From a virus: DNA of 64,000 bases. The notes under the pieces were generated by a model. It made no database searches, was not told where the DNA came from, and worked only from the letters and a program-made list of their open reading frames with translations. Made by a program: the position numbers and the translations under genes. Positions within the stretch are counted from its first letter, which is position 1. Every line of letters begins with the position of its first letter. Where the stretch lies: IMG/VR virus record IMGVR_UViG_3300042090_002370, positions 99,860 to 163,859 of that record; one strand, 5' to 3'. Positions 1 to 64,000 of this stretch are shown here, piece after piece.

Positions 1-174
1 AACCCGGACTTCACCAAGGACCCCGTGGTGTCGAGCAGCTACGTGCGGAGGATGATGAGCGACCCGATGTCAGCGGGCGGCATTGCCACAGAGGCGCTTG
101 GTCATCGTGACAAGATGCATAACCCGCTCGCCGACAAGGTGCTCAACGCAGCCTTCATCCAAAAGAAGAAGTAG
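1..174 (+). CDS. C-terminal end of an upstream head gene (partial)
   Basis: An open frame enters from the left edge and stops at TAG 172-174. It encodes 57 residues that end in a basic tail (AAFIQKKK). The gene lies 2 bp before the prohead protease. In tailed phages this slot is usually held by the portal protein, but the fragment is too short to show that, so portal identity is inference from gene order only. Confidence 0.6.
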   Translation, partial: NPDFTKDPVVSSSYVRRMMSDPMSAGGIATEALGHRDKMHNPLADKVLNAAFIQKKK

Positions 175-176
175 CC

Positions 177-3002
177 GTGATCAAGGTCGCCTTCTTCCAC
201 GGGGAAGACGAGTACGGACCGAGGGTCATTCCTCTATTCGGCCCGGCGGACCCAGTATTCGAGAAGACCGCAGCTCCTACACTGCTGCCTGAGGTAGCAA
301 AGTACATCGCAGGCCTGCGGCCGCAGAACGACTCGCAGTACGTGCTGCTCAACGCGATGGGTGCAAGTGAGTGGTGGGGTTCGAACATAAACGGCGACGC
401 TTTCACCGAGGCCTCCCTCATTCACAGGCCTGATGAATGGTCAGGCAACCCGCTTGTGGACAAGCCTCGTTCGACCGACTGGCCTTACGGCTTTCCCACG
501 TTCTACTTTGCCCACCCCTACGCCCACCATCGCAACAAGGATGCCGCGCGGGCCTTCGGAGATGTAGAGCTCGCTGCCTGGCATCCGAAGATGAAGCGGG
601 TCGAGCTTGTTACCCGTGTCGACAAGGACAAGTGCCAGGAGTTCGGTGGCACCGGGGTCTGGGACAAGCTCAGAGCCGGCGAGCTCCCCGACGTGTCGAT
701 GGGCTGCTTCAAGGCAGGGGCTCAAGTCACCATGGCGGACGGTACGCGAAAGCCTATCGAGGATGTTGTAGTAGATGACCGCGTACGAACACATACTGGC
801 GGTGTGGGGCGTGTAACCGAGCTGCATCGTAGACGCTACCGCGGTGAGTTCTTTGAGATTCAGCCCGCCAATGAGGATTCTTTCATAGCTACGCAGGAGC
901 ACCCTTTCTGGGCAGCCTTCAACAGCAAGGACCCCTCCAGAGTTTGGCGGAAGGAACATCCGGTTTTTGACTGGGTGGGCGCCAGAGACTTGGACGGCGC
1001 TGTGCTCGCACACCCCAAAATTACTACGGAGGCACCATCAGAAATCACAACTGCGTGGGCCCGCCTCATCGGGTACTACTTGGCCGAAGGCCACGTTGTA
1101 TTCAATAAGAAGGACGAACCGGCCGGCATCGAGCTCACAGTGGGTGCGGAGGATGCCATACACGATGAGATTGAGAGGCTCTGCGCTGAAATCGGCACGC
1201 GCAACATGCCGGTCTGGCGGCCACGAGAGAACAGCTGTAAGGCTTTCGCTATCGGCATCTATGATCCTGAAGTGGCTGAGCGGTGCGCGATGTACGCCGG
1301 CCGTTTCTCGAAAACCAAGAGGTTAGCCGAGGCAGTTCTGTACTGGCCTACGCACCTTCAGCTAAATCTGATTGGCGCCTATCTGAACGGTGACGGGTTC
1401 TCTACAGCCACCGGCCTGCTGTGCGCGAGCACTTCCTCCCAAGACCTTGTGCACCAGCTTCGCGAGCTCCTATTCCGTCTCGGCATCCCGACTTCTTACC
1501 AGCTGCTTCACCACAAGGCCGGTAGCGGCTTCTCACGAACGGATACGGATGAGTGGGTGGTCTCCATCGGCCGACAGTGGGCGCCGCGTTTCGAGGGCTA
1601 TTGCGCCAAAGTACGCGTGATGCAGGTGGGCAAATCCAAGAATGTGCTAGCCGACTTCGGTGACCTTTGGGCTGTGCCTATACGCGCCCTGGATTCCTTC
1701 TACGATGAAGACGACGTTTATAACTTCGAGGTGGAGGGTGACAACTCTTACCTGGTGAACGGCGTCGCTGTGCATAACTGCAAGGTTCCCTTCGATACCT
1801 GCAGCATCTGCCTAGACAAGGAGACTTACCGTCGAGCGCAGCAGATGTTCAACTCCTCGCGTCACAGATCACCTGGGGACGCGGTGCTCGCCTACCACAA
1901 GGAGCTCATAAAGAAGAACGGCAAAGGCATCCGCGGCGTCTCTATCACCAGGAAGGACTACTGCGAGCACGCCGGCAAGATGATGAACCACATCCTGCCC
2001 GATGGCAGGAAGGTCTTCGTCTACAACGACTACCCCAAGTTCTTCGATATCAGCTTCGTGTTCATCGGCGCCGACAAGACGGCCAAGGTGATGATGAAGA
2101 TCGCCGGTGGCGGCAAGGTCTTTTGGTTCCTGAACGGCGCTGAGCTGGCAGAGAAGCTGGGCTACGGGCAGGACGATGACATCCTCATGCCAGAGTTTGC
2201 GCCTGATGGCACTGCTACGCTGAAGGTAGCCAGCGTCAGTGATGAGACGTTGAAGCACGCCTTCTTGGGGAAGCTGGCGAAGAACAAGGATGCGGAGATC
2301 ACAAAGGATGTTGTGCCCAGTCAGTTCGCTGGCAAAGCAGTACCGTTGCTGACACAACACGAGAAGGATCTACCCAAGTCAACGCTCGATGCGCTGGGTA
2401 CTTCTTCGCTCGAAGAGGCATTGTCCACACCAACCGGTCTCGGCATGGTGCTGCGCCCTCACGAGTTTCAGCGGATCATCCTTATTCAGATGGGAAAACA
2501 GCAACTGGCAGATGAGTTGGATAGTAAGGGTGAAGTCTTTCCGAAGAGTGAGGAGAAGCTTGATGTGCCTATGGGACCGCGCTTCTTTTCACAGGTTCTT
2601 GCTCGCTTGCTGTTGCCTATGATGAGTGAGCGTTCTGGTTTGGGGCCAGTAATTGAGAGGCGTGTACTGGTAGCTACTGGAGACCCCAAAGAAAAGCGTG
2701 GGAGGTCTTCTTCCCTTTCCAATCCCGTCCTGCGTAAGATGGGTGCTGCGTACAACGGATACCGAACAGGCATCATGGAACTTGTTGCACATGCTCCCGA
2801 ACTGATATCGTCGATGGCGATGCCGTCGCACAGTCAGTTGACCAAGCTTGCGTCAGCACCGGTCCAGTCTGTTTTCACTCCACTGAGCGCAAGCTACTTC
2901 AAACTCGCGTTCATGGACGAAGTCACACCCGCCTCCGTGGAGAGGGGATTCCCCTCGAGGAACACGTCGGCCATGAGCAAAAAAGCTGCCGGAGGATATT
3001 GA
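177..3002 (+). CDS. Prohead maturation protease interrupted by an intein
   Basis: The 941-residue frame holds an extein of about 583 residues plus a 358-residue intein (residues 177-534). The N-terminal extein has the features expected of a phage prohead protease: NINGD near residue 70, a His-rich stretch HPYAHHRNKD (113-122) followed by AFGDVEL, and VSMG with Ser174 as the likely nucleophile. Such enzymes cleave scaffold and capsid proteins inside the prohead. Residues after the intein begin CKVPFDTCSIC, a Cys-rich stretch. The C-terminal third repeats short KLA/KIA/KVA motifs (FLGKLA, MMKIAG, LTKLAS, YFKLAF), also common in neighbouring genes. The position upstream of scaffold-like genes and the capsid gene fits. 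The exact protease clan is inferred from motifs. Confidence 0.72.
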   Translation: MIKVAFFHGEDEYGPRVIPLFGPADPVFEKTAAPTLLPEVAKYIAGLRPQNDSQYVLLNAMGASEWWGSNINGDAFTEASLIHRPDEWSGNPLVDKPRSTDWPYGFPTFYFAHPYAHHRNKDAARAFGDVELAAWHPKMKRVELVTRVDKDKCQEFGGTGVWDKLRAGELPDVSMGCFKAGAQVTMADGTRKPIEDVVVDDRVRTHTGGVGRVTELHRRRYRGEFFEIQPANEDSFIATQEHPFWAAFNSKDPSRVWRKEHPVFDWVGARDLDGAVLAHPKITTEAPSEITTAWARLIGYYLAEGHVVFNKKDEPAGIELTVGAEDAIHDEIERLCAEIGTRNMPVWRPRENSCKAFAIGIYDPEVAERCAMYAGRFSKTKRLAEAVLYWPTHLQLNLIGAYLNGDGFSTATGLLCASTSSQDLVHQLRELLFRLGIPTSYQLLHHKAGSGFSRTDTDEWVVSIGRQWAPRFEGYCAKVRVMQVGKSKNVLADFGDLWAVPIRALDSFYDEDDVYNFEVEGDNSYLVNGVAVHNCKVPFDTCSICLDKETYRRAQQMFNSSRHRSPGDAVLAYHKELIKKNGKGIRGVSITRKDYCEHAGKMMNHILPDGRKVFVYNDYPKFFDISFVFIGADKTAKVMMKIAGGGKVFWFLNGAELAEKLGYGQDDDILMPEFAPDGTATLKVASVSDETLKHAFLGKLAKNKDAEITKDVVPSQFAGKAVPLLTQHEKDLPKSTLDALGTSSLEEALSTPTGLGMVLRPHEFQRIILIQMGKQQLADELDSKGEVFPKSEEKLDVPMGPRFFSQVLARLLLPMMSERSGLGPVIERRVLVATGDPKEKRGRSSSLSNPVLRKMGAAYNGYRTGIMELVAHAPELISSMAMPSHSQLTKLASAPVQSVFTPLSASYFKLAFMDEVTPASVERGFPSRNTSAMSKKAAGGY
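705..1778 (+). other. Intein with LAGLIDADG homing endonuclease domain
   Basis: Splicing block A starts at Cys177 (CFKAGAQVTMADG). Block B carries TQEHPFW. Two LAGLIDADG-type helices are present, LIGYYLAEG and LIGAYLNGD. Block F is VYNFEVEGDNSYLVNG and block G is VAVHN followed by Cys535. All residues needed for protein splicing are present (Cys1, block B His, terminal His-Asn, +1 Cys). Removal would join VSMG to CKVPFDTC. The length of 358 residues is usual for an intein with an endonuclease. Confidence 0.93.
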
Positions 3003-3003
3003 G

Positions 3004-3903
3004 ATGGTCGACAAGGCACAGCAGATGGACGAGTTCCTCTCTGACTTCTACGGAACGGGCGCTGCGGTAAAGACTGCCGCCGCGAACCAGGAAGACCTCG
3101 AGAAGCAGGCCTCCATTGATCTCTTCATGAAGCTTGCTACCGAGCAGAACATCGACCTCGGTAAGATGGAGCCCAAGCAGGTAGAGGCGCTCTACAGTAA
3201 CTGGGTGAAGGCCGCTTCCGCTCCCGCCGCCGGGGCGGCTGAGGAAGAAGAAGAAAAGGAAAAGCACGAGGAGGCCAAGAAGGAGCACGAGGAGAAGAAG
3301 GCGCAGGCGGAGAAGGTCGCCGAAGCGGACTTCCTCGGGCGCGTCATGGCTCATGCGTACTGCCAGGAGATGCGCAAGATCGCCGAAGCAGCCGCCGACC
3401 CTGCGGTCAAGGAAGCAGGCAAGGTTCGCGACACACAAGCGGGCTATGTAGCAGCCAAGGGCATTGGCCATCGGGCGCATGAGGCCCTGAAGAAGGGGCT
3501 CGATCATGTGAAGGGCCATATGGCCAATACTGGTGCAGCGGCACATCATGCGGCACATAGCTCTGGTCCTGTAACCGAAGGCAAGGCAAAGGCGATTGGC
3601 GCCGGTATCCACGCTGCGGGCGCAGCAGGAGCGGCCGGTGCTGGCGCGGCAGCTGCGCACCACTTCGGCAAGGACAAGGAAGGCTCGGCTATCGACGGGC
3701 TTGCTGCTGAGCAGGCTGTGAAGGTTGCGTTCGAGGGAAACTTCGACCCCGAAGAGGCAGGTCGCAAGATCGCAGCGGTCCTCGAGCTCGGGCTTGCCGC
3801 GCCGAGCGAGAAGATTGCATCCGCTCCCGACTACGCGGCGGCGGTGGGTATCCGCGCTCTCGAACTACTCGAGGTCGCTGGCTACCCAGTTACGTGGTCG
3901 TAG
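3004..3903 (+). CDS. Scaffold-like or internal head protein, Ala/Lys/Glu-rich
   Basis: This 299-residue protein starts 1 bp after the protease stop. It has a charged helix (EEEEEKEKHEEAKKEHEEKK, about residues 80-100), an Ala/Gly/His-rich middle and repeated K-x-A motifs (FMKLATE, MRKIAEA, GRKIAAV, EKIASAP). The coiled-coil composition and the position between protease and capsid genes suggest scaffold or internal head protein that the protease would process. No known domain is recognised; the function is inferred from position and composition. Confidence 0.55.
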   Translation: MVDKAQQMDEFLSDFYGTGAAVKTAAANQEDLEKQASIDLFMKLATEQNIDLGKMEPKQVEALYSNWVKAASAPAAGAAEEEEEKEKHEEAKKEHEEKKAQAEKVAEADFLGRVMAHAYCQEMRKIAEAAADPAVKEAGKVRDTQAGYVAAKGIGHRAHEALKKGLDHVKGHMANTGAAAHHAAHSSGPVTEGKAKAIGAGIHAAGAAGAAGAGAAAAHHFGKDKEGSAIDGLAAEQAVKVAFEGNFDPEEAGRKIAAVLELGLAAPSEKIASAPDYAAAVGIRALELLEVAGYPVTWS

Positions 3904-3939
3904 TAGCAACTCGGAGAATGGCGATGGGAGGCAACGGAC

Positions 3940-5385
3940 ATGTACGGATGGTTGAAACGAGCGGATGCACAACCGCCGTCGGCCACCGGCATGACTGCGG
4001 CCTCGCCCATCCCAACCCCCAGCATCTCCCACACTTACGCACCAGGTCTGCGAGGACCACAAGGTATAGGCCCGCGCACCAATTACTCCAGGGTGAATAC
4101 AGGCACTCCACCACAGGCAGACGCTGGGTCGGAGGCGCAGAAATCCATGCCCCCGAGGGGCGCTGAGATGTTGCCGAAGCGGGCTTCCGCGAACGGAGAG
4201 ACCACGATGGGAAACATGGCTGGACGACCGATGCTGCAAGACCTGGTGAAGGCTGCGATGGTGGACGCCACGCGCCGTACCAGCGTCAATGCGGAGGCGC
4301 ACCTCCAGACCGTGAAGACGGCTGGTGAGAAGAAGTGCGAGAAGTGCGGCAAGGAGAAGTGCTCTTGCATGGGCAAGATGGGCTCCGGCTTCCAGTCCGA
4401 GCTCGGTGAAAAACTTGCCGGCGCTCTCGACCATATGGCCTCCTTGCTCATGAAGAACGCCGATGCTCACATGGGCGGGCCGTACAATCTCACCGAGCAT
4501 CTTGTGGGTAGCCCACCGGGTGTCTCGCAGGCAACTGCCTCACAATCCCTCCCCGACCACAAGGGACAGGCGACCCCGGCGCACATCACACCGATGAGCC
4601 CGCCCACCCAGAAGGACCTGCCCGCCGAACACGGTGCGACGCAGATGAAGGACAATATGCAAGAGGGGCTCGAGCATACAAAGATGCCCCCGAACATCGT
4701 GTCCGGTGGAAAGCACGCCTCGGTAGCTGAGATCATCGCAGCCAAACTCGCTGCCCAGAAGACCGGGTCGGACGCGGAGAAGAAGGAGACTGAGGGTCTT
4801 GAGGCGGCCAAGAAGGGCCTCGAGCACGCCGAGGCAGCGCACAAGAGCGAATCAGAGAACAAGGAAGGCGCCGCGACTGTCCCTACGTCACTTGTTGACT
4901 ATATGGCGTCGCGCGTGAAGCAGGCGGAGGACGCGATCAACCCGGCTAAGATTACGGCCGGCGCTGCGGTCCCCCCACAGACCACTCAGGCCGGTCAGCC
5001 AGGCGGACACCCCGTTGGCGGCGCTCCCAAGGGGCCATCTGGCCTAGTCGGCTCCAACGACGCAGCACGAAACTACACCAAGGCGCAGTCGCACGGGGTG
5101 CGACGTGAAGAGCTCGCCAAGTATCTCAAGGAGCCTGCGCTCTCGATGGAGCACGACAGCGTACTGCGCGATGCATTCAAGCATACGGCGCAGGCGGGGA
5201 CGAAGTTCGCCGAAGCAGCCACCCCGCCCCTCCCCGAGGGCGAGAAGACAGCCGAAGCGGCTCCTCCTGTCGCCCCCGCTACGCCGGTAACGCCCAATCC
5301 CGTGACGACGAGCGTGAAGACAGCTGCCGCCAAGGTTCTGCTGTCACGTCTCGCAGCTGACGCAGTTGCTGCAGGAGCCCAGTAG
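3940..5385 (+). CDS. Large putative scaffold or head protein
   Basis: This 481-residue protein starts at ATG 3940, after GGGAGG, and is largely low-complexity (Pro, Ala, Lys, Glu). It contains a CEKCGKEKCSC metal-binding-like cluster near residue 130 and several K-x-A motifs (DLVKAAM, IAAKLAAQ, RVKQAED, EKTAEAA, VKTAAAK). The order protease, low-complexity proteins, capsid matches head modules where the scaffold precedes the capsid gene. No enzyme motif was seen. Confidence 0.55.
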   Translation: MYGWLKRADAQPPSATGMTAASPIPTPSISHTYAPGLRGPQGIGPRTNYSRVNTGTPPQADAGSEAQKSMPPRGAEMLPKRASANGETTMGNMAGRPMLQDLVKAAMVDATRRTSVNAEAHLQTVKTAGEKKCEKCGKEKCSCMGKMGSGFQSELGEKLAGALDHMASLLMKNADAHMGGPYNLTEHLVGSPPGVSQATASQSLPDHKGQATPAHITPMSPPTQKDLPAEHGATQMKDNMQEGLEHTKMPPNIVSGGKHASVAEIIAAKLAAQKTGSDAEKKETEGLEAAKKGLEHAEAAHKSESENKEGAATVPTSLVDYMASRVKQAEDAINPAKITAGAAVPPQTTQAGQPGGHPVGGAPKGPSGLVGSNDAARNYTKAQSHGVRREELAKYLKEPALSMEHDSVLRDAFKHTAQAGTKFAEAATPPLPEGEKTAEAAPPVAPATPVTPNPVTTSVKTAAAKVLLSRLAADAVAAGAQ

Positions 5386-5394
5386 GAGACGCAT

Positions 5395-5760
5395 ATGGAC
5401 AAGCTCAGCAATGCTCAGGCCGCAGAGGTCCTCTCTGATGCGGCGGCCTACATCCGGGCGCAAGGCGCACAGATCAACGATCTTACGGAGAAGCTCGCTG
5501 CGAGGGAGCGCCGTGACCGCGTAGAGAAGCTTGCGGGTACGATGCACGCCAAAGGACTTGAGCTCGACATCTCTGCCGATGCTCTTGCTGACCGACTCGA
5601 GAAGACCGCAGCTGCCGGTAAGCTCGATGCGTACGAGCACGCCGTGGACCTCGTCGGTCCCGATATGGGAACGAAGCTCGCGCAGCTCACAAACGACGCG
5701 CCTGGGGATTCCTCCAGCGGGTCTGCTTTCGAATCGTACATCGTCGGGACGGCAGGATAG
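5395..5760 (+). CDS. Small head-module protein with predicted coiled coil
   Basis: This 121-residue protein has an SD sequence (AGGAGACGCAT) before ATG 5395. The helical N-terminal half includes INDLTEKLAARERRDRVEKL and later LADRLEKTAAAG, again with the EK-x-A motif of its neighbours. The C-terminus is Ser/Gly-rich. It sits between scaffold-like genes and capsid genes. The function is unknown; scaffold or head assembly is plausible. Confidence 0.5.
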   Translation: MDKLSNAQAAEVLSDAAAYIRAQGAQINDLTEKLAARERRDRVEKLAGTMHAKGLELDISADALADRLEKTAAAGKLDAYEHAVDLVGPDMGTKLAQLTNDAPGDSSSGSAFESYIVGTAG

Positions 5761-5798
5761 ACCCGCCCATACCAAGGAACTCAAGGAGGAGCTAGATC

Positions 5799-6335
5799 AT
5801 GTCGACCCTGCAGAGAATCAACTTCACGCCCGTCTCGGACATCCTTCCGATTCAGCGCCGTGACTTCGCGCTCAACGACCCGACGCTGTCGAACCCCACT
5901 AACCCGACCTGCATGGTCGACGGCGAGTGGTTTACTTTGAACACGAGCTACCAAGCGGTTCGCGCTGCGCTCATTACCGGCACTGTAGGAACAACCTACG
6001 CGTCAGTCCGTTCCTTTCCGGTCTTCGCCGAGAAGGGCCGCTACGACATTCAGGCGATGTCGCTCACCAAGATCCCGCTCCTGTTCCGTGGGGACTACGA
6101 GTTCGACACGCGCATCTTCGATGCGAGCCTTGTCGTACACGGCGGTGCGGCCATTACTACCATCATGCAGCCCCTCAAGGTCGCGCTCATCAACTTCAGT
6201 GGGCGCAACTTCTCGGGCATCGTCGGGCACGGTACCCCCGGCGGCGGCGACGTCGACCCGATCATCGGGTACTGCACCAGGCTTCCGTCCAGTAACGGCG
6301 GTCAACTCCGGTTCATCTCGGGCTGGGCCTCGTAG
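5799..6335 (+). CDS. Putative capsid decoration or minor head protein
   Basis: This 178-residue protein follows a strong SD (AAGGAGGAGCTAGATC) and lies directly before the major capsid gene. The sequence looks like a compact, mostly beta protein with Gly-rich loops (SGRNFSGIVGHGTPGGGDVD) and no coiled coil. Small genes adjacent to the capsid gene often encode decoration or head-stabilising proteins; here that is inference from position and size. Confidence 0.5.
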   Translation: MSTLQRINFTPVSDILPIQRRDFALNDPTLSNPTNPTCMVDGEWFTLNTSYQAVRAALITGTVGTTYASVRSFPVFAEKGRYDIQAMSLTKIPLLFRGDYEFDTRIFDASLVVHGGAAITTIMQPLKVALINFSGRNFSGIVGHGTPGGGDVDPIIGYCTRLPSSNGGQLRFISGWAS

Positions 6336-6370
6336 ACCGGAACCCAGAAGGAAGGAGAAAGGCAACCATC

Positions 6371-7495
6371 ATGAGTGTTCCGGCGCGAGTCCTGAACGAG
6401 CTTTTCACGCAGAAGCTCGGTTCGTCTGAGGGCAAAGAGAAGATGGCGGAGTACGGAGGTTCGTATATCCGCGACCGTCTGCGTGAGGTCTCTTACGCCC
6501 GCAAGGTCGTCCCACCGGAGCAGGTCACGCGCAGTGACTGCCAGCGCTCCGTCAACCACGACACCTTGGTCAAGATCGTGGATGTCGAGCCTCAGTCGAG
6601 GGCGCTCACGATGTCTTTCCGTGGTCAGCCCACGGCAAGATTCATTCGTGGGCCCAAGGCGGAGATCGGTTTCTACACGATCTCGAGCGAGGTCTTCCAG
6701 AAGACTGAGCAGGAGCTTCTGGCCTATGAGATGCCCATCACCAAGATCATCGAGGAGAACTCGGTGAAGGACATCCAGGAGGTCGAGGACCGTGAGTTCA
6801 CGGTCTTCACCGAGGCGGCCGTACAGGCCCTTCAGGTGGTCGCAAACGGCGGTGTCGCAACGCCGCTCAACGCGACGACCATCCAGGCTGGTGGCGTTGT
6901 GGAGTTCTCGGTGCGTAAGGGCGAACTTGCTCGGACGCAGACGAGCAACACATCCACCGTTTTCCCCATCCAGCGACCGGACCTCATCAACCTGTTCAAG
7001 CTCTTGGACGGGAACCGGTTGCGCTCGGAGCGCCTGCTGATGACGGAGGCCGACTGGGACGACATCCTCCAGTGGACGGTCGAGGACTTGGGCGACAGGC
7101 TCCAATCGGAGACCGCCGTCGACGGCTACAAGTACAACACCCTGTTCGGGCGTTCGTACATTCGTACTGTGAAGACGGACATCCTGCGTCCAGGAAACGT
7201 CTACGTCTTTACGAAGCCGGAGTTCTTCGGGAAGTTCTACGTCCTGAACAACACGAAGTTCTACATCGACAAGATCGCCAACGTCATCACCTTCCAGGCC
7301 TGGGAGGATATCGGCATGGCGGTCATCAACATCGCAGCCGTTCGCAAGCTCGAGCTCTACTCGGCAGACGCGGACCCCACGACGAACGCCGACGGTCTCA
7401 TCACGAGCTTCATCCCCGTGGTCGAGGACGCGCTCGGTGCGCCGAATAACCAGGTTGACAATGGCCTGGTTTTCCCTGGGATCACGCAGTACTAG
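6371..7495 (+). CDS. Major capsid protein
   Basis: This 374-residue protein has the usual size of an HK97-fold capsid protein. It lies at the end of the head module and has a strong SD (AAGGAGAAAGG). It begins with a helix (ARVLNELFTQKLGS). A central alpha/beta region includes TVFTEAAVQALQVVAN, and an LMTEADWDDILQW segment resembles the spine and P-domain layout of such proteins. A strong terminator follows its stop, as expected for a highly expressed gene. The identification rests on size, position and general pattern, not on a diagnostic catalytic motif. Confidence 0.72.
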   Translation: MSVPARVLNELFTQKLGSSEGKEKMAEYGGSYIRDRLREVSYARKVVPPEQVTRSDCQRSVNHDTLVKIVDVEPQSRALTMSFRGQPTARFIRGPKAEIGFYTISSEVFQKTEQELLAYEMPITKIIEENSVKDIQEVEDREFTVFTEAAVQALQVVANGGVATPLNATTIQAGGVVEFSVRKGELARTQTSNTSTVFPIQRPDLINLFKLLDGNRLRSERLLMTEADWDDILQWTVEDLGDRLQSETAVDGYKYNTLFGRSYIRTVKTDILRPGNVYVFTKPEFFGKFYVLNNTKFYIDKIANVITFQAWEDIGMAVINIAAVRKLELYSADADPTTNADGLITSFIPVVEDALGAPNNQVDNGLVFPGITQY

Positions 7496-7519
7496 CCGAA
7501 AGGCCGGTTGGCTAAGAGG

Positions 7520-7559
7520 AGGCGGCACTGGCTCACGCCGTGCCGCCTTCTTCGTTTCT
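7520..7559 (+). terminator. Rho-independent terminator after the capsid gene
   Basis: AGGCGGCAC (7520-7528) pairs with GTGCCGCCT (7540-7548), a 9-bp stem with an 11-nt loop, followed by the T-rich run TCTTCGTTTCT. It lies 25 bp after the capsid stop. Confidence 0.85.
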
Positions 7560-7573
7560 ACTAGGAGGTTCTA

Positions 7574-8218
7574 ATGCAGGAGTACGTTATTCACAATGTG
7601 GCTCGAGCTCGCCACAACCGTACCGTACGTGCAGCTCTCCCGCAGAATCCGCGGATGAAGCAGTACGTAGGGGACGACAAGCGGCGCCTCATTCGCGGCC
7701 AGCCCATCCTCGTCACTGAGGAGATGGTGAAGAAGAATCTCGAAGAGCTTCGTGCGAAGCACGCGCAGCACATGATCGAAGTGCGGACGCGCGACGGCCG
7801 CCTCGTTGATCTCCAAACACTCGAGGCTGCGCCTATCGGTCCGGTGGAAACCAAGCCGCATCCGCTGCTCGACTCTGTAGCGAATGACAGGAACTTCCCG
7901 CTACCCGACGGCTACCGGTTCGTGCCCGAGCGCGGCGGAGATGACGCAACCATGCCGCAGCTCGTACCAGCAGGCGAGAAGCCGGCACTCCTTCAAGGCG
8001 CCGAGTCGACTGAGCCCAATACTGCGATGGACGCAGTTGCACCAGACGTCGTAGCAGCCGCTGATGCAGACGCACCTGAGCCTGAAGCCGCTGCAGGTAG
8101 CGACCCCGTCGACGCGGCCATTGCACGCGCCCAAGCCGAAGCCACAGATCCTGTTGCTATGGCGACGGAAGACGTATCCTCTGATGGTCAGAGGAAGGTT
8201 AGGAGGAATCGTCGATGA
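7574..8218 (+). CDS. Hypothetical virion-module protein
   Basis: This 214-residue protein has an SD (CTAGGAGGTTCTA) before ATG 7574, just after the capsid terminator. The N-terminal 100 residues are basic and probably folded (GDDKRRLIRGQPILVTEEMVKK). The C-terminal half is acidic and Ala/Pro-rich and ends in a basic tail KVRRNRR. No domain is recognised. It overlaps the next gene by an ATGA junction, so the two are probably co-translated. Confidence 0.55.
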   Translation: MQEYVIHNVARARHNRTVRAALPQNPRMKQYVGDDKRRLIRGQPILVTEEMVKKNLEELRAKHAQHMIEVRTRDGRLVDLQTLEAAPIGPVETKPHPLLDSVANDRNFPLPDGYRFVPERGGDDATMPQLVPAGEKPALLQGAESTEPNTAMDAVAPDVVAAADADAPEPEAAAGSDPVDAAIARAQAEATDPVAMATEDVSSDGQRKVRRNRR

Positions 8219-8526
8219 AGTTCTTTAACCTGACCGACGTTCGTACGAAAGCGCTCAAGCAGCACAAGCTGTTCAAGCAGGCCATCGTCGTTGCAGGCCA
8301 GCTCATCGAACCTGGTGGGTCCTTGGAGCTCAAGGAGGTGACAGCGCACCAGCTCGCGGCCGCGCAGCACCTGGTGAAGGTGCATGCATTGGCGGTGGAC
8401 GAGCTTCCACAGTTCTATCTTGACGCCAAGGGCTCGCCGGCGCTGCCTCCAGCGCCCTCGCCGCCACAGGCCCCCACTGCAACAGACACCACGCCGCCGG
8501 TGAGCAAGCGTAGCAAGGCCCTCTAG
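8215..8526 (+). CDS. Hypothetical small protein
   Basis: This 103-residue protein begins in the stop codon of the preceding gene (ATGA). The helical N-terminus (KALKQHKLFKQAIVVAGQLI) is followed by a Pro-rich tail. It belongs to the post-capsid operon. No function is recognised. Confidence 0.5.
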   Translation: MKFFNLTDVRTKALKQHKLFKQAIVVAGQLIEPGGSLELKEVTAHQLAAAQHLVKVHALAVDELPQFYLDAKGSPALPPAPSPPQAPTATDTTPPVSKRSKAL

Positions 8527-8529
8527 CCC

Positions 8530-9108
8530 ATGATGGGGTATGGCGACCAGCACACCGGGCGCCTTCAAGGCATCCCGCACATGACGCCGGAGTTCCGGGC
8601 GTTCATCCAGTCCGTTCGTCTCTACATGCGCGACTTCGCGGAGTTGAATCGCATTGTTTCTGGGGAGGAGACGACCGACCGACAGATTGCCTGGTCGATG
8701 CTCGACGCCTTGGCAGACTTCAACGGCACGCCGCATCTCACCTCGTACTCTTTCGAGGATCTGCTTCAGCAGCAGCAGCACGCGCTGCTACTCCGTATGA
8801 CCGTGATCTCCATCGTTGAGTCGGTCGGCTTGCTGCAGACGCGCAACCATATCAACTATTCCAACGGCGGCATCAACGTCGGCGTGAACGACAAGACGCC
8901 GCTCCTCATGAAGTGGTTGCAGTATTATAAAAGCTATACCGATCAGCTAAAGCAGCGCGTGAAAGTGGCGCTCAATATCGGGGGCATCCTTGGACCTTCA
9001 CATCCTGGCGTTTTTTCGGAACTTTGGGCTGTAAATTCGACCTACGCCGCCTACGTTTTGCCGCTGTTTTTCATGCTCCGTACCATTCATATGTTGCATT
9101 ATCTCTAG
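8530..9108 (+). CDS. Putative head-tail connector protein
   Basis: This 192-residue protein has an N-terminal part, FAELNRIVSGEETTDRQI then MLDALADFNGTPHLTSYSF, and a central part RNHINYSNGGINVGVNDK. These resemble a connector family seen after capsid genes, with an acidic ELN...EETxD..I...L.DF N motif and then an RN..xYxxGG turn. That family match is from memory, so it is tentative. The position directly behind the capsid operon supports a neck role. Confidence 0.5.
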   Translation: MMGYGDQHTGRLQGIPHMTPEFRAFIQSVRLYMRDFAELNRIVSGEETTDRQIAWSMLDALADFNGTPHLTSYSFEDLLQQQQHALLLRMTVISIVESVGLLQTRNHINYSNGGINVGVNDKTPLLMKWLQYYKSYTDQLKQRVKVALNIGGILGPSHPGVFSELWAVNSTYAAYVLPLFFMLRTIHMLHYL

Positions 9109-9234
9109 GCCTCGAATCTACAATTGCGTTTTGGTGCGCATGGCGCAGGCATTGTTCTTCGTTGTCGCTGCTGCGGATCTCAGGATGTGGAGGCAACTCC
9201 CATCGCTTCTCCTACTTCCCACTGACCGGGTAGA

Positions 9235-9275
9235 CTGGGGCATGCGCCCCAGCCCGCCTTTTTCTAGCTACGCAT
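9235..9275 (+). terminator. Terminator followed by the TAGCTAC motif
   Basis: CTGGGGC (9235-9241) pairs with GCCCCAG (9246-9252) around the tetraloop ATGC, followed by a T-run at 9259-9263 and then CTAGCTACGCAT (9264-9275). The same T-run plus CTAGCTACGCAT recurs at 31790-31807. The start codon of the next gene is 14 bp downstream. The 181-bp gap from 9109 to 9289 holds no other convincing feature. Confidence 0.7.
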
Positions 9276-9289
9276 CGAGGAACTGAGCC

Positions 9290-9796
9290 ATGTCCATCAA
9301 CCGACTTCGAAAGTTCCGTACCATCGATGAGGTACAGACGTTCCTCAACGGCGGCGTTTGGAGCGGTAGCAAGGTGTCTCAGGTTGGCCCGCCGAGTAAC
9401 CAAGGTCCAGGCGTGTACGGTCTGGTTGGGTTGACTCTCATCTTCGTCGGACCAGGGCCTACAGGTACGGTTACCTTCGTTGCGAGCTCTACCTCGAACC
9501 CGAATCCGCAGGTGCTGCTCTTCAGCGACATCAAGGCGCAGATTCAAGCGGCCATTGCAACGCTGTCGGTAACGACGTTCGATGGCTACCTGAGCATTCA
9601 GGAAGTGACACCGACCAATGGAGTCACTGTCAGCAGCACCGGTACTGCGAACTCGGTACTCGGCTTCGATACCGCGAACAATACTGTGGGCAAGTATTAC
9701 AAGCCCGCCGCTGCAGCGTCCCCACCAATTGCTCCGTACTGGGTCTGGTCGTATACGGACAACAACAATATGCACAACATCTACACCGTAGAGTAG
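9290..9796 (+). CDS. Small virion protein with a sheath-type beta domain
   Basis: This 168-residue protein has SD GAGGAAC before ATG 9290. After a short N-terminal part (INRLRKFRTIDEVQTFL) it carries a beta domain: LIFVGPGPTGTVTF, a helix IKAQIQAAIATL, then TGTANSVLGFDTANN. The same organisation (strand, helix LxxxIxA, GTANxxLGL) occurs in the tail sheath insertions and in the 22024-23157 protein. It may be a tail or neck surface protein. The family name is not recognised. Confidence 0.5.
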   Translation: MSINRLRKFRTIDEVQTFLNGGVWSGSKVSQVGPPSNQGPGVYGLVGLTLIFVGPGPTGTVTFVASSTSNPNPQVLLFSDIKAQIQAAIATLSVTTFDGYLSIQEVTPTNGVTVSSTGTANSVLGFDTANNTVGKYYKPAAAASPPIAPYWVWSYTDNNNMHNIYTVE

Positions 9797-9804
9797 GAGT
9801 CGCC

Positions 9805-11238
9805 ATGGATTTCGAAGAGCAACTCCTGAACGGTATCCCGCACGCTGAAGCTGCAGACTTCTTCTTGCGCATCCGCGGCAAGGACAAGACGGCCATGAGC
9901 GCTGTGGCCTTCGACTCGGCTGTAGCTCTCATGCCAGAGGCCGAACGCGCGGTGCTTATGAAGAGCGCCAGTGCTGTCCTACACAACATTCAGCTCCCCG
10001 GGGTCTTGAAGAAGGCCAATATGATGGGGGCCCCTCCCACTCCACTGCCGCCCGGCGGCCGCGGTCAGAACATGTCGCCGGCGATGCCAGCGCCACTTAC
10101 GCCGACAGCGATGGGGCAGCAGAGCATGGCTCCTCCTGGTGGTATGGCTGGCGGTGGTATGAAGATGGGGGCAGCAGAGAAGAGCCCAGATGAAGTGGGC
10201 AAGGAGCGCGGCCGCGCTTCTGTCGCCGCCGAGTTCGAGAAGGAGAAGTACCATACGCACGAGAGTAATCGTAACCTCATCGGCCATCTTGGTGGCGCGG
10301 CTTTGGGCGCAGCCATCGGCCACAAGATGAATGGCAACGCGACCTCGAAGGTGCTCTCCACGCTCGCGGGCTCTCATCTTGGCGGGCTCGCAGGTAAGCA
10401 CTCGGGCCAGGAAGCAGACCGCAAGGAGTTCGATAAGAGCGCCGCTGCTTTCAAGACCGCGCTCGACGCTACGATGGGGCTCAATGGCCCCAAGCAACCT
10501 CAGCAGATGGCGCAGCAGGAAGAGCCGATGACGCAAGAGCCCGGGGCCCCGCCTGTTCCAGCAGGGCAGGAGGAGGGTGTCGAGCCGCGCATCCCACTCC
10601 CGGTGCAGCAGTTCCTCGAAGCTCAGCGGATGGGCGATCAGGCTGCTGAGCAGAGCCACGCGGACTTCTTGCGTGGGAAGCTCGAGGAGGCACGTGCCGC
10701 GCAGCAGCAAGCCCAGGAGGAGGCCGCTGCTCTACAGGAGCAGCAGGCGCAGCACGAGCAGCAGCAGATGGAGATTCAACAGCAGGTGCAGGACTCCATC
10801 CAGCAGGCGTCTGCAGCGCAGGACCAGGTGCTCCAGGAGCAGCAGGCCGCTGCGGCGATGCGCATGGCCTACCAGCAGCTTCGTGGGCAGGTTCTGCAGA
10901 TCGCTTCTGCCGACCCACCGGCATTGAGCTCAGACGCCGCCGCCCTCTCGGCGGCTAGTACGGCGGCCGCTCCGCAGAGCGGGCCAGGCGCCTCAGGCCC
11001 ACCTGAGCGCGGCCCTGCCGGCCAAGCGCCCAGCCCTGGTACTCCCAATACGCCAGCGCCACTCGGCGACGAGACTGTCACCGACAAGGACGGTATCCAG
11101 CCCAATGAGCCCACGTTCAGCAATGCGTCGCCTACGACTTCGGTGGGTCAGAAGGAACCGCAGGGTGATGCGAAGACCCCACAGAAGGAGGTCTTGTCGC
11201 ACTACCGCCCTTTAGACTTGAGAAAGCTGCTTCTCTGA
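9805..11238 (+). CDS. Gln-rich virion protein, probable zero-frame product of a -1 frameshift pair
   Basis: This 477-residue protein has an N-terminal helical segment, a Gly/Met/Pro-rich linker and a glycine-zipper hydrophobic region (HLGGAALGAAIGHKMNG, about residues 150-170). A long Gln/Glu-rich coiled coil (about residues 290-350) precedes a Pro-rich tail. Near the end the zero-frame codons CGC-CCT-TTA contain a C-CCT-TTA slippery heptamer. A -1 slip would extend the protein to 605 residues through the next frame. It may be a structural or ejected protein; the function is unknown. Confidence 0.55.
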   Translation: MDFEEQLLNGIPHAEAADFFLRIRGKDKTAMSAVAFDSAVALMPEAERAVLMKSASAVLHNIQLPGVLKKANMMGAPPTPLPPGGRGQNMSPAMPAPLTPTAMGQQSMAPPGGMAGGGMKMGAAEKSPDEVGKERGRASVAAEFEKEKYHTHESNRNLIGHLGGAALGAAIGHKMNGNATSKVLSTLAGSHLGGLAGKHSGQEADRKEFDKSAAAFKTALDATMGLNGPKQPQQMAQQEEPMTQEPGAPPVPAGQEEGVEPRIPLPVQQFLEAQRMGDQAAEQSHADFLRGKLEEARAAQQQAQEEAAALQEQQAQHEQQQMEIQQQVQDSIQQASAAQDQVLQEQQAAAAMRMAYQQLRGQVLQIASADPPALSSDAAALSAASTAAAPQSGPGASGPPERGPAGQAPSPGTPNTPAPLGDETVTDKDGIQPNEPTFSNASPTTSVGQKEPQGDAKTPQKEVLSHYRPLDLRKLLL

Positions 11239-11250
11239 GAAACTACTTCT
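11208..11250 (+). promoter_or_regulatory. Putative -1 programmed ribosomal frameshift site
   Basis: The heptamer CCCTTTA (11208-11214) is in the register X-XXY-YYZ relative to the upstream gene. After a short spacer, GAGAA (11220-11224) can pair with TTCTC (11231-11235), and a second GAGAA/TTCTC pair follows. The -1 frame is open from before the site to 11621. It reads LEKAASLRNYFSEIARK before reaching the GTG at 11271, which looks like genuine coding sequence. A simple frameshift mutation is the alternative. Confidence 0.5.
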
Positions 11251-11270
11251 CTGAGATTGCGAGGAAGACT

Positions 11271-11621
11271 GTGCCGGTTCTTCCTCATGCAGCTATCGGA
11301 GCAGCGATGGGAGCTGGGATGGGGCTCGCTGAGGCAAAGACCAGTAACGAACCATTGCGTCAGAAGATCGAGGCGCTCGAGGCACAACCAGAACGCGGTC
11401 TCAGAGGCACTCTGGACTTAGCGCAGGCACGTGCCAGGCATACGGTAGGTGAGTGGGCAGCAGAGCATCCTGGGGCAATGGTTGGTGCAGGCGCACTAAG
11501 CGGAGCGATGTTCGGTGCAAGGAAGGGGCCTGGTATAGTGAACGAGGCAAACGCGTGGGCCGGGAAGGCCAAGAACCTCGGTAAGAACGTGAGTGAAATC
11601 TTTGGCAAGGGAGCGGCGTGA
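11271..11621 (+). CDS. Glycine-zipper protein, probable -1 frame extension of the preceding gene
   Basis: The frame opens upstream of the first start codon, GTG 11271, which has SD-like GAGGAAG. It encodes two Gly/Ala-rich hydrophobic segments, AAIGAAMGAGMGLAEA and GAMVGAGALSGAMFGARKG, separated by a charged helix. Coding-like sequence before the GTG includes FSEIARK, related to the FxxELxKIA motif of other virion genes. It may be made as an independent 116-residue protein, as the tail of a 605-residue frameshift product, or both. Confidence 0.55.
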   Translation: MPVLPHAAIGAAMGAGMGLAEAKTSNEPLRQKIEALEAQPERGLRGTLDLAQARARHTVGEWAAEHPGAMVGAGALSGAMFGARKGPGIVNEANAWAGKAKNLGKNVSEIFGKGAA

Positions 11622-12703
11622 TGCTCGACGAGTTTCTGGATACGGTTTACACGCACCAGGTTCGGAAGCAGGCCGAGTACGAAATGGTCGGCTTGCTCAA
11701 GGACATTCCGACCCTTGAGCTCAAGAAGCTCGCGGCCGGGACACCCGTTGCCGAGCTCTACGAGAAGCAGGCCTTCGGTGACTGCGCCCCAAGCACTGAC
11801 GACGCGCCGAAGACTTTCCTCGACAAGTTCAAGGACACGCCTCTCTTCGATGAGGCGCTAGCCCTTGAGCAGGAGAATCTGGAGGCCGAGGCCGCCAACA
11901 TTCAGGCACGGATGCAGCGTCGAGGGGAGGACCAGTTGTACCAGGTGCAGGACCAGATCCGTCTGAAGAAGCGTCTCCTCGAGCTGAAGCTGGCCAAGCT
12001 ACAGGCGGGTGGTCAGGACCCGGCGGCTGCAGCTGGCGCGCCACCTCCCCCAGGCGAGCCAGCGCAAGGCGCCGGCGCTCCCGGCCCAGTACCAGCAGAG
12101 GGAGTACAAGATAGCTCGCAGGGGTTGGGCGGCGGCGTGGCGAAGTCGGCGAGCGTGAAGAAGACCGCTTCCGAGCTCGTTCAGTTCTCCGATGCCTTTG
12201 CTCGAGCGCTCGCTCGCGCAGACTTTGAGAAGGCAGCGCGTGTAGAGGTACTGCTCAAGACCGGGTCGGTTGCTGGTGAATTGATGGCCAAGAGCGCTGG
12301 TCTAGGTACTATGATCGGACAGTCACTGAACGGCGGTACGCTTGGACGCGCAGCTGGTTGGGCGTTGAAGCACCCTAGCGCAGCGGGTAGTATCGTAGGT
12401 GGAACAGTTGGAGCCGCCGGCGGTGCCCTTGCAGGCGGCCCGGAGCATCGACTCTCTGGAGCCATAGGTGGAGCAGCACTGGGCGCTGGTGTTGGTCATG
12501 CAGCAGGCGGAATCGGGTCTGGGATGCTGGCAGGGCAGGGTCTCGGACAGGCGGCCAAGAGCTACGGTGGGGGCGTTTTGCAGAAGGCCAAGGGCATGAT
12601 GCCAGGCGCAGGTGCGGCGCCATCTGGGCCGGCACCCATTCGCAAGCGCAGGCCAGGCCAAGGCAACGCGCTGAGCATGCCCACCGTTCCAGACATGCGG
12701 TAG
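11621..12703 (+). CDS. Virion protein with glycine-zipper membrane-like domain
   Basis: The protein has 360 residues from ATG 11621, which overlaps the previous TGA by one base; a GTG at 11618 is in frame but less likely. The N-terminus carries MLDEFLDTVYTHQVRKQAEY and LELKKLAAG, related to the short motif of the 54-63 kb genes. A helical region and a Pro/Ala linker follow. The C-terminal half has long Gly/Ala segments (SIVGGTVGAAGGALAGG, GAIGGAALGAGVGHAAGG) that could insert into membranes. It may be a structural or DNA-ejection protein. Confidence 0.55.
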   Translation: MLDEFLDTVYTHQVRKQAEYEMVGLLKDIPTLELKKLAAGTPVAELYEKQAFGDCAPSTDDAPKTFLDKFKDTPLFDEALALEQENLEAEAANIQARMQRRGEDQLYQVQDQIRLKKRLLELKLAKLQAGGQDPAAAAGAPPPPGEPAQGAGAPGPVPAEGVQDSSQGLGGGVAKSASVKKTASELVQFSDAFARALARADFEKAARVEVLLKTGSVAGELMAKSAGLGTMIGQSLNGGTLGRAAGWALKHPSAAGSIVGGTVGAAGGALAGGPEHRLSGAIGGAALGAGVGHAAGGIGSGMLAGQGLGQAAKSYGGGVLQKAKGMMPGAGAAPSGPAPIRKRRPGQGNALSMPTVPDMR

Positions 12704-12709
12704 GCCCTC

Positions 12710-13606
12710 ATGGGCGTCCTCATCGACATTGTCGAGTTCCGGTGCCGCTCACTCGACGTCGACAAGAATGAGCTCTCGTGGCAGCTCGGCCCCACGAGCG
12801 AGGACATCCTCGACTACAACTTCCAGGTGCAGCGGAGCGAGTCTCCGAACGGGCCATGGGACATCCTGACGCCGCCGTTTCAGGATGAGTACGTCTACAT
12901 CGATAAGGCCATCTACACGGGCGATCGGTGGAGGAAGTTCTACTACCGCATATTTGTGACGCAGGTGCCGACGGGGGAGACGAAGTCCTTCGGCCCCGTA
13001 TCTCAGGAGCCCGATGCCGACCTTGTAGCGCAGGAGCTGCGGCGTCACATGCAGCTGCTCTTCAAGGAGTTCGCTGGCCGGCGCTGCTGGGTTCTTCCGG
13101 TGCGCACATTCGGCCAGCGTTGTTCTTGTTTCAACCAGAAGCTCAAGATGCGGCAGCGATCAGGCTGCAAGCTTTGCTGGGACACGAGTTGGGTGCGTGG
13201 GTATCTCCACCCTATCGAGAGCTGGATTCAGGTCGACCCCTCGCCGAAGACGAAGCAGTTCACCAATGTTGGAGAGCAGGAGCAGTCGAACAGTACGATG
13301 CGGCTTGTGTGGTACCCGCCGCTCAAGCCGGATGACCTCATCATCGAACCGGAGAACCGACGTTGGAAAGTCGTGCAGGTGAGCCAGACGGAGCAGGGTC
13401 GAGCGGCGGTGCACCAGGAGGTACAGATTCACGAGGTGCCACCGAAAGACATCGAGTACGCGGTTCCTCTGATCCTTGACCGCGCGCTCAAGGACATCTG
13501 GTTCAACCCGAAGAGGAACTACACCAACCCGACGACCCTCGGTGATTTCCTAGACGCGGAGATGCCCGATATTATGAGGCTGTATACACCTTACCGGCCC
13601 GGATGA
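12710..13606 (+). CDS. Neck or tail-completion protein with a four-Cys cluster
   Basis: This 298-residue protein starts with a fibronectin-like beta region (FQVQRSESPNGPWDIL ... YYRIFVTQVPTGE, residues 35-100). It continues with RCSCFNQKLKMRQRSGCKLCW (about residues 141-162), a C-x-C...C-x-x-C cluster typical of a zinc site. The C-terminal half is beta-rich (MRLVWYPPLKPDDLIIEPEN). Phage neck proteins of this type place a Cys-rich knuckle between beta domains; assignment to the neck is by context and general resemblance. Confidence 0.5.
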   Translation: MGVLIDIVEFRCRSLDVDKNELSWQLGPTSEDILDYNFQVQRSESPNGPWDILTPPFQDEYVYIDKAIYTGDRWRKFYYRIFVTQVPTGETKSFGPVSQEPDADLVAQELRRHMQLLFKEFAGRRCWVLPVRTFGQRCSCFNQKLKMRQRSGCKLCWDTSWVRGYLHPIESWIQVDPSPKTKQFTNVGEQEQSNSTMRLVWYPPLKPDDLIIEPENRRWKVVQVSQTEQGRAAVHQEVQIHEVPPKDIEYAVPLILDRALKDIWFNPKRNYTNPTTLGDFLDAEMPDIMRLYTPYRPG

Positions 13607-13941
13607 CCCCTACACTGTTTGCCTACCTGCCGAGAGAAGTAGCCGTCGCGCTCTGCAAGCTGGCCGAGGGTGCGCCGGTGCAGCCGCCACCTAGTAAGCC
13701 GTCGAACATCCTCAATGAAGCGCTGGGTATGGGTATTGGAACGCTAGCTGGGCAGGGCGCTGCTAGTTTCGGAGAGGCAGCGTACAAGCACTTCAGCGGT
13801 GGCAAGTCGATACCTTTGAAGCATCTGATGTACGCTGCCCCTGTAGTTGGCGCTGGGCTTGGTCTTGCGTACAACATGGCGAAGGCGCACCAGCTGGAGG
13901 AAACACAACGTGCCGTCGAAGGTGCAAACAACAAGTCCTAG
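13603..13941 (+). CDS. Small glycine-zipper virion protein
   Basis: This 112-residue protein starts in the previous stop codon (ATGA). The N-terminus contains VAVALCKLAEGAP, the K-L-A motif of the virion set. Hydrophobic Gly/Ala stretches follow (ALGMGIGTLAGQGAASFGEA and APVVGAGLGLAYNMA). It is probably membrane-interacting or internal to the virion. The function is unknown. Confidence 0.5.
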   Translation: MTPTLFAYLPREVAVALCKLAEGAPVQPPPSKPSNILNEALGMGIGTLAGQGAASFGEAAYKHFSGGKSIPLKHLMYAAPVVGAGLGLAYNMAKAHQLEETQRAVEGANNKS

Positions 13942-14908
13942 TGGCGCCTTTGAGGCCGACAGCTTCAAGTATTCGCCGCTCGAGCATGTAAGAAGCCTCT
14001 TCGCTGGCTTCTATCAGGGCCTCTTTCAGGCGTCACCGCTTGGCGCATATCACTGGGACGAAGATGACCAGCTAACCGAGATCTACATTACGGGTGAGAG
14101 CGTAGCGAAGGCCGAGGTCATCGGGCTTCGCCCGGCGATCACCATCGTGCGTAGCCCCGTGCAGTTTTACACGCTCGGGCTCGACGATATGCTCGGCTAC
14201 GACTTCCGTACAGGGAAGAAGACGAAGAGCGTGCTGGTCCCCGGTACGATGGTCGTCAATTGCTGCTCTCGTGTGCCGCTCGAGTGTGAGCGCATCGCAT
14301 GGATTGCTGCAGAACAGCTCTGGCTTCATCGAGAGATGCTGACGCAACAGGGTTTCTTCGAAGTGGGCCGCCAGCCGGCTATCGGTGCACCGTCTGCGGC
14401 AGGCTCCATCATCATCTGTGATGAGAATGACGAGTGGTTTGTAACCTCAGTTACTTGCCCATACCAATTCTCTAGAACGTCGCAGTACACACCGCTCAAT
14501 GCGCGCGTGGTTCGTGAGATCACAATGCGTATGCGTACTGGAACTACAGCAGTACAAGAGCAATTCGTTACGACTAGCGGGCATGGCGGACCTCCATCCG
14601 CTCCAGGCGGCGGGCTGCCCTATGAGATCGAGACGCGTATGCCACCACCCTTCGCGCCACAAGCAAGCGACGTTTATGGAAACACGCCCAATCCTGGAGC
14701 TGGTCCGCCGCAGCTGCCGCAGGTCCCACACCCCAGGAATCCAGCGCAGTGGGTCACCGTGCGCGCCGCTCGCCCTAATGGGATTGCAGTACGACCTCCG
14801 GGAATGGGAGGTCAGCCTATTCCCTTAGCGGCCTCGCCCGTGGAAGAATCAATCGGGAACCAAAGAGATGCACACGGTCACTACATCCGCACGGTCAAGG
14901 TGCGATAG
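13910..14908 (+). CDS. Hypothetical neck or tail-terminator-region protein
   Basis: The GTG start at 13910 is chosen because GGAGG lies about 10 bp before it; longer starts run through the previous gene. The 332-residue product is folded for about 210 residues (SPLEHVRSLFAGFYQGLFQ ... EFVTTSGHG) and then has a Pro/Gly-rich tail ending DAHGHYIRTVKVR. It lies just upstream of the tail sheath, the usual place for tail completion proteins. No family is recognised. Confidence 0.55.
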   Translation: MPSKVQTTSPSGAFEADSFKYSPLEHVRSLFAGFYQGLFQASPLGAYHWDEDDQLTEIYITGESVAKAEVIGLRPAITIVRSPVQFYTLGLDDMLGYDFRTGKKTKSVLVPGTMVVNCCSRVPLECERIAWIAAEQLWLHREMLTQQGFFEVGRQPAIGAPSAAGSIIICDENDEWFVTSVTCPYQFSRTSQYTPLNARVVREITMRMRTGTTAVQEQFVTTSGHGGPPSAPGGGLPYEIETRMPPPFAPQASDVYGNTPNPGAGPPQLPQVPHPRNPAQWVTVRAARPNGIAVRPPGMGGQPIPLAASPVEESIGNQRDAHGHYIRTVKVR

Positions 14909-14914
14909 GACGCG

Positions 14915-15064
14915 ATGACGGTCAAGGTCGACAAGCCCTGCATTACCGGCTGCGGTAGCATTCGTGCCGCAGGCAGGTCTCGCTGCGTCGAGTGTCTGGA
15001 AAAGCAGCGCGTCGCCAATCGTCGTTTCTACAATGAGCGCATTCAGCGCGGGCAGTGCCCATGA
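14915..15064 (+). CDS. Small zinc-finger-like protein
   Basis: This 49-residue protein is encoded between the neck gene and the sheath. It has CITGCGS and CVECLEK Cys pairs followed by a basic helix RVANRRFYNERIQRG and ends QCP. Related-looking small phage proteins usually continue into a second CxxC pair, and here the stop falls inside that motif (C-P-stop-C). A 25-codon frame at 15061-15138 follows with a 4-bp overlap, which may be remnant or a separate peptide. Confidence 0.45.
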   Translation: MTVKVDKPCITGCGSIRAAGRSRCVECLEKQRVANRRFYNERIQRGQCP

Positions 15065-15139
15065 TGTGCCGCCTCGTGATTCGTGAACAAGACCGTCGTG
15101 CGAAGGCATTCAACGAACTGCCCATGAGGAGCAACTGAA

Positions 15140-18100
15140 ATGGCTGCTGAACTCCCGAGGCCCGGGGTAGAGGTTATCCAGGTGTTCCAAACGGTCACGC
15201 CGACCGTTATTACACCGACGCTCGTTCCGTGCGTTGTTGGTGTTTGCAAGCAAGAAGTCGACGTTCTGACGACTAGCGCGACCGGCGCCTCGGTTCTGAA
15301 TAGCGTGGCACTCACAGAGCTTCAGGCCGTTCTTCTGGCGGCTGCGGCTACGGGTACGCCGCCAGTGTATTCCGGGCTCACTGGCCTCAACCTCGACCTC
15401 TCTCTCAACAACGGCCCGCTCATCAGCGTTGTCTTCTCGGGTACGCCTCTGACCCCGGCACAAGTCGTCGCGCAGGTCCTTCTCGAGTTTAGCGCTGCCG
15501 GTGTCACTGAGTTCTCGGCGCAGACTTTCAGCGCTGCTCAGTGGGAAATCGTCTCGGTCGGTGCAGACCAGTACCAGAGCATCGAAGTTCTTTCGACTAC
15601 CGCACCGGCTGTTCTTGCTGCATTCGGCTTCGCCGCAGGGCGCGTGGAGACGGGGTCGCAGTTCTACGATCAGGACGCCACTAGCATCTACACGTCGAGC
15701 TTTCCTAACCCGAATAACAACCTCGACCAGCTTGTTATCGACCCGACGACGGTGCGCGTCTTCTTGTACCTCGGCGGCTCGAACGGTTCGAGCGCTTTGC
15801 TCGAGGCGTTGCAGACGCAGTCGTTCCTTGAGAACGGCATTGGTCTGCCTGCCATCATTACGGGGACCGTTAGCCTGGCTGGGCTCACGTACGCCACTAC
15901 GGCAACTGTTACTGGCTCGGCAAACATCTCCAGTGGTGGCCTCTATGGTACGGGCGGTTCGCTAAACGGCGAGACGATCATTCTTACTGTGAACGGCGTC
16001 GGGCCTACGACACTCACTCTCTCAGGTACGAGCAGCTCCGCAAACGAAACGAACCTTCTGGCGGCCATCAACACGACGTTCCCTGGGCTCACAGCTACGG
16101 TGAACGGCTCCAACTTCCTCGTTCTCACAGACAACACGCCGGGCTCGACGGGAGTCATCATTGTAGGTGCGGGGACTGCGAATACGAATCTCGGCTTGAC
16201 GGGCGGTACGACGACGGGTGTGAACGCAAGTTTCACCGGGGACACTCTCTCGCTAGCACTAAACGGTAACGCGCCCGTTACTGTGACGCTCGTCAACCCG
16301 ACAAGTGCGGCGAGCTTGCTCGCGCAGATCAATGCCGTCATCGGATCATTGGCGACTGCATCTGAAGCCGTCAGCACGAACTTCCTCGTACTCACCAACA
16401 ACAACATCGGCCCTGCGTACAGCCTTCAGGTTACTGGCGGTACTGGGCTTGCTGTCTTGGGGCTCATCACGAATGCAACACCGGTTGTTGGTACGGCTGG
16501 TGTACAGGCCATTGCAAGCGGCAGTGGCTCGGCGCTCACAAACATCCTGCAGTTCTACGGAGCGAACTTTACAGCTGCGCCAACCAGCGCCCAGGTTGTT
16601 GGCACTACTGCCATCTCTGGTGGGGTGACTGCCGGGCAGACGCTCATTCTCGATGACGGTACGGGTCCGCAGACGCTCACCTTCGTGGCGCCTGTAACGA
16701 CTTCCGCTGAGGTACTCTCTCAGATCAACGGGCTCTTTGGCGCAGCTGCGGGCGGACGCATTCTGGCAACCGTCAACGGTAGCGTACACCTTGTTCTGAC
16801 AAACACCTTCTTGGGTGTGGGGTCTCTGGTCAACATTCTCGGTGGTACGGCACTTACGGCCCTCGGGCTTACTATCGGTATCACGCGCGGCTCGCCGTTC
16901 GCCCCATTGCCGGGCGACACCATCACGGTCGACGGGCTGTCGTATGCGACCGTCACGCAGGTGGCTCCTGGCGGCAACGTCAACCAGCTGCTCATCAGTA
17001 CGCAGGTTCCGGTGTCGAACAACGTCGGAATGTCCTGGTTCATCACCGCGATGAACCTGAACGTGGCGAATGCCAATAGTGGCGTTACGCGGCCGTTCCC
17101 GAATCTCGTCGTTGACGGCTTCGGTGACGCCTTCCTCAAGCAGGATCTCATCAGAGACAACCACGGTAACCCGGTCTATCCATCGCTTGCGCAGATCTAT
17201 GTGCAGTACCAGGCGCTGCGCCTCGATGTGACCGCCATGGCCGAGCACCCGGCCCTACTGAGCTTCAACGATACGACAGATCTGACCAACCAGTTGTCGC
17301 CCATCACGACCGACAACCCACTCGGACTTGGGGTTTACTTCGCGCTGCTGAACGCGCCGGGCATTTCGGTTACAGCCCTCGGTGTCGACGCGTACTCAGG
17401 TGATGAGCCCTTCGGAACAGTGGACGCCTTCACCAGGGCGGCAACCTTCCTCGAGGGCTTTGAGGTTTACGGTATCGCACCTCTGACGCACGATCCCACT
17501 GTCAACCAGGTCTTCCAGACGCACGTCGACCTGATGAGCCAGCCCGAGAACACGGGCGAGCGTATTGTCCTCGTCAATCCCGAGACGCCCACCACGTTCT
17601 TGAACACGTTGGTGGCCTCGGGGACCAATGGAAATACGACTTCCACGTCGAATCAGTTCGACACTGGCGTCCACAACCTCACGGCCCTACTCCTCGCACA
17701 GGGGCTCCCGCCGGCGGGGCCGTACCTCGTTAACGACGGCATCTTCCTCGACATCGGCAATGGAGAGAACTACTCCATCGTCAATGTTGTGGGGTCCGTT
17801 ATTACCATCCAGACCTCTGGATTCCTACCTGGGCAGAATGACGATGGTTTCTACGCCACGACCACGCTTCCCTCTCCGCTCATCTCGGAGACCTTTGCTG
17901 TTTACATCCGCGGTGCGGATCTCGTGCTCACGAATGGGCAGCCTGACCTGACGAACATCGCTCTCACAGTTCAGAAGGTAGGGCAGGGTTTCAACGATCG
18001 GCGCGTCTGGGACATCTTCCCCGACTCTTGCTCGTATACCGGGTCGACCGGCGTGCAACAGATCATCGACGGCTTCTACATGTCGGCTGCCATCGTCGGC

Positions 18101-18589
18101 CTGATTGGAGCGCAGCCGCCGCAGCAGTCCTTCACCAACTTCCCGATGACCGGATTCACCAAGGTCAATGGGTCGAACGATACCTTCAGTACGCCGCTGC
18201 TGAACACCATCGCAGCCGGCGGCGTGTACATCATCGTCCAGGACGCGCCGGCCACGCCGCTCATTAGCCGCATGGCCCTCACAACTGACATGACGTCGGT
18301 CGAGACGCGTACCGACTCGGTCACGAAGATCGTCGACTTCTGCGCGAAGTTCCTGCGTACAGGCCTGAAGAACTTCATCGGGCGGTTCAACATCACCCAG
18401 GGGTTCCTCGATTCTCTTGGCCACGTCATCCAGGGGCTCCTCGGATTCCTCGCGGACTCGGGCGTGCTCATCGGCTCGAACCTCAACAACATCGTTCAGG
18501 ATACGACGGAGCCTGACCAGGTGGATGTGGATGTCACCTTGGACGTTCCGCTACCGTGCAATTACATCAGGCTCACGCTTGTGATATAG
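15140..18589 (+). CDS. Contractile tail sheath protein
   Basis: This 1149-residue protein begins ELPRPGVEVIQVFQTVTP, the usual sheath N-terminus. It ends with the conserved C-terminal domain: DSVTKIVDFCAKFLRTGLKN, then VQDTTEPDQVDVDVTLDVPL and YIRLTLVI. The middle has repeated insertion domains: a beta domain with xGETIILTVNGVGPTTLTL at about residues 275-350, a second at about 365-450 and a third at about 495-575. This makes it about twice the size of common sheath proteins. The SD GAGGAGCAACTGAA precedes ATG 15140. The sheath surrounds the tube and contracts to drive DNA delivery. Confidence 0.9.
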   Translation: MAAELPRPGVEVIQVFQTVTPTVITPTLVPCVVGVCKQEVDVLTTSATGASVLNSVALTELQAVLLAAAATGTPPVYSGLTGLNLDLSLNNGPLISVVFSGTPLTPAQVVAQVLLEFSAAGVTEFSAQTFSAAQWEIVSVGADQYQSIEVLSTTAPAVLAAFGFAAGRVETGSQFYDQDATSIYTSSFPNPNNNLDQLVIDPTTVRVFLYLGGSNGSSALLEALQTQSFLENGIGLPAIITGTVSLAGLTYATTATVTGSANISSGGLYGTGGSLNGETIILTVNGVGPTTLTLSGTSSSANETNLLAAINTTFPGLTATVNGSNFLVLTDNTPGSTGVIIVGAGTANTNLGLTGGTTTGVNASFTGDTLSLALNGNAPVTVTLVNPTSAASLLAQINAVIGSLATASEAVSTNFLVLTNNNIGPAYSLQVTGGTGLAVLGLITNATPVVGTAGVQAIASGSGSALTNILQFYGANFTAAPTSAQVVGTTAISGGVTAGQTLILDDGTGPQTLTFVAPVTTSAEVLSQINGLFGAAAGGRILATVNGSVHLVLTNTFLGVGSLVNILGGTALTALGLTIGITRGSPFAPLPGDTITVDGLSYATVTQVAPGGNVNQLLISTQVPVSNNVGMSWFITAMNLNVANANSGVTRPFPNLVVDGFGDAFLKQDLIRDNHGNPVYPSLAQIYVQYQALRLDVTAMAEHPALLSFNDTTDLTNQLSPITTDNPLGLGVYFALLNAPGISVTALGVDAYSGDEPFGTVDAFTRAATFLEGFEVYGIAPLTHDPTVNQVFQTHVDLMSQPENTGERIVLVNPETPTTFLNTLVASGTNGNTTSTSNQFDTGVHNLTALLLAQGLPPAGPYLVNDGIFLDIGNGENYSIVNVVGSVITIQTSGFLPGQNDDGFYATTTLPSPLISETFAVYIRGADLVLTNGQPDLTNIALTVQKVGQGFNDRRVWDIFPDSCSYTGSTGVQQIIDGFYMSAAIVGLIGAQPPQQSFTNFPMTGFTKVNGSNDTFSTPLLNTIAAGGVYIIVQDAPATPLISRMALTTDMTSVETRTDSVTKIVDFCAKFLRTGLKNFIGRFNITQGFLDSLGHVIQGLLGFLADSGVLIGSNLNNIVQDTTEPDQVDVDVTLDVPLPCNYIRLTLVI

Positions 18590-18608
18590 CCAGCGTTACC
18601 TTGAATGC

Positions 18609-18617
18609 GGTATAAGA
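18609..18617 (+). promoter_or_regulatory. GGNATAAGR promoter-like motif (HNH gene)
   Basis: GGTATAAGA lies 22 bp before the ATG of the HNH gene, in the short gap after the sheath. It is followed by GACTCC-CGAGA-GGAGTC, a small hairpin that contains the SD. The same motif occurs ten more times in the window, always in gaps or at 5' ends of accessory genes. Confidence 0.55.
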
Positions 18618-18638
18618 CTCCCGAGAGGAGTCACCGCT

Positions 18639-19454
18639 ATGGAAGAGAAGCGACTCGGACGGAAACCAAGAACCTCATGGCCGCCATGCAAAGCAGAAGG
18701 ATGCGCGAAGACCGCCGAGGGCGGGTCGCATGGCTTCTGCCAAACGCACTACATGGCAGCTCGTCGCGGGCGGCTGGACAAGGCGACTGGTGCAGCGCTG
18801 CGTCCAGCGAAGCGCGTGCGGAGCTACGGCCCGGGTGCCCGCTGCGTGGTTCATGGCTGCGGCCGGCGGCCGAAGGCACGCGCGCTCTGCATCATGCACT
18901 ACAACCAGTTTGTGGACGGGAAGGACTTGGGAGTCGAGCTCGCCGGCGACTCCTTTGTGAAGACCGTATACCCACCTACGGCCTGCTGCATTCTGCCTGG
19001 ATGCGCCAACCGACCGGTCAATCGCTGGATGTGCTCCAAGCACACGCAGCAGAGGGAGGCGGGTATCATCAGCGAGCAGGGGGAGCCATTACGCCCATTG
19101 ATGCCAAACAAGGGGCCGAAGCGGAAGGACGGTTCCATCATCGATGGGGCAGGCTACGCACTGGTCATGCCGCCTTCTGGCTACCAGGGGAAGACCCGGC
19201 AGGGGCGCGTCCTGGAACATCGGCTCGTGATGGAGCAGAAGCTGGGGCGGCTCCTGGAGCGCTGGGAGATTGTCCATCACAAGAACGGTGTGAAGCCGGA
19301 CAATCGTCCAGAGAACCTGGAGCTCATGACACAGCGAGAACATCCGCCTGCACACGAGTACACCCTAGAGCAGGCAGAGCTGGCACTCAACGCGCTTCAG
19401 CAGAACGACCCAGAGGCGTACGTGGCGCTGATGGCGAAGCGGTTTGCTATGTAG
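18639..19454 (+). CDS. Free-standing HNH homing endonuclease
   Basis: The 271-residue protein has three N-terminal zinc-binding repeats of the form C-x(4)-C-x(8-9)-C-x(2)-H (about residues 17-40, 69-90 and 116-135). The C-terminal HNH domain reads LEHRLVMEQKLGRLLERWEI then VHHKNGVKPDNRPENLELMT. That motif order (His, His-His-x-Asn, Asn...Asn) is complete, so the enzyme may be active. Such enzymes cut a cognate allele and spread their own gene. It has its own promoter-like motif and terminator between the sheath and the next virion gene, so it is an inserted unit. Confidence 0.88.
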   Translation: MEEKRLGRKPRTSWPPCKAEGCAKTAEGGSHGFCQTHYMAARRGRLDKATGAALRPAKRVRSYGPGARCVVHGCGRRPKARALCIMHYNQFVDGKDLGVELAGDSFVKTVYPPTACCILPGCANRPVNRWMCSKHTQQREAGIISEQGEPLRPLMPNKGPKRKDGSIIDGAGYALVMPPSGYQGKTRQGRVLEHRLVMEQKLGRLLERWEIVHHKNGVKPDNRPENLELMTQREHPPAHEYTLEQAELALNALQQNDPEAYVALMAKRFAM

Positions 19455-19460
19455 CATCTA

Positions 19461-19492
19461 AGAAGGAGCAGCCCTCCTTCTTTTTTAGCTAC
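19461..19492 (+). terminator. Terminator followed by the TAGCTAC motif
   Basis: AGAAGGAG (19461-19468) pairs with CTCCTTCT (19474-19481), followed by six T and then TAGCTAC (19486-19492). It ends the HNH gene, and the next gene starts 24 bp later. Confidence 0.82.
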
Positions 19493-19515
19493 CCGTCCGG
19501 TACGCTGGAGATGTG

Positions 19516-19914
19516 ATGGAAGCTGACCTGCGCAAGCTAGCAGCTGACATCGTCGGCCGCGGTCATCTCGAGGAGCGCTTTGGCACGCCGAGGCTCAGTG
19601 CCGTGGACATCGTCCTGCTCCACAAGATGGCCTCTGCTGACCAGGAGCTATTGGCCATCGCTGGCTCCCTCTCAAACTATGAGAAGCTCGGCGGCGAATA
19701 CAAGGCTGCGGTGTCTATTCAGGGGGTCCGGCAAGCTGTATCCTCAGCCAAAGCAACGCCGGATCGGCTCGAGAAGTTCATCGACAAGGTGGTCGATACC
19801 GGCCGCAAGGCCTGGGACAAGCCGGTGACGTCGCCGGGTTACTATCCCCGCGAGCTGGTTCGTGAAGAGGCAGTGCGCTCGGCCATCCACCACCCTGCGC
19901 GAAAGGGAACGTAA
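19516..19914 (+). CDS. Hypothetical tail-module protein
   Basis: The protein has 132 residues from ATG 19516; an in-frame GTG lies at 19513. It begins MEADLRKLAADIVGRG, with the K-L-A motif. It is helical throughout (DRLEKFIDKVVDTGRKAW) and lies between the HNH gene and the tail tube gene. The function is unknown; before the HNH insertion it would have followed the sheath directly. Confidence 0.55.
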   Translation: MEADLRKLAADIVGRGHLEERFGTPRLSAVDIVLLHKMASADQELLAIAGSLSNYEKLGGEYKAAVSIQGVRQAVSSAKATPDRLEKFIDKVVDTGRKAWDKPVTSPGYYPRELVREEAVRSAIHHPARKGT

Positions 19915-19916
19915 TC

Positions 19917-20675
19917 ATGGCAGGGAACTTCAGCGACTGGGCACCATACACCAACTACGTACAGGCCGGTCTCGTCGACGGAACGTACGCCAACGCGGGC
20001 TATACGATGCTCGCAGCGGGGCCGCCCCGTCTGTCGAACATCGGAGGCAATGCCGCCATTGCGGGTGCGGTCTCGGGTAACGGCCAAGCCGCCAACCAGA
20101 TCGTCTTCCCCATCGGCATCGTTCAGAACTTCAACCTCTCCCACACGCGGCAGTTCTCCCGCATCTTCGAGATCGGCTCCGAGCGCAGCTACTTCATCGG
20201 CGGCCGGACCGTGGGGCAGATTGGACTGGGGCGCATCTACTACTGGGGCGCGTCGCTCTTGCGCATCCTATACGCGTACTACCAGAACCTCATCCCCCCG
20301 ACGCTCATCCCGGCGATGTTTCCGAATGCCGGCGCCGCGGCGATGTCGAACCCACACGACGTCATCATCCCACCAGGCTACGACAACATCTTCGTCAACC
20401 TGGCATCCGACCTCTTCACGCAGCCGGTCGGCATCCTGATGTACGTGCGCGACATCAACCTCGACACGCTGGCGGCCGTCTACTTCGAGGCCTGCTACCT
20501 GCCGAACCACAGTTGGGCGACCGACGCACAGGGTGTCCTCATCCAGGAGTCGGTGGCCGTGCAGTTCGAGCGCGCGGTGCCTGTCCAGGTCTCCGAGCTC
20601 ACGCTCGTGACGAACACCACGAGCTCGAACGCCGGCGGCGCCAACGCCACGTTCCCCGGCATCCCTGGGTCCTGA
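19917..20675 (+). CDS. Tail tube protein
   Basis: This 252-residue protein starts 2 bp after the preceding stop. The segment QFSRIFEIGSERSYFIGGRT, followed by VGQIGLGRIYYWGASLLR, resembles the conserved core of tube proteins of contractile phages. The beta-rich C-terminal part ends VQFERAVPVQVSELTLVTN. The position soon after the sheath, separated only by the HNH insert and one small gene, supports the call. The tube is the inner channel for DNA. Confidence 0.72.
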   Translation: MAGNFSDWAPYTNYVQAGLVDGTYANAGYTMLAAGPPRLSNIGGNAAIAGAVSGNGQAANQIVFPIGIVQNFNLSHTRQFSRIFEIGSERSYFIGGRTVGQIGLGRIYYWGASLLRILYAYYQNLIPPTLIPAMFPNAGAAAMSNPHDVIIPPGYDNIFVNLASDLFTQPVGILMYVRDINLDTLAAVYFEACYLPNHSWATDAQGVLIQESVAVQFERAVPVQVSELTLVTNTTSSNAGGANATFPGIPGS

Positions 20676-20687
20676 TAGGAGCTGATG

Positions 20688-21074
20688 ATGCCGCCTACCT
20701 CGCAGCCGTTCTCCTTCGCTGGAGCTCTGCAGCTGTCGGCAGATCCGTCGCTGCCCGCTGACCCCATTCCGTTCAATTTCTCCAACTCCTTTGTGGCGTT
20801 GGCGAGCGGCGTGCTCAACATTAGCGGTGCAGGCGTGACCACTGTGCCGTTTGACGGCGTGCCATCTGCAGGAGCGAAGGGCATCCTCATTCGCTACGAT
20901 ACACAGACAGGCGCTGCTGCTGTTCAGCTTGCGCTCAATGGCTCCAGTACCCCTATCGAGCTGACACCAGGGTCGATGTTGACGTACTTCGATGCGACGC
21001 CCACTACGGGCATCACCGCAGCAACTATCACGGTGACCGTCGCCTGCCAGATACGGTTTTGGATTCTCGGCTGA
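20688..21074 (+). CDS. Hypothetical small beta-rich virion protein
   Basis: This protein of about 128 residues uses ATG 20688, 6 bp after AGGAG; ATG 20685 is adjacent and also possible. The sequence is a short beta domain (GAAAVQLALNGSSTPIEL, TITVTVACQIRFWIL). It may be a tail accessory or decoration protein. No family is recognised. Confidence 0.5.
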   Translation: MPPTSQPFSFAGALQLSADPSLPADPIPFNFSNSFVALASGVLNISGAGVTTVPFDGVPSAGAKGILIRYDTQTGAAAVQLALNGSSTPIELTPGSMLTYFDATPTTGITAATITVTVACQIRFWILG

Positions 21075-21086
21075 TGGGAGGTGGCG

Positions 21087-21497
21087 ATGGCTCCTTCCAA
21101 GAAGGCCGAGACCGAGATTCGCGATCTGCTGAAGGAGTACGTCGGTGCGGTGCGGAGCGTACCTCCGCCACCTAACACGCCGGACCTCGAGACCAAGCTT
21201 GTAGAGGCGCTCGTCAGCAAGGTCGAGTCCTTTGACCGTACGCGTCATAACCTAGCCAAGCAGCTGGGTTCTTCACTTCGTGACTCAGGAACCTTCGAGC
21301 CACTCGGTCAGGCACAACTCGACGTTGTGATGCTGCGTGTGGAGAACACAAAGCTGAAGGAGGAGAACGCAGAGCTGAAGGAGATCATCAAAACCTGGAC
21401 CCACCGCAAGGACGATTGGTCTGTGCGCATCCTTGTTGGGCTCGTTGCTGGAGCTCTCGTGTTCATCTGGAAGTTCCTCATCGAGGGTAAGAAGTAG
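21087..21497 (+). CDS. Coiled-coil protein with a C-terminal membrane anchor
   Basis: The protein has 136 residues from ATG 21087, with GGGAGG 5 bp upstream. A leucine-zipper-like coil (VMLRVENTKLKEENAELKEI, about residues 75-95) is followed by a charged stretch and one strong C-terminal membrane helix, VRILVGLVAGALVFIWKFLI. The layout is that of a tail-anchored membrane protein. It could be a lysis accessory or virion protein; a holin role is possible but not shown. Confidence 0.55.
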   Translation: MAPSKKAETEIRDLLKEYVGAVRSVPPPPNTPDLETKLVEALVSKVESFDRTRHNLAKQLGSSLRDSGTFEPLGQAQLDVVMLRVENTKLKEENAELKEIIKTWTHRKDDWSVRILVGLVAGALVFIWKFLIEGKK

Positions 21498-22013
21498 ATG
21501 CGCGGCCCCAATCCCGTGCTCACGTACTACTACGGCAACGAGAAGGTCGCTGGCCTCGGTGCTGCGGCCTACGACATGCTGGTGCAGCAGATGCTGTCGC
21601 ACGACGATGCGAAGCAGGAACAAGAAGCGGCTCGTCTCAATGCTATCGCGCAAGAGATGGAACAGGAGCGCATGCGCCCAGCCGTAGAAGCACTCCGGTA
21701 TACGCCCGTCGATGCGGGCATGATGCGTCTCGCTTCTGTTGCTGCCCTAGCCGGTGTCGACATGGCGAAGAGGGCTGGGATCATAGGCAGCGCTGCAGGC
21801 GCTCTTGTGAAGAGCCCGACGGCAAGGAAGGTAGTAGGATTAGGGGCGCTGGCAGGCGGTGGAGTACTAGCTGCTAAGGCCATCAACGCGATTCCACAAG
21901 AACTAGGGCGTGAGGCTGGTCCTCAGACCTTTGGTTCTGGTAGATTGGGATACAGCCCGCCGATGGGCGTAAACGCGTACGGAGTTCCACAGGCGGGCAC
22001 GCCGCTATTCTAG
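21498..22013 (+). CDS. Virion-type protein with glycine-zipper segment
   Basis: This 171-residue protein starts immediately after the previous stop. It has an EKVAG motif near the N-terminus (YYGNEKVAGLGAAAYDMLVQ), a charged helix with many Gln/Glu, then hydrophobic Gly/Ala segments (GIIGSAAGALVKS, VVGLGALAGGGVLAAKAI). The composition matches the other putative internal virion proteins of this window. The function is unknown. Confidence 0.5.
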   Translation: MRGPNPVLTYYYGNEKVAGLGAAAYDMLVQQMLSHDDAKQEQEAARLNAIAQEMEQERMRPAVEALRYTPVDAGMMRLASVAALAGVDMAKRAGIIGSAAGALVKSPTARKVVGLGALAGGGVLAAKAINAIPQELGREAGPQTFGSGRLGYSPPMGVNAYGVPQAGTPLF

Positions 22014-22023
22014 GAGATAGAGA

Positions 22024-23157
22024 ATGACACTCGCAGGTTCTGTAGGTTCGGGTCTCTGGAGCACGCAGTCTGCAATCTTCCCGCACCTGCTGCACGGTCA
22101 GGGCGGTATCAGTGGGGAGGTATACGCTGTACGCAAGGATCTCGGCATTGTGCTCACTCCGCTCAAGTGCGTCACCGTGGAGGAGTACGATCTGCCGCTG
22201 CCTGCATCCGGTACGCTCATTCTGACGGGCGGAGTGTCTTCTCTTGCCGCTCAGACGTTTGCGCAGTCAGCTCTGAACGGCAGCCTGGGCGGCGGCGTCA
22301 TCAGCCCGCCGCGTAATACAGAGGTCGTCGTCGCTGGCGCCACCGCAACGCAGATGGCGGCCAGCGTCACCATCAACGGTGTGGATGCATGGGGACGTGC
22401 GCTCTCGGAGACCATTACTGGAACGAGCGGCGGCGCTGGCACGTACACCGGCGTGAAGTGTTTCGCCAAGGTGACCAGCGTGGTGGTGCCCGCGGGTACA
22501 GGTACGGGCGCCACTTTCACGGTGGGAACGGGGGTTGTCATCGGCCTCTCGCAGTACCCGAAGCTGCGTGCGGGTCAGCTGCTGCCGCTCATCACGCGAG
22601 AGATCGTAGATGGGGCTGTAGTCACGACTGGGGTACTAACTTTGCCCGCGACCAACCTGCCCTTCGGTGCATACACGCCGGCTACGGCGCCTACGACCCC
22701 AGGTGCGGCTACGTTCACTGGTTCCGTGAACATGGCAACCGGCGGGCTGTATGGCGGCGGCGGCTCACTCAACGGTGAGGTGCTGCAGTTCACCTCTATC
22801 AACGGGGTGGGCCCGCAGTCGCTGACCTTCGTAGGTACTGGCAACGCAGCCTCTGAGTCGGCTGCCCTTGCTGCCATCGCCGCGGCGTTCCCCAGTCTGA
22901 CCGTAACGACCAACGGCTCCGGCTTCCTCGTTCTTACGGACAAGACCTCTGGCGCTGCTTACTCCATGGTTCTGGCTGCCAACGGTACGAGCACGGCGAA
23001 CGTCACGCTCGGCCTCACCGCCGGCACACAGACGGGCACTGGCCACCAGTACGCCATCGACTACGAATTCGACGGCACCAAGCAGCCGACCTTCCCTGCT
23101 GTCGGGATGGCTGGTTCATCGTACGGACCGCTGCCGGGTACGGTGCCGACGGTCTAG
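22024..23157 (+). CDS. Tail or virion surface protein with sheath-like beta domain
   Basis: This 377-residue protein has SD GGAGATAGAG before ATG 22024. The N-terminal half is a beta fold (about residues 60-200). At about residues 235-345 a domain with FTSINGVGPQSLTF, a helix AALAAIAAAF and GSGFLVLTDKTSG closely matches the insertion domains of the tail sheath (NGVGPTTLTL, GSNFLVLTDNTPG). Shared exterior domains suggest a surface role on the tail or head. Confidence 0.55.
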   Translation: MTLAGSVGSGLWSTQSAIFPHLLHGQGGISGEVYAVRKDLGIVLTPLKCVTVEEYDLPLPASGTLILTGGVSSLAAQTFAQSALNGSLGGGVISPPRNTEVVVAGATATQMAASVTINGVDAWGRALSETITGTSGGAGTYTGVKCFAKVTSVVVPAGTGTGATFTVGTGVVIGLSQYPKLRAGQLLPLITREIVDGAVVTTGVLTLPATNLPFGAYTPATAPTTPGAATFTGSVNMATGGLYGGGGSLNGEVLQFTSINGVGPQSLTFVGTGNAASESAALAAIAAAFPSLTVTTNGSGFLVLTDKTSGAAYSMVLAANGTSTANVTLGLTAGTQTGTGHQYAIDYEFDGTKQPTFPAVGMAGSSYGPLPGTVPTV

Positions 23158-23738
23158 GCCTGAGCGCCTCGGTCCCACCAGAACGAAGACATCGTCTGCC
23201 CTGCGTCCTCTACCTGCGGAGCCCGGTCGTCTTGAAGACCGGGCTCGTAGGGGTTGCCTGGTGTCTGCGGTCGAGGCTTGGAGCTGGGTTTCGGCAACAC
23301 CGGCGGCGTCCGCTTAGGCCTCGGACTGGCGTAGTCCAATACAGCGTGATCGAGCCGCGCCTTCTCCTCCGGTGTCAGCGCCTCGACCGCACGGCCTCCT
23401 GCCCCCAGTTCTCCTAGGAAGAGTTGGGTCTCGGGGTCGTAGCGTTCGGGGTGGTCGATGCTGTCCTGTACCAAGAGCGGCAGGTTGCCACCCAGCATCC
23501 CTTTGAAAAGAGAGGTCGGCTCATTCGGCGGCCTGATCTCCGCTGTCTGCAGAATTGGGTGCTGCGCCCCCCCTCTCATGTGCTCCAGCATCTCCGCCAT
23601 CGTGGGGAACCTGGGGAACTTCACAGTCTGCGGCGGGGCGACGGGTGTGACGTCGGCGATAGGGGTTCGGTAGTCCGGAGACGGACTTGCGGCGTCGAAT
23701 ACCGACGACGGCTTCAGCGGCGAGTCGCTCCACTTCAT
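23154..23738 (-). CDS. Hypothetical Pro-rich protein
   Basis: This 194-residue protein is on the minus strand, with SD GGAGGATATGACCG before ATG at 23738. It is Pro-rich with one ordered part (SLFKGMLGGNLPLLVQDSID). It overlaps the upstream minus gene by 218 bp in a +1 frame relation, so the two may be overlapping genes or one broken gene. Its end overlaps the stop of the preceding plus-strand gene by 4 bp, tail to tail. The function is unknown. Confidence 0.5.
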   Translation of the reverse strand: MKWSDSPLKPSSVFDAASPSPDYRTPIADVTPVAPPQTVKFPRFPTMAEMLEHMRGGAQHPILQTAEIRPPNEPTSLFKGMLGGNLPLLVQDSIDHPERYDPETQLFLGELGAGGRAVEALTPEEKARLDHAVLDYASPRPKRTPPVLPKPSSKPRPQTPGNPYEPGLQDDRAPQVEDAGQTMSSFWWDRGAQA

Positions 23739-23943
23739 CGGTCATATCCTCCAAGATGTCCTGCTCATGCCTCTGCAGGTACGCTTCTACGATGAGCGCG
23801 CCCAGCTCGCCAGCGCTTACGCTTAGGTGCCGGCCGCTATCTTTGCGCTTCTTTCGTACAAGGGCCAGCGTGATCCTGAAGAGGGCGGCGGTCTTGCCGT
23901 CGAGGATCAAGTCCAGTGGACCGATGCGGTCGTCGAGGGCCAT
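23521..23943 (-). CDS. Hypothetical protein, only the N-terminal half convincing
   Basis: The 140-residue frame has a protein-like first 75 residues (LDLILDGKTAALFRITLALV ... ELGALIVEAYLQRHEQDILE). The rest turns Arg-rich where it runs across the next minus gene in another frame. The start lies just after the terminator of the protease gene and no clear SD is visible. It may be a short basic regulator whose 3' end overlaps its neighbour, or a frameshifted gene. Confidence 0.4.
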   Translation of the reverse strand: MALDDRIGPLDLILDGKTAALFRITLALVRKKRKDSGRHLSVSAGELGALIVEAYLQRHEQDILEDMTDEVERLAAEAVVGIRRRKSVSGLPNPYRRRHTRRPAADCEVPQVPHDGGDAGAHERGGAAPNSADSGDQAAE

Positions 23944-23963
23944 GTAGAGTCAGTACCACAAAT

Positions 23964-23997
23964 AAAAGAGGCCGCCCTACGAATAGAGCGGCCTCTT
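23964..23997 (-). terminator. Terminator of the protease-lipoprotein pair (minus strand)
   Basis: AAGAGGCCGC (23966-23975) pairs with GCGGCCTCTT (23988-23997). On the minus strand the stem is followed by TTTTATTTG. It lies 30 bp after the protease stop. The 83-bp gap from 23944 to 24026 holds nothing else. Confidence 0.82.
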
Positions 23998-24026
23998 GGG
24001 CCCGTGAGCCCGAAGACATGAGTATA

Positions 24027-24848
24027 TCAGAACTCGAGGTCAGGCATTCGCGTCAAAACCCAGAGGTCGTTCAGCTGAACCCATCCAGCCCAGGCGTCGT
24101 CGATGAGGAAGTGGCCGTTGTCGCCGTAGGCGGCACCCCAGGAGTTCCTGATGCGCCACACGCGCGCCCCGTCGATGTAGTGCACACCGGTGAAGCAGGT
24201 GGAGTGACCGCCGATGATGTCGTTGGCGCTGGGGATGGTGAGGATCTGCCCCTCTTGGTAGTTCTGGATGGCCGAGCTCACCGGTGACCCGTAGATAACG
24301 GGGTGGTTAGAGCGAATGGCCGTCTCGAGTTGATCGAGTCGACTGGTGCCACCGCTCGGCGCTAGCGCGTCGATGTTGAACCACGCGGTGAACTTGTTGT
24401 CGCTCGCTTCGGGGTAGGTGTCCGGCGTTGGGGAGTTGTAGAGGTTCGAATCCCCATACGCCCAGACCTTCTCCTCACAGACACCGATGTTGCCGACGCG
24501 GTCTACGGCAAGGTGCGTGTACGTGCCTGAGTCCTGCGTGGTCGTACCCATCTGTAGGCGGCACTGCCAGTAGAGGAAGAGGCGAGACAGCATGTCGACC
24601 GAGCTCCCCTCGACAGCGAGCACGATGTTAGCTGCACCGCAGGTAGAGTTGAGTACGCACGACCCGATGTCGCCCTGGTCGTAGACCGGCGGTTCGTTCG
24701 GGATGTCGTAGTCGTTACCGTCCTGCGCCTTCGGCGACGCCTTCTTCTTGAAGGCCTTCTCGACCGTGGTGAAGGAGACCACTGGGTCGAGCCGCGCCTT
24801 GATCTTCGCAGGCATCGTAGAGTCGGGCAGGTAGCCTTTTGTCGCCAT
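24027..24848 (-). CDS. Papain-like cysteine protease (C1 family)
   Basis: The protein has 273 residues from the ATG that overlaps the lipoprotein stop (TAATG). The catalytic Cys64 is in YDQGDIGSCVLNS, His215 in IIGGHSTCFTGVHY and Asn235 in WRIRNSWGAAYGDNGHF, the classic C1 Cys-His-Asn set, with Gln58 as oxyanion residue. No signal peptide is visible, and the N-terminus (about 45 residues) could act as a propeptide. It is co-translated with a lipoprotein in a minus-strand island, which points to a host-directed or surface role rather than virion assembly. Confidence 0.85.
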   Translation of the reverse strand: MATKGYLPDSTMPAKIKARLDPVVSFTTVEKAFKKKASPKAQDGNDYDIPNEPPVYDQGDIGSCVLNSTCGAANIVLAVEGSSVDMLSRLFLYWQCRLQMGTTTQDSGTYTHLAVDRVGNIGVCEEKVWAYGDSNLYNSPTPDTYPEASDNKFTAWFNIDALAPSGGTSRLDQLETAIRSNHPVIYGSPVSSAIQNYQEGQILTIPSANDIIGGHSTCFTGVHYIDGARVWRIRNSWGAAYGDNGHFLIDDAWAGWVQLNDLWVLTRMPDLEF

Positions 24849-25225
24849 TACTTGCATTTCATCACCGCCTGGCACGAGGAAGCTGCCGCTATGCAGACCG
24901 CGTGGAGATCCACGCCGGCGTCGCCATCGATTCGGCACTGAACGGCCCAGCCTACCCCATGTAGGTCGGGTCCACCGATGAGTCGGCCGCGGCTGTCCGT
25001 GCAACCGAGCGCGAGTAGCTTGGCCTGGCCTGCAGCGCAGGCATCAACAGGACCTGGGGGAGAAGGCGCAGCGTCTGGAGAAGCCGCCTCAGGTGCGGCT
25101 GCCTCTACGACAGGTACTGCGGCGTCAGTACACGGAGACGGTGCGCAGTTGGGGATGGGGACAGGTGGCGTCTGCGGGCATGCCGTCAGCGCTACGAGGG
25201 CCAGTGTATAGATGAGGTTTCTCAT
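24848..25225 (-). CDS. Secreted lipoprotein
   Basis: This 125-residue protein starts with MRNLIYTLALVALTAC, a signal peptide with lipobox LTAC and lipidated Cys16. An Ala/Pro/Asp-rich linker of about 40 residues leads to a Cys-rich domain with six Cys (ACAAGQAKLLALGC ... SSCQAVMKC) that could form disulfides in the periplasm. It is the first gene of a two-gene minus operon with the protease. It may be an exclusion or host-surface factor; this is speculative. Confidence 0.75.
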   Translation of the reverse strand: MRNLIYTLALVALTACPQTPPVPIPNCAPSPCTDAAVPVVEAAAPEAASPDAAPSPPGPVDACAAGQAKLLALGCTDSRGRLIGGPDLHGVGWAVQCRIDGDAGVDLHAVCIAAASSCQAVMKCK

Positions 25226-25232
25226 GCGGCAG

Positions 25233-25275
25233 ATTGTACCGGTGGCGCAACCAGAAAGCCAGTAAAGGAATAAGA
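25233..25275. promoter_or_regulatory. Divergent promoter region
   Basis: On the minus strand, GGTACAAT (TACAAT at 25238-25233) lies 7 bp before the lipoprotein ATG, resembling an extended -10 box with a very short leader. On the plus strand, GGAATAAGA (25267-25275) precedes the small membrane protein at 25291. The plus element belongs to the GGNATAAGR set. Confidence 0.5.
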
Positions 25276-25290
25276 ACCCTGGAGGAAGCT

Positions 25291-25488
25291 ATGTCACGCT
25301 CTTTCGTCAGTGAAAACGATGTGCGTTTGTTGGAAAAAGTAGGCGCGGGTCTGACGATGGCCGCGCCAGTGGTGCTCGTGCTGTGCTTCTGGGTCGACAA
25401 CACCGCTAGTCGTCCTCAGCTTTTTGCTGCGACATTTCTTCTGGTGCTAGTCGGCCAGCTGCTGGCGCGTATTCGTATTGACTTCTAG
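25291..25488 (+). CDS. Small two-helix membrane protein
   Basis: The protein has 65 residues from ATG 25291, preceded by CTGGAGGAAGCT; the frame is open further upstream but that part overlaps the promoter. It has two hydrophobic helices, AGLTMAAPVVLVLCFWV and LFAATFLLVLVGQLLARI, separated by a short polar turn, with a charged N-terminus. The size and topology suit a class II holin or a small host-membrane effector; neither is proven. Confidence 0.6.
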   Translation: MSRSFVSENDVRLLEKVGAGLTMAAPVVLVLCFWVDNTASRPQLFAATFLLVLVGQLLARIRIDF

Positions 25489-25515
25489 TACTGGCGTAGT
25501 ACTTCTACTAGTCCG
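25487..25515. promoter_or_regulatory. Operator-like repeats upstream of the histone-like gene
   Basis: TAGTACT occurs twice 11 bp apart (AGTACT at 25487-25492 and 25498-25503), followed by CTACTAGT. The palindromic hexamer spaced by one helical turn, just after a gene and about 85 bp before ATG 25589, looks like a repressor site. No matching repressor is identified. Confidence 0.3.
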
Positions 25516-25588
25516 CAGGGCGCAGCACCTATTTAGGTATACCGCGCTCTGACGTTTCTGGGCTGGTGCCTGGACGCAAGGAGAGACC

Positions 25589-26449
25589 ATGCAATACGCC
25601 AAGCTGAATCTCGCTATGTTCACTGAGCATGTGAAAAACGGGCGATACGAGAGCCGTACCGCAGCCCGCCGTGCCATCGGCAAGGTGACCGAGTGGAGCG
25701 ACAAAGACAAGGATGCCGCCCACGCCCTCATCAATAAGACCTTCGGGGAGAGCGACGACGCAGCGCCGAAGAAGGCCAAGCGCGCTGCTGCACCGAAGAC
25801 GGCCAAGCGCGCAGCTAGCCGAGAAGTAGCTGCTCCCAGGACTGCGAAGGCCGCTACAGCACCAGCAGCAAAGGTCCAGCGTGAGCGTGGCCGTAAGCCG
25901 CGTCAGGCCCCTGTAGGGGCGAGCCATCCTCCCGTCGATGCGGTGGCTACGACCAGTGATCTACTCATGCTACAGCGGTCGCCCGTCGTTACTGGTAAGC
26001 AGGAGCCGGCTTCTGCCTCGCGTTACAACGCGGCCGCTTCTATCATTGCAACGCTCAAGAACGTGAGCCCGATCACTGCCGCGGAGCAGGAGCTGCTCGA
26101 GCTGGCTGAGGCTGAGGCCCGTGTGAATACGACTCCGGAAGCCGAAGCGGACCGCATCAAGTGGGACGCCAAGAACAAGCCTTGTCAGGCCGCCGAGTCC
26201 AAGAAAGTAGCGCCACGCGGCAAGGTCAATGGCGTCACTACAGAAGCCGCTGCTCGTCCGCACATCGCAGTCCCACTGACGGCTCCAACAAGTACAACCC
26301 CCTCTCGACCGCTCCCCACTACAGGCGAGGAGCTCGCCGAGGCCGAGCGCAGCCTGACCCCCGATGAGCGTGAGACGATTGCTCGCGTGCAGGCTCTGGC
26401 ACCCAAACCCGTCAACGTTGGCCCGATTCCACCGCCACTCGTTGGCTAG
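25589..26449 (+). CDS. Histone H1-like Lys/Ala-rich protein
   Basis: This 286-residue protein has SD AAGGAGAGACC. The N-terminal 50 residues are probably folded (YESRTAARRAIGKVTEWSDK). Residues 57-105 carry AAPKKAKRAAAPKTAKRAAS and similar, a histone H1 or AlgP-type basic tail with PK and AK repeats. The rest is Ala/Thr/Pro-rich with a helical part ITAAEQELLELAEAEA. It probably binds DNA, either host or phage, without sequence specificity. Its stop overlaps the opposite-strand gene end by 4 bp. Confidence 0.6.
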   Translation: MQYAKLNLAMFTEHVKNGRYESRTAARRAIGKVTEWSDKDKDAAHALINKTFGESDDAAPKKAKRAAAPKTAKRAASREVAAPRTAKAATAPAAKVQRERGRKPRQAPVGASHPPVDAVATTSDLLMLQRSPVVTGKQEPASASRYNAAASIIATLKNVSPITAAEQELLELAEAEARVNTTPEAEADRIKWDAKNKPCQAAESKKVAPRGKVNGVTTEAAARPHIAVPLTAPTSTTPSRPLPTTGEELAEAERSLTPDERETIARVQALAPKPVNVGPIPPPLVG

Positions 26450-26895
26450 TGCCGGCTGCCTTTTCTCCATAGCAGCCCGACGCATTCTTCATTGTCTCTC
26501 TTCTCAACCTGGCCGGGGACTTGAACGTCTCCGTGCCAGGTGAGTGGGATACGCCAGGAGCGTGAGCCGTGGTGCGTCTCGAGCAAGATGTGGATGGCGT
26601 TCTCGCGCTGCTCTACGACCACAAGACCGTAGGCCTTGGCGCGTTCTACCAGTTGCTGTAGGAGCTTCAAACGCTGTGCTGCATCTAACGTGGAAGAAAT
26701 TGGGCAGAGAATAGACTGCGTGATCTCTTGGCCAGCGTCATCTATTACTGGCTCACGTGGCCACACCGCTGCGTAGGAGTCGATCTTCCGTCGTTTCCTC
26801 CAGGTCTGTAGCGCATCTGTCATCAGGAGCTCCGCTCTACGAGCAAGCTCGTCGTGGATGAATTGCTCAGACTGGAAGTAACGATCTAGAGGCAT
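26446..26895 (-). CDS. Hypothetical protein
   Basis: A 149-residue minus-strand protein starts at ATG 26895 (MPLDRYFQSEQF); an ATG four codons upstream overlaps the divergent gene start and is less likely. It is helical at the N-terminus (LARRAELLMTDALQTWRKRR), and the C-terminal beta part contains ENAIHILLETHHGSRSWRIP. No family is recognised. Confidence 0.5.
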   Translation of the reverse strand: MPLDRYFQSEQFIHDELARRAELLMTDALQTWRKRRKIDSYAAVWPREPVIDDAGQEITQSILCPISSTLDAAQRLKLLQQLVERAKAYGLVVVEQRENAIHILLETHHGSRSWRIPLTWHGDVQVPGQVEKRDNEECVGLLWRKGSRH

Positions 26896-26905
26896 GGAGG
26901 TCAGC

Positions 26906-27214
26906 ATGGACCGCGGGGCAGTACTACTTCAAGGGCTCCGTGACAAGCTTTTTTCGGGTTGGGCGCGGTCAATACAGCGCTCTACGGGTGCGCACAACGT
27001 GGAGTTCGTTACGCGTGAGAACGGCGAGTTCGCTGTGCGCGTCAGTTGGAAGAAGGGAGAGGTCGATAAGGTCTTCGAGAAGGAGTTCACCAGGGCGCAC
27101 GTTCTGGGTCCGAGCCTTCATCGACCAATGATGGAGTGGCACATGCAGAAGAGGACGTGCGACTACGCACGCGAGATCATGTGCGAGGTGCTCGCGCAAC
27201 GAGGTGTTCTATGA
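26906..27214 (+). CDS. Hypothetical small protein
   Basis: The protein has 102 residues, with start ATG 26906 chosen for SD GGAGGTCAGC. The mixed alpha/beta sequence includes FAVRVSWKKGEVDKVFEKEF. It is the first gene of a tightly overlapped run (26906-29339) with nucleotide-metabolism enzymes; its end overlaps the next start. The function is not recognised. Confidence 0.55.
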   Translation: MDRGAVLLQGLRDKLFSGWARSIQRSTGAHNVEFVTRENGEFAVRVSWKKGEVDKVFEKEFTRAHVLGPSLHRPMMEWHMQKRTCDYAREIMCEVLAQRGVL

Positions 27215-27516
27215 AAGGTAGTGGAGATTTCTCCATAGGCAGCCAGGTGTGGCCTGGCGCGTCCAAGGTCATCGAGGAGATGGGCGAGCTCCAACAAGTG
27301 CTGGGCAAGCTCATCGCAACCGCTGGGGATACGAAGCACTGGGAGGGCAAGGATCTGAAGGACCGTCTCAAGGAGGAGATCGCAGACGTGAAGGCCGCGC
27401 TCTTCTTCTTTATGGCCGTGAACTTCGACGTCAACGACCGCGCCGATGTCGTGATGCGCTCGGACGAGAAGTACCAACTCTTCCTCAAGTGGCATGCAAA
27501 CCCGGAGGCACCATGA
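27211..27516 (+). CDS. MazG-like nucleotide pyrophosphohydrolase
   Basis: The 101-residue all-alpha protein has KVIEEMGELQQVLGKLI (EExxE) followed by LKEEIADVKAALFFFM (ExxD), the metal-binding pattern of MazG-type NTP pyrophosphatases. Such enzymes hydrolyse NTPs or dNTPs to monophosphates, cleaning nucleotide pools or depleting ppGpp precursors. It starts at ATG 27211 inside the previous gene's end, and overlaps the deaminase gene by ATGA. Confidence 0.72.
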   Translation: MKGSGDFSIGSQVWPGASKVIEEMGELQQVLGKLIATAGDTKHWEGKDLKDRLKEEIADVKAALFFFMAVNFDVNDRADVVMRSDEKYQLFLKWHANPEAP

Positions 27517-27980
27517 AAGAAAACAGGCCGTCCTTCCAGGACATTTACATGCGTCTCGCCCTGATGATGGCCGAGCGCTCCACCTGCGCCCGCCTGAACG
27601 TGGGGTGCATTATCACCAGCCCCGACTTTCGATACGTTTACGGTACCGGCTACAACGGCAGTACCTCGGGCGGGCCGAACGACTGCGACCTGCATGGTGA
27701 GGCTGCCGTAGGCGCATGTGGATGTTTGCACGCGGAGGTCAACGCAGTCATCAATTGCTGCACGCCACGCAGCAGTCCAAAGATCGTATTCTGCTCGCAT
27801 CTTCCGTGCAAGATGTGCGCGAAGGCGCTTGTGAACCTCGGCGGCGTGCAGAAGGTGTTCTACAACATGGATTACCGTAATCGTGAGGGCCTGTTGTGGC
27901 TCACGCAGGCAGGTATCCACAACGAGCAGCACATTGTTGCCATAACAGGCGCCGGTTCCCTGGAGGCATTGGCACGATGA
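27513..27980 (+). CDS. dCMP deaminase-type zinc enzyme
   Basis: The protein has 155 residues. Zinc ligand His73 and catalytic Glu75 are in CLHAEVNAVI; the second zinc pair is in LPCKMCAKAL (Cys99, Cys102). An insertion CDLHGEAAVGACG before HAE adds further Cys/His as in phage dCMP deaminases with a second zinc. The enzyme would convert dCMP to dUMP for dTTP supply. It sits in an ATGA-linked operon with the MazG-like gene. Confidence 0.85.
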   Translation: MKENRPSFQDIYMRLALMMAERSTCARLNVGCIITSPDFRYVYGTGYNGSTSGGPNDCDLHGEAAVGACGCLHAEVNAVINCCTPRSSPKIVFCSHLPCKMCAKALVNLGGVQKVFYNMDYRNREGLLWLTQAGIHNEQHIVAITGAGSLEALAR

Positions 27981-28249
27981 TTCCGTACAGGCACTACAAA
28001 GGCGGTCGCTATGCCTGGCTCTGCCAGGCAGCGACGCACAATCACAACGGCGACCTCGACGTCGTCTACATTTCACTGACGCATGGCACGGCCGTCACGC
28101 GCCCGCTGGAACGCGACTCGCGTAATGAGGCTTCCTGGAATGACCCTATCGAGTGGCCTGACGGCGTAAAGCGCTGTCGTTTCATGCCAGAGGCAGGTCT
28201 TAGGCCAGCAGAGCTGGAGGCTTGCGGATTCATGGAGAAGAAGACATGA
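27977..28249 (+). CDS. DUF1653-like small protein
   Basis: This 90-residue protein starts in the previous stop codon. YRHYKGGRYAWLCQAATHNH ... DLDVVYISLTHGTAVTRPLE has the pattern Y-x-HYKG-x-Y ... VVY ... RPL known from DUF1653 proteins, small beta proteins often found near nucleotide enzymes in phages. The biochemical role is unknown. Confidence 0.6.
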   Translation: MIPYRHYKGGRYAWLCQAATHNHNGDLDVVYISLTHGTAVTRPLERDSRNEASWNDPIEWPDGVKRCRFMPEAGLRPAELEACGFMEKKT

Positions 28250-28956
28250 ACATCACCACGATGCAGATGAGCCCGACCGTCGCTCGGGCGCTTTACAAGG
28301 ACTATCGTAAGAAGGTGCGCGAGCACCGCGCCGAGCGCCTCAAGAAGGCCAACGAGAACGTCGTCGAGGGCGGCAAGATCTTCCGTGCTGGGCGTATCGC
28401 GAAGAGCCTCATCGAAAAGGAAGACGAGACGCTCATGGAGTCATACCATGCGATGGCGCAGGGTATGCGTCTCATCAACGTTTCATCAGTGCTGCATGAA
28501 GCCGGTCTGGATAAGGTAAAGCAGCTGCCAGTCCTCGCTCTTGCTGGTGCGCACTGGAAGCACTGTCATCTTACTTGGTACGCGTACTACAATACATTCC
28601 AGTTCTCTCCTGAGAGTTGGGGTGCGACCACCAGACACCGCGATCGTGAGCTAACTGACGGGTGCTCGGAGTATCCGCTGCGCATATTCACAGCAAACCT
28701 TCAGAATCAAGAGTGGCGCAAGTCGCATGATCTTCCACAACTACCAGTAAAAGCCGTCGTGCCCAGCATCCCAGCGCATCTACGTCCTGCAGGTGACCTT
28801 TATGGGTATCACATTCTCTTCGAGGCGGTTTGGGAACACGCGCCGCCGGTCGACCCCATTCTTCTGAAGCATGTGCACGGGCACATGTACGCCGTGCTCG
28901 CGCAGTGGAATCTCACGGATGTAGAGCGGTCGGTACTGGAAGGGAGGATTAGCTGA
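28246..28956 (+). CDS. Hypothetical protein
   Basis: The protein has 236 residues from ATG 28246, overlapping the previous stop. The N-terminus is a long basic helix (VARALYKDYRKKVREHRAER). The middle contains HWKHCHLTWYAYYNTFQFSP. No enzyme motif was recognised. The operon context with nucleotide enzymes is its only functional clue. Confidence 0.55.
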   Translation: MNITTMQMSPTVARALYKDYRKKVREHRAERLKKANENVVEGGKIFRAGRIAKSLIEKEDETLMESYHAMAQGMRLINVSSVLHEAGLDKVKQLPVLALAGAHWKHCHLTWYAYYNTFQFSPESWGATTRHRDRELTDGCSEYPLRIFTANLQNQEWRKSHDLPQLPVKAVVPSIPAHLRPAGDLYGYHILFEAVWEHAPPVDPILLKHVHGHMYAVLAQWNLTDVERSVLEGRIS

Positions 28957-29339
28957 TGTTTGACAAGGTCAGAGATGACGGCGGCGAGAAGAAGGCGTCC
29001 ATAACTGGCGGCCTGCGCGAGGTGTCCGTAAGCAAGGGGCGCTTCGACCTTGTTCCTTCATACCCAATCCAGCGCCTTGCGAAGCATTACGAGAACGGTG
29101 CGGTGAAGTACGGCGACCGCAACTGGGAGAAAGGATTGGAGCTCGGTCGCTTCATCGATTCCGCCGAGCGGCACATGAACCAGTTCAAGGACGGCGACCG
29201 CACCGAGGACCACCTCGCGGCCATCCTCTGGAACATCTGCGGAGTCATTTGGACAGAAAGAGAGATTGCACTAGGCCGTCTGCCCAAAGAGCTGTACAAC
29301 GTACCTTGGCCGCCGTCGACTGCCGTGCCAAGCAAGTAG
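28956..29339 (+). CDS. dATP/dGTP diphosphohydrolase-like protein (DUF5664 type)
   Basis: The 127-residue protein contains VSKGRFDLVPSYPIQRLAKH then YENGAVKYGDRNWEKGLELG and SAERHMNQFKDGDRTEDHLA. This is the pattern of the phage dATP/dGTP diphosphohydrolase domain, a MazG-related helical NTP-PPase. In some phages relatives supply precursors for modified purines; no PurZ-like gene is in this window. It overlaps the preceding gene by one base (TGATG). Confidence 0.72.
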   Translation: MFDKVRDDGGEKKASITGGLREVSVSKGRFDLVPSYPIQRLAKHYENGAVKYGDRNWEKGLELGRFIDSAERHMNQFKDGDRTEDHLAAILWNICGVIWTEREIALGRLPKELYNVPWPPSTAVPSK

Positions 29340-29351
29340 TACAATCACGAC

Positions 29352-29765
29352 ATGGCCACCTTCACGCTGACTACCGAAGAGTACGAAGCCCTCATCGCAT
29401 TGGCACGTAGAGGTACGTGCAGCCGTAACCCAGTAGTACAGCAGCAGCAGGCTGTGCAGCTCGACTCCTTCCTACGTCAGATCGAGAGGGAGAACGGCAT
29501 CACGCGTTACGGCCTAAATATACAATGGCAAGACCCTACGGCACCGCTGCCGCCAGGCACGAACTTCCCCGAGACCTGGCCGCCCAACCTCCGTTACTAC
29601 CTCGAGTTCATCTCGAGGCCCATCACGCAGGCTGACGTGATGGCGGTGGTCAATGCGCGTACGCCCAACGCCCAGAACATCCTCGTAACACGCGACCCAG
29701 CAGCCCTTCTCGGCTGGACTCCCATCTTGCAATTCTTCGTCGGTCCGGATACAGGAAACGCATGA
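29352..29765 (+). CDS. Hypothetical small protein
   Basis: This 137-residue protein starts 12 bp after the preceding stop. GTACAAT (29339-29345) lies 7 bp upstream and may be a -10 box. There is an N-terminal helix LTTEEYEALIALARRG; the C-terminal part is mixed. The function is unknown. Confidence 0.5.
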   Translation: MATFTLTTEEYEALIALARRGTCSRNPVVQQQQAVQLDSFLRQIERENGITRYGLNIQWQDPTAPLPPGTNFPETWPPNLRYYLEFISRPITQADVMAVVNARTPNAQNILVTRDPAALLGWTPILQFFVGPDTGNA

Positions 29766-29989
29766 CTCTCACTGCAGGTAGGTTGCTCGAGATCTACAAG
29801 AAGCTCGAGTGGGCTCTCGAGGATCTGCCTGCAGAAGAAGAGTACCTGCGCGAGGCCATCGAGGAGGAGCGACGTAACATGGAGCTCCTCATCGACAAGG
29901 TTGCAGTAGAAGAGGCCTTGATTCGTGACCGCGATGTACTACTCTCAGACCCTTCGATGGGTCTTGGAGAGCATCTGGATGGTTCTTGA
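29762..29989 (+). CDS. Small helical protein
   Basis: The 75-residue protein starts in the previous stop (ATGA). It is almost fully helical and acidic (LPAEEEYLREAIEEERRNME), probably a coiled coil. The function is unknown. Confidence 0.5.
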   Translation: MTLTAGRLLEIYKKLEWALEDLPAEEEYLREAIEEERRNMELLIDKVAVEEALIRDRDVLLSDPSMGLGEHLDGS

Positions 29990-30212
29990 AGGCAACACGA
30001 CGGTCACGGTGAAGACGAAACAGGGAAGCGAATACAGCTTCCCTGACGTCCCTCGTGCCACCCTCCAGACTATGATCAACCAGAGCGGCTGGAACGTGGC
30101 GGGTTCTGTGCTTATCGTGAACGTGAGCGGCGCGGTGCTCTCCATGCCTGCCCGCATTGTCGACACGCTCAGCTACGACGGCGAAGTAAAATGGACGGGC
30201 TCCCCTGCCTGA
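29979..30212 (+). CDS. Hypothetical small beta protein
   Basis: The protein has 77 residues from ATG 29979, placed by SD GGAGAG 7 bp upstream inside the end of the previous gene. The beta-rich sequence (TTVTVKTKQGSEYSFPDVPR, VLIVNVSGAVLSMPARIVDT) looks like a small barrel. The function is unknown. Confidence 0.5.
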   Translation: MVLEGNTTVTVKTKQGSEYSFPDVPRATLQTMINQSGWNVAGSVLIVNVSGAVLSMPARIVDTLSYDGEVKWTGSPA

Positions 30213-30523
30213 ACTGCCAGAAGCAGGTCGAGGCGACTGCCGCGAAGATCTTCGCCGGCTGTTACGTCTGCCCGACCTGCTTCGAGATTGCTGCCAGGAT
30301 AGAGGCGCGTCTCGAAGGTGAGCTCAAGCGCATGCTTGTCATGCTGCGCGAATCGATTCGGATTTCTATTGTCGAGCGCCGTTTGGTACTGGGACCAAAC
30401 GATGCGGCATCACCGGACTTGTCCAAGAAGGAGGTACTCGAAGCAATCATTCAACTGCAGAACGCACGTGGGAATGCCGCCCCGCCAGCACAACCTGACA
30501 GACCGAAAGAGGAAACATCATGA
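30191..30523 (+). CDS. Zinc-ribbon protein with helical tail
   Basis: This 110-residue protein overlaps its neighbour by 22 bp. CLNC (residues 6-9) and CPTC (about 27-30) form a zinc ribbon, followed by a long helix (ARIEARLEGELKRMLVMLRE). It is one of about ten small zinc-ribbon proteins in this window. The function is unknown. Confidence 0.55.
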   Translation: MDGLPCLNCQKQVEATAAKIFAGCYVCPTCFEIAARIEARLEGELKRMLVMLRESIRISIVERRLVLGPNDAASPDLSKKEVLEAIIQLQNARGNAAPPAQPDRPKEETS

Positions 30524-31107
30524 ACGTTCAAGCACTCGCAGCGTACTTCCTTGCAGCAATGCTTTCTTGGTACCCGCTCAAGAATCATGACTTCGTGAAG
30601 CCTCATCAGCCTGCTGCGCTGACCGAGGCACAGACACTCGAGCGCTACCAGTCCATCGCGACGGACCTTGCTACGGTCGTTATGGCCGATGCGCCGCTTC
30701 CACTCGACCCACAGAACAAGCATCCCGAGTTCGGATCCCGTCCGCAGACGGGAATGATTGTTCTATCCTTCGCTGGCTTTGAGAGCGGCGGCTTTGCTGA
30801 GGATGTCGACAATATGACAAAGCTCGGTGATGGGGGTCAGGCTATCTGCCTGATGCAAGTCCACTCGCCCTTCAAGGAGCACGTCAAGGATCGCGTATCA
30901 TGCTTTCGTGAGGGCCTTAGCGTGATGCGCTCATCGTGGAATATGTGCACGCGAGCTGACTCCGTAGCCGACCATCTCACGGGCTATACCGTGGGGCACT
31001 GCATGCACAAGGAGCACGGAGCGGAGTTGCGCGTAGGCCGTGGCGTGAAATACTGGAACGCTACGCCTTTCATTGCAATCCCTGAGAGCGCCGTTACAGT
31101 AGACTGA
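30520..31107 (+). CDS. Lytic transglycosylase-type lysin
   Basis: This 195-residue protein starts in the previous stop. A hydrophobic N-terminal stretch (ALAAYFLAAMLSWYPL) could be a signal-arrest or signal sequence. The lysozyme-like core has the catalytic Glu88 in LSFAGFESGGF, then KLGDGGQAICLMQVH, the E-S-G ... G-xx-Q-xx pattern of SLT transglycosylases. It would cut peptidoglycan for lysis. Confidence 0.68.
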   Translation: MNVQALAAYFLAAMLSWYPLKNHDFVKPHQPAALTEAQTLERYQSIATDLATVVMADAPLPLDPQNKHPEFGSRPQTGMIVLSFAGFESGGFAEDVDNMTKLGDGGQAICLMQVHSPFKEHVKDRVSCFREGLSVMRSSWNMCTRADSVADHLTGYTVGHCMHKEHGAELRVGRGVKYWNATPFIAIPESAVTVD

Positions 31108-31111
31108 CCGC

Positions 31112-31366
31112 ATGCCGAAGCTGGTCAATAATCTCTTCTTCAAGTACCAGCTGGCCTGCACATTCCCTGGATGTGGCGGGGTCCTTCATATCGAGCAGGC
31201 GCCAAGCGCCGGTTGGAAGAGGGGCTCCGCCATCCCGCACGACCCTGGTTATCCAGACGTAGGGAGGTGTCCTCGATGCAAGCGCTATCAGATGAAGGTC
31301 ATGAACGAGCCGACGCCCCCACCCCCTGTGGAGCCGATCGGTTGGTCGAAGATACCTACAAAGTAG
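31112..31366 (+). CDS. Small zinc-ribbon protein
   Basis: This 84-residue protein has CTFPGCGG and CPRCKRY Cys pairs about 36 residues apart and a Pro-rich tail. It starts 4 bp after the lysin stop. Its 3' end overlaps the next gene by 91 bp. The function is unknown. Confidence 0.5.
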   Translation: MPKLVNNLFFKYQLACTFPGCGGVLHIEQAPSAGWKRGSAIPHDPGYPDVGRCPRCKRYQMKVMNEPTPPPPVEPIGWSKIPTK

Positions 31367-31758
31367 AGCTCTACGGTGGAGGATGGTCGGGGGTTATCGG
31401 GTACGCGCGCGCGTTCGAGTTCAGGACACAGCGCTTTGTACGAAAGGAGTTGGACGTCATCTGCTGGGAAAGCGTGGAGATTCCCGAGTTCTTCATCGGC
31501 CACGCCCAAGCTATCCTCGTGGCGCAGGGTATGCCGCTGAAGGAACTCTTTCCGTTCAACAGCTTCCTGAAGGTCCACGCGAAAGAGGGGGACCTGACCT
31601 TTTCGCACGGCCCGTACATCTTCCTTAAGGGTAGGCTAGCTAAGCCCAACGACCCGCCGCCGCGACTGAAGGATGTGCTAATTGCGCACGTCATCTCGGC
31701 GCCTGATGGGATGTCGATGGAACGGCTGCAAGCGTTACTTCTCGAGCAAGTACTTTGA
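31276..31758 (+). CDS. Hypothetical protein
   Basis: The protein has 160 residues, with start ATG 31276 set by a very strong SD (AGGGAGGT, 7 bp spacing) inside the previous gene. The folded core runs YKVELYGGGWSGVIGYARAF to GDLTFSHGPYIFLKGRL; the C-terminus is helical. A strong terminator follows directly. No family is recognised. Confidence 0.55.
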   Translation: MQALSDEGHERADAPTPCGADRLVEDTYKVELYGGGWSGVIGYARAFEFRTQRFVRKELDVICWESVEIPEFFIGHAQAILVAQGMPLKELFPFNSFLKVHAKEGDLTFSHGPYIFLKGRLAKPNDPPPRLKDVLIAHVISAPDGMSMERLQALLLEQVL

Positions 31759-31764
31759 CCTGAG

Positions 31765-31807
31765 GCGCCGGTTACTATTGACCCGGCGCTTTTTTCTAGC
31801 TACGCAT
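31765..31807 (+). terminator. Terminator followed by the TAGCTAC motif
   Basis: GCGCCGG (31765-31771) pairs with CCGGCGC (31783-31789), followed by six T and CTAGCTACGCAT (31796-31807), identical over 12 bp to the element at 9264-9275. The next gene starts at 31842. Confidence 0.85.
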
Positions 31808-31841
31808 TGATGTGTACATTGTCAGTACGCAGAAGGAGTCC

Positions 31842-33143
31842 ATGAAGCGCAACCCTGAAATGCAGGCTACTGGTCCGGTATTTCCGGCCATGCCGACGGA
31901 GCCTGTCCATAAGGACATCAACGCGCCAACCAGCTTTGGCGCTCCTCGGCAAAGTATGACAGGGCCCATCGTGGCGCCTGGCATTACTGACCCTCGGGCT
32001 TTGGCCTATGCTGCGGCAGCCGGTAAGCGGCAGCCTACAGGTCGCTACGCTACCCCGGTTGCTGGCGGACCGCCTCCCTCTATCCCTAGGCTCGATCAGC
32101 CTGCGGTCAAGGGGATGAGTATGGCCGACCAGGCGGCGATGCAGCGCGCAGATGAGATGCCGCAGCAGGCCCCTCAGCCCAAAGGTGGGCTCTTCCAAGG
32201 ACCGCCCATGCCACGGGTAATGCCCACTCCTCAACAGCAGCGTCCACCGACGAATCCTATCTTGCCGGCGGACGTACTACCCGATGAGGCTATCAAGGAC
32301 CCGGCCTTCAAGGATGGGATGGGAGCTCGGTACGCGTCCTCGAACCCAGCCCTCGCTATGAAGTACGGCGTCATCCGCGGGGGCAAGCGAATACCTCCGC
32401 AACAGCTGGGCGCACGCCCCGGTGGGCTGAAGCCCGAGACCATCACCGATCTTGAGACCATAGCGGCCGCGCAGCAAGTGAGGGAACAGGCCGAGTCCAA
32501 AGATGGCTCCACGGAGAAGGCAGCTGCAGAGAGTGCAGCAGGCGCAGCAGGTCGGCTAGGTAACACTCCATCTGACGGGCCACAGACCAGGCCCACGTTG
32601 ACGGAGGAGGAGCGCACAGAAGCCGTCAAGCGGCTCAAGAGGCTGGACGACTTCGACTACAACACCCTCCGCGAGATGATGATGAAGGACATCATCAACA
32701 ACGAGGACCAGCAGAAGATCATCGAAGCACGCTGCAAACCGCTCGACCTCACGGACATCATCGTGAAGGGCTTCGTCACGCAGCGCGTTCCTATCATACC
32801 GGATAGATTCGAGCCGGAGTATCAGTCGATGCGTGGCGATGAGGACCTCGCCATCAAACGGATGATCATGCTCGAGAGCAGGGGTATCGAGGTGACGGAA
32901 CGTTACCTGCTCGATAAGTTCTCTCTCATGGGACTCACCATTGGTCTGCGTAGCATCAATGGGCAGGTGTTCCCAACGCACCTCGACAACGATGACAACT
33001 TCGACGAGGAGCTCTTCCTGAAGAAGTTCGAGCGTGTGATTCGGCTCCCCTTTCACATGCTCGCCAGCATCGGTGTGAACTACTACTGGTTCGACATCCG
33101 CGTTCGTAAACTCTTCGTGGCAGACACACTGGGAAATGGCTAG
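31842..33143 (+). CDS. Tail assembly chaperone-like protein (zero-frame product)
   Basis: The protein has 433 residues from ATG 31842 (SD AGAAGGAGTCC). The Pro-rich N-terminal half is followed by a folded C-terminal part (LDDFDYNTLREMMMKDII ... FERVIRLPFHMLASIGVNYY). Three bases before the stop codon the zero-frame reads G-GGA-AAT, a slippery heptamer of the lambda gpG/gpGT type. A -1 slip would make a 583-residue fusion ending at 33592. The fusion pattern, and the ending similar to chaperones, suggest a G/GT-type pair. The tape measure gene is 12 kb downstream, unusually far. Confidence 0.55.
   Translation: MKRNPEMQATGPVFPAMPTEPVHKDINAPTSFGAPRQSMTGPIVAPGITDPRALAYAAAAGKRQPTGRYATPVAGGPPPSIPRLDQPAVKGMSMADQAAMQRADEMPQQAPQPKGGLFQGPPMPRVMPTPQQQRPPTNPILPADVLPDEAIKDPAFKDGMGARYASSNPALAMKYGVIRGGKRIPPQQLGARPGGLKPETITDLETIAAAQQVREQAESKDGSTEKAAAESAAGAAGRLGNTPSDGPQTRPTLTEEERTEAVKRLKRLDDFDYNTLREMMMKDIINNEDQQKIIEARCKPLDLTDIIVKGFVTQRVPIIPDRFEPEYQSMRGDEDLAIKRMIMLESRGIEVTERYLLDKFSLMGLTIGLRSINGQVFPTHLDNDDNFDEELFLKKFERVIRLPFHMLASIGVNYYWFDIRVRKLFVADTLGNG
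33131..33137 (+). promoter_or_regulatory. -1 frameshift slippery site GGGAAAT
   Basis: Zero-frame codons CTG-GGA-AAT-GGC-TAG place GGGAAAT in X-XXY-YYZ register (33131-33137), one codon before the stop. The -1 frame continues open with WLETPEGWARASLLFASLRE into the frame of the next gene. This is the standard layout of tail chaperone frameshifting. Confidence 0.62.
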
Positions 33144-33232
33144 AGACCCCCGAGGGCTGGGCGCGAGCTTCTTTGCTGTTCGCGTCGCTGCGAGAGCCAC
33201 CCGCAAGAGGGTCGCCTCGGGAGTCTATCCTC

Positions 33233-33592
33233 ATGCTCTACGTGCTCAAGAAGGAACAGATCGAGCACGCCAGGCTTCGAGCGCTCGCGCAGGCAATCAT
33301 CGCAAAGGAAAAGGGCAAGGAAGTCTTCGACGACTACATGAAGGTCGCCTTCCCCTGGCACGAGACGCAGAAGAAACGAAACGACAGCACACACATCCAG
33401 ATCCTCAGAGACGAGGTGCGGAAGGGCACGCTGTCCATCAAGCCTATGTGGGAGGCCAAGGACAAGATGCGTAGTCGACTCAAGACCAAAGTTGTGGAGC
33501 GCGCTATGGGAGAGCGGCCTGAAGGCAAGACCAAATCCCCTGCGGAGTTGGAGAAGATCTACAGCAAGCTCGGAAAGGTGGTGCCTGTCTAG
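33233..33592 (+). CDS. C-terminal part of the tail chaperone fusion (or separate protein)
   Basis: The -1 frame opens at the slippery site 33131. An internal ATG 33233 with a weak GGGAG SD could start a 119-residue protein. The product is helical and basic (EQIEHARLRALAQAIIAKEK) and ends SKLGKVVPV. It most likely exists as the tail of the 583-residue frameshift product. Confidence 0.55.
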   Translation: MLYVLKKEQIEHARLRALAQAIIAKEKGKEVFDDYMKVAFPWHETQKKRNDSTHIQILRDEVRKGTLSIKPMWEAKDKMRSRLKTKVVERAMGERPEGKTKSPAELEKIYSKLGKVVPV

Positions 33593-34018
33593 ATGGAACC
33601 AGCTAACGGGAACGCACTTGGTTACTTTTGTCCCACCTGCGGGGCTGCCGACGTTACGGCGTCGACCCTCGCTGGTGGGGCTGCGAAGTGCAATATCTGC
33701 ACATGGACCGGGCAGGTGGAGGAGCTCGCCACCTTCCGGTTCACGCACGACATGGGCTCGCCCGAGGAGGTCTTCAAGGCGTTCTTCCTGGATATGAGGA
33801 AGGTACTAACGCGTGACTTCGCTCAGGCAGTAGGTCAGCTGCTCATAAAGTGGGGCTTCATGGAGGTACCGACCAAGAAGAACCACGCCGAGATCGTGCG
33901 TACGCTTTCGCGGTACATGGGTTCGGTCTCACAGGCCGTCTGTAAGGCCATCGTCGCCGAGCGGCAGAAGATCGAAAGGGAGAAGCATGGCGAACCACCA
34001 ACAGACCACGCCGCCTAA
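33593..34018 (+). CDS. Zinc-ribbon protein
   Basis: This 141-residue protein starts directly after the preceding stop. The N-terminal ribbon is CPTCGAADVT ... CNICTWTG. The C-terminal helical part includes SRYMGSVSQAVCKAIVAERQ. It overlaps the next gene by 32 bp. The function is unknown. Confidence 0.55.
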   Translation: MEPANGNALGYFCPTCGAADVTASTLAGGAAKCNICTWTGQVEELATFRFTHDMGSPEEVFKAFFLDMRKVLTRDFAQAVGQLLIKWGFMEVPTKKNHAEIVRTLSRYMGSVSQAVCKAIVAERQKIEREKHGEPPTDHAA

Positions 34019-34268
34019 CGCATTGAACTGCTTCCAGGATCGGGCACGTGTGTGCGGACCGGACTGTATGGCATTCATCACGCCGCCTCCGACAGAGGAC
34101 TATCGAGGGCAGCAGTGGGCGCAGTGCCTGCTGCTTGTGAATTCACATCGAACAGGCAAGCACCTCGTTGTGTTAGCCGACTCTGTCGGCCGTCATTTAC
34201 AGAAAACCAGTCAGGCCCTGGCGGATCAGGCGCGTGCGCATCAACCTACGCCACCGGTAGTTAGGTAA
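33987..34268 (+). CDS. Small Cys-containing phage protein
   Basis: This 93-residue protein has SD AGGGAGAAGC. The motif NCFQDRARVCGPDCMAF near residue 14 is a compact three-Cys knuckle seen in short phage proteins. The helical C-terminus contains LVVLADSVGRHLQKTSQALA. The function is unknown. Confidence 0.5.
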   Translation: MANHQQTTPPNALNCFQDRARVCGPDCMAFITPPPTEDYRGQQWAQCLLLVNSHRTGKHLVVLADSVGRHLQKTSQALADQARAHQPTPPVVR

Positions 34269-34270
34269 CG

Positions 34271-34837
34271 ATGGAACTCGCTTGCAGCATTACGGGTGTA
34301 AGCCAAGACATGATTTTCGAGGAGAACGTCACAGTAACGTTCCTCCTCATACGTCTGCCCGACGGCAAGCAGATCAGGGCTGCCATCGACGATGCTGCGG
34401 CCGCGGCCGTGGTGGGCCTGTCCGTCGTCCAAAACGGTCAGCCGCGTTCCGCTGTGCGTCCGTCGTCTGCGGAGTCCGTGCCCGAGTACCGCCCGGCGGC
34501 AGAGCCTGAACCGGCGGGGTTCGTCGAGCCACCACTACGGAATGTAAAAGCGCAGCCACTACCGACGGCAGAGGACGAGCCCGCCCCACGTATCTTTGGC
34601 GGCCAAGATGGTGGTGACGACGCCGATCCGGGATACGTCAGTGACGACGAGCCGGTGCCGGCGCAGCCCGCAGCACGTTCGAATATGCAGCGGACCAGGG
34701 GCGGCAAGATTGTAGTCCCATCACGCACAGTGCCGATGTCGAACTTTGGCTATCCCGTCGTTCAGTCGAACGGCGTCGCACCGGAGAGCATCACCTCGAA
34801 TAGCAACACGAATGACGATGGCGTGGGGTCCATATGA
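34271..34837 (+). CDS. Hypothetical protein with disordered acidic middle
   Basis: This 188-residue protein has a beta-rich N-terminal 60 residues (ENVTVTFLLIRLPDGKQIRA) followed by a Pro/Glu/Asp-rich linker and a basic C-terminal part (RTRGGKIVVPSRTVPMSNFG). It overlaps the next gene by ATGA. The function is unknown. Confidence 0.5.
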   Translation: MELACSITGVSQDMIFEENVTVTFLLIRLPDGKQIRAAIDDAAAAAVVGLSVVQNGQPRSAVRPSSAESVPEYRPAAEPEPAGFVEPPLRNVKAQPLPTAEDEPAPRIFGGQDGGDDADPGYVSDDEPVPAQPAARSNMQRTRGGKIVVPSRTVPMSNFGYPVVQSNGVAPESITSNSNTNDDGVGSI

Positions 34838-35331
34838 TCATCGTTGCTTGCATGCCTTGCGGTCTAGCCATTCGTGTTCTGCCGGTGCGCGTGGACTCGA
34901 GATCCGTCCAGGAAACCAATCAAATGGTAGGCAAGGACAGTGACTTCTGGCCGGATCGATTTCCTTGTCCGCGATGCGACAAGATGATGACCGGGATGCC
35001 CGAAACTAGAGCTGACCCTAAAGCGTTAGGGCTTATGGAGCTACGTGACCTCACCCCCCATGAGGCCTTCGCGGCCTTCAACGGTTTTGGCCTGCCCGAG
35101 GAACAGGACTGTGCTCTGGAGTCCGTGCAGAAACTACTTGCTGAACAGCCCGTGCGCAAGGTTGTGGGAACAAGCATTACTGGGATGCGGCGCACCATTA
35201 TCGATAGTCTCGAGCTCTGGGATGGGACGCGGGTGTACTTCGGCGCCGGCGCGGAGGGCGCGTGTATCTACCGCATCGTGCGCCCCACAATGTACGCCGA
35301 GAAGGTTATAGCAGAAGGGACAAATCGATGA
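34834..35331 (+). CDS. Zinc-ribbon protein
   Basis: The 165-residue protein has CMPCG at the N-terminus and CPRCDKMM at about residue 45, a zinc ribbon with a long loop. A helical part follows (LTPHEAFAAFNGFGLPEEQD) and then a beta part (WDGTRVYFGAGAEGACIYRI). It overlaps both neighbours by ATGA junctions. The function is unknown. Confidence 0.55.
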   Translation: MIIVACMPCGLAIRVLPVRVDSRSVQETNQMVGKDSDFWPDRFPCPRCDKMMTGMPETRADPKALGLMELRDLTPHEAFAAFNGFGLPEEQDCALESVQKLLAEQPVRKVVGTSITGMRRTIIDSLELWDGTRVYFGAGAEGACIYRIVRPTMYAEKVIAEGTNR

Positions 35332-36077
35332 GCGTAGAAGTCGCGCTGGAGTACAAGCGGGCGTCGTCGGCTGTTGGTGTCACCACATCGACTGGACACA
35401 TCCTCAGTGCCGACGGCGGGCTCATCACTGAGGAGGGTGAGTTCGAGTTCCTCTCCTTCAAGGAAATGATCGCCAAGCTGCATGACACCCTCAAGAACTG
35501 GCCAGATGAGGAGCCCATCGATGTCATCATCAGGCGCACCGACCGCGATGGGTTACAGCCGCATAGGCTAGACCCCGCGACGGTGAATCTCATCCGAACC
35601 AATCCGCTCGCTGCTGTGCAGGCGATGTCGGTACCAGACAGGAGCCCATCGGGGGAGGTGCGTAAGGTGCACGAGGCCACTGTACCTATCGTCATGCCAC
35701 CTCTGAGGGTGGGTGATGATGTCTTGGCTGACGCATTCGGTGACCAGCTCTACTTCAGGGTACGTGGATACGAGCTCGAGTGCCCATGCTGTGGCTTCTG
35801 GGGTGCGTTCACCACGCCTGGTTTGCTAAACGACCCTGATCGTGCGGGCGCTTCCTTCAAGTCTGTCTTTCGGTGCGGCAAACGCTGCCTGTGTCGTATA
35901 CAGGTTACGTGCAATACAGTGTGGGGGTACGTCTCGACAGAGCACCTGCTCAAAGAGACGTTGACCAGTACGTTCTTCTTCCCGCGTGCCTGGAACGGAG
36001 GCAGGCCGTGGGTTACACGTGACGCCCTCCGGCAGATGTACGAAAAGTACAAGAGAGAAAAGGAGCAAGCACTATGA
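35328..36077 (+). CDS. Hypothetical Cys-rich protein
   Basis: The protein has 249 residues from ATG 35328, overlapping the previous stop. A C-terminal Cys cluster (ECPCCGFWG and later CGKRCLCRI, about residues 144-190) suggests a zinc site. The N-terminal part is alpha/beta. The function is unknown. Confidence 0.5.
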   Translation: MSVEVALEYKRASSAVGVTTSTGHILSADGGLITEEGEFEFLSFKEMIAKLHDTLKNWPDEEPIDVIIRRTDRDGLQPHRLDPATVNLIRTNPLAAVQAMSVPDRSPSGEVRKVHEATVPIVMPPLRVGDDVLADAFGDQLYFRVRGYELECPCCGFWGAFTTPGLLNDPDRAGASFKSVFRCGKRCLCRIQVTCNTVWGYVSTEHLLKETLTSTFFFPRAWNGGRPWVTRDALRQMYEKYKREKEQAL

Positions 36078-36442
36078 TGGGAAACCCGATGAACAACCGT
36101 CCGACTGGAGTCATGGTCCCGCAGGACCAGCTCTCCACCGGCAGCGGTTCACCCAGAACCGTCACTCGTTTCTGTACGGTGGATGTACTGGCCGTTAGTT
36201 GGGTAGACGACGGCGGCAAGGAGCACACCGAGATTGTCCACCGGATCGGTGGCGTCTGGCATCGTGCCCCCAATGGGGAGAACTACGCCGCTACGCTGAA
36301 GTCGCTCGCGCAAGGTAGCTGGCTGTCTGAGCTCTTCGAGCGGCGCTTCCGTGAGGAGCAGTCGCGGCGCCTCTCCGCGCCGACCACGCCTTCTGTCTCA
36401 GACAAGGACGCGGTCGATCCGATGGACGGAGGTGATGCATGA
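36074..36442 (+). CDS. Hypothetical protein
   Basis: This 122-residue protein starts in the preceding stop codon. The central beta part (VTRFCTVDVLAVSWVDDGGK) is followed by a helix (SWLSELFERRFREEQSRRL). It lies directly before the GroES-like gene and overlaps it by ATGA. The function is unknown. Confidence 0.5.
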   Translation: MMGNPMNNRPTGVMVPQDQLSTGSGSPRTVTRFCTVDVLAVSWVDDGGKEHTEIVHRIGGVWHRAPNGENYAATLKSLAQGSWLSELFERRFREEQSRRLSAPTTPSVSDKDAVDPMDGGDA

Positions 36443-36765
36443 CCGTCCGCCCCCTCCACGACTGGCTCATCATCGAGCTCGACAAAGTGCCCGAGCAGTC
36501 CAATACGGGCATTATCTTGGTCGCCGCCAGCGAACAGGAGCGGTTGCGCTCAGGCATCATCAAGCGGGCAGGCCCAGGATGCTGGATGCCGGTGGAGGAT
36601 GGGCCGGACATCCGGGTGCCTAACGACTGCGTCGCAGGCGACCACGTTTACTTCTTCCGCGAGAACTTCGAGACCCAGCAGGGTAAGCAAGTTTCGAGGA
36701 TCGTCTCCGAAGTCGAGCCGGGGATGGTCATGGTACGAGCGCGCGACCTCTTGTGGGTCGACTAG
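36439..36765 (+). CDS. GroES-like co-chaperonin
   Basis: The 108-residue protein has the usual Cpn10 length. VRPLHDWLIIELDKVPEQSN then TGIILVAASEQ (mobile-loop region), GIIKRAGPGCWM and VPNDCVAGDHVYFFRENFE follow the order of GroES: RPLhD start, GGI-V-like loop, G-V--VG-G, and V--GD-V-F. Phage co-chaperonins such as T4 gp31 pair with host GroEL to fold the capsid protein. No GroEL gene is in this window. Confidence 0.75.
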   Translation: MTVRPLHDWLIIELDKVPEQSNTGIILVAASEQERLRSGIIKRAGPGCWMPVEDGPDIRVPNDCVAGDHVYFFRENFETQQGKQVSRIVSEVEPGMVMVRARDLLWVD

Positions 36766-36774
36766 GAGTACGTC

Positions 36775-37266
36775 ATGGACGAGAAGACACAGAAGGAATT
36801 AGAAATGATGCTCGCGGAAGAGCGCGAGAAGCTGGTGAAGCAACAGAGTCTGGTCTCGTGGCTGCGCGTCTGGTTCTGGTTGGTTCTCGTGGAGAAGAAG
36901 CGGGCAGTTGCTGAAACCGCTCACCGCGGCTACAACATGAAGCGGACGTGGAGAGCACGTCTGTATGCATGGCTCTCCCGTCCGTTCCGTGCCTGGGCGG
37001 TCTACAAGTACGCCACGTTAGACAGGCGGGCGAAGGAGAAGGCTGAGGATGCCTGGCTCGCCAAGACCGTCGACATCCTACAGGGAGGCCCAGTCTACCG
37101 TAGACATGGTGGCAGGGCTGTGGTCATGAGCAAGGCGGTATGTGGCAGGGCTGCGGTCATGAGCAAGGCGGTATTTGGTAGGGGGCGCATGCCACCTGGC
37201 TCGGCAGAGGTAGACGACGAAACCGCCAACCACCCCTTCGTGAAGTTCATTCTGGGGCAGCGATGA
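36775..37266 (+). CDS. Basic protein with tandem 11-residue repeat
   Basis: This 163-residue protein has an N-terminal helix and a hydrophobic stretch (SWLRVWFWLVLVE). It is Arg-rich in the middle. Near residues 113-135 an 11-residue unit GRAVVMSKAVC / GRAAVMSKAVF is repeated in tandem (33-bp DNA repeat at 37111-37176, one base substitution apart from unit ends). The function is unknown; it may be membrane-associated. Confidence 0.5.
   Translation: MDEKTQKELEMMLAEEREKLVKQQSLVSWLRVWFWLVLVEKKRAVAETAHRGYNMKRTWRARLYAWLSRPFRAWAVYKYATLDRRAKEKAEDAWLAKTVDILQGGPVYRRHGGRAVVMSKAVCGRAAVMSKAVFGRGRMPPGSAEVDDETANHPFVKFILGQR
37111..37176 (+). repeat. Two 33-bp tandem repeat units
   Basis: GGCAGGGCTG(T/C)GGTCATGAG followed by CAAGGCGGTAT occurs twice head to tail, with a partial third start (GGTAGGG) after. 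It keeps the reading frame of the surrounding gene and so looks like a recent in-frame duplication. Confidence 0.8.
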
Positions 37267-37532
37267 GACTCATCGTAAGAGAGGGTCCGGGTAAGGTGGG
37301 GCTGAATTTCATGTGGCTCCCCGCCTTCTGCGCGATGGACAACAACCTCAAGAAGCAGGTCGAGGAGGCGGTGGGACCGAAGCTCAAAGGCAAGCCGATG
37401 AACGACGAGACTCTCAACTTCGCGCACAACGAGGCCCTCGACTTCATCTGCAACTACCACAAGGCGATACCAGGGTTGAGGGACTACCTCGACGCGATCA
37501 AGTTCGTGGACGATACAGGCAAGAGCGCATGA
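37263..37532 (+). CDS. Hypothetical small protein
   Basis: The 89-residue protein overlaps the previous stop by ATGA. It is helical (LKKQVEEAVGPKLKGKPMND, ETLNFAHNEALDFICNYHKA). No family is recognised. Confidence 0.5.
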   Translation: MRLIVREGPGKVGLNFMWLPAFCAMDNNLKKQVEEAVGPKLKGKPMNDETLNFAHNEALDFICNYHKAIPGLRDYLDAIKFVDDTGKSA

Positions 37533-37702
37533 AAGACAGCCGTGTCCAGATGCGCATTGACGCACGTCTGAAGAAGAGTGCTGAACGCGTCGCTGCACGC
37601 CGGCAGCTTTCGTTGACCGGGCTCATCGTGCAGCTGCTGACGCAGGCGGTGGAAGCAGATCAGCTTGAGCGGCATGGAAGTCAACAGGCGGAGCAGATCT
37701 AA
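37529..37702 (+). CDS. Ribbon-helix-helix-like DNA-binding protein
   Basis: This 57-residue protein starts in the previous stop. RVQMRIDARLKKSAERVAAR then RQLSLTGLIVQLLTQAVE is the pattern of an Arc/CopG-type ribbon-helix-helix fold (basic beta strand, helix, turn, LSLTxLI helix). It may be a small transcription regulator. Confidence 0.6.
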   Translation: MKDSRVQMRIDARLKKSAERVAARRQLSLTGLIVQLLTQAVEADQLERHGSQQAEQI

Positions 37703-38244
37703 TGAGTGAGTACAAGGAGATCAACGACAGCATCGAGGTACCGCGCAATACCGGCATCGAGGGCTTCTTGCGTGTGGTGCGTGACATCCTCAAGCGGCCG
37801 CGTGTGCAGGGCATTGAGATCGATGCTCGCGGTAAGGTGTCCTACCGCTACTTCGCCCGACAGGGTGAGGAGAAGCTGCCGCTTTCTACCGACTTCGAGA
37901 CCCTGCGTCCGTATATGGTGGTGCGGAACGGTAAGGCGGTCGAGCTCGTTGACCCCAGCCCGCACGCTCCTACTGCGCTAGGCCAGCTCTTTGACATGGC
38001 GGCCGTCGATCACCTCTTCCCTGTTGCCTGGGTCGCCGGCGTACAGTCACGGTTCTGGGATTGGTACGCGTCGTCGACGAAGCTCAGCCTATCTTCACGT
38101 GAGGAGCTCTTTGGGTTGCCCTTCCTGACCGACCGAGAGATCCCTGATGAGAGCTTGCTCTTGTGCACAGCATTCGCTAGGGCGGCTTCGCTCATTGACG
38201 TCCAAAAGAGCTACAAGATCGTCATTCCGCAGGTGAAACTATGA
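37702..38244 (+). CDS. Hypothetical protein
   Basis: The 180-residue protein overlaps the preceding stop by one base (TAATG). It is folded alpha/beta (NTGIEGFLRVVRDILKRPRV ... YMVVRNGKAVELVD). No motif is recognised. Confidence 0.5.
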   Translation: MSEYKEINDSIEVPRNTGIEGFLRVVRDILKRPRVQGIEIDARGKVSYRYFARQGEEKLPLSTDFETLRPYMVVRNGKAVELVDPSPHAPTALGQLFDMAAVDHLFPVAWVAGVQSRFWDWYASSTKLSLSSREELFGLPFLTDREIPDESLLLCTAFARAASLIDVQKSYKIVIPQVKL

Positions 38245-38729
38245 CACCCATGACCCAGGCTGTGCTCAAGGCAGGGCTTATCACGCCCAACATGCTGCGC
38301 GAGATTAAGCGCTTCAGCGTTACCATCGACCGCGATGCCGAGGTGGAAGAGCCAAAGGAGCTCGAGCTTGCAGCCAAGATCGTTGCCGACGCTCTCGAAA
38401 GTCAGGAGTATACGGTTGTTCGTGAGACTGACCTTGACGTTCTTCATGAGTACCTCGAGTCTCACGTAGACGGCGTGCTGCATCTGGAGGCTGTCGAGAG
38501 CGTCAAACCTGTAGAGTTCGAGGTCAGCTACTGTGTGTCGAAGATGGGGGAGTACGTCGTTGCTTGGACTGGGGAGCGCCTTTTCGATGTTCTCACCAAC
38601 GGTACGACGTTCCTCAGAACGGCTATAGGCGACGTCTTCTTCAAGGACGTGCACGAGCTTTGGTACGGGGGGAGAAAGGCCTTCATGGTCTGTACTCCAA
38701 GAGAGGTGGTCAATGGCCACGGAGGCTGA
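38241..38729 (+). CDS. Hypothetical protein
   Basis: The 162-residue protein starts in the previous stop. It has a helical N-terminal half and a beta-rich C-terminal half (VEFEVSYCVSKMGEYVVAWT). It overlaps the next gene by 17 bp. The function is unknown. Confidence 0.5.
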   Translation: MTPMTQAVLKAGLITPNMLREIKRFSVTIDRDAEVEEPKELELAAKIVADALESQEYTVVRETDLDVLHEYLESHVDGVLHLEAVESVKPVEFEVSYCVSKMGEYVVAWTGERLFDVLTNGTTFLRTAIGDVFFKDVHELWYGGRKAFMVCTPREVVNGHGG

Positions 38730-39177
38730 CCTATTCAAAGTCCTACACAGAAAGTCTGGGTTAGAGGTGTTGAGCCATACCTGGACGGTCCCTGGCAAGA
38801 AGTTGCGTGTCGTTGGCCGCGTTCCAAAGCAGGGCATGAATGTGGGCAACTATCTTATCCTCGTCCACAATACGCTCGCTGCTGTACAGCGCGGGCGCCC
38901 ATGGTCGGCCGACATCTCGGACGTCTACATGCTCAAGAACGACAAGGTTGTATTTGCCAGACGCTGGCTGCTTCAAGCAGATGAGCTCGAGAAGCACTTC
39001 GACGAGATCATCCATGTGCTGAAGAGCGCCCCTGTTGCACAACGCCCAGAGCCAGAAGAGGTACGGCTCTACGGTCGCAGCTCGAATGATACGGCGGGTG
39101 GCAGGCGTGGCGCTGGACCTGTCGGTTCAGTGGCAGTTGGGCCGTTGGCTGTGATGAGGAAGGGTATGGGTGGTTAG
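38713..39177 (+). CDS. Hypothetical protein
   Basis: The 154-residue protein has GAGAGG 5 bp before its start. The central part (LRVVGRVPKQGMNVGNYLIL) is followed by a helix and a Gly/Arg-rich tail. The function is unknown. Confidence 0.5.
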   Translation: MATEADLFKVLHRKSGLEVLSHTWTVPGKKLRVVGRVPKQGMNVGNYLILVHNTLAAVQRGRPWSADISDVYMLKNDKVVFARRWLLQADELEKHFDEIIHVLKSAPVAQRPEPEEVRLYGRSSNDTAGGRRGAGPVGSVAVGPLAVMRKGMGG

Positions 39178-39852
39178 ATGCCGCACGTCTCCGAGGCCAT
39201 CAAGTATGGAGAGGACTTGGATATCGGGAAGGCGCCAACGCTGTCTGCGGAGGAGTTGCATATCCTGAAGCAGAGGCAGGCTGCTCTCGACAAGCTGCTT
39301 TCTGAGAAGAAGCGGGCGAAGTACAAGTTGGAGATGATGTTCGGCTCTACATACAGAAGCGGTCAGGCTTACCCTGGTGCGATCAGTCTGTGGTTGAGCG
39401 GAACGAAGTTGCATGGCGGCGGCGACGAAAAATGCTTCTGCTGCCCGCGCTGCATGAAGGAGTTCAAAGGGCAGATCCTGCCGCTCAAGGCACTGATTCC
39501 ACCGTCTGCGCAGGGATATGGGCACGGCGTCTGCGGCCAATGCGGCACGACTTGGGAGGGCGATAACATGGTGGGTGAGATTTTTGCACGGCTTACGACA
39601 GCCGGTTGGACAGAGCTCATCTACCGTTGGATGCGCACGCTGGAATTCAATGCCGACCTTTATATGAAGAGGCCCAGGCTTGATCTACGTGTCGCTGCTA
39701 GTCTCGAACATGCGCGGCAGCATGGCGGTGAGAAGCTACAAGCTGTGCGTAAGAAGCTTGAAGTTGTAATCTATCCGTTAGCGCACCTTCTGCAAGATGT
39801 GTCCGGCGGCGCAACAATGCCGACACGAATCAGGGCCTTCCTGCAGGCATGA
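39178..39852 (+). CDS. Zinc-ribbon protein
   Basis: This 224-residue protein starts directly after the preceding stop. CFCCPRCMKEFKG (about residue 82) and CGQCGTTWEG (about residue 121) make a zinc ribbon between a helical N-terminus (LKQRQAALDKLLSEKKRAKY) and a helical C-terminus. The function is unknown. Confidence 0.55.
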   Translation: MPHVSEAIKYGEDLDIGKAPTLSAEELHILKQRQAALDKLLSEKKRAKYKLEMMFGSTYRSGQAYPGAISLWLSGTKLHGGGDEKCFCCPRCMKEFKGQILPLKALIPPSAQGYGHGVCGQCGTTWEGDNMVGEIFARLTTAGWTELIYRWMRTLEFNADLYMKRPRLDLRVAASLEHARQHGGEKLQAVRKKLEVVIYPLAHLLQDVSGGATMPTRIRAFLQA

Positions 39853-39884
39853 TGCTGGTTGTATGCTAGGAACTGGACAAAGCC

Positions 39885-40277
39885 GTGGCAGACTATCGAC
39901 ATCACGCCATCTTTCGGACGATCACCATGGAGCTCCACCGGATGGTTCTCGACAAGTTCGTCGACAACGAAACACCGGCTACGGAGAAGGTCATTAGCGG
40001 CTCGCTGCCCTCCAATACGAACGAGGTAACTCAGGCTGAGTTCTTGGAGTACTGCAGTACAGTTCTAGCCACCGTGGAAAGTTTCCACTACGGTCAGATG
40101 AACAGGTACGGTTGGCGACCGGGGGATGTGGTTGAAGAAAATGGCCTCGGCGGTATTCTGGTACCTGACGAGCTCCCACCAAAACCCAAGGACAAGAAGG
40201 ATGACGCAGCGAGACCGAAGCGCAAAGGCAAGAAGAGGAAGCCAGAGCCGCCCGAAGGCACCCCGGCCGCAACCTAA
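39885..40277 (+). CDS. Hypothetical protein with basic tail
   Basis: The protein has 130 residues from GTG 39885. GTATGCT at 39860-39866 may be a -10 box, and the SD is weak (AGGAA). The first 90 residues are folded; the tail is Lys/Pro-rich (KDKKDDAARPKRKGKKRKPE). The next gene starts inside its 3' end. The function is unknown. Confidence 0.45.
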   Translation: MADYRHHAIFRTITMELHRMVLDKFVDNETPATEKVISGSLPSNTNEVTQAEFLEYCSTVLATVESFHYGQMNRYGWRPGDVVEENGLGGILVPDELPPKPKDKKDDAARPKRKGKKRKPEPPEGTPAAT

Positions 40278-40623
40278 GGTTGCCGTCGCGTTCAGCATGC
40301 TCGAGGAGCGGCTGAAGCAACTCGAGGATGCCTTCAACACGAATACGAGCGCGTTCAGCGACGGCTTCAAAATGGTTGAGGCACAACTCGAAGTGCTACG
40401 ACGCGTAGTTGAGCACGTGCGCACATCGTCGCCTTTCCTTAAGCTCGTCGATGTGAACTCAGGCGGGTTCTTGAAGCAGGTCTCCTGGAATGCTTACCTC
40501 AAAGAGTACATCGAGGAGCTGGTGGCCAAGGAAACTACGCAGGAAGAGCACGGTCCCGGACCAATTCTGCTAGACTCAGACGCGGGCCAGGAACAACCTA
40601 CTATTTTCGGAGGCGGTCAGTGA
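40201..40623 (+). CDS. Coiled-coil protein
   Basis: This protein of about 140 residues probably starts at ATG 40201, within the basic tail of the previous gene; ATG 40297 is an alternative. A coil (MLEERLKQLEDAFNTNTSAF) is followed by a helical C-terminus and an acidic end. The function is unknown. Confidence 0.45.
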   Translation: MTQRDRSAKARRGSQSRPKAPRPQPKVAVAFSMLEERLKQLEDAFNTNTSAFSDGFKMVEAQLEVLRRVVEHVRTSSPFLKLVDVNSGGFLKQVSWNAYLKEYIEELVAKETTQEEHGPGPILLDSDAGQEQPTIFGGGQ

Positions 40624-40919
40624 GAATCATCCGATCTGTTCGTGACAATCGTGGCAACGTCATCGCGAAGACGCCTGCCGGTGGGGTGGGCCGCCTGAAG
40701 TGCCCCAAGTGCTCGGGCAACTGCACGGCGCAGCACATGCCGAATGGAAAGCGTGTGATGAAGTGTGGGAACTGCAGCGCGTCCTACGTAGTGGGCGCTA
40801 TGTCGTCTCCGAAGGTGGCGCAGCCGGGGGCGATTCAACCGCACACCCTGCACACGCATCACCATCCAACACGCCCTGCTGCGCGTCCCGTCGTAGCACC
40901 CACGCCGCGTGGTCGTTGA
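40620..40919 (+). CDS. Zinc-ribbon protein
   Basis: The protein has 99 residues from GTG 40620, which overlaps the previous stop (GTGA). CPKCSGNC and CGNCSASY form a zinc ribbon (residues 28-55); the tail is His/Pro-rich. Its 3' end overlaps the minus-strand acetyltransferase gene by 122 bp. Confidence 0.5.
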   Translation: MRIIRSVRDNRGNVIAKTPAGGVGRLKCPKCSGNCTAQHMPNGKRVMKCGNCSASYVVGAMSSPKVAQPGAIQPHTLHTHHHPTRPAARPVVAPTPRGR

Positions 40920-41280
40920 GGGACCCCACGATCTCGAAGCCGTGATGACGGTAGAGACGTAGGGCCCTCTTATTGTCCTTCTTAACGGTCAAGATGACCG
41001 TCTTGCCCTGTACGATGACGGCCAGTAGCAGCTTCGCGCCGATGCCGAGCCCCTGCGCCTCTGGGGCGACGCCGAGGCGGGTGAGGTCGAGCTGGTCGCC
41101 TGCCTTGCGCACCAAGGCGTATCCGTAGACGCCACCACCCGGCGTGGTCCAGACAAGCCCAGTTCCCACCTCGAGCTCACGTACGAGCATGGTCTCGTTC
41201 ATGGAGTTCTCGAAAAGTCTGCCCTCCAGTTCCAGTAGGAAGGGCACGTCGTCGTGAGTTACAACGCGAATTCGGTTCAT
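40798..41280 (-). CDS. GNAT-family N-acetyltransferase
   Basis: This 160-residue protein shows the GNAT core: LDLTRLGVAPEAQGLGIGAK is motif A with the acetyl-CoA loop (Q-G-L-G-I-G) and LYRHHGFEIVG is motif B. The last 35 residues are Pro/Ala-rich and overlap the opposite gene, so the true 3' end may be recent. The ATG lies only 2 bp after a TAGCTAC motif with no SD, suggesting a leaderless start. Its acetyl acceptor is unknown. Confidence 0.82.
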   Translation of the reverse strand: MNRIRVVTHDDVPFLLELEGRLFENSMNETMLVRELEVGTGLVWTTPGGGVYGYALVRKAGDQLDLTRLGVAPEAQGLGIGAKLLLAVIVQGKTVILTVKKDNKRALRLYRHHGFEIVGSLNDHAAWVLRRDAQQGVLDGDACAGCAVESPPAAPPSETT

Positions 41281-41282
41281 GA

Positions 41283-41320
41283 GTAGCTAGAAAAGAATAA
41301 CGCCCTGCCGAAGCAGGGCG
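41283..41320 (-). terminator. Terminator plus TAGCTAC (minus strand)
   Basis: CGCCCTGC and GCAGGGCG (41301-41308 and 41313-41320) form an 8-bp stem with a TTCG tetraloop on the minus strand, followed by TTATTCTTTT and TAGCTAC (41289-41283). It ends the 41332-41646 gene; the acetyltransferase ATG follows 2 bp later. Confidence 0.85.
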
Positions 41321-41331
41321 CCAGTCCTTTT

Positions 41332-41646
41332 TTACCTCCGGCCCGCTAAGCGTTCTTCAATCCAGGGCGGGACTTCCTGCGGCTCGGCGCCGACTAGCTC
41401 TAAAGTCAGTTCGCGAATGCTATCCCCGAGGTCGCAGAGTGCGCTGATGGTCTGAGCATCCAGACGGAGTCGCCGTTCTTCTATGGCTGTGAGAACGTAG
41501 CTGATTTTCCTATATAGCACGCAGGCGAGTAGTAGCGCCTCGTAGTATTTGCGCTCGTTAGCGTAAGCCCGGATGTGCTGTAGCATCATGCCAACTTCGT
41601 TCTTGCCTAGTACTGCCTTGTCGGTGATGATGAGATTGTTGTTCAT
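41332..41646 (-). CDS. Hypothetical helical protein
   Basis: The protein has 104 residues from the ATG at 41646, chosen because GAGGAG lies 8 bp upstream. It is helical (MMLQHIRAYANERKYYEALL ... AIEERRLRLDAQTISALCDL). It is expressed from its own GGAATAAGG motif and ends at a strong terminator, so it is a single-gene unit. The function is unknown. Confidence 0.6.
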   Translation of the reverse strand: MNNNLIITDKAVLGKNEVGMMLQHIRAYANERKYYEALLLACVLYRKISYVLTAIEERRLRLDAQTISALCDLGDSIRELTLELVGAEPQEVPPWIEERLAGRR

Positions 41647-41664
41647 GGTGGGTCTCCTCACCAT

Positions 41665-41673
41665 CCTTATTCC
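41665..41673 (-). promoter_or_regulatory. GGNATAAGR promoter-like motif
   Basis: GGAATAAGG on the minus strand lies about 20 bp before ATG 41646. It is preceded by CCGCAACGC and followed by ATGGTGAGGAGACCC, which is nearly repeated after the motif at 44428. Confidence 0.55.
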
Positions 41674-41694
41674 GCGTTGCGGATAGGAGTTGCC

Positions 41695-41931
41695 ATGACG
41701 GAGTTGGAGCAGCAGGTAGAGAGGCTCATTGAGGACTTCGAGCAGTGGTTCACTCGGCCAGTGGCGGAGGTGCGTAACGAACCTATCGTCAGGTCCGAGA
41801 AAGCTATCCTCAAGACCTTCTTATGGTGGGTCATCAATCTGCGTGACGGGGTATCCCTTCCTGGTGTAGTGATACCCACAAAGGAGAAGGCGAATGGCGA
41901 GAGTTCTGAAGTACGAAACGAAGTGCTCTAG
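41695..41931 (+). CDS. Small hypothetical protein
   Basis: The protein has 78 residues from ATG 41695 (SD ATAGGAG). It is helical and acidic (LEQQVERLIEDFEQWFTRPV). It overlaps the next gene by 38 bp. The function is unknown. Confidence 0.5.
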   Translation: MTELEQQVERLIEDFEQWFTRPVAEVRNEPIVRSEKAILKTFLWWVINLRDGVSLPGVVIPTKEKANGESSEVRNEVL

Positions 41932-42280
41932 GTGTGAGCGTGTGGAGTTGCAGGAGGCGGCGCCTGACGAGCTGGCTAAGCCCGAGGCGGGCGACGAGGC
42001 CGTTGCGTTCTACGCTGCCCTCGGTGAGCCGTCCGTCGAGGTGTCGTTCGAGGACCTCTGCACACCATGCAGGCGGACCATACGCGCGGTGCTCGACCAG
42101 ATCGGTAAGAGGGTCAAAGGCCTGTCTCCCGACCGCAAGGCAGAGAAGAAGCCGAAAGCGCCATCGGTAGCTAAGGAAAAGCCGGCCGCGCAACATGCGC
42201 AACCGGCTGAATCCGTACACGCTACGCCTGGTCAGTTGTTCGCAAAGGCCAGCGCCCCTACCGCTGCTCGCGCGGGCTGA
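41894..42280 (+). CDS. Zinc-ribbon protein with Lys/Pro tail
   Basis: This 128-residue protein has SD AAGGAGAAGGCG. CSRCERVEL (residues 11-14) and CTPCRRTI (about 56-59) form the ribbon; the C-terminal half is Lys/Pro/Ala-rich and probably disordered. It ends tail to tail with the minus gene (49-bp overlap). Confidence 0.5.
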   Translation: MARVLKYETKCSRCERVELQEAAPDELAKPEAGDEAVAFYAALGEPSVEVSFEDLCTPCRRTIRAVLDQIGKRVKGLSPDRKAEKKPKAPSVAKEKPAAQHAQPAESVHATPGQLFAKASAPTAARAG

Positions 42281-42855
42281 CGTCTACGCTCAATCTCCTC
42301 GTTCTGCCCGTCTATTGATAGCCATGCCCCATTCCAACGAACGGGCAGAACAGGCTGAGCCCCTTCAAGGTTTCCTGTTCGCCGGATGCAGAAGTTCGCC
42401 CCCGGGTTCATGAGCAGCATCACGTCTAAGATATCCACACCCTCTCGAATGCGCGCCAGTTCCTCATCCGTGCAAAACGGCTGCACGCCTATAGGAGGAA
42501 AGCTCCTAGGCCTTCTCCTGACCCAGCCTCTATCCATCTGCTCTTCGAGTACGTTTGCTGTAAGGTAAGCCTTGCCGCCCACCCCACCAGCTGTTATCAC
42601 GTGAACGAGCACCTGCCGGTCTCTGTGACCGTGCGCTGGTGATTTGAGCAGCAGCAGGTTATGTGGTGCGAAGTCCGGCGAGGCCCGTTCGAGACGTAGC
42701 TCTACGGCTGGGTCCGTATCCTCGATGACCGCAATGAGTTTCGGGTGAAGCCGTATATCTTGCGGACATCCAACAGGTCGTTGCAGGCGCGGTTCTCCGT
42801 CGCGCACGATAGGAATTCCGTACTTCACGCGTTCTGCGATCTCATACAAATGCAT
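42232..42855 (-). CDS. Hypothetical protein
   Basis: The protein has 207 residues from the ATG at 42855, with GGGAGG 6 bp upstream. It is folded alpha/beta (HPKLIAVIEDTDPAVELRLE ... VLVHVITAGGVGGKAYLT). It is preceded by its own GGGATAAGA motif. No family is recognised. Confidence 0.55.
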   Translation of the reverse strand: MHLYEIAERVKYGIPIVRDGEPRLQRPVGCPQDIRLHPKLIAVIEDTDPAVELRLERASPDFAPHNLLLLKSPAHGHRDRQVLVHVITAGGVGGKAYLTANVLEEQMDRGWVRRRPRSFPPIGVQPFCTDEELARIREGVDILDVMLLMNPGANFCIRRTGNLEGAQPVLPVRWNGAWLSIDGQNEEIERRRQPARAAVGALAFANN

Positions 42856-42893
42856 GACACCTCCCACGCAGCGGGTTGTTCCGCCGTCATGTT

Positions 42894-42902
42894 TCTTATC
42901 CC
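42894..42902 (-). promoter_or_regulatory. GGNATAAGR promoter-like motif
   Basis: GGGATAAGA on the minus strand, about 40 bp before ATG 42855. The sequence just upstream (CCCATAAAAGGG) is itself palindromic. Confidence 0.5.
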
Positions 42903-42934
42903 TTTTATGGGAGGTATTTGCAGTACTGTTTGAG

Positions 42935-43210
42935 TCAGCCAGCAGCGAGAAAAACTGGCGTTTCTAGCGCACGGTCGAGCGCGTTCATGGCAAGTGTGCC
43001 CAGGTGCCGAACGGCGATGCCGCGAATGTGTCGATTCGCAGCAAGTAGACGTGAGCGGGCCGTGAGGCTGGTCCTCTGGTCGCAAATGGGGTCGAGCCCC
43101 TCAAAGTAGCTTGCTACGTCGGCCTGTCCGTTCTCTTCCAGTGAAACCTTCAGGAAGAGGAGCGCCTCGTAGGCCGACTCGTACAAGCTGGTTTCGAAGT
43201 CAGTGTACAT
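42935..43210 (-). CDS. Small helical protein
   Basis: This 91-residue protein has SD AAAGGAGGACACC before its ATG. It is helical (SLYESAYEALLFLKVSLEEN). It follows the terminator of the putative small RNA at 43281-43402. The function is unknown. Confidence 0.55.
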   Translation of the reverse strand: MYTDFETSLYESAYEALLFLKVSLEENGQADVASYFEGLDPICDQRTSLTARSRLLAANRHIRGIAVRHLGTLAMNALDRALETPVFLAAG

Positions 43211-43280
43211 GGTGTCCTCCTTTCACTGGTAACCATAACTGTGGTCAGGCTTGACAGCAACTACTTCTATGCACCGTAGC

Positions 43281-43402
43281 TAAAAACATGCACACCCACC
43301 CGTGGGGTGGATGAGGGGGTGTGCATGCTGAAGACTGTTCCACTCTACGCTGGGAGACCCAGTACAGCGCGGGTGGGAGGTGGCCTTCAAATCTCTTATG
43401 CC
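43281..43402 (-). ncRNA. Putative small RNA with own promoter motif and terminator
   Basis: On the minus strand a GGCATAAGA motif (43402-43394) is followed by about 65 bases with no start codon behind an SD, an internal hairpin CTGGG-TCT-CCCAG, and then a strong terminator. The terminator pairs CATGCACACCC (43287-43297) with GGGTGTGCATG (43317-43327) and ends in five T and TAGCTAC. The unit of about 110 bases has promoter, structured body and terminator but no reading frame. Confidence 0.45.
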
Positions 43403-43430
43403 GTTATTGTGGTAGTAATTGCGCATACAC

Positions 43431-43475
43431 GTAGCTAGTGAAGAGCGCGTCCCCCTATGCGGGGGAGCACTCTTC
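43431..43475 (-). terminator. Terminator plus TAGCTAC (minus strand)
   Basis: GAAGAG...GTCCCCC (43440-43456) pairs with GGGGGA...CTCTTC (43461-43475), and on the minus strand the stem is followed by AC and TAGCTAC (43437-43431). It ends the 43487-43849 gene. There is no T-run here, only the motif. Confidence 0.6.
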
Positions 43476-43486
43476 GTGGGCGCCGG

Positions 43487-43849
43487 CTACTTCTTGATGC
43501 CAGGAACCGGTACCTGGGGGAGCGCCTCGGGGGTCGGGGACGGAGCAGCGCGGTTCAACAGCAACCCCACCGCAGCAGCCCCTGCAGCCGCGCCGGCGGC
43601 AGCAAGACCGAAGGTGAGCGCTCCGCTCGTGACTTTTGCCCGCATCGTGCTCTGCCTAGCGTGCACACCCCAGAGCTCATGGCAGATGCGGTTGGTCTCC
43701 TGGTTGAGCACCTGCTGCTTGTGCACGGCGGCGTTGGTGTCGGCGATGGTCGCGCCGAGGATGCCTTCGCTTGATGCCGCACTGACCTGCGGTTCGCGGC
43801 TGACGTCGTTCTGAGTATGGGGCTTCTCGGTCTGCGTATTGGTGTTCAT
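43487..43849 (-). CDS. Small single-pass membrane protein
   Basis: The protein has 120 residues from the ATG at 43849. A longer form starting at 43999 has a better SD (GAGGAGGAAGTTA) but contains the GGGATAAGA motif of this gene inside its first 35 codons. A polar N-terminus is followed by one Ala/Gly-rich membrane helix (SGALTFGLAAAGAAAGAAAV). It may be a host-membrane effector; the function is unknown. Confidence 0.5.
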   Translation of the reverse strand: MNTNTQTEKPHTQNDVSREPQVSAASSEGILGATIADTNAAVHKQQVLNQETNRICHELWGVHARQSTMRAKVTSGALTFGLAAAGAAAGAAAVGLLLNRAAPSPTPEALPQVPVPGIKK

Positions 43850-43899
43850 GGTGGTCTCTCTTGTGTGTGGGTTGTGTGGACGTACTGTCCGGTCAAGGC

Positions 43900-43908
43900 T
43901 CTTATCCC
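43900..43908 (-). promoter_or_regulatory. GGNATAAGR promoter-like motif
   Basis: GGGATAAGA on the minus strand, preceded by CCGCAACAGC, which resembles the sequence before the 41665 copy (CCGCAACGC). It lies about 50 bp before ATG 43849. Confidence 0.5.
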
Positions 43909-43967
43909 GCTGTTGCGGAAAGTTTTGCGCTCCGTCGATGCCTATCCCGTGTGCCGCCAGCCGCTTC

Positions 43968-44339
43968 CTATGCCGCTGGCTGACATTGGGCTTGCTCATT
44001 AACTTCCTCCTCTTGTGGTTGTGTTGACTGTGTGGGTACGGGTGGCTCCTGCACTGTTCCGCAGGTGGGACACCTACAGAGTGGCCCTGTCGGATTGTTG
44101 AGTAGTGCGTTCAAGGCTCGCAGCCCGCGCTCGAACGCGGGGTGCTGAGCAATTCCCAAGAACTCCTCTTTGGTGATGTAGAGCTGAAGCGTAACCAGCC
44201 GACGACGGACTTCGCCTGTCTCTACACGATGCTTCGTCTCGACCATGCAGTCGGTTACAGCGAGGGCCCCGTTCAGGAGCCCCGTAACCATGCGCGCTGC
44301 TCCGCCTATGGCGCTGAACCACAGAGTGGTTGCGATCAT
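43968..44339 (-). CDS. Small protein with hydrophobic N-terminus and Cys knuckle
   Basis: This 123-residue protein has SD GGGAGGAATCGA. The N-terminus is moderately hydrophobic (LWFSAIGGAARMVTGLLNGA); CRCPTCG near residue 88 could bind zinc. The tail is Gln/Glu-rich. It overlaps the longer form of the next minus gene. The function is unknown. Confidence 0.5.
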   Translation of the reverse strand: MIATTLWFSAIGGAARMVTGLLNGALAVTDCMVETKHRVETGEVRRRLVTLQLYITKEEFLGIAQHPAFERGLRALNALLNNPTGPLCRCPTCGTVQEPPVPTQSTQPQEEEVNEQAQCQPAA

Positions 44340-44363
44340 TCGATTCCTCCCTTTCCTCGTTAG

Positions 44364-44436
44364 ACTTATCCCCCAGACGCGTGATTTGTTGCGGCCGCCC
44401 CGTTCTGAGTAGGGCTCTTCTCACCATCCTTATCCC
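44364..44436 (-). promoter_or_regulatory. Two GGNATAAGR motifs in tandem
   Basis: GGGATAAGT (44372-44364) lies 25 bp before ATG 44339. GGGATAAGG (44436-44428) lies 64 bp further upstream and is followed by ATGGTGAGAAGAGCCC, a near copy of the leader at 41660. Just upstream of the second motif is a 10-bp perfect inverted repeat, CCCTAAACCA / TGGTTTAGGG (44435-44444 and 44458-44467). Confidence 0.45.
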
Positions 44437-44525
44437 CTAAACCACTAGGTTTTTGCCTGGTTTAGGGTTCTTAGCTGTTGGCATGGGAGTTGTTCAAACT
44501 TGCTTGAAGGAGGTGTTTCTAGGGC

Positions 44526-44877
44526 TTGACAAGCCCCTCTGAGTAGGTATCTTTCCCCTACTTCTGAGGGATCGGAGTTTCTCGTTTGACTCGGACGTTC
44601 CGAGGCAAAATCAGCGGGGAGCGTTGAGGACCTCTCAGCGGTGATGAGTTGCTTGGCTAGCGATCCTCAGAGAAGGGGCGGAGTTACCAGGGATCTCAGT
44701 TGTACCCGAGCTTGAACCGTCAAGCCGGATCCTTACTGTGAAGGGACCTTCTGAAGGCGTTCGCATAGGATCAAACCCAGTGCTCTCCTCAAGTTTGAGT
44801 AGGTTCTAGGATACGGTCTTTCAGGTAGGACGCGCAGCTAGGAAAGAAAGGTGACAGGTCGGCCTGTCACCTTTCTT
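44526..44877 (+). ncRNA. Putative structured non-coding RNA region
   Basis: No convincing reading frame covers 44470-44880. TTGACA (44526-44531) and TATCTT (44548-44553) spaced by 16 bp look like a plus-strand promoter, and a perfect terminator closes the unit at 44844-44877. Between them are several short perfect hairpins, such as CTCGG-ACGTT-CCGAG (44590), CTTGA-ACCG-TCAAG (44711) and CTCAA-GT-TTGAG (44788). It could encode an RNA of about 315 bases, or be a replication or regulatory site. No known RNA family was recognised. Confidence 0.4.
44844..44877. terminator. Bidirectional terminator, 15-bp perfect stem
   Basis: AAGAAAGGTGACAGG (44844-44858) pairs perfectly with CCTGTCACCTTTCTT (44863-44877) around TCGG. 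T-rich ends are present in both directions. It can end the minus gene 44921-45190 and the plus-strand non-coding unit. On the minus side it is followed by TTTCCTAGCTGC, a near match to TAGCTAC. Confidence 0.82.
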
Positions 44878-44920
44878 ACGGCCTACCTTGGGCCGACTTG
44901 CTTCTAGGCACTTGACCAGG

Positions 44921-45190
44921 TTAGCTGAAGAGGAACCGTACTTTCCCGATCAGCCCCATAGCCTTCACGCTCTTCACGCCTGCGCCGACGCCGCAGGCGT
45001 AGATGACCACGCCGGTGAGGAAGACGCCGCAGATGCTGAGCGGTACGGCATCCTTTATCTGCGTCAAGGTCCTCTGTGCAGCCAGCTCTTCTCGCCGCTC
45101 ACGCTCTACGGCCTGTGCGACGTACGCGCTTTCAGGTACGCGTCGTGTCTGGTCTGCTTGATTTTTGGTACTGTTGTCAGATGCGTTCAT
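44921..45190 (-). CDS. Small single-pass membrane protein
   Basis: The protein has 89 residues from the ATG at 45190 (SD AAGGAGACC); an upstream in-frame ATG at 45211 is possible. A charged N-terminal helix (VERERREELAAQRTLTQIKD) precedes one membrane helix (AVPLSICGVFLTGVVIYACG). It is a single-gene unit with its own promoter motif and terminator. It may be a membrane effector; the function is unknown. Confidence 0.55.
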   Translation of the reverse strand: MNASDNSTKNQADQTRRVPESAYVAQAVERERREELAAQRTLTQIKDAVPLSICGVFLTGVVIYACGVGAGVKSVKAMGLIGKVRFLFS

Positions 45191-45234
45191 TGTGGTCTCC
45201 TTATCGTTCATGATGTGTGGGTCTACTTCAACCT

Positions 45235-45243
45235 CCTTATTCC
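45235..45243 (-). promoter_or_regulatory. GGNATAAGR promoter-like motif
   Basis: GGAATAAGG on the minus strand, about 45 bp before ATG 45190, in the gap before the divergent tape measure gene. Confidence 0.5.
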
Positions 45244-45296
45244 GTGGATTCGACATGAATTGCCAGCCGTGGGCGTGCTAGGCTGGGCTAGCCCCC

Positions 45297-48200
45297 ATGC
45301 CTCTATCGTCGCAAGAGATCGCGGCCATGAACGGCGCCTGGCAGCAGCAGGCCATGAGCCAGGCCGCGTACGCCCAGCAGATGGGCCAAGGGCCGGGCAT
45401 CTACGGTGGTGGTGTAGCTGAACACAGTGACCGAATGGCGGCTGGTATGATGAGCCGCGGTGCTGCTGTAGGAGCCCCGCTAATGATGGGGGCTGCGGGT
45501 TTGATGGGGATGGACCCGCTCTCCCTGGGGCTCAAGGGGGGCATAGCCGGATACGGCGTGGGTGGGCTAGGTGGGGCGGCCATGCTGGGCGGCGGGGCCA
45601 TGCTGGGCGGGATGGCGGCCTTCGGTGCCGCTAAGTACATAGGCGATCAGATGATGCAGGGCGCAGGTCAGCAGATGGACTTGAACGCCACGCTCCGCAG
45701 CTCCTACAACTTCAGGAACCAGCAGGGTGGGTCCGGCTTCCAGCGCAACGAGATGTCTCAGATCGGAACGATGGTACGGGACATGAGTGGGCAGTTCGGG
45801 CCCGGTGGTGAGATCGTCGGATTCCGAGAGCTCACCCAGCTTGCAGGTAAGATGAACACGATGGGCCTCGCCCAGGGTGTGAAGGACGTCAAGGACTTCG
45901 CTGAGCGCTTCAAGCATATGGTCACCAGCCTGAAGACCATGGCGACAGATCTCGGCACCACGCTAGAAGGGGCGATGGAGTTCGCTGCCGCGGCTAAGAG
46001 CTCGGGCGTTTTTGGGATGAAGAACGCAGCGTCTTTTGCACACGCTGTACGGCAGACGGCGGTTTCTGGTGGGCTTGCGGTGAGCGATGTCATGGGGGCA
46101 GCGAGTATAGGCTCCCAGATCACTCGCGCGATGGGAGGTCTTGGCAGGCAGGGCGCAAATGCTGGGATGAAGACCGTAGGCCAGATCGGCACCGCCGTGC
46201 AGATGGGTGTCCTAAACGAGGAGGACATCTACAACGTGACCGGGCTGACTGGGGCAGAGGGGCGTCAGGCCTACGCCACAAGTCAGATGCAGAAGACCGC
46301 GAGCTTCCTACAGAGCGGCCGCGGCCGGCGTGTGATTGCCTCCATGGCTGGCAAGGATGGCACCCTTGACGAGAACTCGGTCCAGGAGTTCCTCGCGGGG
46401 GGGATGAGTATCCAGGAGACAATGCGTCTGGACAACAAGATGAAGTCGACCGTCGGCCGAGCGAACTTCATCCGCAACGAGGGGCGCCTGCGCGGCGCGG
46501 TGATGGAGCGACTGGGCGCCTTCCTACCTGGCATTCAGATGCAGCAGTGGGCCGCATCCAAGGGTATCGATATCAACGATATGGATGATCGCTCGATGCT
46601 CTTCGCGCAGCGTCAGCTCGGTATGGGGCGTGATGAGGTTGACCAGGCCATCAAGATGGCCAACGCGATGCCTCGTATCATGGAGGAGCAACGTCGTGGG
46701 GGTGAGCGCGACAAGGTCGAGATGCAGAACGCCCAGATGATGAAGGGCAAGGGACTAGAGGGTGTAAAGCAGCGTTACGAGCAGGCCAAGCACGAGATCA
46801 ACAGTAAAATGCAGAAGGGTGGACAGGATCTCATCAACGCTCACTCTGAATGGGTCGAGGGCTTCATGAACCGCCTCATCGACAACTACACCCAGACCGC
46901 CAACGCCGACATCGACAACGCCTTCCAGGACATGATGGGTGGCGGGGCCATCGGCAAGGGCGCCGCTGCCAAGGTCTTCGGCATCGGCGGGCCGAAGGGC
47001 TTCACGCGTGGGGCCATGGCCGGGCTGGGCGGCTTCCAGGGCCGCAGTCTACAAGAGCGGATGACTAAGGGCACCGAGGGTGGGGCGATGGAGAGCTTGA
47101 AGAACACTCTCTTTGGGTCGCCCGAAGAGCTCATGCAGAAGGGCGGAATCGGGGAGTTCATCATGCACGGTCAGTCTGGGGTGGGGAAGATGGCCGAGGC
47201 TGGCTTCAACATGCGCGGCATGTCCTCCGAGCAGATGTCGGCCAAGCTCGCCGACATCGGCAAGCTCCAGGGCATCGCCAGCCAGGCCGCAGCGAAAGGA
47301 CAGAACTTGGGCTCGGACTCGGACAGCGACTGGATTCGCTTCTCCTACGCGATGCACAAGATGCCCAAGGGCGGCGATGACCGCGTCGAGGCCTTCGGCA
47401 AGTCCCTTGCGACCAACAATCCCGAGGAGGCCAAGAAGTGGAGCGCGATGTCGCAAGCCGACAAGGTTGCGTACATGGCGACGAAGGAGGCCCGTGCAGG
47501 CATTACCGGTGGCGGCGCGCTGGCCGGTCGCTACGGTGTGCCGGAAGGTATGGAGGCCACTATCCGAGACCTCCACGGCAAGGGCTTCGCGACTGGAGCT
47601 GAGGAGAACGTCGCTTATGCGAAGGCCTTCGGTTACGAGAGCGGTACTGGGTATGAGAACCAGGCCAACTTGTTTGGTCTCGACAAGGCCTACGCCAACA
47701 TCGTCCACGACAACGCGGCCACTCGCTTCGAAGAGAAGGGCGCATACCTCAAGAGCAAGGACTTCCGCGATCTCGCGCAGAAGATCTTCTCCGACGACAC
47801 CAGCGTAGCCGAGAAGGCCCAGGGCGAGCTCGCGGAGCGCCTTGGTAGCATCGACGACAAGGATCTCACCAGCGTACAGAAGGACACGCTGGCTGCCTCC
47901 AGGTATGACAGGCTCAAGCGAACAGGCGCGAGCCAGTCTGACCTGGACAAGGTAGTCAAAGAGAGCGGCATGTCTATCGAGGAACTCGAGAAGATGTCCT
48001 CTGGCGCGCGCGCTATCGTAGGCGACACCTGGGCCAAGAACGTATCGGCTATTGCTACGCGTGAAGGTGTTGCCGGACGGGCTGAGCTGAAGACCCGTGG
48101 GCGTATGGGCATCTTTGACGGAGGCACGTTGACCTCGGCGACCCATGACGAACTAATGAAGGGTGGAGGCGCGTCAGGCGTCGGCATGGCGATGAGCGGC

Positions 48201-48896
48201 GAGCGGATGGCCCAGCTCCAGGCCAGCTTGCAGGGCGGCACTTCGAATGCAGAAGCCGACGCGGCCACCATGCAGAAGATGATGCAGGAGTCCGAGACGC
48301 AGAAGGCACTGATGCACAACATGACCGTGCCTCAGATGCGGGCAGCTGCGGCCGCACTCGCGGGCACGCCTGAGGGGAGCGTCTTGAGCAGAGAGGCGGG
48401 GATGGAGGGCAAGGTCGCCGCCGGTTTCAAGCGAGGGCCGAAGGGGGCGCAGAGGACATTGTCCGGCATTCTAGGAGTTGATGTGAAGGGGGACCTCAGC
48501 ACGCGCGAGGCCTCAGACAAGTGGGCGGAGCAGGCCATTCAGCAGCTGGGGGTCAAGGACGACGGCACCATTCAGATGATCCATCAGGCCGCGAGCGCCG
48601 CACGGCGCGGCGATGTCAAATGGGCTGCTGAGAGTCTCCGCGGTGTCACCGAGAGCTCCGGGTTTGCTGACGCCAAGAAGGCAAAGAGTATGGAGGATGC
48701 AGAGAACAGGGACCCTCTGCAGGCAGCCATCAAGAAGAACACCGAGGACATGGCAATGCACCTCGGCAACCTGGTCAACGGACAGAAGCGACTCAATGTC
48801 TACGTCGAGAACGCCAAGGACATTGGACCGCAGCCGGATCCAGAAGGCGGCAAGCCAGGCAGCACGGACAATAACGCCAACAAGTCGGGGAAGTAG
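45297..48896 (+). CDS. Tail tape measure protein
   Basis: At 1199 residues this is the longest helical protein of the tail module. It has a hydrophobic Gly/Met-rich N-terminal region (GVGGLGGAAMLGGGAMLGGM, about residues 80-105), then long helical, Ala/Met/Lys-rich sequence with repeated MQ/KG segments to the end. It is followed by baseplate genes, as expected. Tape measures set tail length and pass through the tube during DNA delivery. No SD is visible before ATG 45297, where the palindrome GGGCTAGCCC sits; ATG 45327 is an alternative start. Confidence 0.72.
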   Translation: MPLSSQEIAAMNGAWQQQAMSQAAYAQQMGQGPGIYGGGVAEHSDRMAAGMMSRGAAVGAPLMMGAAGLMGMDPLSLGLKGGIAGYGVGGLGGAAMLGGGAMLGGMAAFGAAKYIGDQMMQGAGQQMDLNATLRSSYNFRNQQGGSGFQRNEMSQIGTMVRDMSGQFGPGGEIVGFRELTQLAGKMNTMGLAQGVKDVKDFAERFKHMVTSLKTMATDLGTTLEGAMEFAAAAKSSGVFGMKNAASFAHAVRQTAVSGGLAVSDVMGAASIGSQITRAMGGLGRQGANAGMKTVGQIGTAVQMGVLNEEDIYNVTGLTGAEGRQAYATSQMQKTASFLQSGRGRRVIASMAGKDGTLDENSVQEFLAGGMSIQETMRLDNKMKSTVGRANFIRNEGRLRGAVMERLGAFLPGIQMQQWAASKGIDINDMDDRSMLFAQRQLGMGRDEVDQAIKMANAMPRIMEEQRRGGERDKVEMQNAQMMKGKGLEGVKQRYEQAKHEINSKMQKGGQDLINAHSEWVEGFMNRLIDNYTQTANADIDNAFQDMMGGGAIGKGAAAKVFGIGGPKGFTRGAMAGLGGFQGRSLQERMTKGTEGGAMESLKNTLFGSPEELMQKGGIGEFIMHGQSGVGKMAEAGFNMRGMSSEQMSAKLADIGKLQGIASQAAAKGQNLGSDSDSDWIRFSYAMHKMPKGGDDRVEAFGKSLATNNPEEAKKWSAMSQADKVAYMATKEARAGITGGGALAGRYGVPEGMEATIRDLHGKGFATGAEENVAYAKAFGYESGTGYENQANLFGLDKAYANIVHDNAATRFEEKGAYLKSKDFRDLAQKIFSDDTSVAEKAQGELAERLGSIDDKDLTSVQKDTLAASRYDRLKRTGASQSDLDKVVKESGMSIEELEKMSSGARAIVGDTWAKNVSAIATREGVAGRAELKTRGRMGIFDGGTLTSATHDELMKGGGASGVGMAMSGERMAQLQASLQGGTSNAEADAATMQKMMQESETQKALMHNMTVPQMRAAAAALAGTPEGSVLSREAGMEGKVAAGFKRGPKGAQRTLSGILGVDVKGDLSTREASDKWAEQAIQQLGVKDDGTIQMIHQAASAARRGDVKWAAESLRGVTESSGFADAKKAKSMEDAENRDPLQAAIKKNTEDMAMHLGNLVNGQKRLNVYVENAKDIGPQPDPEGGKPGSTDNNANKSGK

Positions 48897-48899
48897 GCC

Positions 48900-49166
48900 A
48901 TGCCCAAGTCGCTACTGTTCACTGACGCCGTGCCATTCGGGGTTCCGCCTGGCTGTGGCCCGTGTCGACAAGAGGTCGCGGTCACCATCCGCAAGAACGG
49001 TAGGCTCTACACTCTGAAGATGCGCGACAAGATCGTCATCGAGGACCCCTATCTGGTTCTCGTGAAGGCGGAGGCTTTTGCCCTAGGACAGGGAGAGCCC
49101 TACGCTGGTATCGTTCCGCCGCGCTCCCTTCGCGACTTCCTCATCAAGAACAACCTGGGCACATAG
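48900..49166 (+). CDS. Small tail or baseplate protein
   Basis: This 88-residue protein starts 3 bp after the tape measure stop. CGPCRQEVAV at about residue 19 is a Cys pair; the rest is a small beta fold (IRKNGRLYTLKMRDKIVIED). It lies where small LysM-like or baseplate proteins are often found after the tape measure. The function is not recognised. Confidence 0.5.
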   Translation: MPKSLLFTDAVPFGVPPGCGPCRQEVAVTIRKNGRLYTLKMRDKIVIEDPYLVLVKAEAFALGQGEPYAGIVPPRSLRDFLIKNNLGT

Positions 49167-49174
49167 AGGTACTT

Positions 49175-50977
49175 GTGGCCGTCTACATCGAGCTCACTAC
49201 CGACGCCTTCGCCAACGTCTTCACGCGGCAGCAAGGCCAGGTCACGCCGCAGGGTCGGGCGGGTATCAGCAATGCCCGTCGTCCGCTGCGAGGGCTCGAG
49301 ATCAAGGACGACACCTACGCCATATTCAAGGTGGTGACTTCCAACGGTAATGAGCTCAACCTCATTGACAGCGGCGCTGTTGGCGGACTCAAAACCCAGA
49401 ACTCGAACTTCATCCTGCAGTCTGTTACTGAAGCGCGGATGGAGAAGCACCAGATCGTCGAGACTTTCGGCGAGTCCTATATCTTCTTCTTTGGAGAGAG
49501 CCCGCGCTTTTTGGACGTGACCGCCATCCTTGTCGATTCCTTCGACTTCAACTGGTATGCGGAATTCTGGCAGAACTACGACTTGTACTTGCGCGGTTCG
49601 AAGAGCGTAGAGAGGGGCGCTCGGACCTACCTCTTCTACGACGACAACATCGTCGAGGGATACATGCTGATGGCGCAGGCCACCAAGATGAGCGAGGCGC
49701 CGCTGCAGGCGAAGCTTACCTTCCGCCTCTTCCTCACGAACTACTCAAACATTAGCTTCATCGGGAGTGACACCTACCCAGTGCGCGCCAGTGTCACTAT
49801 CCCACCCGACGTAACGTCGACCGCAGCGGACGCATACGACTCTCCTTACGGTCAAGGTATCGGATCCGGTCTTGGTCTAGGTATCGGCATCGGCCCTGGT
49901 GGTGTACTGGGCTCGAGTCTGCAGTCTGGGCTACAGATCCAGGCTGGCATCGGCGCCTCCCTCCAGGACGGCTTCGGTGGAACCTCCCTCCTCACCGCGG
50001 CGCTTACTGCCGGCGTCCAGCCTACGGGGAACGTGGCTCTCTACGAGGCTGAGCAAAGCGCGTCGTTTAGGAACACCGGCACAGCGTTTGTGATACCACC
50101 AGAGCTCCTCGGCCTATCGCAAGAACAGGCCTTCGACGCCATTGCCGCCGGCGTACAGGAGAGCCTTGAGCCGACGACCTCACCGTTGCCGGCTGTCCCT
50201 AGAACACTACCTATACGCAGCCTCATTTCAGATAACACTGATGAGTTCACAGGGATGACGCCGCCGGCACCTGGGGCGGATGACCCTTCGACATCGGAGG
50301 CGCCGGACCTCTCGACGACGGCTATCCAACAGGTGGGCCTGTACGGTGGTAGCATCAATGACCCATCTACCTTCGGGGCACTGGGGATGGGCGCGAACTT
50401 CGGGGTTGGCGTGGGGGTTGGCATAGGCATCGGCACGGGCGGTGGAGCGTATGTGGGGGCGAGTTTCGGTGTCGCAGCCGGCGTTGGTCTGAGCAACACT
50501 TACGGCGGGATCAACGGAGGCCTGGGGTTCATAGGAGGCTCTGGTATTGGCGCATCGGCGAGCCTCAGCATCCAGCCGAATCCGCTTATCAACACTCAGT
50601 TTGCAGCGGTGGGCACTACCATCGGTACACCAGCCTACGGCAACGGGGTGCAGATTTCTGGTGGTGTCATCGCCGGCACAGGGGTTGGCGGCGGCATACC
50701 GGGTGGCATCACCACAGGTGACGGCCCACTCACCCCCGGTACCTTGCTTCAGTTCACAGGAGCCACCACCTTTCAGCCGCAGCAAGCCACAGCCCAGGGC
50801 TACGGTGCCAACATCTCGGGTCAGGGCGCATCCATCAACGTGGGTGGTACACCCAGCGCCTTCGCCATGGTGGTAAGCGTCGGAACATTGGCGACCGAGC
50901 CTGATGACGAGATCAACCTCTTCACCGGACTCGAGGGTTCCTCCAGCGACACGAACGTCACGGGGCTCAACATCTAA
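49175..50977 (+). CDS. Baseplate or tail-hub associated protein with Gly-rich C-terminus
   Basis: The protein has 600 residues from GTG 49175 (SD AGAGGT). The folded N-terminal domain (to about residue 210) contains FGESYIFFFGESPRFLDVTA then NYDLYLRGSKSVERGARTYL, resembling tail proteins that bind the end of the tube. From residue 225 the sequence becomes Gly/Ile/Thr-rich (GIGSGLGLGIGIGPGGVLGS), long low-complexity beta-like repeats. It is probably a baseplate wedge or hub part; the precise role is inferred. Confidence 0.58.
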   Translation: MAVYIELTTDAFANVFTRQQGQVTPQGRAGISNARRPLRGLEIKDDTYAIFKVVTSNGNELNLIDSGAVGGLKTQNSNFILQSVTEARMEKHQIVETFGESYIFFFGESPRFLDVTAILVDSFDFNWYAEFWQNYDLYLRGSKSVERGARTYLFYDDNIVEGYMLMAQATKMSEAPLQAKLTFRLFLTNYSNISFIGSDTYPVRASVTIPPDVTSTAADAYDSPYGQGIGSGLGLGIGIGPGGVLGSSLQSGLQIQAGIGASLQDGFGGTSLLTAALTAGVQPTGNVALYEAEQSASFRNTGTAFVIPPELLGLSQEQAFDAIAAGVQESLEPTTSPLPAVPRTLPIRSLISDNTDEFTGMTPPAPGADDPSTSEAPDLSTTAIQQVGLYGGSINDPSTFGALGMGANFGVGVGVGIGIGTGGGAYVGASFGVAAGVGLSNTYGGINGGLGFIGGSGIGASASLSIQPNPLINTQFAAVGTTIGTPAYGNGVQISGGVIAGTGVGGGIPGGITTGDGPLTPGTLLQFTGATTFQPQQATAQGYGANISGQGASINVGGTPSAFAMVVSVGTLATEPDDEINLFTGLEGSSSDTNVTGLNI

Positions 50978-53900
50978 TGTCTGCTGTCGGTCAGCGCATG
51001 AAACTGCGCCTATTCCTCGAAGGCGTAGAAGTACCAGTAATCTCAGCCACTGTGCAGGTCGTGCCGAACGCGCCGGCGGCATGCAGCATCCAGATTCCAC
51101 CGCTGGCCGAGGCGACGAGCTTCTTTTCGCGTACGCTAGTTCACCTCTTCTTCTTGGACCCCAATGAGGTCTCGTCACCCTTCGCCAGCCCTTCCCCGAT
51201 GGGCACAGCCATCACGAACACCAGTCAGAGCCCGAACCAGTACGAGATTGACCAGTTCAACAACGTCAGTCAGACCTCGCAGCAGGACATCACGAATAGC
51301 AGCTACAAGATGTTCTTCGGTGGGGAGGTGGTGGGGTTTCAATGGACGAAGAATCAGGCGCAGCGGTCACTTGTTCTACAGTGTCTCGACTGGTCCAACT
51401 ATTGGGACTACGCCTACCAGTGGAACAACACCGACCTCTTCGGCCCTGGTCTCAAGGCTATGTTTGCTGGTGGCTCGACCAATCTCTTCACAGACTTTCT
51501 CGAGGACGAGGGCTCGGCCATCATCCGTATCATTCAGACGCCAAGCATCTCGTATCCCAATCTCAAGGGGTTGCTCGGCGGCATCGTACACCTGCTCGAG
51601 GCGGTGGGCGGGAGCTACTACTACAAGACGCAAGTCGCTGGGGAGAATATCTTCTTCACCATCGCCGAGCTCCGTCTGCACATCACGCAGATGATCACGG
51701 CGTACCAGAACGACCCGACCGCCAGCCAGCTACTTGCCGCCGGCTACGACTCGCTATTCGGGCGCATGTTAGGCGGGCTAGGGCAACAGGTCTCCATCAG
51801 GCAAGCGATCAATGCGCTCATGAGCGCCATCTTCCACGAGACCTACGCCATCACTAGTCCGATGTACGTACCGGGCTCGGGCAACACGCCGAGCGGGCAG
51901 TCCACCACAAGCGTGCGGCAGGACCCGGCCAACGCCTTCATCGCAACCACGGCCGACAATCTCCTGCAGGGTATCCAGGCCGTGCAGGGGCAGCTCACAG
52001 CGTCGCCGACTGGAGTGGCAGGCTCGAGCGCCTCGGCTGCGGCCTCTCTGATTGCCTCCATCCAGCAGATGGTGGCGACCTGCAACCAGACGGCAAACGC
52101 CATTACGGCGCCGGCGGTGCTGGGCGCAAAGGCGTACTACGCCAGTGCCGCGGTGTCCCTGCAGCAGGCACAGTCGGCCGCGCAGCAGTGGGTGCCAGGC
52201 TCGAACTCCAGTATCATCAGCAAGATCAACACGTCCCTCACAACGGCAATGACATCATTGCAGAGCGCTGCGAACTTCAACGAGACGACGCCTACCAATC
52301 AGCCGGTGGCCGCTAGACTGAACAGCCAGATCTTCCGGCCCGATGTCTGGTTCAGCGCCCCTCCATGCTGCAATGTCATCTTCCCAGAGCACTACCACGC
52401 ACTCAATTACACCCGTAAGTTCCTCGAGGAGCCAACGCGGCTCTTGCTAAAGACCAATGATGAGTTCTTCGGCGAGGACGAGCTCTTCGACAGCTTCTAC
52501 TTTGCCCCCAAGGGCATCACGGTGAAGACGGGCGGCAAGGACCTCGCAGCCATCCTCTCGAACGATCTGCTAGACCACGAACTCTTCTCCGGCATCCTGC
52601 CCGTCTTCGAGAAGATGGGGGAGCTCAACATCTTCGCGGCCGAGTCTGGCACGGTACAGGGCCCGCTGGCCAAGGTGGGGCCCGCGCAGCGCTCGACGAA
52701 CTTCCTCTACTTCAAGTATCGCTTCGCGGCGCGACAGCTGCAAATCAACGGCAAGTTCAACCCATGGCTGGCACCCGGCTTCCCTGCCTTCATCATCGAC
52801 AAGTACGTCGATGCCAATACCATCGCCCTTCGACAGCAGCTCATTCAACAGAACAGCGGCGTCATCACGAACGACATCAACAATCTGCTCGGTGCGCACT
52901 TCCTCGCTAACCTCACCGAGGTCGAGCACACGCTCAGTCAGTCATCCGGGCAGACAAACCTCAACTGCTCTTATGCACGGCAGCCGTGGGAGAGCGTAGA
53001 GTTCCTGGGAACTGCTCGGGCCACACAGCCTGTTATGGTGCCGACTGGCACTGCTGGCCGTACAACAGTGGTCGCGGCAATTGGCCCTCCTCAGCCCAAT
53101 GCGCTTGGCCCTAATGGCGGCATCATCACGGCGGTACAGGATGTGACGCAGGCATACACCGGGGCCTACAACGGGACCAACTTCTCAGGGACCGCCCTGC
53201 CCTGGTACCAAGCAGCATCTCCTGGAACTGCGGGGCCCAGCGTGGTCACAGGCGTGACGGCGCCGGCGAGTGCTTATCCTGCAGCCATACTCACACCACT
53301 CGGCGTCACCACGACGCAGGCTGCGGGCACGCTAGTCATGTTCCGTGCTTACAGTGTGACTGAGACTGTGACAAGCTATACCACTACGCCGGCGGACATG
53401 CCGATGGAGGAGTACATTCGGCCGGGCTGGTACGGTTCAGTCTGGCAGTCTGGCAATATCGGACAGGCCTACCAGCAATTCTTCGGCACCGGCGCGATCA
53501 CCGACCAGTCGACCATCAACGCGGGGAACACAAGCGCGACCAACCCCAATACCATGGGGCAGCTGAAGGCCTCGCAGACCGTCAGCACGGCCACCGATGC
53601 CGACGACCCGGCTGGACAGGCGCTTGGGGTACTGCAGCTACAACAAGGCTCGAGTGTTGAGCAAGCATGCGCATTTCTAGTGCAGCTCTACTCCACTGCG
53701 CGGCAGGCCAACGTTGATATCGAAGCGTTGATTTCATCGTACACGAATCGGCCAATCGCTAGCCTTGTGGACCTTTTTGGGTCGTCCAACTTGACATTGT
53801 CGACAGATGGAACAAGCGTTGTACAAGGGGTCGAGGGTTTCCACTCACGCGCCTTTGGGAACTTTTCCGATCTATTCGGATTAGCGACACCAGCTATCTC

Positions 53901-54024
53901 ATCGATTGTTGGTATACAAAGGGGATCTGCTGCGGCGCAGAGAGCGGATACACGTGGAAGGAAGCAGGCAGCGGTGCAGGCCTACGTTCAAGCTCTACAA
54001 TTTTCTAGGGCCGTGCTTGGGTAA
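50977..54024 (+). CDS. Large baseplate hub-like protein
   Basis: The 1015-residue protein overlaps the previous stop by one base (TAATG). The N-terminal part has KLRLFLEGVEVPVISATVQV and, at about residues 115-150, FFGGEVVGFQWTKNQAQRSL then VLQCLDWSNYWDYAYQWN, a pattern seen in hub proteins related to gp27/gpD. The middle is helical with Ala/Gln-rich parts; the C-terminus is Thr/Gly-rich. It is probably the central hub at the tail tip. Confidence 0.6.
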   Translation: MSAVGQRMKLRLFLEGVEVPVISATVQVVPNAPAACSIQIPPLAEATSFFSRTLVHLFFLDPNEVSSPFASPSPMGTAITNTSQSPNQYEIDQFNNVSQTSQQDITNSSYKMFFGGEVVGFQWTKNQAQRSLVLQCLDWSNYWDYAYQWNNTDLFGPGLKAMFAGGSTNLFTDFLEDEGSAIIRIIQTPSISYPNLKGLLGGIVHLLEAVGGSYYYKTQVAGENIFFTIAELRLHITQMITAYQNDPTASQLLAAGYDSLFGRMLGGLGQQVSIRQAINALMSAIFHETYAITSPMYVPGSGNTPSGQSTTSVRQDPANAFIATTADNLLQGIQAVQGQLTASPTGVAGSSASAAASLIASIQQMVATCNQTANAITAPAVLGAKAYYASAAVSLQQAQSAAQQWVPGSNSSIISKINTSLTTAMTSLQSAANFNETTPTNQPVAARLNSQIFRPDVWFSAPPCCNVIFPEHYHALNYTRKFLEEPTRLLLKTNDEFFGEDELFDSFYFAPKGITVKTGGKDLAAILSNDLLDHELFSGILPVFEKMGELNIFAAESGTVQGPLAKVGPAQRSTNFLYFKYRFAARQLQINGKFNPWLAPGFPAFIIDKYVDANTIALRQQLIQQNSGVITNDINNLLGAHFLANLTEVEHTLSQSSGQTNLNCSYARQPWESVEFLGTARATQPVMVPTGTAGRTTVVAAIGPPQPNALGPNGGIITAVQDVTQAYTGAYNGTNFSGTALPWYQAASPGTAGPSVVTGVTAPASAYPAAILTPLGVTTTQAAGTLVMFRAYSVTETVTSYTTTPADMPMEEYIRPGWYGSVWQSGNIGQAYQQFFGTGAITDQSTINAGNTSATNPNTMGQLKASQTVSTATDADDPAGQALGVLQLQQGSSVEQACAFLVQLYSTARQANVDIEALISSYTNRPIASLVDLFGSSNLTLSTDGTSVVQGVEGFHSRAFGNFSDLFGLATPAISSIVGIQRGSAAAQRADTRGRKQAAVQAYVQALQFSRAVLG

Positions 54025-54092
54025 GATTATTTCTCTTTATGCGTTCCGAGCTAGCCTCCCCTTCTTCCACCTTGGGCTGATAACCTGTAGGC

Positions 54093-54725
54093 GTGGACCT
54101 CAAACCAGTCACGCTTGCTGCGTTCGCTGATGAGCTCGGCAAGATAGCCGCGGCGCATGGCCTCAATGTCATCAGCAAGAGTCGTAAGGGCAGCCGGCCG
54201 ATTAGCGTCTCCAAGCTGCTTCAGAAGGATCGAGAGGGGACTCTACGGAAAAGGAAGCACGCCGATGCACAGGGCAACGCTCAGGACGTTCGCGGCGATG
54301 CGTGTGACGACCCGGGTGCTGCGCAGATCCCGCACCGCAAGGGCGAGGTTCCAACAAAGGGCTCGGACGACATTTCGGTAGGGCAGAAGACGGGGATGGT
54401 TCCAGGCGCTAATACGCAGACCTCTGCTGTCACTTCCGGTGAGGACACACGCATGACGCCGAGTGTGCGACCTTCTCCTGGTGATGTACCAACCCAGGCG
54501 AACATGGCCGTCGACCAGCCGAACAACCGTATAGGGCCTCCTACTCGTGGCATCACCTTCGATCAGGCGGCCAAGAAGGTTCGAAGTGGCGATGTTCCGA
54601 CGCGCACCGAGGACATGAACAAGGTGGACCGCGGGGATATGCGGGACAATACAACAACGGTGTCTGGCCTGGGACAGAGCTCAACTGGCATCGGCGCTTT
54701 TAACAGCCCGAGCGAACACACGTAA
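54093..54725 (+). CDS. Putative virion protein with FxDELxKIA motif
   Basis: The protein has 210 residues from GTG 54093. The N-terminus reads LAAFADELGKIAAAHG, the clearest form of the short motif shared by the 54-63 kb genes. After residue 40 the sequence is disordered (Asp, Thr, Pro, Gly) with repeated VPT motifs (GEVPTKG, GDVPTQA, GDVPTRT). It may be an internal head or ejected protein. No domain is recognised. Confidence 0.5.
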   Translation: MDLKPVTLAAFADELGKIAAAHGLNVISKSRKGSRPISVSKLLQKDREGTLRKRKHADAQGNAQDVRGDACDDPGAAQIPHRKGEVPTKGSDDISVGQKTGMVPGANTQTSAVTSGEDTRMTPSVRPSPGDVPTQANMAVDQPNNRIGPPTRGITFDQAAKKVRSGDVPTRTEDMNKVDRGDMRDNTTTVSGLGQSSTGIGAFNSPSEHT

Positions 54726-54742
54726 ATTACTGCGCGCCTCCG

Positions 54743-54751
54743 GGTATAAGA
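54743..54751 (+). promoter_or_regulatory. GGNATAAGR promoter-like motif
   Basis: GGTATAAGA lies 15 bp before ATG 54767 and is followed by ACCTCGGAGG, very similar to the leaders at 25275 (ACCCTGGAGG) and 63476 (ACCTTGAGG). Confidence 0.55.
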
Positions 54752-54766
54752 ACCTCGGAGGTTATC

Positions 54767-55174
54767 ATGTCTACAATTGATCTCAATTCATTGACGTTGG
54801 GGCAGCTGAAGGAAATCAAGGCACTGCTTGGCGTGCGGTCTTGTAAGGTCAAGGCTAAGCCAGCAAGCGGGTTCTGGACGGAGTCTTTCGAGGAGGAGGG
54901 CCCGGTCATCGTACGGAGTTACGGTGCCGGCGTTTTCTTCGGGTACCTATCCAAGAAGCGCGACAACGAAGTTCTACTTCTTCGGTGCAGGCGAATCTGG
55001 GTGTGGAAAGGCGCGAACACTTTGAGCGAGCTGGCGCGTCATGGCCTATTGCCGGAGGGGTCGAGAGTCTCAGAGCGCACTGCTAAGCATCGTGTGTTGG
55101 ACGTAATTGAGATTATCGACGTCACGCATGAAGCCATGAGGGTTTTGGAGTCCGCCGTGTGGAGCACAAAATGA
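54767..55174 (+). CDS. Small conserved phage protein, paralog of the 63516 gene
   Basis: The 135-residue protein begins STIDLNSLTLGQLKEIKALL. Like the gene at 63516 it has a 'D-L-T-x-x-Q-x-x-EI' start, an RS-K-K segment, and then VIVRSYGAGVFFGYL followed by strands and a W. Both are preceded by the same motif and followed by a hexanucleotide-repeat gene. The 63516 protein keeps the better-conserved family pattern (IVRTVT, TGRF, VGRGAI); this one is diverged. The function is unknown. Confidence 0.55.
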   Translation: MSTIDLNSLTLGQLKEIKALLGVRSCKVKAKPASGFWTESFEEEGPVIVRSYGAGVFFGYLSKKRDNEVLLLRCRRIWVWKGANTLSELARHGLLPEGSRVSERTAKHRVLDVIEIIDVTHEAMRVLESAVWSTK

Positions 55175-55428
55175 AACGCGGTCGCCGTGTTTTCGGATAC
55201 GGATACGGATACGGAGACGGAGGCGGATACGGAAGCGGAGACGGAAGCGGATACGGATACGGAAGCGGAAGCGGAAGCGGATACGGAGACGGAGGCGGAA
55301 GCGGAGGCGGAAGCGGAGGCGGAGACGGAGGCGGAGACGGAGGCGGAGGCGGATACGGATACGGAAGCGGAAGCGGAAGCGGATACGGAGACGGAAGCGG
55401 AGGCGGAAGCGGAGGCGGAAGCGCGTAA
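55171..55428 (+). CDS. Gly-Tyr/Ser/Asp repeat protein
   Basis: The protein has 85 residues from ATG 55171, overlapping the previous stop (ATGA, SD TGGAG). After a basic start (MKRGRRVF) the rest is 38 dipeptides Gly-X, with X = Tyr, Ser, Asp or Gly, encoded by hexamers GGA-TAC, GGA-AGC, GGA-GAC and GGA-GGC. It ends at a strong terminator. It may be a flexible or adhesive tail, or DNA-coating peptide; no function is established. Confidence 0.55.
   Translation: MKRGRRVFGYGYGYGDGGGYGSGDGSGYGYGSGSGSGYGDGGGSGGGSGGGDGGGDGGGGGYGYGSGSGSGYGDGSGGGSGGGSA
55195..55422 (+). repeat. 38 tandem hexanucleotides GGA(T/A/G)(A/G)C
   Basis: All 38 units keep GGA at the first and C at the sixth position; only positions 4 and 5 vary, among TA, AG, GA and GG. 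The array is uninterrupted and in frame. A long Pro-rich frame on the opposite strand is its mirror. Confidence 0.95.
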
Positions 55429-55430
55429 CT

Positions 55431-55460
55431 AAAAAAGGAGGGCCGCGGCCCTCCTTTTTT
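55431..55460. terminator. Bidirectional terminator
   Basis: AAAAAAGGAGGGCC and GGCCCTCCTTTTTT (55431-55444 and 55447-55460) form a perfect 14-bp stem around GC, with a T-run to 55461 and then AGCCGCGCAGCAT, a degenerate form of the TAGCTACGCAT motif. Confidence 0.88.
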
Positions 55461-55521
55461 TAGCCGCGCAGCATCTGTAGCGCGCTTCCGAGGGCAAGCA
55501 CCCAGATGGTACGCTGCGTAT

Positions 55522-55956
55522 ATGGGCTTCATCGCTGCCACGCTCAACGGGCTTGTTTATGAGCTGGCCAAGATCGCGGCCTTCGCCAACGCAATGCAGC
55601 CGCCAGCGAGTCCGCAGGCGACGCAGATGGGCCCTATGCCTGGGCCGCAGCGCGTTCCGAGTATCAACGAGGCCGCCGTCGGCAGCGCGAACTACAAGAT
55701 GTACCTGCCGACGGTGGTGGCGGACATGCAGGCCCGTGCAGCAACTCCTACTATTCGCCCCGGCATGGCCGTAACGCCCAAAACCATTCCGGCGGCCGCG
55801 GGGGCACTTCCCCGTGCTGTAAGCGGTACGGTGCCTAAGCCCACCAGTATCCTGGGTGCAGCCGCTCGCGCTACTGTACGAGAGCCCTCTTCGTTCCCAG
55901 TTTCTATCGCTAAGACCATCTCGGCCCCGGCTGCCCGCATGGCAGCGCATCTGTAG
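55522..55956 (+). CDS. Putative virion protein with FxxELxKIA motif
   Basis: This 144-residue protein begins GFIAATLNGLVYELAKIAAF, matching the short motif. The rest is Ala/Pro-rich and probably disordered. GGTACGCT 6 bp before the start region may be a -10 box, as at 19499. It is the first gene of a co-directional run to 60832. Confidence 0.5.
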   Translation: MGFIAATLNGLVYELAKIAAFANAMQPPASPQATQMGPMPGPQRVPSINEAAVGSANYKMYLPTVVADMQARAATPTIRPGMAVTPKTIPAAAGALPRAVSGTVPKPTSILGAAARATVREPSSFPVSIAKTISAPAARMAAHL

Positions 55957-55964
55957 GAGCACAC

Positions 55965-56651
55965 ATGAATCTGGAAGTCGCGCAGGCTGCATTCAAGGAC
56001 GAGCTAGAGAAGATTTCCTTCGCCATTACGGAGAAGGGGCACAAGTTCGACGCGGAGAAGCACCGCATCTTGGCGGAGCAGAGCGCGGCTTTGGATGCAC
56101 TGTACCAGCAGTACGGCGGACTAAGCGCGCCCGGCGACCCTGCAACGTTTGGCGGCGTTCTCCGATTCGGCCCCGATCAGGAGGAGGGGGCACACCGTCA
56201 TCATGAGTACGTGCAGAAAATGCACGAGATGGGCGCCAATGCATGGAACCCATTAGGTGGCATTCTGACACCCAGTTCATATGAAGAAGGCGGAACAAGC
56301 GGGCTGTTTTCTCAGCTTGGTAGGGTCTCCCCTAAACCAGTGCAGAAGATCGCTGCTGTCCTCACCGCACAAACGCTCTCCTCCTTCTCCACAGAGATGC
56401 AGAAGATCGGTGGCTGCACGAAGCTTGCTGAAGAGCTCACATCAGAAGCCAGGTCGAAGCTCCCAGGCAAGGACTTCGCGGTCAAGGCCAAGAAGTCGAA
56501 CACGGGCCAAGAGGCTTACCCCATACCGGACCGCCAACATGCTCGATCAGCGCTGGGCTTCGCCAAGATGCACGGTGACTCCGCTGATCTCTCAGCAGTG
56601 CGGGCGAAGATCAAGTCGAAGTTCCCGGACATGCTCGCCGGCGAGAAGTAG
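55965..56651 (+). CDS. Putative virion protein with motif and C-terminal packaged-protein domain
   Basis: This 228-residue protein has SD TAGGAGCACAC. It begins EVAQAAFKDELEKISFAITE (motif) and has a second copy in SSFSTEMQKIGG. The last 65 residues (SKLPGKDFAVKAKK ... YPIPDRQHARSALGFAKMHG) follow a pattern LPxxxFA...YPIxDxxHARxAL that recurs at the C-terminus of phage and prophage proteins. That match is from memory. The role is probably in virions; the mechanism is unknown. Confidence 0.52.
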   Translation: MNLEVAQAAFKDELEKISFAITEKGHKFDAEKHRILAEQSAALDALYQQYGGLSAPGDPATFGGVLRFGPDQEEGAHRHHEYVQKMHEMGANAWNPLGGILTPSSYEEGGTSGLFSQLGRVSPKPVQKIAAVLTAQTLSSFSTEMQKIGGCTKLAEELTSEARSKLPGKDFAVKAKKSNTGQEAYPIPDRQHARSALGFAKMHGDSADLSAVRAKIKSKFPDMLAGEK

Positions 56652-56656
56652 CAGTC

Positions 56657-57304
56657 ATGGGTCTTCTTCAACGTTTTGGACAAGGGGCGCTAGAGCATAA
56701 GACCGAACTTGCCGGTCTCGGCATTCTTGCGGCGCCTAGTGTCGATGAGGCGCAGGCGCACATCCGTGCTGGACTTGCTGGTGACTACAACCATGAAGGC
56801 GTGAAGAAGAGAACGCTGCTACCGAGCGCAGTGAAACCGGCTACTGAGATCGGTGGTCTCGGTGTTCTAGCGTTACCTTCAGCTGCACATCTGCTCTCCA
56901 AACACGCTGTGGCTGGCCTATTCGACGAGCTTGTAAAGCTCTCGGCGATTACCGACGACGAGGCTCGCCGCTCTCTTGATCGTTATGACCAGCTGCAGAA
57001 GTCTGCGCCTACTGCTGGTCAGGCGCTACGTTATGGCGCTCTGGGTGTTGGCGCAGGGTCATTGGGCAGCGCAGTAAAGAGCACCATCGAACATGGACGG
57101 CTGCCATCGGCACGTGGAGCACTGGGCAGTGCAGCGTCGAACGCTATTGTAGCTGGAGCACTGCCGTTCATTCGCAGCACACTAGACCGTTCTGCGGAGA
57201 AGAGGACGCTCAAAGGCTACCTAGCTCAGGAGCACGTTGGTAACTACGCGCCAAATCAAGGCGCCTCGACGGACGTCGGCACGCCAACGGGATTGAGTCG
57301 GTAG
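56657..57304 (+). CDS. Putative virion protein with motif and glycine-rich segments
   Basis: The 215-residue protein contains HAVAGLFDELVKLSAITDDE near residue 90 (motif) and hydrophobic Gly/Ala segments (YGALGVGAGSLGSAV, NAIVAGALPFIRST). It begins 5 bp after the preceding stop. It may be a membrane-interacting ejected protein; the function is unknown. Confidence 0.5.
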   Translation: MGLLQRFGQGALEHKTELAGLGILAAPSVDEAQAHIRAGLAGDYNHEGVKKRTLLPSAVKPATEIGGLGVLALPSAAHLLSKHAVAGLFDELVKLSAITDDEARRSLDRYDQLQKSAPTAGQALRYGALGVGAGSLGSAVKSTIEHGRLPSARGALGSAASNAIVAGALPFIRSTLDRSAEKRTLKGYLAQEHVGNYAPNQGASTDVGTPTGLSR

Positions 57305-57311
57305 AACGACA

Positions 57312-57413
57312 ATGCCTAAGTGGGTACATGACAGGTCGGCTAGGATTCGCGCCGCCAACCCTGACATGCCAGAAGGAGAAGGCGAAGATGAGATACAAAA
57401 CACCTGGAGATGA
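57312..57413 (+). pseudogene. Short open frame resembling a broken MPKWVHDR-type N-terminus
   Basis: A 33-codon frame reads MPKWVHDRSARIRAANPDMP and then GE-rich sequence to TGA 57411. Its start resembles a common phage motif (MPxWVHDRAxxIxAxNPxMP) usually followed by KYKTP-like sequence. The next gene, in another frame, begins RYKTPGDDQKTAE. The two frames may once have been one protein, now split by a frameshift near 57370, or may be overlapping genes. Confidence 0.35.
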
Positions 57414-58113
57414 CCAGAAGACTGCAGAGGCCGAGCTCGAGTTCTTCTTTCTCAAGATTGCCGAGACCAACGTAGGACAGTGGTGGGAGAACGTTGGTGG
57501 TCCGCATCTAGCGAAAGGAGGGAGCCACGACGACTTCAAGAAGATGATGGACAAGGAGAAGCTACCTGAGCACATCAAAAAGAAGTTCATGGATGTCGCA
57601 AAGAAGAAGTATCCGCCTGGCCACAACATGGGGGAAGGAGCGAAGTGGGATGCTGCTCGGCAGAGGGGTGGTGTGGGAACGCGGCCATCTTGGGCGCACG
57701 CAGGACCACCTCGTTCCGGATTCATGGGGCATCTCGAGCGGCATCCGCATCTAGCTGGTGTTGGCGTCGCTGCCGGTCTAGTCGGTGCCGGCTACTTGGC
57801 AGATAAGTACAACATGCACAAAGCGGAAAAGAAAAAGAGCGAAGCGGCTAAGCAAACGCAGAAGGCGGCTGCATCAGTTGATGACGTAACATTACTGTCT
57901 TTTCTTGATGAGCTCGAGAACATCAAGGCAGCAGGACTGCTCGACTCAGTCAAAAAGGTTCTCACTACGCCCATCCCAGGAACGCCGGAGATTATGCCTG
58001 GTGTGACACATGCCGCTGAGAAGTTGAAGGGCCTCTCAGGCAACGTCAGCAAGCAGGGGCCTAGTAAGGCCTACGAGAAGTTCGTGGCACAGCGCGCTGC
58101 TGCAGGGCGCTGA
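57388..58113 (+). CDS. Putative virion protein with motif and TPIPGTPE segment
   Basis: The protein has 241 residues, with ATG 57388 chosen for SD AGAAGGAGAAGG. It has ELEFFFLKIAETNVGQW near the start and LLSFLDELENIKAAGLL near residue 185 (two motif copies). A glycine-zipper helix (GVGVAAGLVGAGYLADKYN) precedes a coil, and VKKVLTTPIPGTPEIMPG lies near residue 205. The last segment recurs in the 62157 gene. It may be ejected or internal; the function is unknown. Confidence 0.52.
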   Translation: MRYKTPGDDQKTAEAELEFFFLKIAETNVGQWWENVGGPHLAKGGSHDDFKKMMDKEKLPEHIKKKFMDVAKKKYPPGHNMGEGAKWDAARQRGGVGTRPSWAHAGPPRSGFMGHLERHPHLAGVGVAAGLVGAGYLADKYNMHKAEKKKSEAAKQTQKAAASVDDVTLLSFLDELENIKAAGLLDSVKKVLTTPIPGTPEIMPGVTHAAEKLKGLSGNVSKQGPSKAYEKFVAQRAAAGR

Positions 58114-60275
58114 TGCGCACGTGGTGTACAACGGCCTTTGTCGATGAGCTCGAAAAGATCGCGCTCGTGTCGACGCCTCTACTGCCTCACCAGCAGCGTG
58201 TGGTGGACCGTCTGCAGCAGAAGGACCAGCCTGGCCTGGTCGCCATTCACGGTCTGGGTTCTGGCAAGACACTCACCTCCATTGCAGCGCAGGAGGCTCT
58301 TGGTATGCCCTCTCAGGTGGTGGCGCCAGCGTCACTCCTCGGCAACTACCGGAAGGAGCGAGCGAAGCATCTCGAGGGCGAGTCGCAGAAGGCCTCGCTC
58401 ACTTCAATGCAGAACATGGCGACCAAGGGCAAGTCGCCGGATGCCCCAATGCTCATCGTCGACGAAGCGCATCGAGCACGAGACCCATCGACAGCTACCT
58501 TTCAGACCCTCAAGGGCAACACGTCACAGAAGCGTTTACTCCTTAGTGGCAGCCCATTCTACAACCACCCGTCAGACATCGCGCCACTCATCGATCTCGC
58601 CGCCGACGCGAAGGTCCTGCCCTACGATAAGGACGAGTTCACCCGCCGGTACATCACAGAGAAGGTGGTGAAGCCTGAGATGTGGCAGCGCGTGGCGAAC
58701 ATCTTCAGAAGTCCAGAGAACAAAGTGCAGCCCGGCGTGGTGCCGATGCTCTATCAGAAGAAGGCCCCAGAACTGCGTGATGCCTTCGCCAAGTGGGTGG
58801 ACTACCACCCTGGTAGTACGGAGAACTTCCCTGAAGTCACGCACGAGAACGTAGAAGTTCCGATGTCTAAGGAGCAGCTCAAGGTCTACGACACCTTGAT
58901 GGACAAGGCTCCGGCATGGGTCGCCGCCAAAGTGAAACGCGGCCTACCTCCCAACAAGCGCGAGGCGCAGCAGCTCAACTCCTTCCTCACAGCTTCTCGA
59001 CAGGCCGCCAACAGCACCTCCCCGTTCATCGAGGAAGGGCGCACTCCGGAGGAGCCGAAGATCCAGGCGGCGTTCGAACGCATGCAGAAGACGCTGGGTG
59101 AGAACCCGCGGTCCAAGGGTGTCGTCTACTCGAACTACCTCAGCGCGGGCATCGATCCCTACAAGCGGCGTCTCCAGGAGGCAGGCATCCCCTTCGGCGA
59201 ATTCACCGGAGAGCTCCCCGCCAAGAAGCGCGACCAGCTGGTCAAGGATTATAACGAGAACAGAATTCGCGCGCTGCTGCTCTCCTCCGCCGGCGGTGAG
59301 GGCCTAGACCTCAAGGGTACGCGACTCATGCAGGTGCTCGACCCGCACTGGAACCAGGAGAAGCTGAAGCAGGTAGAGGGTCGCGGTGCGCGGTACATGA
59401 GCCACGCCGATCTGCCGCCCGAGGAACGCAACGTGCGCGTGGAGAACTATCTGTCGACGCGGCCTCAGGGTCTCCTCAGCAGGGGCATGAATGCACTCAC
59501 CGGTAGGAAGCCGGATCAGTCCGTCGACCAGTACCTTTCGCAGATGTCTAAGGGCAAAGAGGACCTCATCAACCAGTTCCGCGAGCTCCTGCCGCAGGAG
59601 CAGCCGCCTGCCAAGACCGCCGCGACCAGGCTTCCGACGACAGAGGAGTCCCGTGCGCTCGCGAGTTCATGGAAGCCTCGACTGGCTGCGGAGGCTGCCT
59701 TCACGTTGCCGATGGCGACGAACACTGCGGCCCTGGGCTCGCTCATCGGTCCGAAGTGGGCGCTCATCGGCGCTGGTCTAGGCGGCCTATTGGGGCATAC
59801 CGTCTCGAACATTGAGCTGTCTAACATGGTCTCACACGGTAAGCGAATGGCGCGGGAAGCGGCGAGGAAGCCTACCAAGGAGAACGCGTTGCGGGAGTCG
59901 GCGGACGGGCTGGATTGGGGCGAGGTCGCACGGTCGTCGGTGGGGCACGCGTTACCTATCGCGCTACCGGCGATGTTCCATGGAGGACAAACCCACTACG
60001 CGCTCACGGACAACCTGATGGGCGCCTCTATCGCGACCGGCGCGCTCGGAGCCATCGGTTCTGGCTACCTCGACAAGTACCGACGGCAGATTGCTATCAA
60101 CGAGCTCGAGAATGCACGTCAGGAAGTGGGGACAGCGGATGCCGCTAGGCTTCAACGCCTTCGTAGGCAGGTTGCCAACTTAGAGGACCAGGTCGAAGGG
60201 GGTTGGAACAAGACCGCACCTGAAGACAGGACGACGCAAACTAAGCAGAAGGACAAGAGCGGAAAGGACTGGTAG
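58113..60275 (+). CDS. SF2 (SNF2-like) helicase with N-terminal motif and hydrophobic C-terminal region
   Basis: The protein has 720 residues and overlaps the previous stop. The N-terminus is TTAFVDELEKIALVSTPLLP (short motif). The helicase core follows: Walker A HGLGSGKT (46-53), DEAH box LIVDEAH (114-120), motif III SGSPFY (145-150), motif V SSAGGEGLDLKG (about 400) and motif VI QVEGRGARYMSH (about 430). After residue 520 come Gly/Ala-rich hydrophobic segments (GPKWALIGAGLGGLLGHTVS, GASIATGALGAIGSGYL). All ATPase motifs look intact. The set suggests a helicase carried in the virion, or acting at the membrane during DNA entry. Confidence 0.8.
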   Translation: MRTWCTTAFVDELEKIALVSTPLLPHQQRVVDRLQQKDQPGLVAIHGLGSGKTLTSIAAQEALGMPSQVVAPASLLGNYRKERAKHLEGESQKASLTSMQNMATKGKSPDAPMLIVDEAHRARDPSTATFQTLKGNTSQKRLLLSGSPFYNHPSDIAPLIDLAADAKVLPYDKDEFTRRYITEKVVKPEMWQRVANIFRSPENKVQPGVVPMLYQKKAPELRDAFAKWVDYHPGSTENFPEVTHENVEVPMSKEQLKVYDTLMDKAPAWVAAKVKRGLPPNKREAQQLNSFLTASRQAANSTSPFIEEGRTPEEPKIQAAFERMQKTLGENPRSKGVVYSNYLSAGIDPYKRRLQEAGIPFGEFTGELPAKKRDQLVKDYNENRIRALLLSSAGGEGLDLKGTRLMQVLDPHWNQEKLKQVEGRGARYMSHADLPPEERNVRVENYLSTRPQGLLSRGMNALTGRKPDQSVDQYLSQMSKGKEDLINQFRELLPQEQPPAKTAATRLPTTEESRALASSWKPRLAAEAAFTLPMATNTAALGSLIGPKWALIGAGLGGLLGHTVSNIELSNMVSHGKRMAREAARKPTKENALRESADGLDWGEVARSSVGHALPIALPAMFHGGQTHYALTDNLMGASIATGALGAIGSGYLDKYRRQIAINELENARQEVGTADAARLQRLRRQVANLEDQVEGGWNKTAPEDRTTQTKQKDKSGKDW

Positions 60276-60281
60276 AACATT

Positions 60282-60542
60282 ATGAGATTGCTACTCGCGC
60301 TCAGCGCGGTGTTGTTCTTGGGCTGCGGTGCAGGGCTCAGCATCACGGATGTAGAGGCGGAGCAGGCGACGCAGACGTTGTCAGGTGGTGGTTACAAGGA
60401 GCACTTCGATGACGACAGCGGCCTCGACAAGATTCGCTACCAAGCGATTTACTGCGGCAGTACCGGTATTCTTCTGCGGTCTGGCCATCCGACTAGCAGT
60501 ACGTCTGACGCCGGCCCGCAATGCCCGACGGTGGCTCCATGA
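60282..60542 (+). CDS. Small lipoprotein
   Basis: The protein has 86 residues with signal peptide MRLLLALSAVLFLGC (lipobox LFLGC, Cys15). The mature part includes two further Cys and a Thr/Ser-rich end. The SD is weak. It follows the helicase closely and overlaps the next gene by ATGA. It may be a lysis (outer spanin-like) or exclusion lipoprotein; not shown. Confidence 0.6.
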   Translation: MRLLLALSAVLFLGCGAGLSITDVEAEQATQTLSGGGYKEHFDDDSGLDKIRYQAIYCGSTGILLRSGHPTSSTSDAGPQCPTVAP

Positions 60543-60832
60543 CCTTCGATGAGCTGAAGGCGCAGCTAGCCACTGACTGCCCGTTTTGGGGGGAGTCGGA
60601 ATGGAACGCTTTTCTCACAGCTGATCCAGCTACGCAGCAGGCCTTGGCTACAGCCATGCACCTGTCTACAGAGGGCCTTGGTGTAAACGGGTGGCAAACC
60701 GCGCTGACCATCCTGCAGGAGGCCGCCCCTGCCTTCAGCCTCATCCCTGCAGTAGGCCCGTTCATCACCAGTGGCATCGAAGCCATCGACATGCTTGTAA
60801 ACTACCTCCGCCTGAAGGCGGAGGCTTTGTAG
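60539..60832 (+). CDS. Hypothetical small protein ending in an IS-like hairpin
   Basis: The protein has 97 residues from ATG 60539 within the lipoprotein stop. It starts TFDELKAQLATDCPFWGESE and has a hydrophobic helix near residue 70 (FSLIPAVGPFITSGIEAIDM). Its last codons (LRLKAEAL) are formed by a CCTCCGCC-TGAA-GGCGGAGG hairpin that matches the TnpB element end, so the native C-terminus may have been replaced by an older insertion. Confidence 0.5.
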   Translation: MTFDELKAQLATDCPFWGESEWNAFLTADPATQQALATAMHLSTEGLGVNGWQTALTILQEAAPAFSLIPAVGPFITSGIEAIDMLVNYLRLKAEAL

Positions 60833-60893
60833 CTCACGCCACAAACTTTTGTGAAACTGTTCACACCGTAAACAACCCCGCCCTAAAGGGCGG
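60797..60893 (-). repeat. Duplicated right-end (omega RNA 3' end) sequence
   Basis: Two direct copies of about 35 bp read on the plus strand as GTAAACxACCxCCGCC ... GGCGGAGxCTTTGT: copy A 60797-60830 and copy B 60868-60900. Both contain a stem with a four-base loop, and on the minus strand both end at GTTTAC. Sequence beyond GTTTAC differs completely between the copies, as expected for guide regions. Confidence 0.7.
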
Positions 60894-62091
60894 AGCTTTG
60901 TGATTGAGCTTTTGAGACTCGAACCACTTTCCTGCTTCGACGAGGTGCCCTAAGGCGGCAAGAACTCTCCACAGGCTGAACCGATGGTTTCCAACGGCTT
61001 TTCAAAATCTTCGAGGCATTAATGTCGGCATGTTCCCGGTAACCGCAATGGACGCAGCAAAATACCTCTCCCTTGCGGGAAGCGGCGTCGATGCACCCAC
61101 AAGCCGAGCATGTTTGAGACGAGTAGGCGGGGTGGACTTCCGCCAACTGACCGCCCTCCCGCGTGAGCTTGTACTTGAGGAACTTGGCGAGCATTCCCCA
61201 ACCTTGGTCGAGGATACCTCGCGCAAGCCCCCGATTAGCCTTCACCATGTTGCCGATCTGGAGATTCTCGATCACGACGGTGCCGTGGCTCTTGGCGTAG
61301 TCGTGACTGAGCTGGTGACAGAAATGCTCCCGTTGCCTACGGACCTTCCGGTGAAGGTTGGCGCAGCGGAGCTTCGCTTTCTCTCGGTTTTGGGATCCTT
61401 TCTTCCTCCTAGAGACAGTACGTTGAGCACGCGCAAGCCTCTTGAGAGCCTTGCTGTAGAAGCGGGGGGATGGGACAAGCTTGCCGTCCGAGTCCGCGAT
61501 CACGTTCGTAACGCCTCGGTCGATAGCGACGATGGGCCCGACCTTTGGAGTCGGGTCGGCAACTTCAACCTCGCAGACAATCGAGGCGAACCACTGATCG
61601 CCGTCTCGCTTGAGGGTGCAAGTCTTGGGTCTGCCTTCGATGGGTCTGTGGATAACGGCTCTGAGGTTGCCGAGTTTGGGGAACCTCAAGAGGTTGCCGT
61701 CCAACCGCCAAGCTTTGGGATGTGGCTCGGTCAAGCCAAGGAAGTCTCGTCCTCGCTTCTTCCACCTAGGAGCCCGAGCCACCCGCTTGAAACAGCGTTG
61801 CCAAGCCTTGTCCAACTCGACGAGGAGCTGGGCACACACGTTTCGAGGAACATCGGCGAGCCAAGGAAGCTCTCTGCGAAGTTCGGTCAGTTCGTTGATC
61901 TGATCGAATGCGGACTGGAAGATTCTCTCGTCCCTAGGACGTGCAAGTCCCATCTGCCGCTGTTCAAGAGCAAGGTTCCAGAGGCACCGGAGAGCACTCT
62001 CCCACTGCCCGAACCGATCGACTTGAGCTTCGGTCGGGTAGACGCGATAGCGGAACGCCTTGCTCGTGACCACGGTACTACCATAGTACAT
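60883..62091 (-). CDS. tnpB: TnpB RNA-guided nuclease
   Basis: The 402-residue protein has a usual TnpB length. RuvC residues are Asp191 (GPIVAIDRGVTN), Glu275 (TVVIENLQIGNM) and Asp356 (YREHADINASKI). Zinc ligands CSAC (328-331) and CVHC (346-349) lie between the last two. The N-terminus (AFRYRVYPTEAQVDRFGQWE) matches the family start. All catalytic residues are intact, so it may be an active nuclease guided by an omega RNA encoded at its own 3' end (right end at 60868-60893). It has no tnpA partner here. Confidence 0.92.
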   Translation of the reverse strand: MYYGSTVVTSKAFRYRVYPTEAQVDRFGQWESALRCLWNLALEQRQMGLARPRDERIFQSAFDQINELTELRRELPWLADVPRNVCAQLLVELDKAWQRCFKRVARAPRWKKRGRDFLGLTEPHPKAWRLDGNLLRFPKLGNLRAVIHRPIEGRPKTCTLKRDGDQWFASIVCEVEVADPTPKVGPIVAIDRGVTNVIADSDGKLVPSPRFYSKALKRLARAQRTVSRRKKGSQNREKAKLRCANLHRKVRRQREHFCHQLSHDYAKSHGTVVIENLQIGNMVKANRGLARGILDQGWGMLAKFLKYKLTREGGQLAEVHPAYSSQTCSACGCIDAASRKGEVFCCVHCGYREHADINASKILKSRWKPSVQPVESSCRLRAPRRSRKVVRVSKAQSQSSAL

Positions 62092-62156
62092 CCCACAACC
62101 ATCTGGAGAGCGGTTCCTCCTCGGCCTGAAGGCCGAGGTTTCCCCGCTGAGATCCG

Positions 62157-63446
62157 ATGAACAAGGAATCCATCTTCCCGGAGCTGGCCCGACTAGGCTC
62201 GCATATCATGGGGCGTGCTCCTGAAGCCACTGCGGCCACAGAGGGGGCCGTGCGTGGTGCGATGGGGCAGCTACAGAACGGTGCGAAGAGGGTATTGAAC
62301 ACACCCATTCCGGGCACGCCTGAAGTCATACCTGCGGGCATCCGCTGGCACCTTCGCAAAGGGGTCGACAAGGTTATCGAGAACCCGGCGTTGGCGCTCG
62401 GTACAGTGACCCCTGTACCGTTTGGTGGGCCTCTTCTCATGGGGGCGCAGCGGGCTGTCGAGAGCGGTATCAACCGACTCGTACCGCCCAAGCTGGCCTT
62501 CGCCGTCTCGCAGTACTCGGGGGCGCTCAACCCCGTCATCGAGAGCGGCGCGAGCTATTTGCCGCAGCGAAAAGTTCCACGGCTTGATGTCGCGGTGGAC
62601 AAGGGCAATCTGCTCAAGGAGAAGGACAGCGACGCGCTCCCAGAAGGCATCGCGATGCAGCCTTGGGACAGTTTCAAGCGCTCGAAGTACGCCTTCATGG
62701 ATGAGTCGAATCCGTATCTGCGTAAGGCGGTGATAGGAGCTCTCGGTGGGGCGTTGGTCGGCGGTCTTGGTGGTGTTGGTCATGAGGCCATCTGGAAGAC
62801 GCCGATGAAGCCTATGTCGATTCACACGGAGGCGCAGGACAATGCCGGTGTTGATACAAGGTATGAGGGTGCTGACGTGGGCTCGTTGAAGCCTATACCT
62901 GAGGGCAGCTCGCCGATAGGCAGCAAACACTACACGTCACCGCGGGAGCTGGCGGTTGGTCGACTGGCCTCAACGCAAAACGCCGGTAAGAAAGTAAAGC
63001 CCCCGCCTGGTGTTAGGGAGATTGTCGAATCGGGTAGGCATCGGACAGTCACTGTAGACCGCCCAGAACTCGATGTCGCTGGGCGCATTTCGCCGCTCAG
63101 CTTCCACCATGACAGGCGCGCCATGTCGAGGGAACAAGCCATCGAATTCGCGCAGCGCGAAGCGCGCACACCAGGCAAGTACGCCATGCCGACGGAGAAG
63201 ATGGCCGAGTTCGTGGAGGGCCTGTTGAAGGAGGCCATCCCCGGCCTCACTCCTCAGAGCCGGTTGGAGCAGAGCGCAAGGATAGGGGCGCCCAAAGCTA
63301 CACCGCCACCAGGCCCATCGATTGCGGATATTGCGAAGCCCAAGGGAAGCGCGTTCGGTACGGCTATCGCCGGTGCGAACAAGGGTACGATTGGCGGTAC
63401 CAGTGTTGGTGGTATCGGCAATATGAAAAGCCTGCCGTCGTTGTAG
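62157..63446 (+). CDS. Putative virion protein with TPIPGTPE segment
   Basis: The 429-residue protein begins MNKESIFPELARLGSHIMG (loosely like the short motif) and contains NGAKRVLNTPIPGTPEVIPA near residue 40, shared with the 57388 gene. A Gly-rich hydrophobic segment (VIGALGGALVGGLGGVGHE) lies near residue 190, and EKMAEFVEGLLKEAIPG near residue 345. No SD lies before ATG 62157: the IS left end abuts it, so the insertion may have cut off the native promoter and SD. Confidence 0.5.
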   Translation: MNKESIFPELARLGSHIMGRAPEATAATEGAVRGAMGQLQNGAKRVLNTPIPGTPEVIPAGIRWHLRKGVDKVIENPALALGTVTPVPFGGPLLMGAQRAVESGINRLVPPKLAFAVSQYSGALNPVIESGASYLPQRKVPRLDVAVDKGNLLKEKDSDALPEGIAMQPWDSFKRSKYAFMDESNPYLRKAVIGALGGALVGGLGGVGHEAIWKTPMKPMSIHTEAQDNAGVDTRYEGADVGSLKPIPEGSSPIGSKHYTSPRELAVGRLASTQNAGKKVKPPPGVREIVESGRHRTVTVDRPELDVAGRISPLSFHHDRRAMSREQAIEFAQREARTPGKYAMPTEKMAEFVEGLLKEAIPGLTPQSRLEQSARIGAPKATPPPGPSIADIAKPKGSAFGTAIAGANKGTIGGTSVGGIGNMKSLPSL

Positions 63447-63467
63447 TCACAAGAACCTGTAAAAAGG

Positions 63468-63476
63468 GGGATAAGA
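63468..63476 (+). promoter_or_regulatory. GGNATAAGR promoter-like motif
   Basis: GGGATAAGA followed by ACCTTGAGGAG, 40 bp before ATG 63516. It matches the leader of the paralogous gene at 54767. Confidence 0.55.
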
Positions 63477-63515
63477 ACCTTGAGGAGTCACATCATCCTC
63501 AGAGGAGAATCGCCT

Positions 63516-63875
63516 ATGGAATTCAACATCGAAGACCTCACCATCAAGCAGATATGGGAGATCTCGCGCCTGGCCGGCTGCCGCGTGCGATCCAAGAAGA
63601 AGCCTCTCGTCGAGCTGCCCTTCAAGGCAGGCGACGCCATCATCGTCCGCACCGTGACGCTCATCGATCTCGGTAGGGTCGTGGCCATCGGCAGCGACTT
63701 CATCACCCTCACCGACGGGGGCTGGGTGGCCAGCACGGGGCGCTTTGGCGAAATGTTGAAGACGGGCAAGATCAACGAGTTCGAGAGGATCGATCTCCCT
63801 TGGTTCCTCGTTGGTCGCGGAGCGATCTGCGACCTGGCGCCGTGGCCTTTCGACATCCCCAAGGTCACGCTGTGA
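63516..63875 (+). CDS. Small conserved phage protein (paralog of the 54767 gene)
   Basis: The protein has 119 residues from ATG 63516 (SD AGAGGAG). It begins EFNIEDLTIKQIWEISRLAG and contains AGDAIIVRTVTLIDLGRVVA, WVASTGRFGEMLKTGKINEF, FLVGRGAICDLAPW and an IPKVTL end. Small phage proteins with this pattern (RTVT...GR, A-TGRF, VGRGAI-D--W) are familiar but have no known function. It overlaps the next start by GTGA. Confidence 0.62.
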   Translation: MEFNIEDLTIKQIWEISRLAGCRVRSKKKPLVELPFKAGDAIIVRTVTLIDLGRVVAIGSDFITLTDGGWVASTGRFGEMLKTGKINEFERIDLPWFLVGRGAICDLAPWPFDIPKVTL

Positions 63876-64000
63876 ACGCCGCGATGTTGGGCGCGGCCGC
63901 ATGGGGCGGTGGGTCGTGGTCGGGGTCGTGGTCGCGGTCGGGGTCGCGGTCGTGGTCGCGGTCGGGGTCGCGGTCGTGGTCGCGGTCGGGGTCGCGGTCG
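63872..64000 (+). CDS. Ser/Trp/Arg/Gly dipeptide-repeat protein (partial, runs off the window)
   Basis: The frame opens at GTG 63872 inside the previous stop and continues past the window end. After MNAAMLGAAAWGG the protein is a run of (Gly/Trp/Arg)-Ser dipeptides encoded by NGG-TCG hexamers. It stands in the same place relative to its small conserved neighbour as the Gly-X repeat gene at 55171. Confidence 0.45.
   Translation, partial: MNAAMLGAAAWGGGSWSGSWSRSGSRSWSRSGSRSWSRSGSRS
63911..64000 (+). repeat. At least 15 tandem hexanucleotides (G/T/C)GGTCG
   Basis: Units of NGGTCG with N = G, T or C follow one another without a break to the window edge. From the fourth unit on the order is TCGC, a 24-bp super-period. 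The array continues beyond the window. Confidence 0.92.

Follow-up and report, generated by a model that had tools for sequence, protein, structure and literature searches.

An N-terminal FxDELxKIA leader on unrelated proteins of a large tailed phage, probably a signal for prohead loading and maturation cleavage

We analyzed a window of 64,000 nucleotides, corresponding to bases 99860-163859 of a 163,859-base IMG/VR virus record. The genome is that of a large tailed phage, with genes for a major capsid protein (MCP), a fused RNA polymerase, and, within a minus-strand cluster, DNA polymerase A. Genes were called with our own script, and starts and small open reading frames (ORFs) are approximate. 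Relatives were gathered through their MCPs (80 loci of 234 relatives), from contigs in IMG/VR that reach 195 kb and are possibly fragments. Those in culture are Salmonella phage Arash and Vibrio phages D69, D148, and D181; Pseudanabaena phage PA-SR01 gave a further match, to the SNF2 helicase of the window. The relevant features, including sites of the three-residue pattern K-x-A, are as follows.

177-3002, plus strand: head maturation protease with an intein; family (phrog_18299) assigned via orthologues
3004-3903, plus strand: putative scaffold-like head protein, 299 aa, 11 K-x-A sites
4231-5385, plus strand: putative scaffold-like head protein, 384 aa, 10 K-x-A sites
5395-5760, plus strand: putative scaffold-like head protein, 121 aa, 4 K-x-A sites
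6371-7495, plus strand: MCP (phrog_2522)
9805-11238, plus strand: head-module protein, 477 aa, with K-x-A sites
11621-12703, plus strand: head-module protein, 360 aa, with K-x-A sites
54093-54149, plus strand: leader VDLKPVTLAAFADELGKIA, GTG start, of the 210-aa ORF 54093-54725
54123-54149, plus strand: motif FADELGKIA, at residue 11 of ORF 54093-54725
55522-55578, plus strand: leader MGFIAATLNGLVYELAKIA of the 144-aa ORF 55522-55956, a relaxed form with L for F and Y for D
55552-55578, plus strand: motif LVYELAKIA, at residue 11 of ORF 55522-55956
55965-56018, plus strand: leader MNLEVAQAAFKDELEKIS of the 228-aa ORF 55965-56651
55992-56018, plus strand: motif FKDELEKIS, at residue 10 of ORF 55965-56651
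56385-56411, plus strand: second, internal motif-like stretch FSTEMQKIG, followed by TKLAEEL, within ORF 55965-56651
56918-56944, plus strand: internal motif LFDELVKLS, at residue 88 of ORF 56657-57304
57901-57927, plus strand: internal degenerate motif FLDELENIK (ELENIKA), at residue 172 of ORF 57388-58113
58113-60275, plus strand: SNF2-type helicase (PF00176, PF00271), with leader MRTWCTTAFVDELEKIA at 58113-58163
58137-58163, plus strand: motif FVDELEKIA, at residue 9 of the SNF2 helicase

The initial annotation had quoted six strings as a short motif at the N termini of otherwise unrelated proteins, locating them by the starts of their ORFs rather than by the motifs. All six are present in the window, and four lie at residues 9 to 11, as claimed; those at 56918 and 57901 are internal. 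The leader of ORF 54093-54725 is kept in its orthologues, which are 41-55% identical downstream of it, and ORF 55965-56651 has tagged orthologues in L121/L123 and L132. Proteins from L192 and L201 that share the stretch AGLGILA.PSV with ORF 56657-57304 carry the tag immediately ahead of that stretch.

The motif is more frequent than chance allows. In the 163.9-kb genome, ELxK[ILTMV][AS] occurs 10 times, where shuffled proteins give 1.1, and [DE]K[ILTM]A occurs 18 times, where they give 4.9. As a DNA pattern, F.[D/E]EL.K[I/V][A/S] had 32 matches in 28 related records and the reversed-pattern control none; within each record all matches lie on one strand, and in those checked a start codon is almost always present within about 12 residues ahead. 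Translated, the related-record matches show M-x(3-10)-[A/S]-F-x-D-E-L-x-K-[I/V]-[A/S] opening proteins of ∼14 unrelated families, grouped by BLAST with the motif removed (a few pairs retain weak local similarity). The window's three exact copies differ in their synonymous codons, which argues for selection on the peptide and rules out a recent duplication of the 5′ end at the DNA level. Four common forms of the tag occurred in none of the papers searched.

A forward scan of all of IMG/VR for the tag yielded at least 119 stretches, and a complete scan with a reversed-peptide control of similar degeneracy yielded 76. Among the matches listed, an ATG lies within 14 codons ahead of 62 of 89 forward tags, compared with 11 of 76 control stretches, and the median upstream open frame is 35 codons, compared with 383 for the control. 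The leader, counted through KIA, spans 11-22 residues with a mode of exactly 17, and A, S, or G precedes F in 85%, although that position was not part of the search pattern (both among the matches listed). Some tags are internal, and two controls on whether K-x-A precedes them disagree, so that no conclusion follows from either: K-x-A was found ahead of 10 of 22 internal tags versus 1 of 18 at 30-44 residues upstream in the same proteins, and ahead of 38 of 73 reversed-motif matches, many of which are possibly homologues of one family. Since orthologues are not independent samples, we place weight on reversed controls, alignments, and contig association, not on raw counts.

The last residues of the tag recur in the head module. 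Looser forms of the motif had been noted there, and the pattern that they share, K-x-A, proved to be the most enriched one in the module and is kept between orthologues. In an unbiased count of three-residue patterns, KTA, EK.A, and L.K.A are at or near the top in head-module proteins of the window genome, a ranking absent from the remaining genes; in the related loci the leading patterns are K.AS and EK.A, and neither [I/L].E nor [S/A].E is among the top head-module patterns. Site-like motifs number 47 in the head module against 8.9 expected, but only 8 against 6.3 across the replication cluster and 2 against 2.3 across the tail region, so that the motif is not equally common in replication genes, an outcome in favor of the initial annotation; values are intermediate for the portal/RNA polymerase/terminase stretch (22 against 8.9) and the sheath stretch (5 against 1.7). 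One DELYKIA stretch, without the F, occurs in the replication cluster.

Orthologue alignments show K and A conserved at ∼80-100% at many sites, with neighboring residues often at 20-50%. This holds for scaffold-like proteins of 371, 299, 384, and 121 residues, for both ends of the protease, and for the N-terminal arm of the MCP, where K-x-A occupies residues 24-26 (6440-6448) and is present in 54 of 57 orthologues; in the MCP arm the surroundings of K-x-A are conserved as well. Alignments of terminase, sheath, and other controls revealed no K-x-A excess. The consensus drawn from 32 conserved sites, [LFM]-[E/V]-K-[L/T/V]-A-[S/A/E], does not include FxDEL; the tag thus consists of two parts. Cleavage between A and S by herpesvirus assemblin resembles a K-x-A site followed by S.

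The same contrast between head and tail was observed for K-x-A in Arash and D69; a clear excess was absent from E3 and Virus Rctr197k. As positive controls, the T4 site [I/L]-x-E was found 46 times against 22 in T4 head proteins and 16 against 12 in tail and portal proteins, and phiKZ gave a weak signal (81 against 65). In PA-SR01, whose protease belongs to a different family (phrog_976), the enriched pattern is ANF (11 against 1.1), which also occurs just ahead of the helicase domain (EHFANF); in this one case, the result is as expected of a motif that tracks the protease.

The protease gene lies upstream of the MCP gene in the head module, as it does in Pleione (Bxz1 group) and Rhodococcus phage E3, whose gp77 is annotated as a prohead protease. 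The window ORF itself gave no direct match to phrog_18299, and its family assignment comes through orthologues: the profile matches Arash (2.1e-6) and D69 (6.6e-7), as well as Pleione (9.4e-19) and E3 (8.2e-16). As a difference from the Bxz1-group and E3 members of phrog_18299, the window ORF is split by an intein. K-x-A sites occur in the window protease at residue 30 (FEKTAAP), near the N terminus, and at residues 890 and 909, near the C terminus. Residues H117, H118, and S174 (in VSMG) are invariant in the family alignment and may be catalytic. AlphaFold2 models of the protease (pLDDT 47.5) and the MCP (pLDDT 34), for which rows from annotated phage records were excluded, were too poor for use; a PDB fold search with the low-confidence protease model returned no match at E ≤ 0.001, nor did querying PDB sequences with the protease profile return any. 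Head proteins of Bxz1-type phages show only a modest excess of RTA (10 against 2.2), and those of E3 show none.

The protease family was present in 30 of 35 contigs of ≥80 kb chosen by the motif only, versus 0 of 6 control contigs; since the controls are few and mostly unrelated phages, this contrast indicates association, not function. Among the five tag contigs without a protease match, at least two (G037 and G055) look like chance matches, with no ATG near the motif.

The carrier with the clearest predicted function is the SNF2 helicase (PF00176, 52 bits, cutoff 24.9; PF00271, 51.5 bits, cutoff 23.5), in which the leader is joined directly to the helicase domain. Tagged orthologues were found in four contigs (G001, G003, G004, and G006); among the orthologue starts, AFADELAKIA is followed by EVTTTLLPHQQRVV and AFVDELEKIA by DIKTPLLPHQQRVV. 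By internal contrast, the replication-cluster helicase of the window genome has no tag. A Pfam search of the tagged proteins left most without a match and otherwise identified, besides the SNF2 helicase, MazG with an ATPase, GNAT with glyoxalase, and permuted papain-like amidases (C92). The homologous helicase of Arash, Gp217, is a major virion protein, with 38 unique peptides and 1148 spectra (PMC10585845). It has no such tag, and FxDELxKIA was not found at the DNA-pattern level in Arash, D69, or PA-SR01; thus, in these relatives packaging does not require the tag.

The closest known system is the T4 capsid-targeting sequence (CTS), a leader on the unrelated internal head proteins IPI-III and Alt that is cut by gp21: of its 10 residues, the first serve in targeting and the last in cleavage (PMC9026906). 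Like the T4 CTS, the tag is a very short N-terminal leader on unrelated proteins, in which a proposed targeting segment precedes a cleavage segment, and its site motif is common to MCP, scaffold, and protease. It differs in its site (K-x-A rather than [I/L]-x-E), in its length (∼17 rather than ∼10 residues, with targeting and cutting putative here), and in its breadth, being found on at least ∼14 families that include a helicase and other enzymes. In phiKZ and SPN3US, N-terminal propeptides occur on head and ejection proteins, with several sites each and a protease that processes itself (PMC10052503, PMC5694885). There the sites are S/A-x-E and A-x-E rather than K-x-A, most propeptides are long (111-254 residues, with some of 20-24), and, unlike here, the two papers describe no docking consensus common to unrelated proteins. 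Since neither the T4 site [I/L]-x-E nor the phiKZ site [S/A]-x-E is among the top patterns, the tag would work like the T4 CTS without being a member of that system.

Because the tag ends in a K-x-A that recurs in capsid, scaffold, and head protease, loading into the head followed by removal is its most likely role. The initial annotation had suggested a capsid-targeting, scaffold-binding, or maturation-cleavage signal. A signal of that type is favored by the N-terminal position, the unrelated carriers, the association with the protease, and the shared K-x-A, although not all six quoted strings are N terminal. We consider it probable that the tag, with the consensus M-x(3-10)-[A/S]-F-x-D-E-L-x-K-[I/L]-[A/S], is an N-terminal leader that would load cargo into the prohead and end in a maturation-cleavage site; by analogy with the two-part leader of T4, FxDEL would be the docking part and K-x-A the site of cleavage. 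Carriers of the ∼17-residue leader would then be cargo, in a large phage group of ∼100-210 kb.

The steps may be pictured as follows. AFxDEL, as a helical docking element, would draw its carrier onto the scaffold core of the prohead; once the prohead closes, the protease (177-3002) would be activated and would recognize LxKxA at the end of the tag. Using [LFM]-[E/V]-K-x-A-[S/A/E], the protease would trim the N-terminal arm of the MCP, cut the scaffold, and process itself, and the cargo leaders would be cut just past K-x-A, at a putative scissile bond. DNA would enter the head after cutting, and the helicase and other enzymes would stay there, presumably to be ejected with the DNA. In mass spectrometry of Arash, coverage of the scaffold-like proteins is high, in a column that looks unreliable (100% with two unique peptides) (PMC10585845); it does not point to scaffold loss and counts against the proposed cleavage.

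Among the alternatives, the one that survives best, while still unlikely, is that the tag is a docking helix only, which binds scaffold or a portal-associated protein and is never cut, K-x-A in the scaffold being the same helix-packing element. The restriction of FxDEL to leaders agrees with this, yet the distribution of K-x-A, in the MCP arm, near both protease termini, and up to 10-11 times in scaffold-like proteins, is the pattern of maturation cleavage, and the known head leaders of T4 and SPN3US are cut. We find it more doubtful still that the tag is a cleavage site only, a removed propeptide on proteins that are packaged via their other parts: the untagged helicase in Arash virions and the generality of K-x-A as a site are in keeping with such a role, which leaves unexplained the fixed AFxDEL part and its distance of ∼17 residues from the start. 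A role outside the virion, such as intracellular sorting, protein stability, or binding of the phage RNA polymerase, is very improbable: it could accommodate the many carriers without Pfam matches, but not readily the association of the tag with the head protease family, the K-x-A common to MCP and scaffold-like proteins, or the absence of the tag from the replication cluster, including its helicase. Chance resemblance or amino acid composition, to which the common helix residues of the motif and the few IMG/VR matches without a nearby start might point, is ruled out for practical purposes by the shuffled, reversed-ORF, reversed-pattern, and reversed-peptide controls.

Returning to a leader for loading and cleavage, we lean toward regarding AFxDELxKIA as a portable, clade-wide address of 17 residues that would load varied, swappable enzymes into heads for ejection into the host. 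On that reading, which we somewhat favor also as regards its contents, the swappable cargo would include the SNF2 helicase, the MazG-ATPase, the GNAT acetyltransferase with glyoxalase, the papain-like C92 amidase, and many proteins without a predicted function. The packaged and injected proteins of large phages are normally known only via proteomics of cultured phages; if the reading is correct, the injected cargo of an abundant uncultured lineage could be listed from metagenome sequence, K-x-A would represent a new protease specificity, and foreign proteins might perhaps be loaded into phage heads with the tag as a new peptide.

The head protease open reading frame (ORF) of the window (177-3002) is interrupted by an intein of 358 residues (705-1778), which has matches to Hint and LAGLIDADG domains. 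Its insertion point, VSMG/C (the slash marks the junction), adjoins the invariant Ser. Three related phage loci (L010, L020, and L039) appear to carry an intein at this same position of the protease, and four others (L051, L052, L083, and L086) appear to carry one at a second position, DTC/FPAGT, a few residues downstream.

In Pleione, of the Bxz1 group, gene 100 (locus L102, 12086-16195) is annotated as encoding a hypothetical protein; its first ∼210 residues match the head maturation protease family phrog_18299 (9.4e-19). The head-module proteins of Pseudanabaena phage PA-SR01 (locus L090, 12000-29000) contain a repeated ANF motif (11 occurrences versus 1.1 expected), a possible cleavage site for that phage's own protease, which differs from the window protease family.

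Outside the window, a single ORF of 2159 residues (G000:C1:83436-89915, locus L008) contains both β-type (Rpb2) and β′-type (Rpb1) RNA polymerase domains and is apparently a fusion, whereas the cultured Salmonella phage Arash encodes the two types on separate genes.

Tandem arrays with units of 6, 12, or 24 bases occupy 55194-55423 and 63912-64000; the IMG/VR record ends within the latter, perhaps at an assembly break. A TnpB-like gene (60883-62091, minus strand), with OrfB_IS605 and Cas12f1-like TNB domains, sits within the cluster of genes whose products bear the N-terminal tag. Among the tag carriers of other phages (loci L188, L197, L206, L224, and L152) are MazG-ATPase and GNAT-glyoxalase proteins as well as papain-like amidases (C92); these tagged proteins are candidate injected enzymes.

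Follow-up and report, generated by a model that had tools for sequence, protein, structure and literature searches.

A recurrent two-gene module of bacterial viruses: small proteins with a predicted Sm/LSm-like fold and overlapping dipeptide-repeat genes

Background

The barrel topology of Sm/LSm proteins (archaeal SmAP, Lsm1-7, Hfq) is predicted here for two families of small phage proteins, which differ from the known members by a helix between strands 3 and 4 and by their conserved residues. In LSM14/Scd6, Edc3 and Ataxin-2, proteins of RNA granules, an LSm barrel is likewise combined with low-complexity sequence, and the disordered tail lies in the same chain as the LSm domain, whereas in the phage version the low-complexity part is encoded by a separate overlapping gene and consists of strict dipeptide repeats. 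In composition the phage chains, (Gly-Tyr/Ser)n and (Arg/Trp-Ser)n, are similar to the FUS-type [G/S]Y[G/S] and SR-type domains, which are eukaryotic, are parts of larger proteins and are not strict hexanucleotide repeats. The Sm/LSm-like protein of PDB entry 3by7 (uncultured source), of putative cyanophage origin, has an Sm-like barrel that is matched with a VIA Z of 6.5 (rmsd 2.9 over 69 residues), but with 14% identity; it is not known to have a repeat partner.

Low-complexity repeats of phages are easily dismissed as artefacts, and contigs often break there. In the case described here they make up a regular class of genes with a near-constant partner of predicted LSm-like fold. One of the two small genes belongs to the Pfam family DUF6948 (PF22253), to which the present analysis adds the overlapping repeat gene, a second family and the predicted LSm-like fold; the module gives a direct handle on this domain of unknown function. 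No paper on DUF6948 was found in the literature searched, whose coverage excluded most subscription papers and bioRxiv preprints. Titles and opening lines of abstracts on phage hexanucleotide or dipeptide repeats and on phage Sm-like or condensate proteins contained no description of this pair; it goes unmentioned in the parts consulted of a paper on low-complexity regions of prokaryotes and phages (PMC6821194) and of one on short tandem repeats (PMC12699852), while the part consulted of PMC13193609 deals with Hfq condensation driven by polyphosphate.

Results and discussion

Layout of the two modules

The window (the whole stretch of DNA analysed, 64,000 bases) is the final part of a 163,859-base virus record, and its end is the end of the record. 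It contains two modules (Table 1), whose motifs and small genes lie where an earlier note on this sequence had placed them. As that note had also read, the partner starts overlap the small-gene stops, each start codon sitting within the stop (ATGA at 55171, GTGA at 63872), and both arrays are perfect, (GGANNC)38 and (NGGTCG)15. Elsewhere in the window the next best places listed for either hexamer comprise one unit. The second copy is cut inside its array by the record end, and its 15 units are the visible portion. Neither Rfam families nor tRNAs were found within the window.

Table 1. Coordinates of the features of the two modules in the window
Feature	Position	Strand	Remarks
GGTATAAGA promoter-like motif	54743..54751	+	phage-wide signal, not module-specific
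Small gene 1	54767..55174	+	135 aa; N-terminal helix and DUF6948 core, predicted Sm/LSm-like fold
Partner gene 1	55171..55428	+	85 aa; MKRGRRVF-(Gly-X)38-A, X = S/Y/D/G; ATGA overlap with the stop of small gene 1
Perfect in-frame array of 38 GGANNC hexamers	55195..55422	+	
Terminator-like hairpin with A-run and T-run, closing module 1	55429..55463	.	RNA fold -22.7 kcal/mol, z -3.72
GGGATAAGA promoter-like motif	63468..63476	+	
Small gene 2	63516..63875	+	119 aa; N-terminal helix of the same kind as in small gene 1, second family, predicted Sm/LSm-like fold, no Pfam family
Partner gene 2	63872..64000	+	MNAAMLGAAAWGGGS-(X-Ser)n, X = W/R/G; GTGA overlap with the stop of small gene 2; truncated by the record end
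Perfect array of 15 NGGTCG hexamers	63911..64000	+	runs to the record end

The motif GGNATAAGA occurs at 7 sites in the window (18609, 25267, 42902-, 43402-, 43908-, 54743 and 63468, the minus sign marking the minus strand, so that both strands are used) against 0.64 in shuffles, and at 16 sites in the whole record, for which a first-order Markov model predicts about 2.1. Since most of these 16 sites precede unrelated genes, GGNATAAGA is a general promoter-like signal of this phage and not, as the earlier note had it, a component of the cassette. A CAA-rich box is found ~20 bases upstream of it, and a start with a ribosome-site-like stretch follows within 60 bases at 14 of the 16 sites (by a loose rule). 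The leaders behind the motif, earlier described as near-identical, do share ATAAGAACCT in both modules, but overall they are merely similar, and ATAAGAACCC is present at 25267 without a repeat gene. The hairpin at the end of module 1 was not listed by the built-in consensus terminator scan. A terminator as a general feature of the module was rejected, although this copy has one: after the partner it was found in 4/119 and 0/49 cases, compared with 15/603 in the control.

Two families of small proteins

Small gene 1 belongs to DUF6948 with 86.1 bits (E-value 1.9e-24), above the curated cut-off of 27 bits, which 7 of 10 diverse relatives scanned also exceed. For small gene 2 no Pfam family was found at E 1, and none of 62 family-2 members matches DUF6948 at E 0.1. 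That the two small genes are of the same family, as the earlier note proposed, has weak support in a pairwise comparison (BLASTP, 27 aa, E-value 0.008) but is supported from profile to profile: the alignment of family 1 (99 relatives) with family 2 (62 relatives) reached a probability of 97.1 (E-value 7.8e-11) over the N-terminal helix and the first strands. The N-terminal segment comes in two types, shared by both families: a helix of the DLTIGEAKELAAMF type and a segment of the TIxIDDVxYVRADS type. The small proteins form one superfamily with two families. The duplication seen in the window is not a recent one, each half belonging to its own widespread family, and a simple duplication is not supported as the origin of the cassette. 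Conserved residues of the small proteins comprise RTYSAGV, R76, W80 and E115. Protein searches of viral contigs for close relatives of each window protein found none, NCBIfam gave no name for the proteins searched, and a sequence search of the PDB returned no convincing match.

The single-chain AlphaFold2 models have pLDDT values of 89.5 (small gene 1) and 91.5 (small gene 2). Nearly all of the best 50 Foldseek rows against the PDB for each protein are Sm/LSm chains (best E-value 9.0e-3 for small protein 1, to archaeal Sm1; 6.5e-3 for small protein 2, to Edc3), with LSM14 and Edc3 among the best for family 2. The top VIA rows are likewise nearly all Sm/LSm, and the maximum score was Z 8.9 for small protein 2 (rmsd 2.2 over 69 residues) and Z 7.1 for small protein 1 (rmsd 3.3 over 78). 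The latter falls below 8, and scores under that level carry the tool's warning that the arrangement may be a common one. BFVD searches led to DUF6948 proteins; phage entries bearing the name "Sm-like domain" were matched weakly. Curated LSm sequence models did not match the window proteins, and two of 10 relatives scanned gave one sub-threshold match each (LSM14, E-value 0.019; SM-ATX, E-value 0.034). Both small proteins are predicted from these models to have an Sm/LSm-like barrel; the E-values and Z-scores are moderate, and the strongest point is that two families lead to one fold. The residues by which the Sm1/Sm2 RNA sites are defined are not those conserved in the small proteins, which gives no support to RNA binding in the usual pocket.

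Association with dipeptide-repeat genes

A scan of viral contigs for eight-unit GGANNC arrays returned at least 120 stretches, many of which hold a Gly-X gene directly 3' of a DUF6948 relative. To avoid the bias of a repeat scan, relatives were then gathered by protein, independently of repeats, using tblastn against named phages (16 records matched family 1 and one matched family 2), profile scans of viral contigs (85 relatives at 79 loci for family 2; the best 80 of 590 relatives, 600 stretches, for family 1; the best 80 of 353 relatives for the WGTTKGLGEL subfamily of family 1) and a profile scan of bacterial and archaeal genomes (60 loci); some members for queries A2 and A4 had originally been discovered via repeats. 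The relatives of the small genes in viral contigs number in the hundreds. A repeat was present in all 8 of the named-phage places examined (of 17); in L136 it lies upstream, and in L134 it forms a short part of a longer protein.

Homologues of the small gene that did not normally have a repeat gene behind them would speak against the cassette of a small gene and a variable low-complexity partner suggested by the earlier note. Where at least 60 bases were available downstream, and with a period-two alternation of Gly or Ser taken as the mark of a partner, one followed the small gene in 135/144 cases for family 1, 78/79 for the WGTTKGLGEL subfamily and 75/82 for family 2, compared with 13/908 among the remaining gene ends of these loci. 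Once identical small proteins had been removed, the figures became 108/117, 68/69 and 63/70, respectively. Eight of the 13 control positives were examined, and at least four of them (L205, L206, L289, L170) proved to be additional repeat genes, not chance hits. That the pairing is widespread, and not local to this phage, is well supported by these comparisons of sequences.

In family 2 the array was called in the Ser frame for 65 and in another frame for 11 of 83 genes scored (the window's included), while the Ser frame alone, with a looser cut, gave a Ser-alternating partner for 79 of 84 genes. Seven family-2 genes fell below the cut. On inspection by eye, five of these are still followed by the usual leader or by a Trp-Ser stretch, in a short or decayed version, which L161 and L337 lack; no recognisable repeat partner was found at L337 or at the family-1 loci L330 and L346. 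Of 79 family-2 contigs, 18 stop no more than 250 bases past the small gene, which partly explains the rarity of whole repeat genes. A full-length family-1 gene co-occurs in 3 of 50 family-2 records. In L037, L058 and L136 the repeat gene lies upstream of the small gene; the order is reversed and the pairing retained, so the association outlives rearrangement.

The repeat partner

Every one of the 171 family-1 partners scored belongs to the Gly type, (Gly-X)n with X = Ser, Tyr, Asp or Asn. Family-2 partners are (X-Ser)n chains in which X is Arg (0.34), Gly (0.32) or Trp (0.26); to judge from the sequences, each family of small proteins has its own repeat class. By residue counts the partners have the low-complexity character of phase-separating proteins, with aromatic residues spaced by Gly/Ser. 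Such strict two-residue repeats, whose mean net charge is acidic (-8.3) or basic (+10.3) according to family, and their rapid turnover, as in arms races, would be compatible with a decoy or blocker acting at the protein level, the slippery low-complexity chain either stalling proteases of the host or engaging one of its defence proteins, and the small protein serving as adaptor. However, the repeat classes are chemically opposite and their adaptors homologous, which makes a single target unlikely, and none of 5 proteins matched a PADLOC family at E 0.1, a weak argument since the PADLOC library comprises defence and not counter-defence systems. We regard this explanation as conceivable but unlikely.

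The hexamers vary while the residues are kept. There are 29 consensus hexamers in 138 family-1 arrays and 9 in family 2; Ser in family 1 is encoded by TCN in 81 arrays, by AGY in 23 and by both in 3, and Gly is encoded mainly by GGA in 29 of 142 arrays. The similarity of frame-0 composition across arrays follows in part from the Gly/Ser criterion itself, and the codon-class test used the X residues only: Ser, Tyr, Asp and Asn together account for 80-95% of X in the five codon classes (Gly codon plus third base) with at least 6 arrays, compared with 31% for random NNY, and for 60% in one class of two arrays. Repeat frames translated in no relative were the other finding that, according to the earlier note, would refute its cassette; the codon switches with residues kept, and the synonymous variation of the leader (see below), are the behaviour of translated peptides under selection, and the cassette stands on this and on the near-constant pairing. 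It is well supported by codon usage that selection acts on the repeat peptide and that the repeat frames are translated. A programmed frameshift into the repeat was rejected, as some partners start in the +1 frame of the small gene and others in the +2 frame (offsets -16, -12 and -3), and no single shift fits.

The same codon data bear on the possibility that the array acts as DNA or RNA, its hexamers being bound by the LSm-like protein, a CsrA-type regulator or a recombinase and its reading frame being incidental. The perfection of the hexamer arrays is in line with it, as is the resemblance of GGANNC to repeated CsrA sites (the CsrA motif being ANGGA), together with CsrA-family genes shortly downstream of the repeat genes of L016 (4843-5055, minus strand) and L020 (8388-8582, plus strand). 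Recombination genes are also frequent among the named neighbours: in the flanking proteins scanned (100 of 174 candidates for family 1 and 79 of 112 for family 2, mostly on the module strand), the named PHROGs of the nearest neighbours, among the matches listed, are mostly ssDNA-annealing proteins, nucleases, helicases, polymerases and terminases, each in few members. Against a role as nucleic acid stand the constancy of the peptide across so many hexamer types and Gly codons, the synonymous variation of leader codons and the unstructured array RNA, and we consider it rather improbable. The narrower idea that GGANNC arrays are CsrA decoys or sponge RNAs was dropped: most relatives use GGC, GGT or GGG, and GGA in hairpins is not indicated, the RNA of the window array having no more structure than its shuffles (z -0.38).

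The repeats are preceded by leaders, of the form M[SP]KLNKP or short ME/MD/MG forms in family 1 and MNAA(I/V)LRTGFD in family 2, the latter kept with varied synonymous codons. In the alignable family-2 leaders (47 of 66, by a simple rule) Gly 9 is present in 46/47, with all 4 codons used, and Arg 7 in 43/47, with all 6 codons used. Its conservation is not explained by overlap, since at the offset seen most often the leader shares just four bases with the small gene. A conserved leader followed by a variable core, in overlapping genes, is reminiscent of a toxin-antitoxin or maturation pair, in which the leader and repeat would form a toxic or modified peptide that the small protein neutralises or processes, and the Trp/Arg-rich class is akin to membrane-active peptides; the Gly-Ser-Tyr-Asp class, however, is not of a membrane-active type, and no constant modifying enzyme was seen among the neighbours, which leaves this reading with little probability.

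Repeat number among close relatives, a comparison suggested by the earlier note, was followed in Neisseria-type prophages (named loci L305, N. sicca, and L306, N. gonorrhoeae). In 150 pairs whose small genes are at least 99% identical, the partners are identical in 6, and in 150/150 their lengths differ by even numbers of residues (zero included), i.e. by whole hexamers. Strong rearrangement of arrays was seen elsewhere (L220/L221, L244/L247). Repeat number changes by whole hexamers, preserving the frame. That the repeats are a microsatellite by-product, built by slippage after the gene and merely tolerated, would agree with arrays that change by whole units and reshuffle, but is highly improbable in view of the near-universal pairing, the family-specific residue classes, the conserved leader, the codon switches and the pairing retained in reversed order.

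A possible function of the module

The pairing is so consistent that the small protein and its repeat partner probably act together. The two genes form a conserved phage module, present in many unrelated bacterial viruses; the second gene almost always overlaps the first or sits immediately behind it, and within a constant residue class its hexamer, order and repeat number change rapidly. With a probability that we put at roughly one half, the module provides a split RNP-like unit, with the LSm-fold protein and the low-complexity polypeptide supplied in trans. The ssDNA-annealing proteins, helicases and polymerases often found among the named flanking genes are in line with this reading. In the window the module is preceded by large genes that have neither PHROG nor Pfam names, so that a setting in a replication region is unsupported there. 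Translation of the second gene would be coupled to that of the first. The LSm-like barrel may hold the conserved leader, or an RNA, and the disordered tail may provide many weak contacts, through Tyr/Asp in one class and Trp/Arg in the other. Such a split version of the LSm-plus-disordered-tail RNA proteins could serve as a multivalent RNP or ssDNA hub during infection, and the length of the repeat could be tuned via gain or loss of whole hexamers with the frame kept. As a more specific and tentative version, we speculate that phages of many bacterial groups carry a split ribonucleoprotein in which a dipeptide-repeat chain docks by its leader on an LSm-like scaffold and a condensate forms around phage transcripts or ssDNA, with its strength set by the hexamer copy number and with two homologous versions of opposite chemistry (Tyr/Asp and Trp/Arg). 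If the two proteins act together, they would represent a natural two-component design, a folded scaffold and a tunable disordered chain, with copy-number variants supplied by nature.

Other repeat genes and neighbouring genes

Several loci show further arrangements of repeat genes. Tandem copies beside one small gene are found in L205-L207 and L058. In L134, L327, L334 and L347 the Gly-X stretch is not a free chain but is embedded near the start of a protein of 170-250 aa, and these larger proteins have no Pfam family above the cut-off. In L289 (1735-2146) a gene that by eye is SmpB-like is followed by a Gly-X repeat gene.

In the window, a TnpB-type OrfB_IS605 gene with a Cas12f1-like TNB domain (60886-62091, minus strand) lies between a SNF2-type helicase gene (58113-60275) and module 2. 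L003 contains another repeat-bearing pair of this phage, the tandem paralogues at 1390-2073 and 2079-2816, whose ends are long, GCG-rich and Ala-rich low-complexity stretches, and in the same phage record a gene of the Pectinacetylesterase family (PF03283, E-value 5.7e-25) occupies positions 263-1243.
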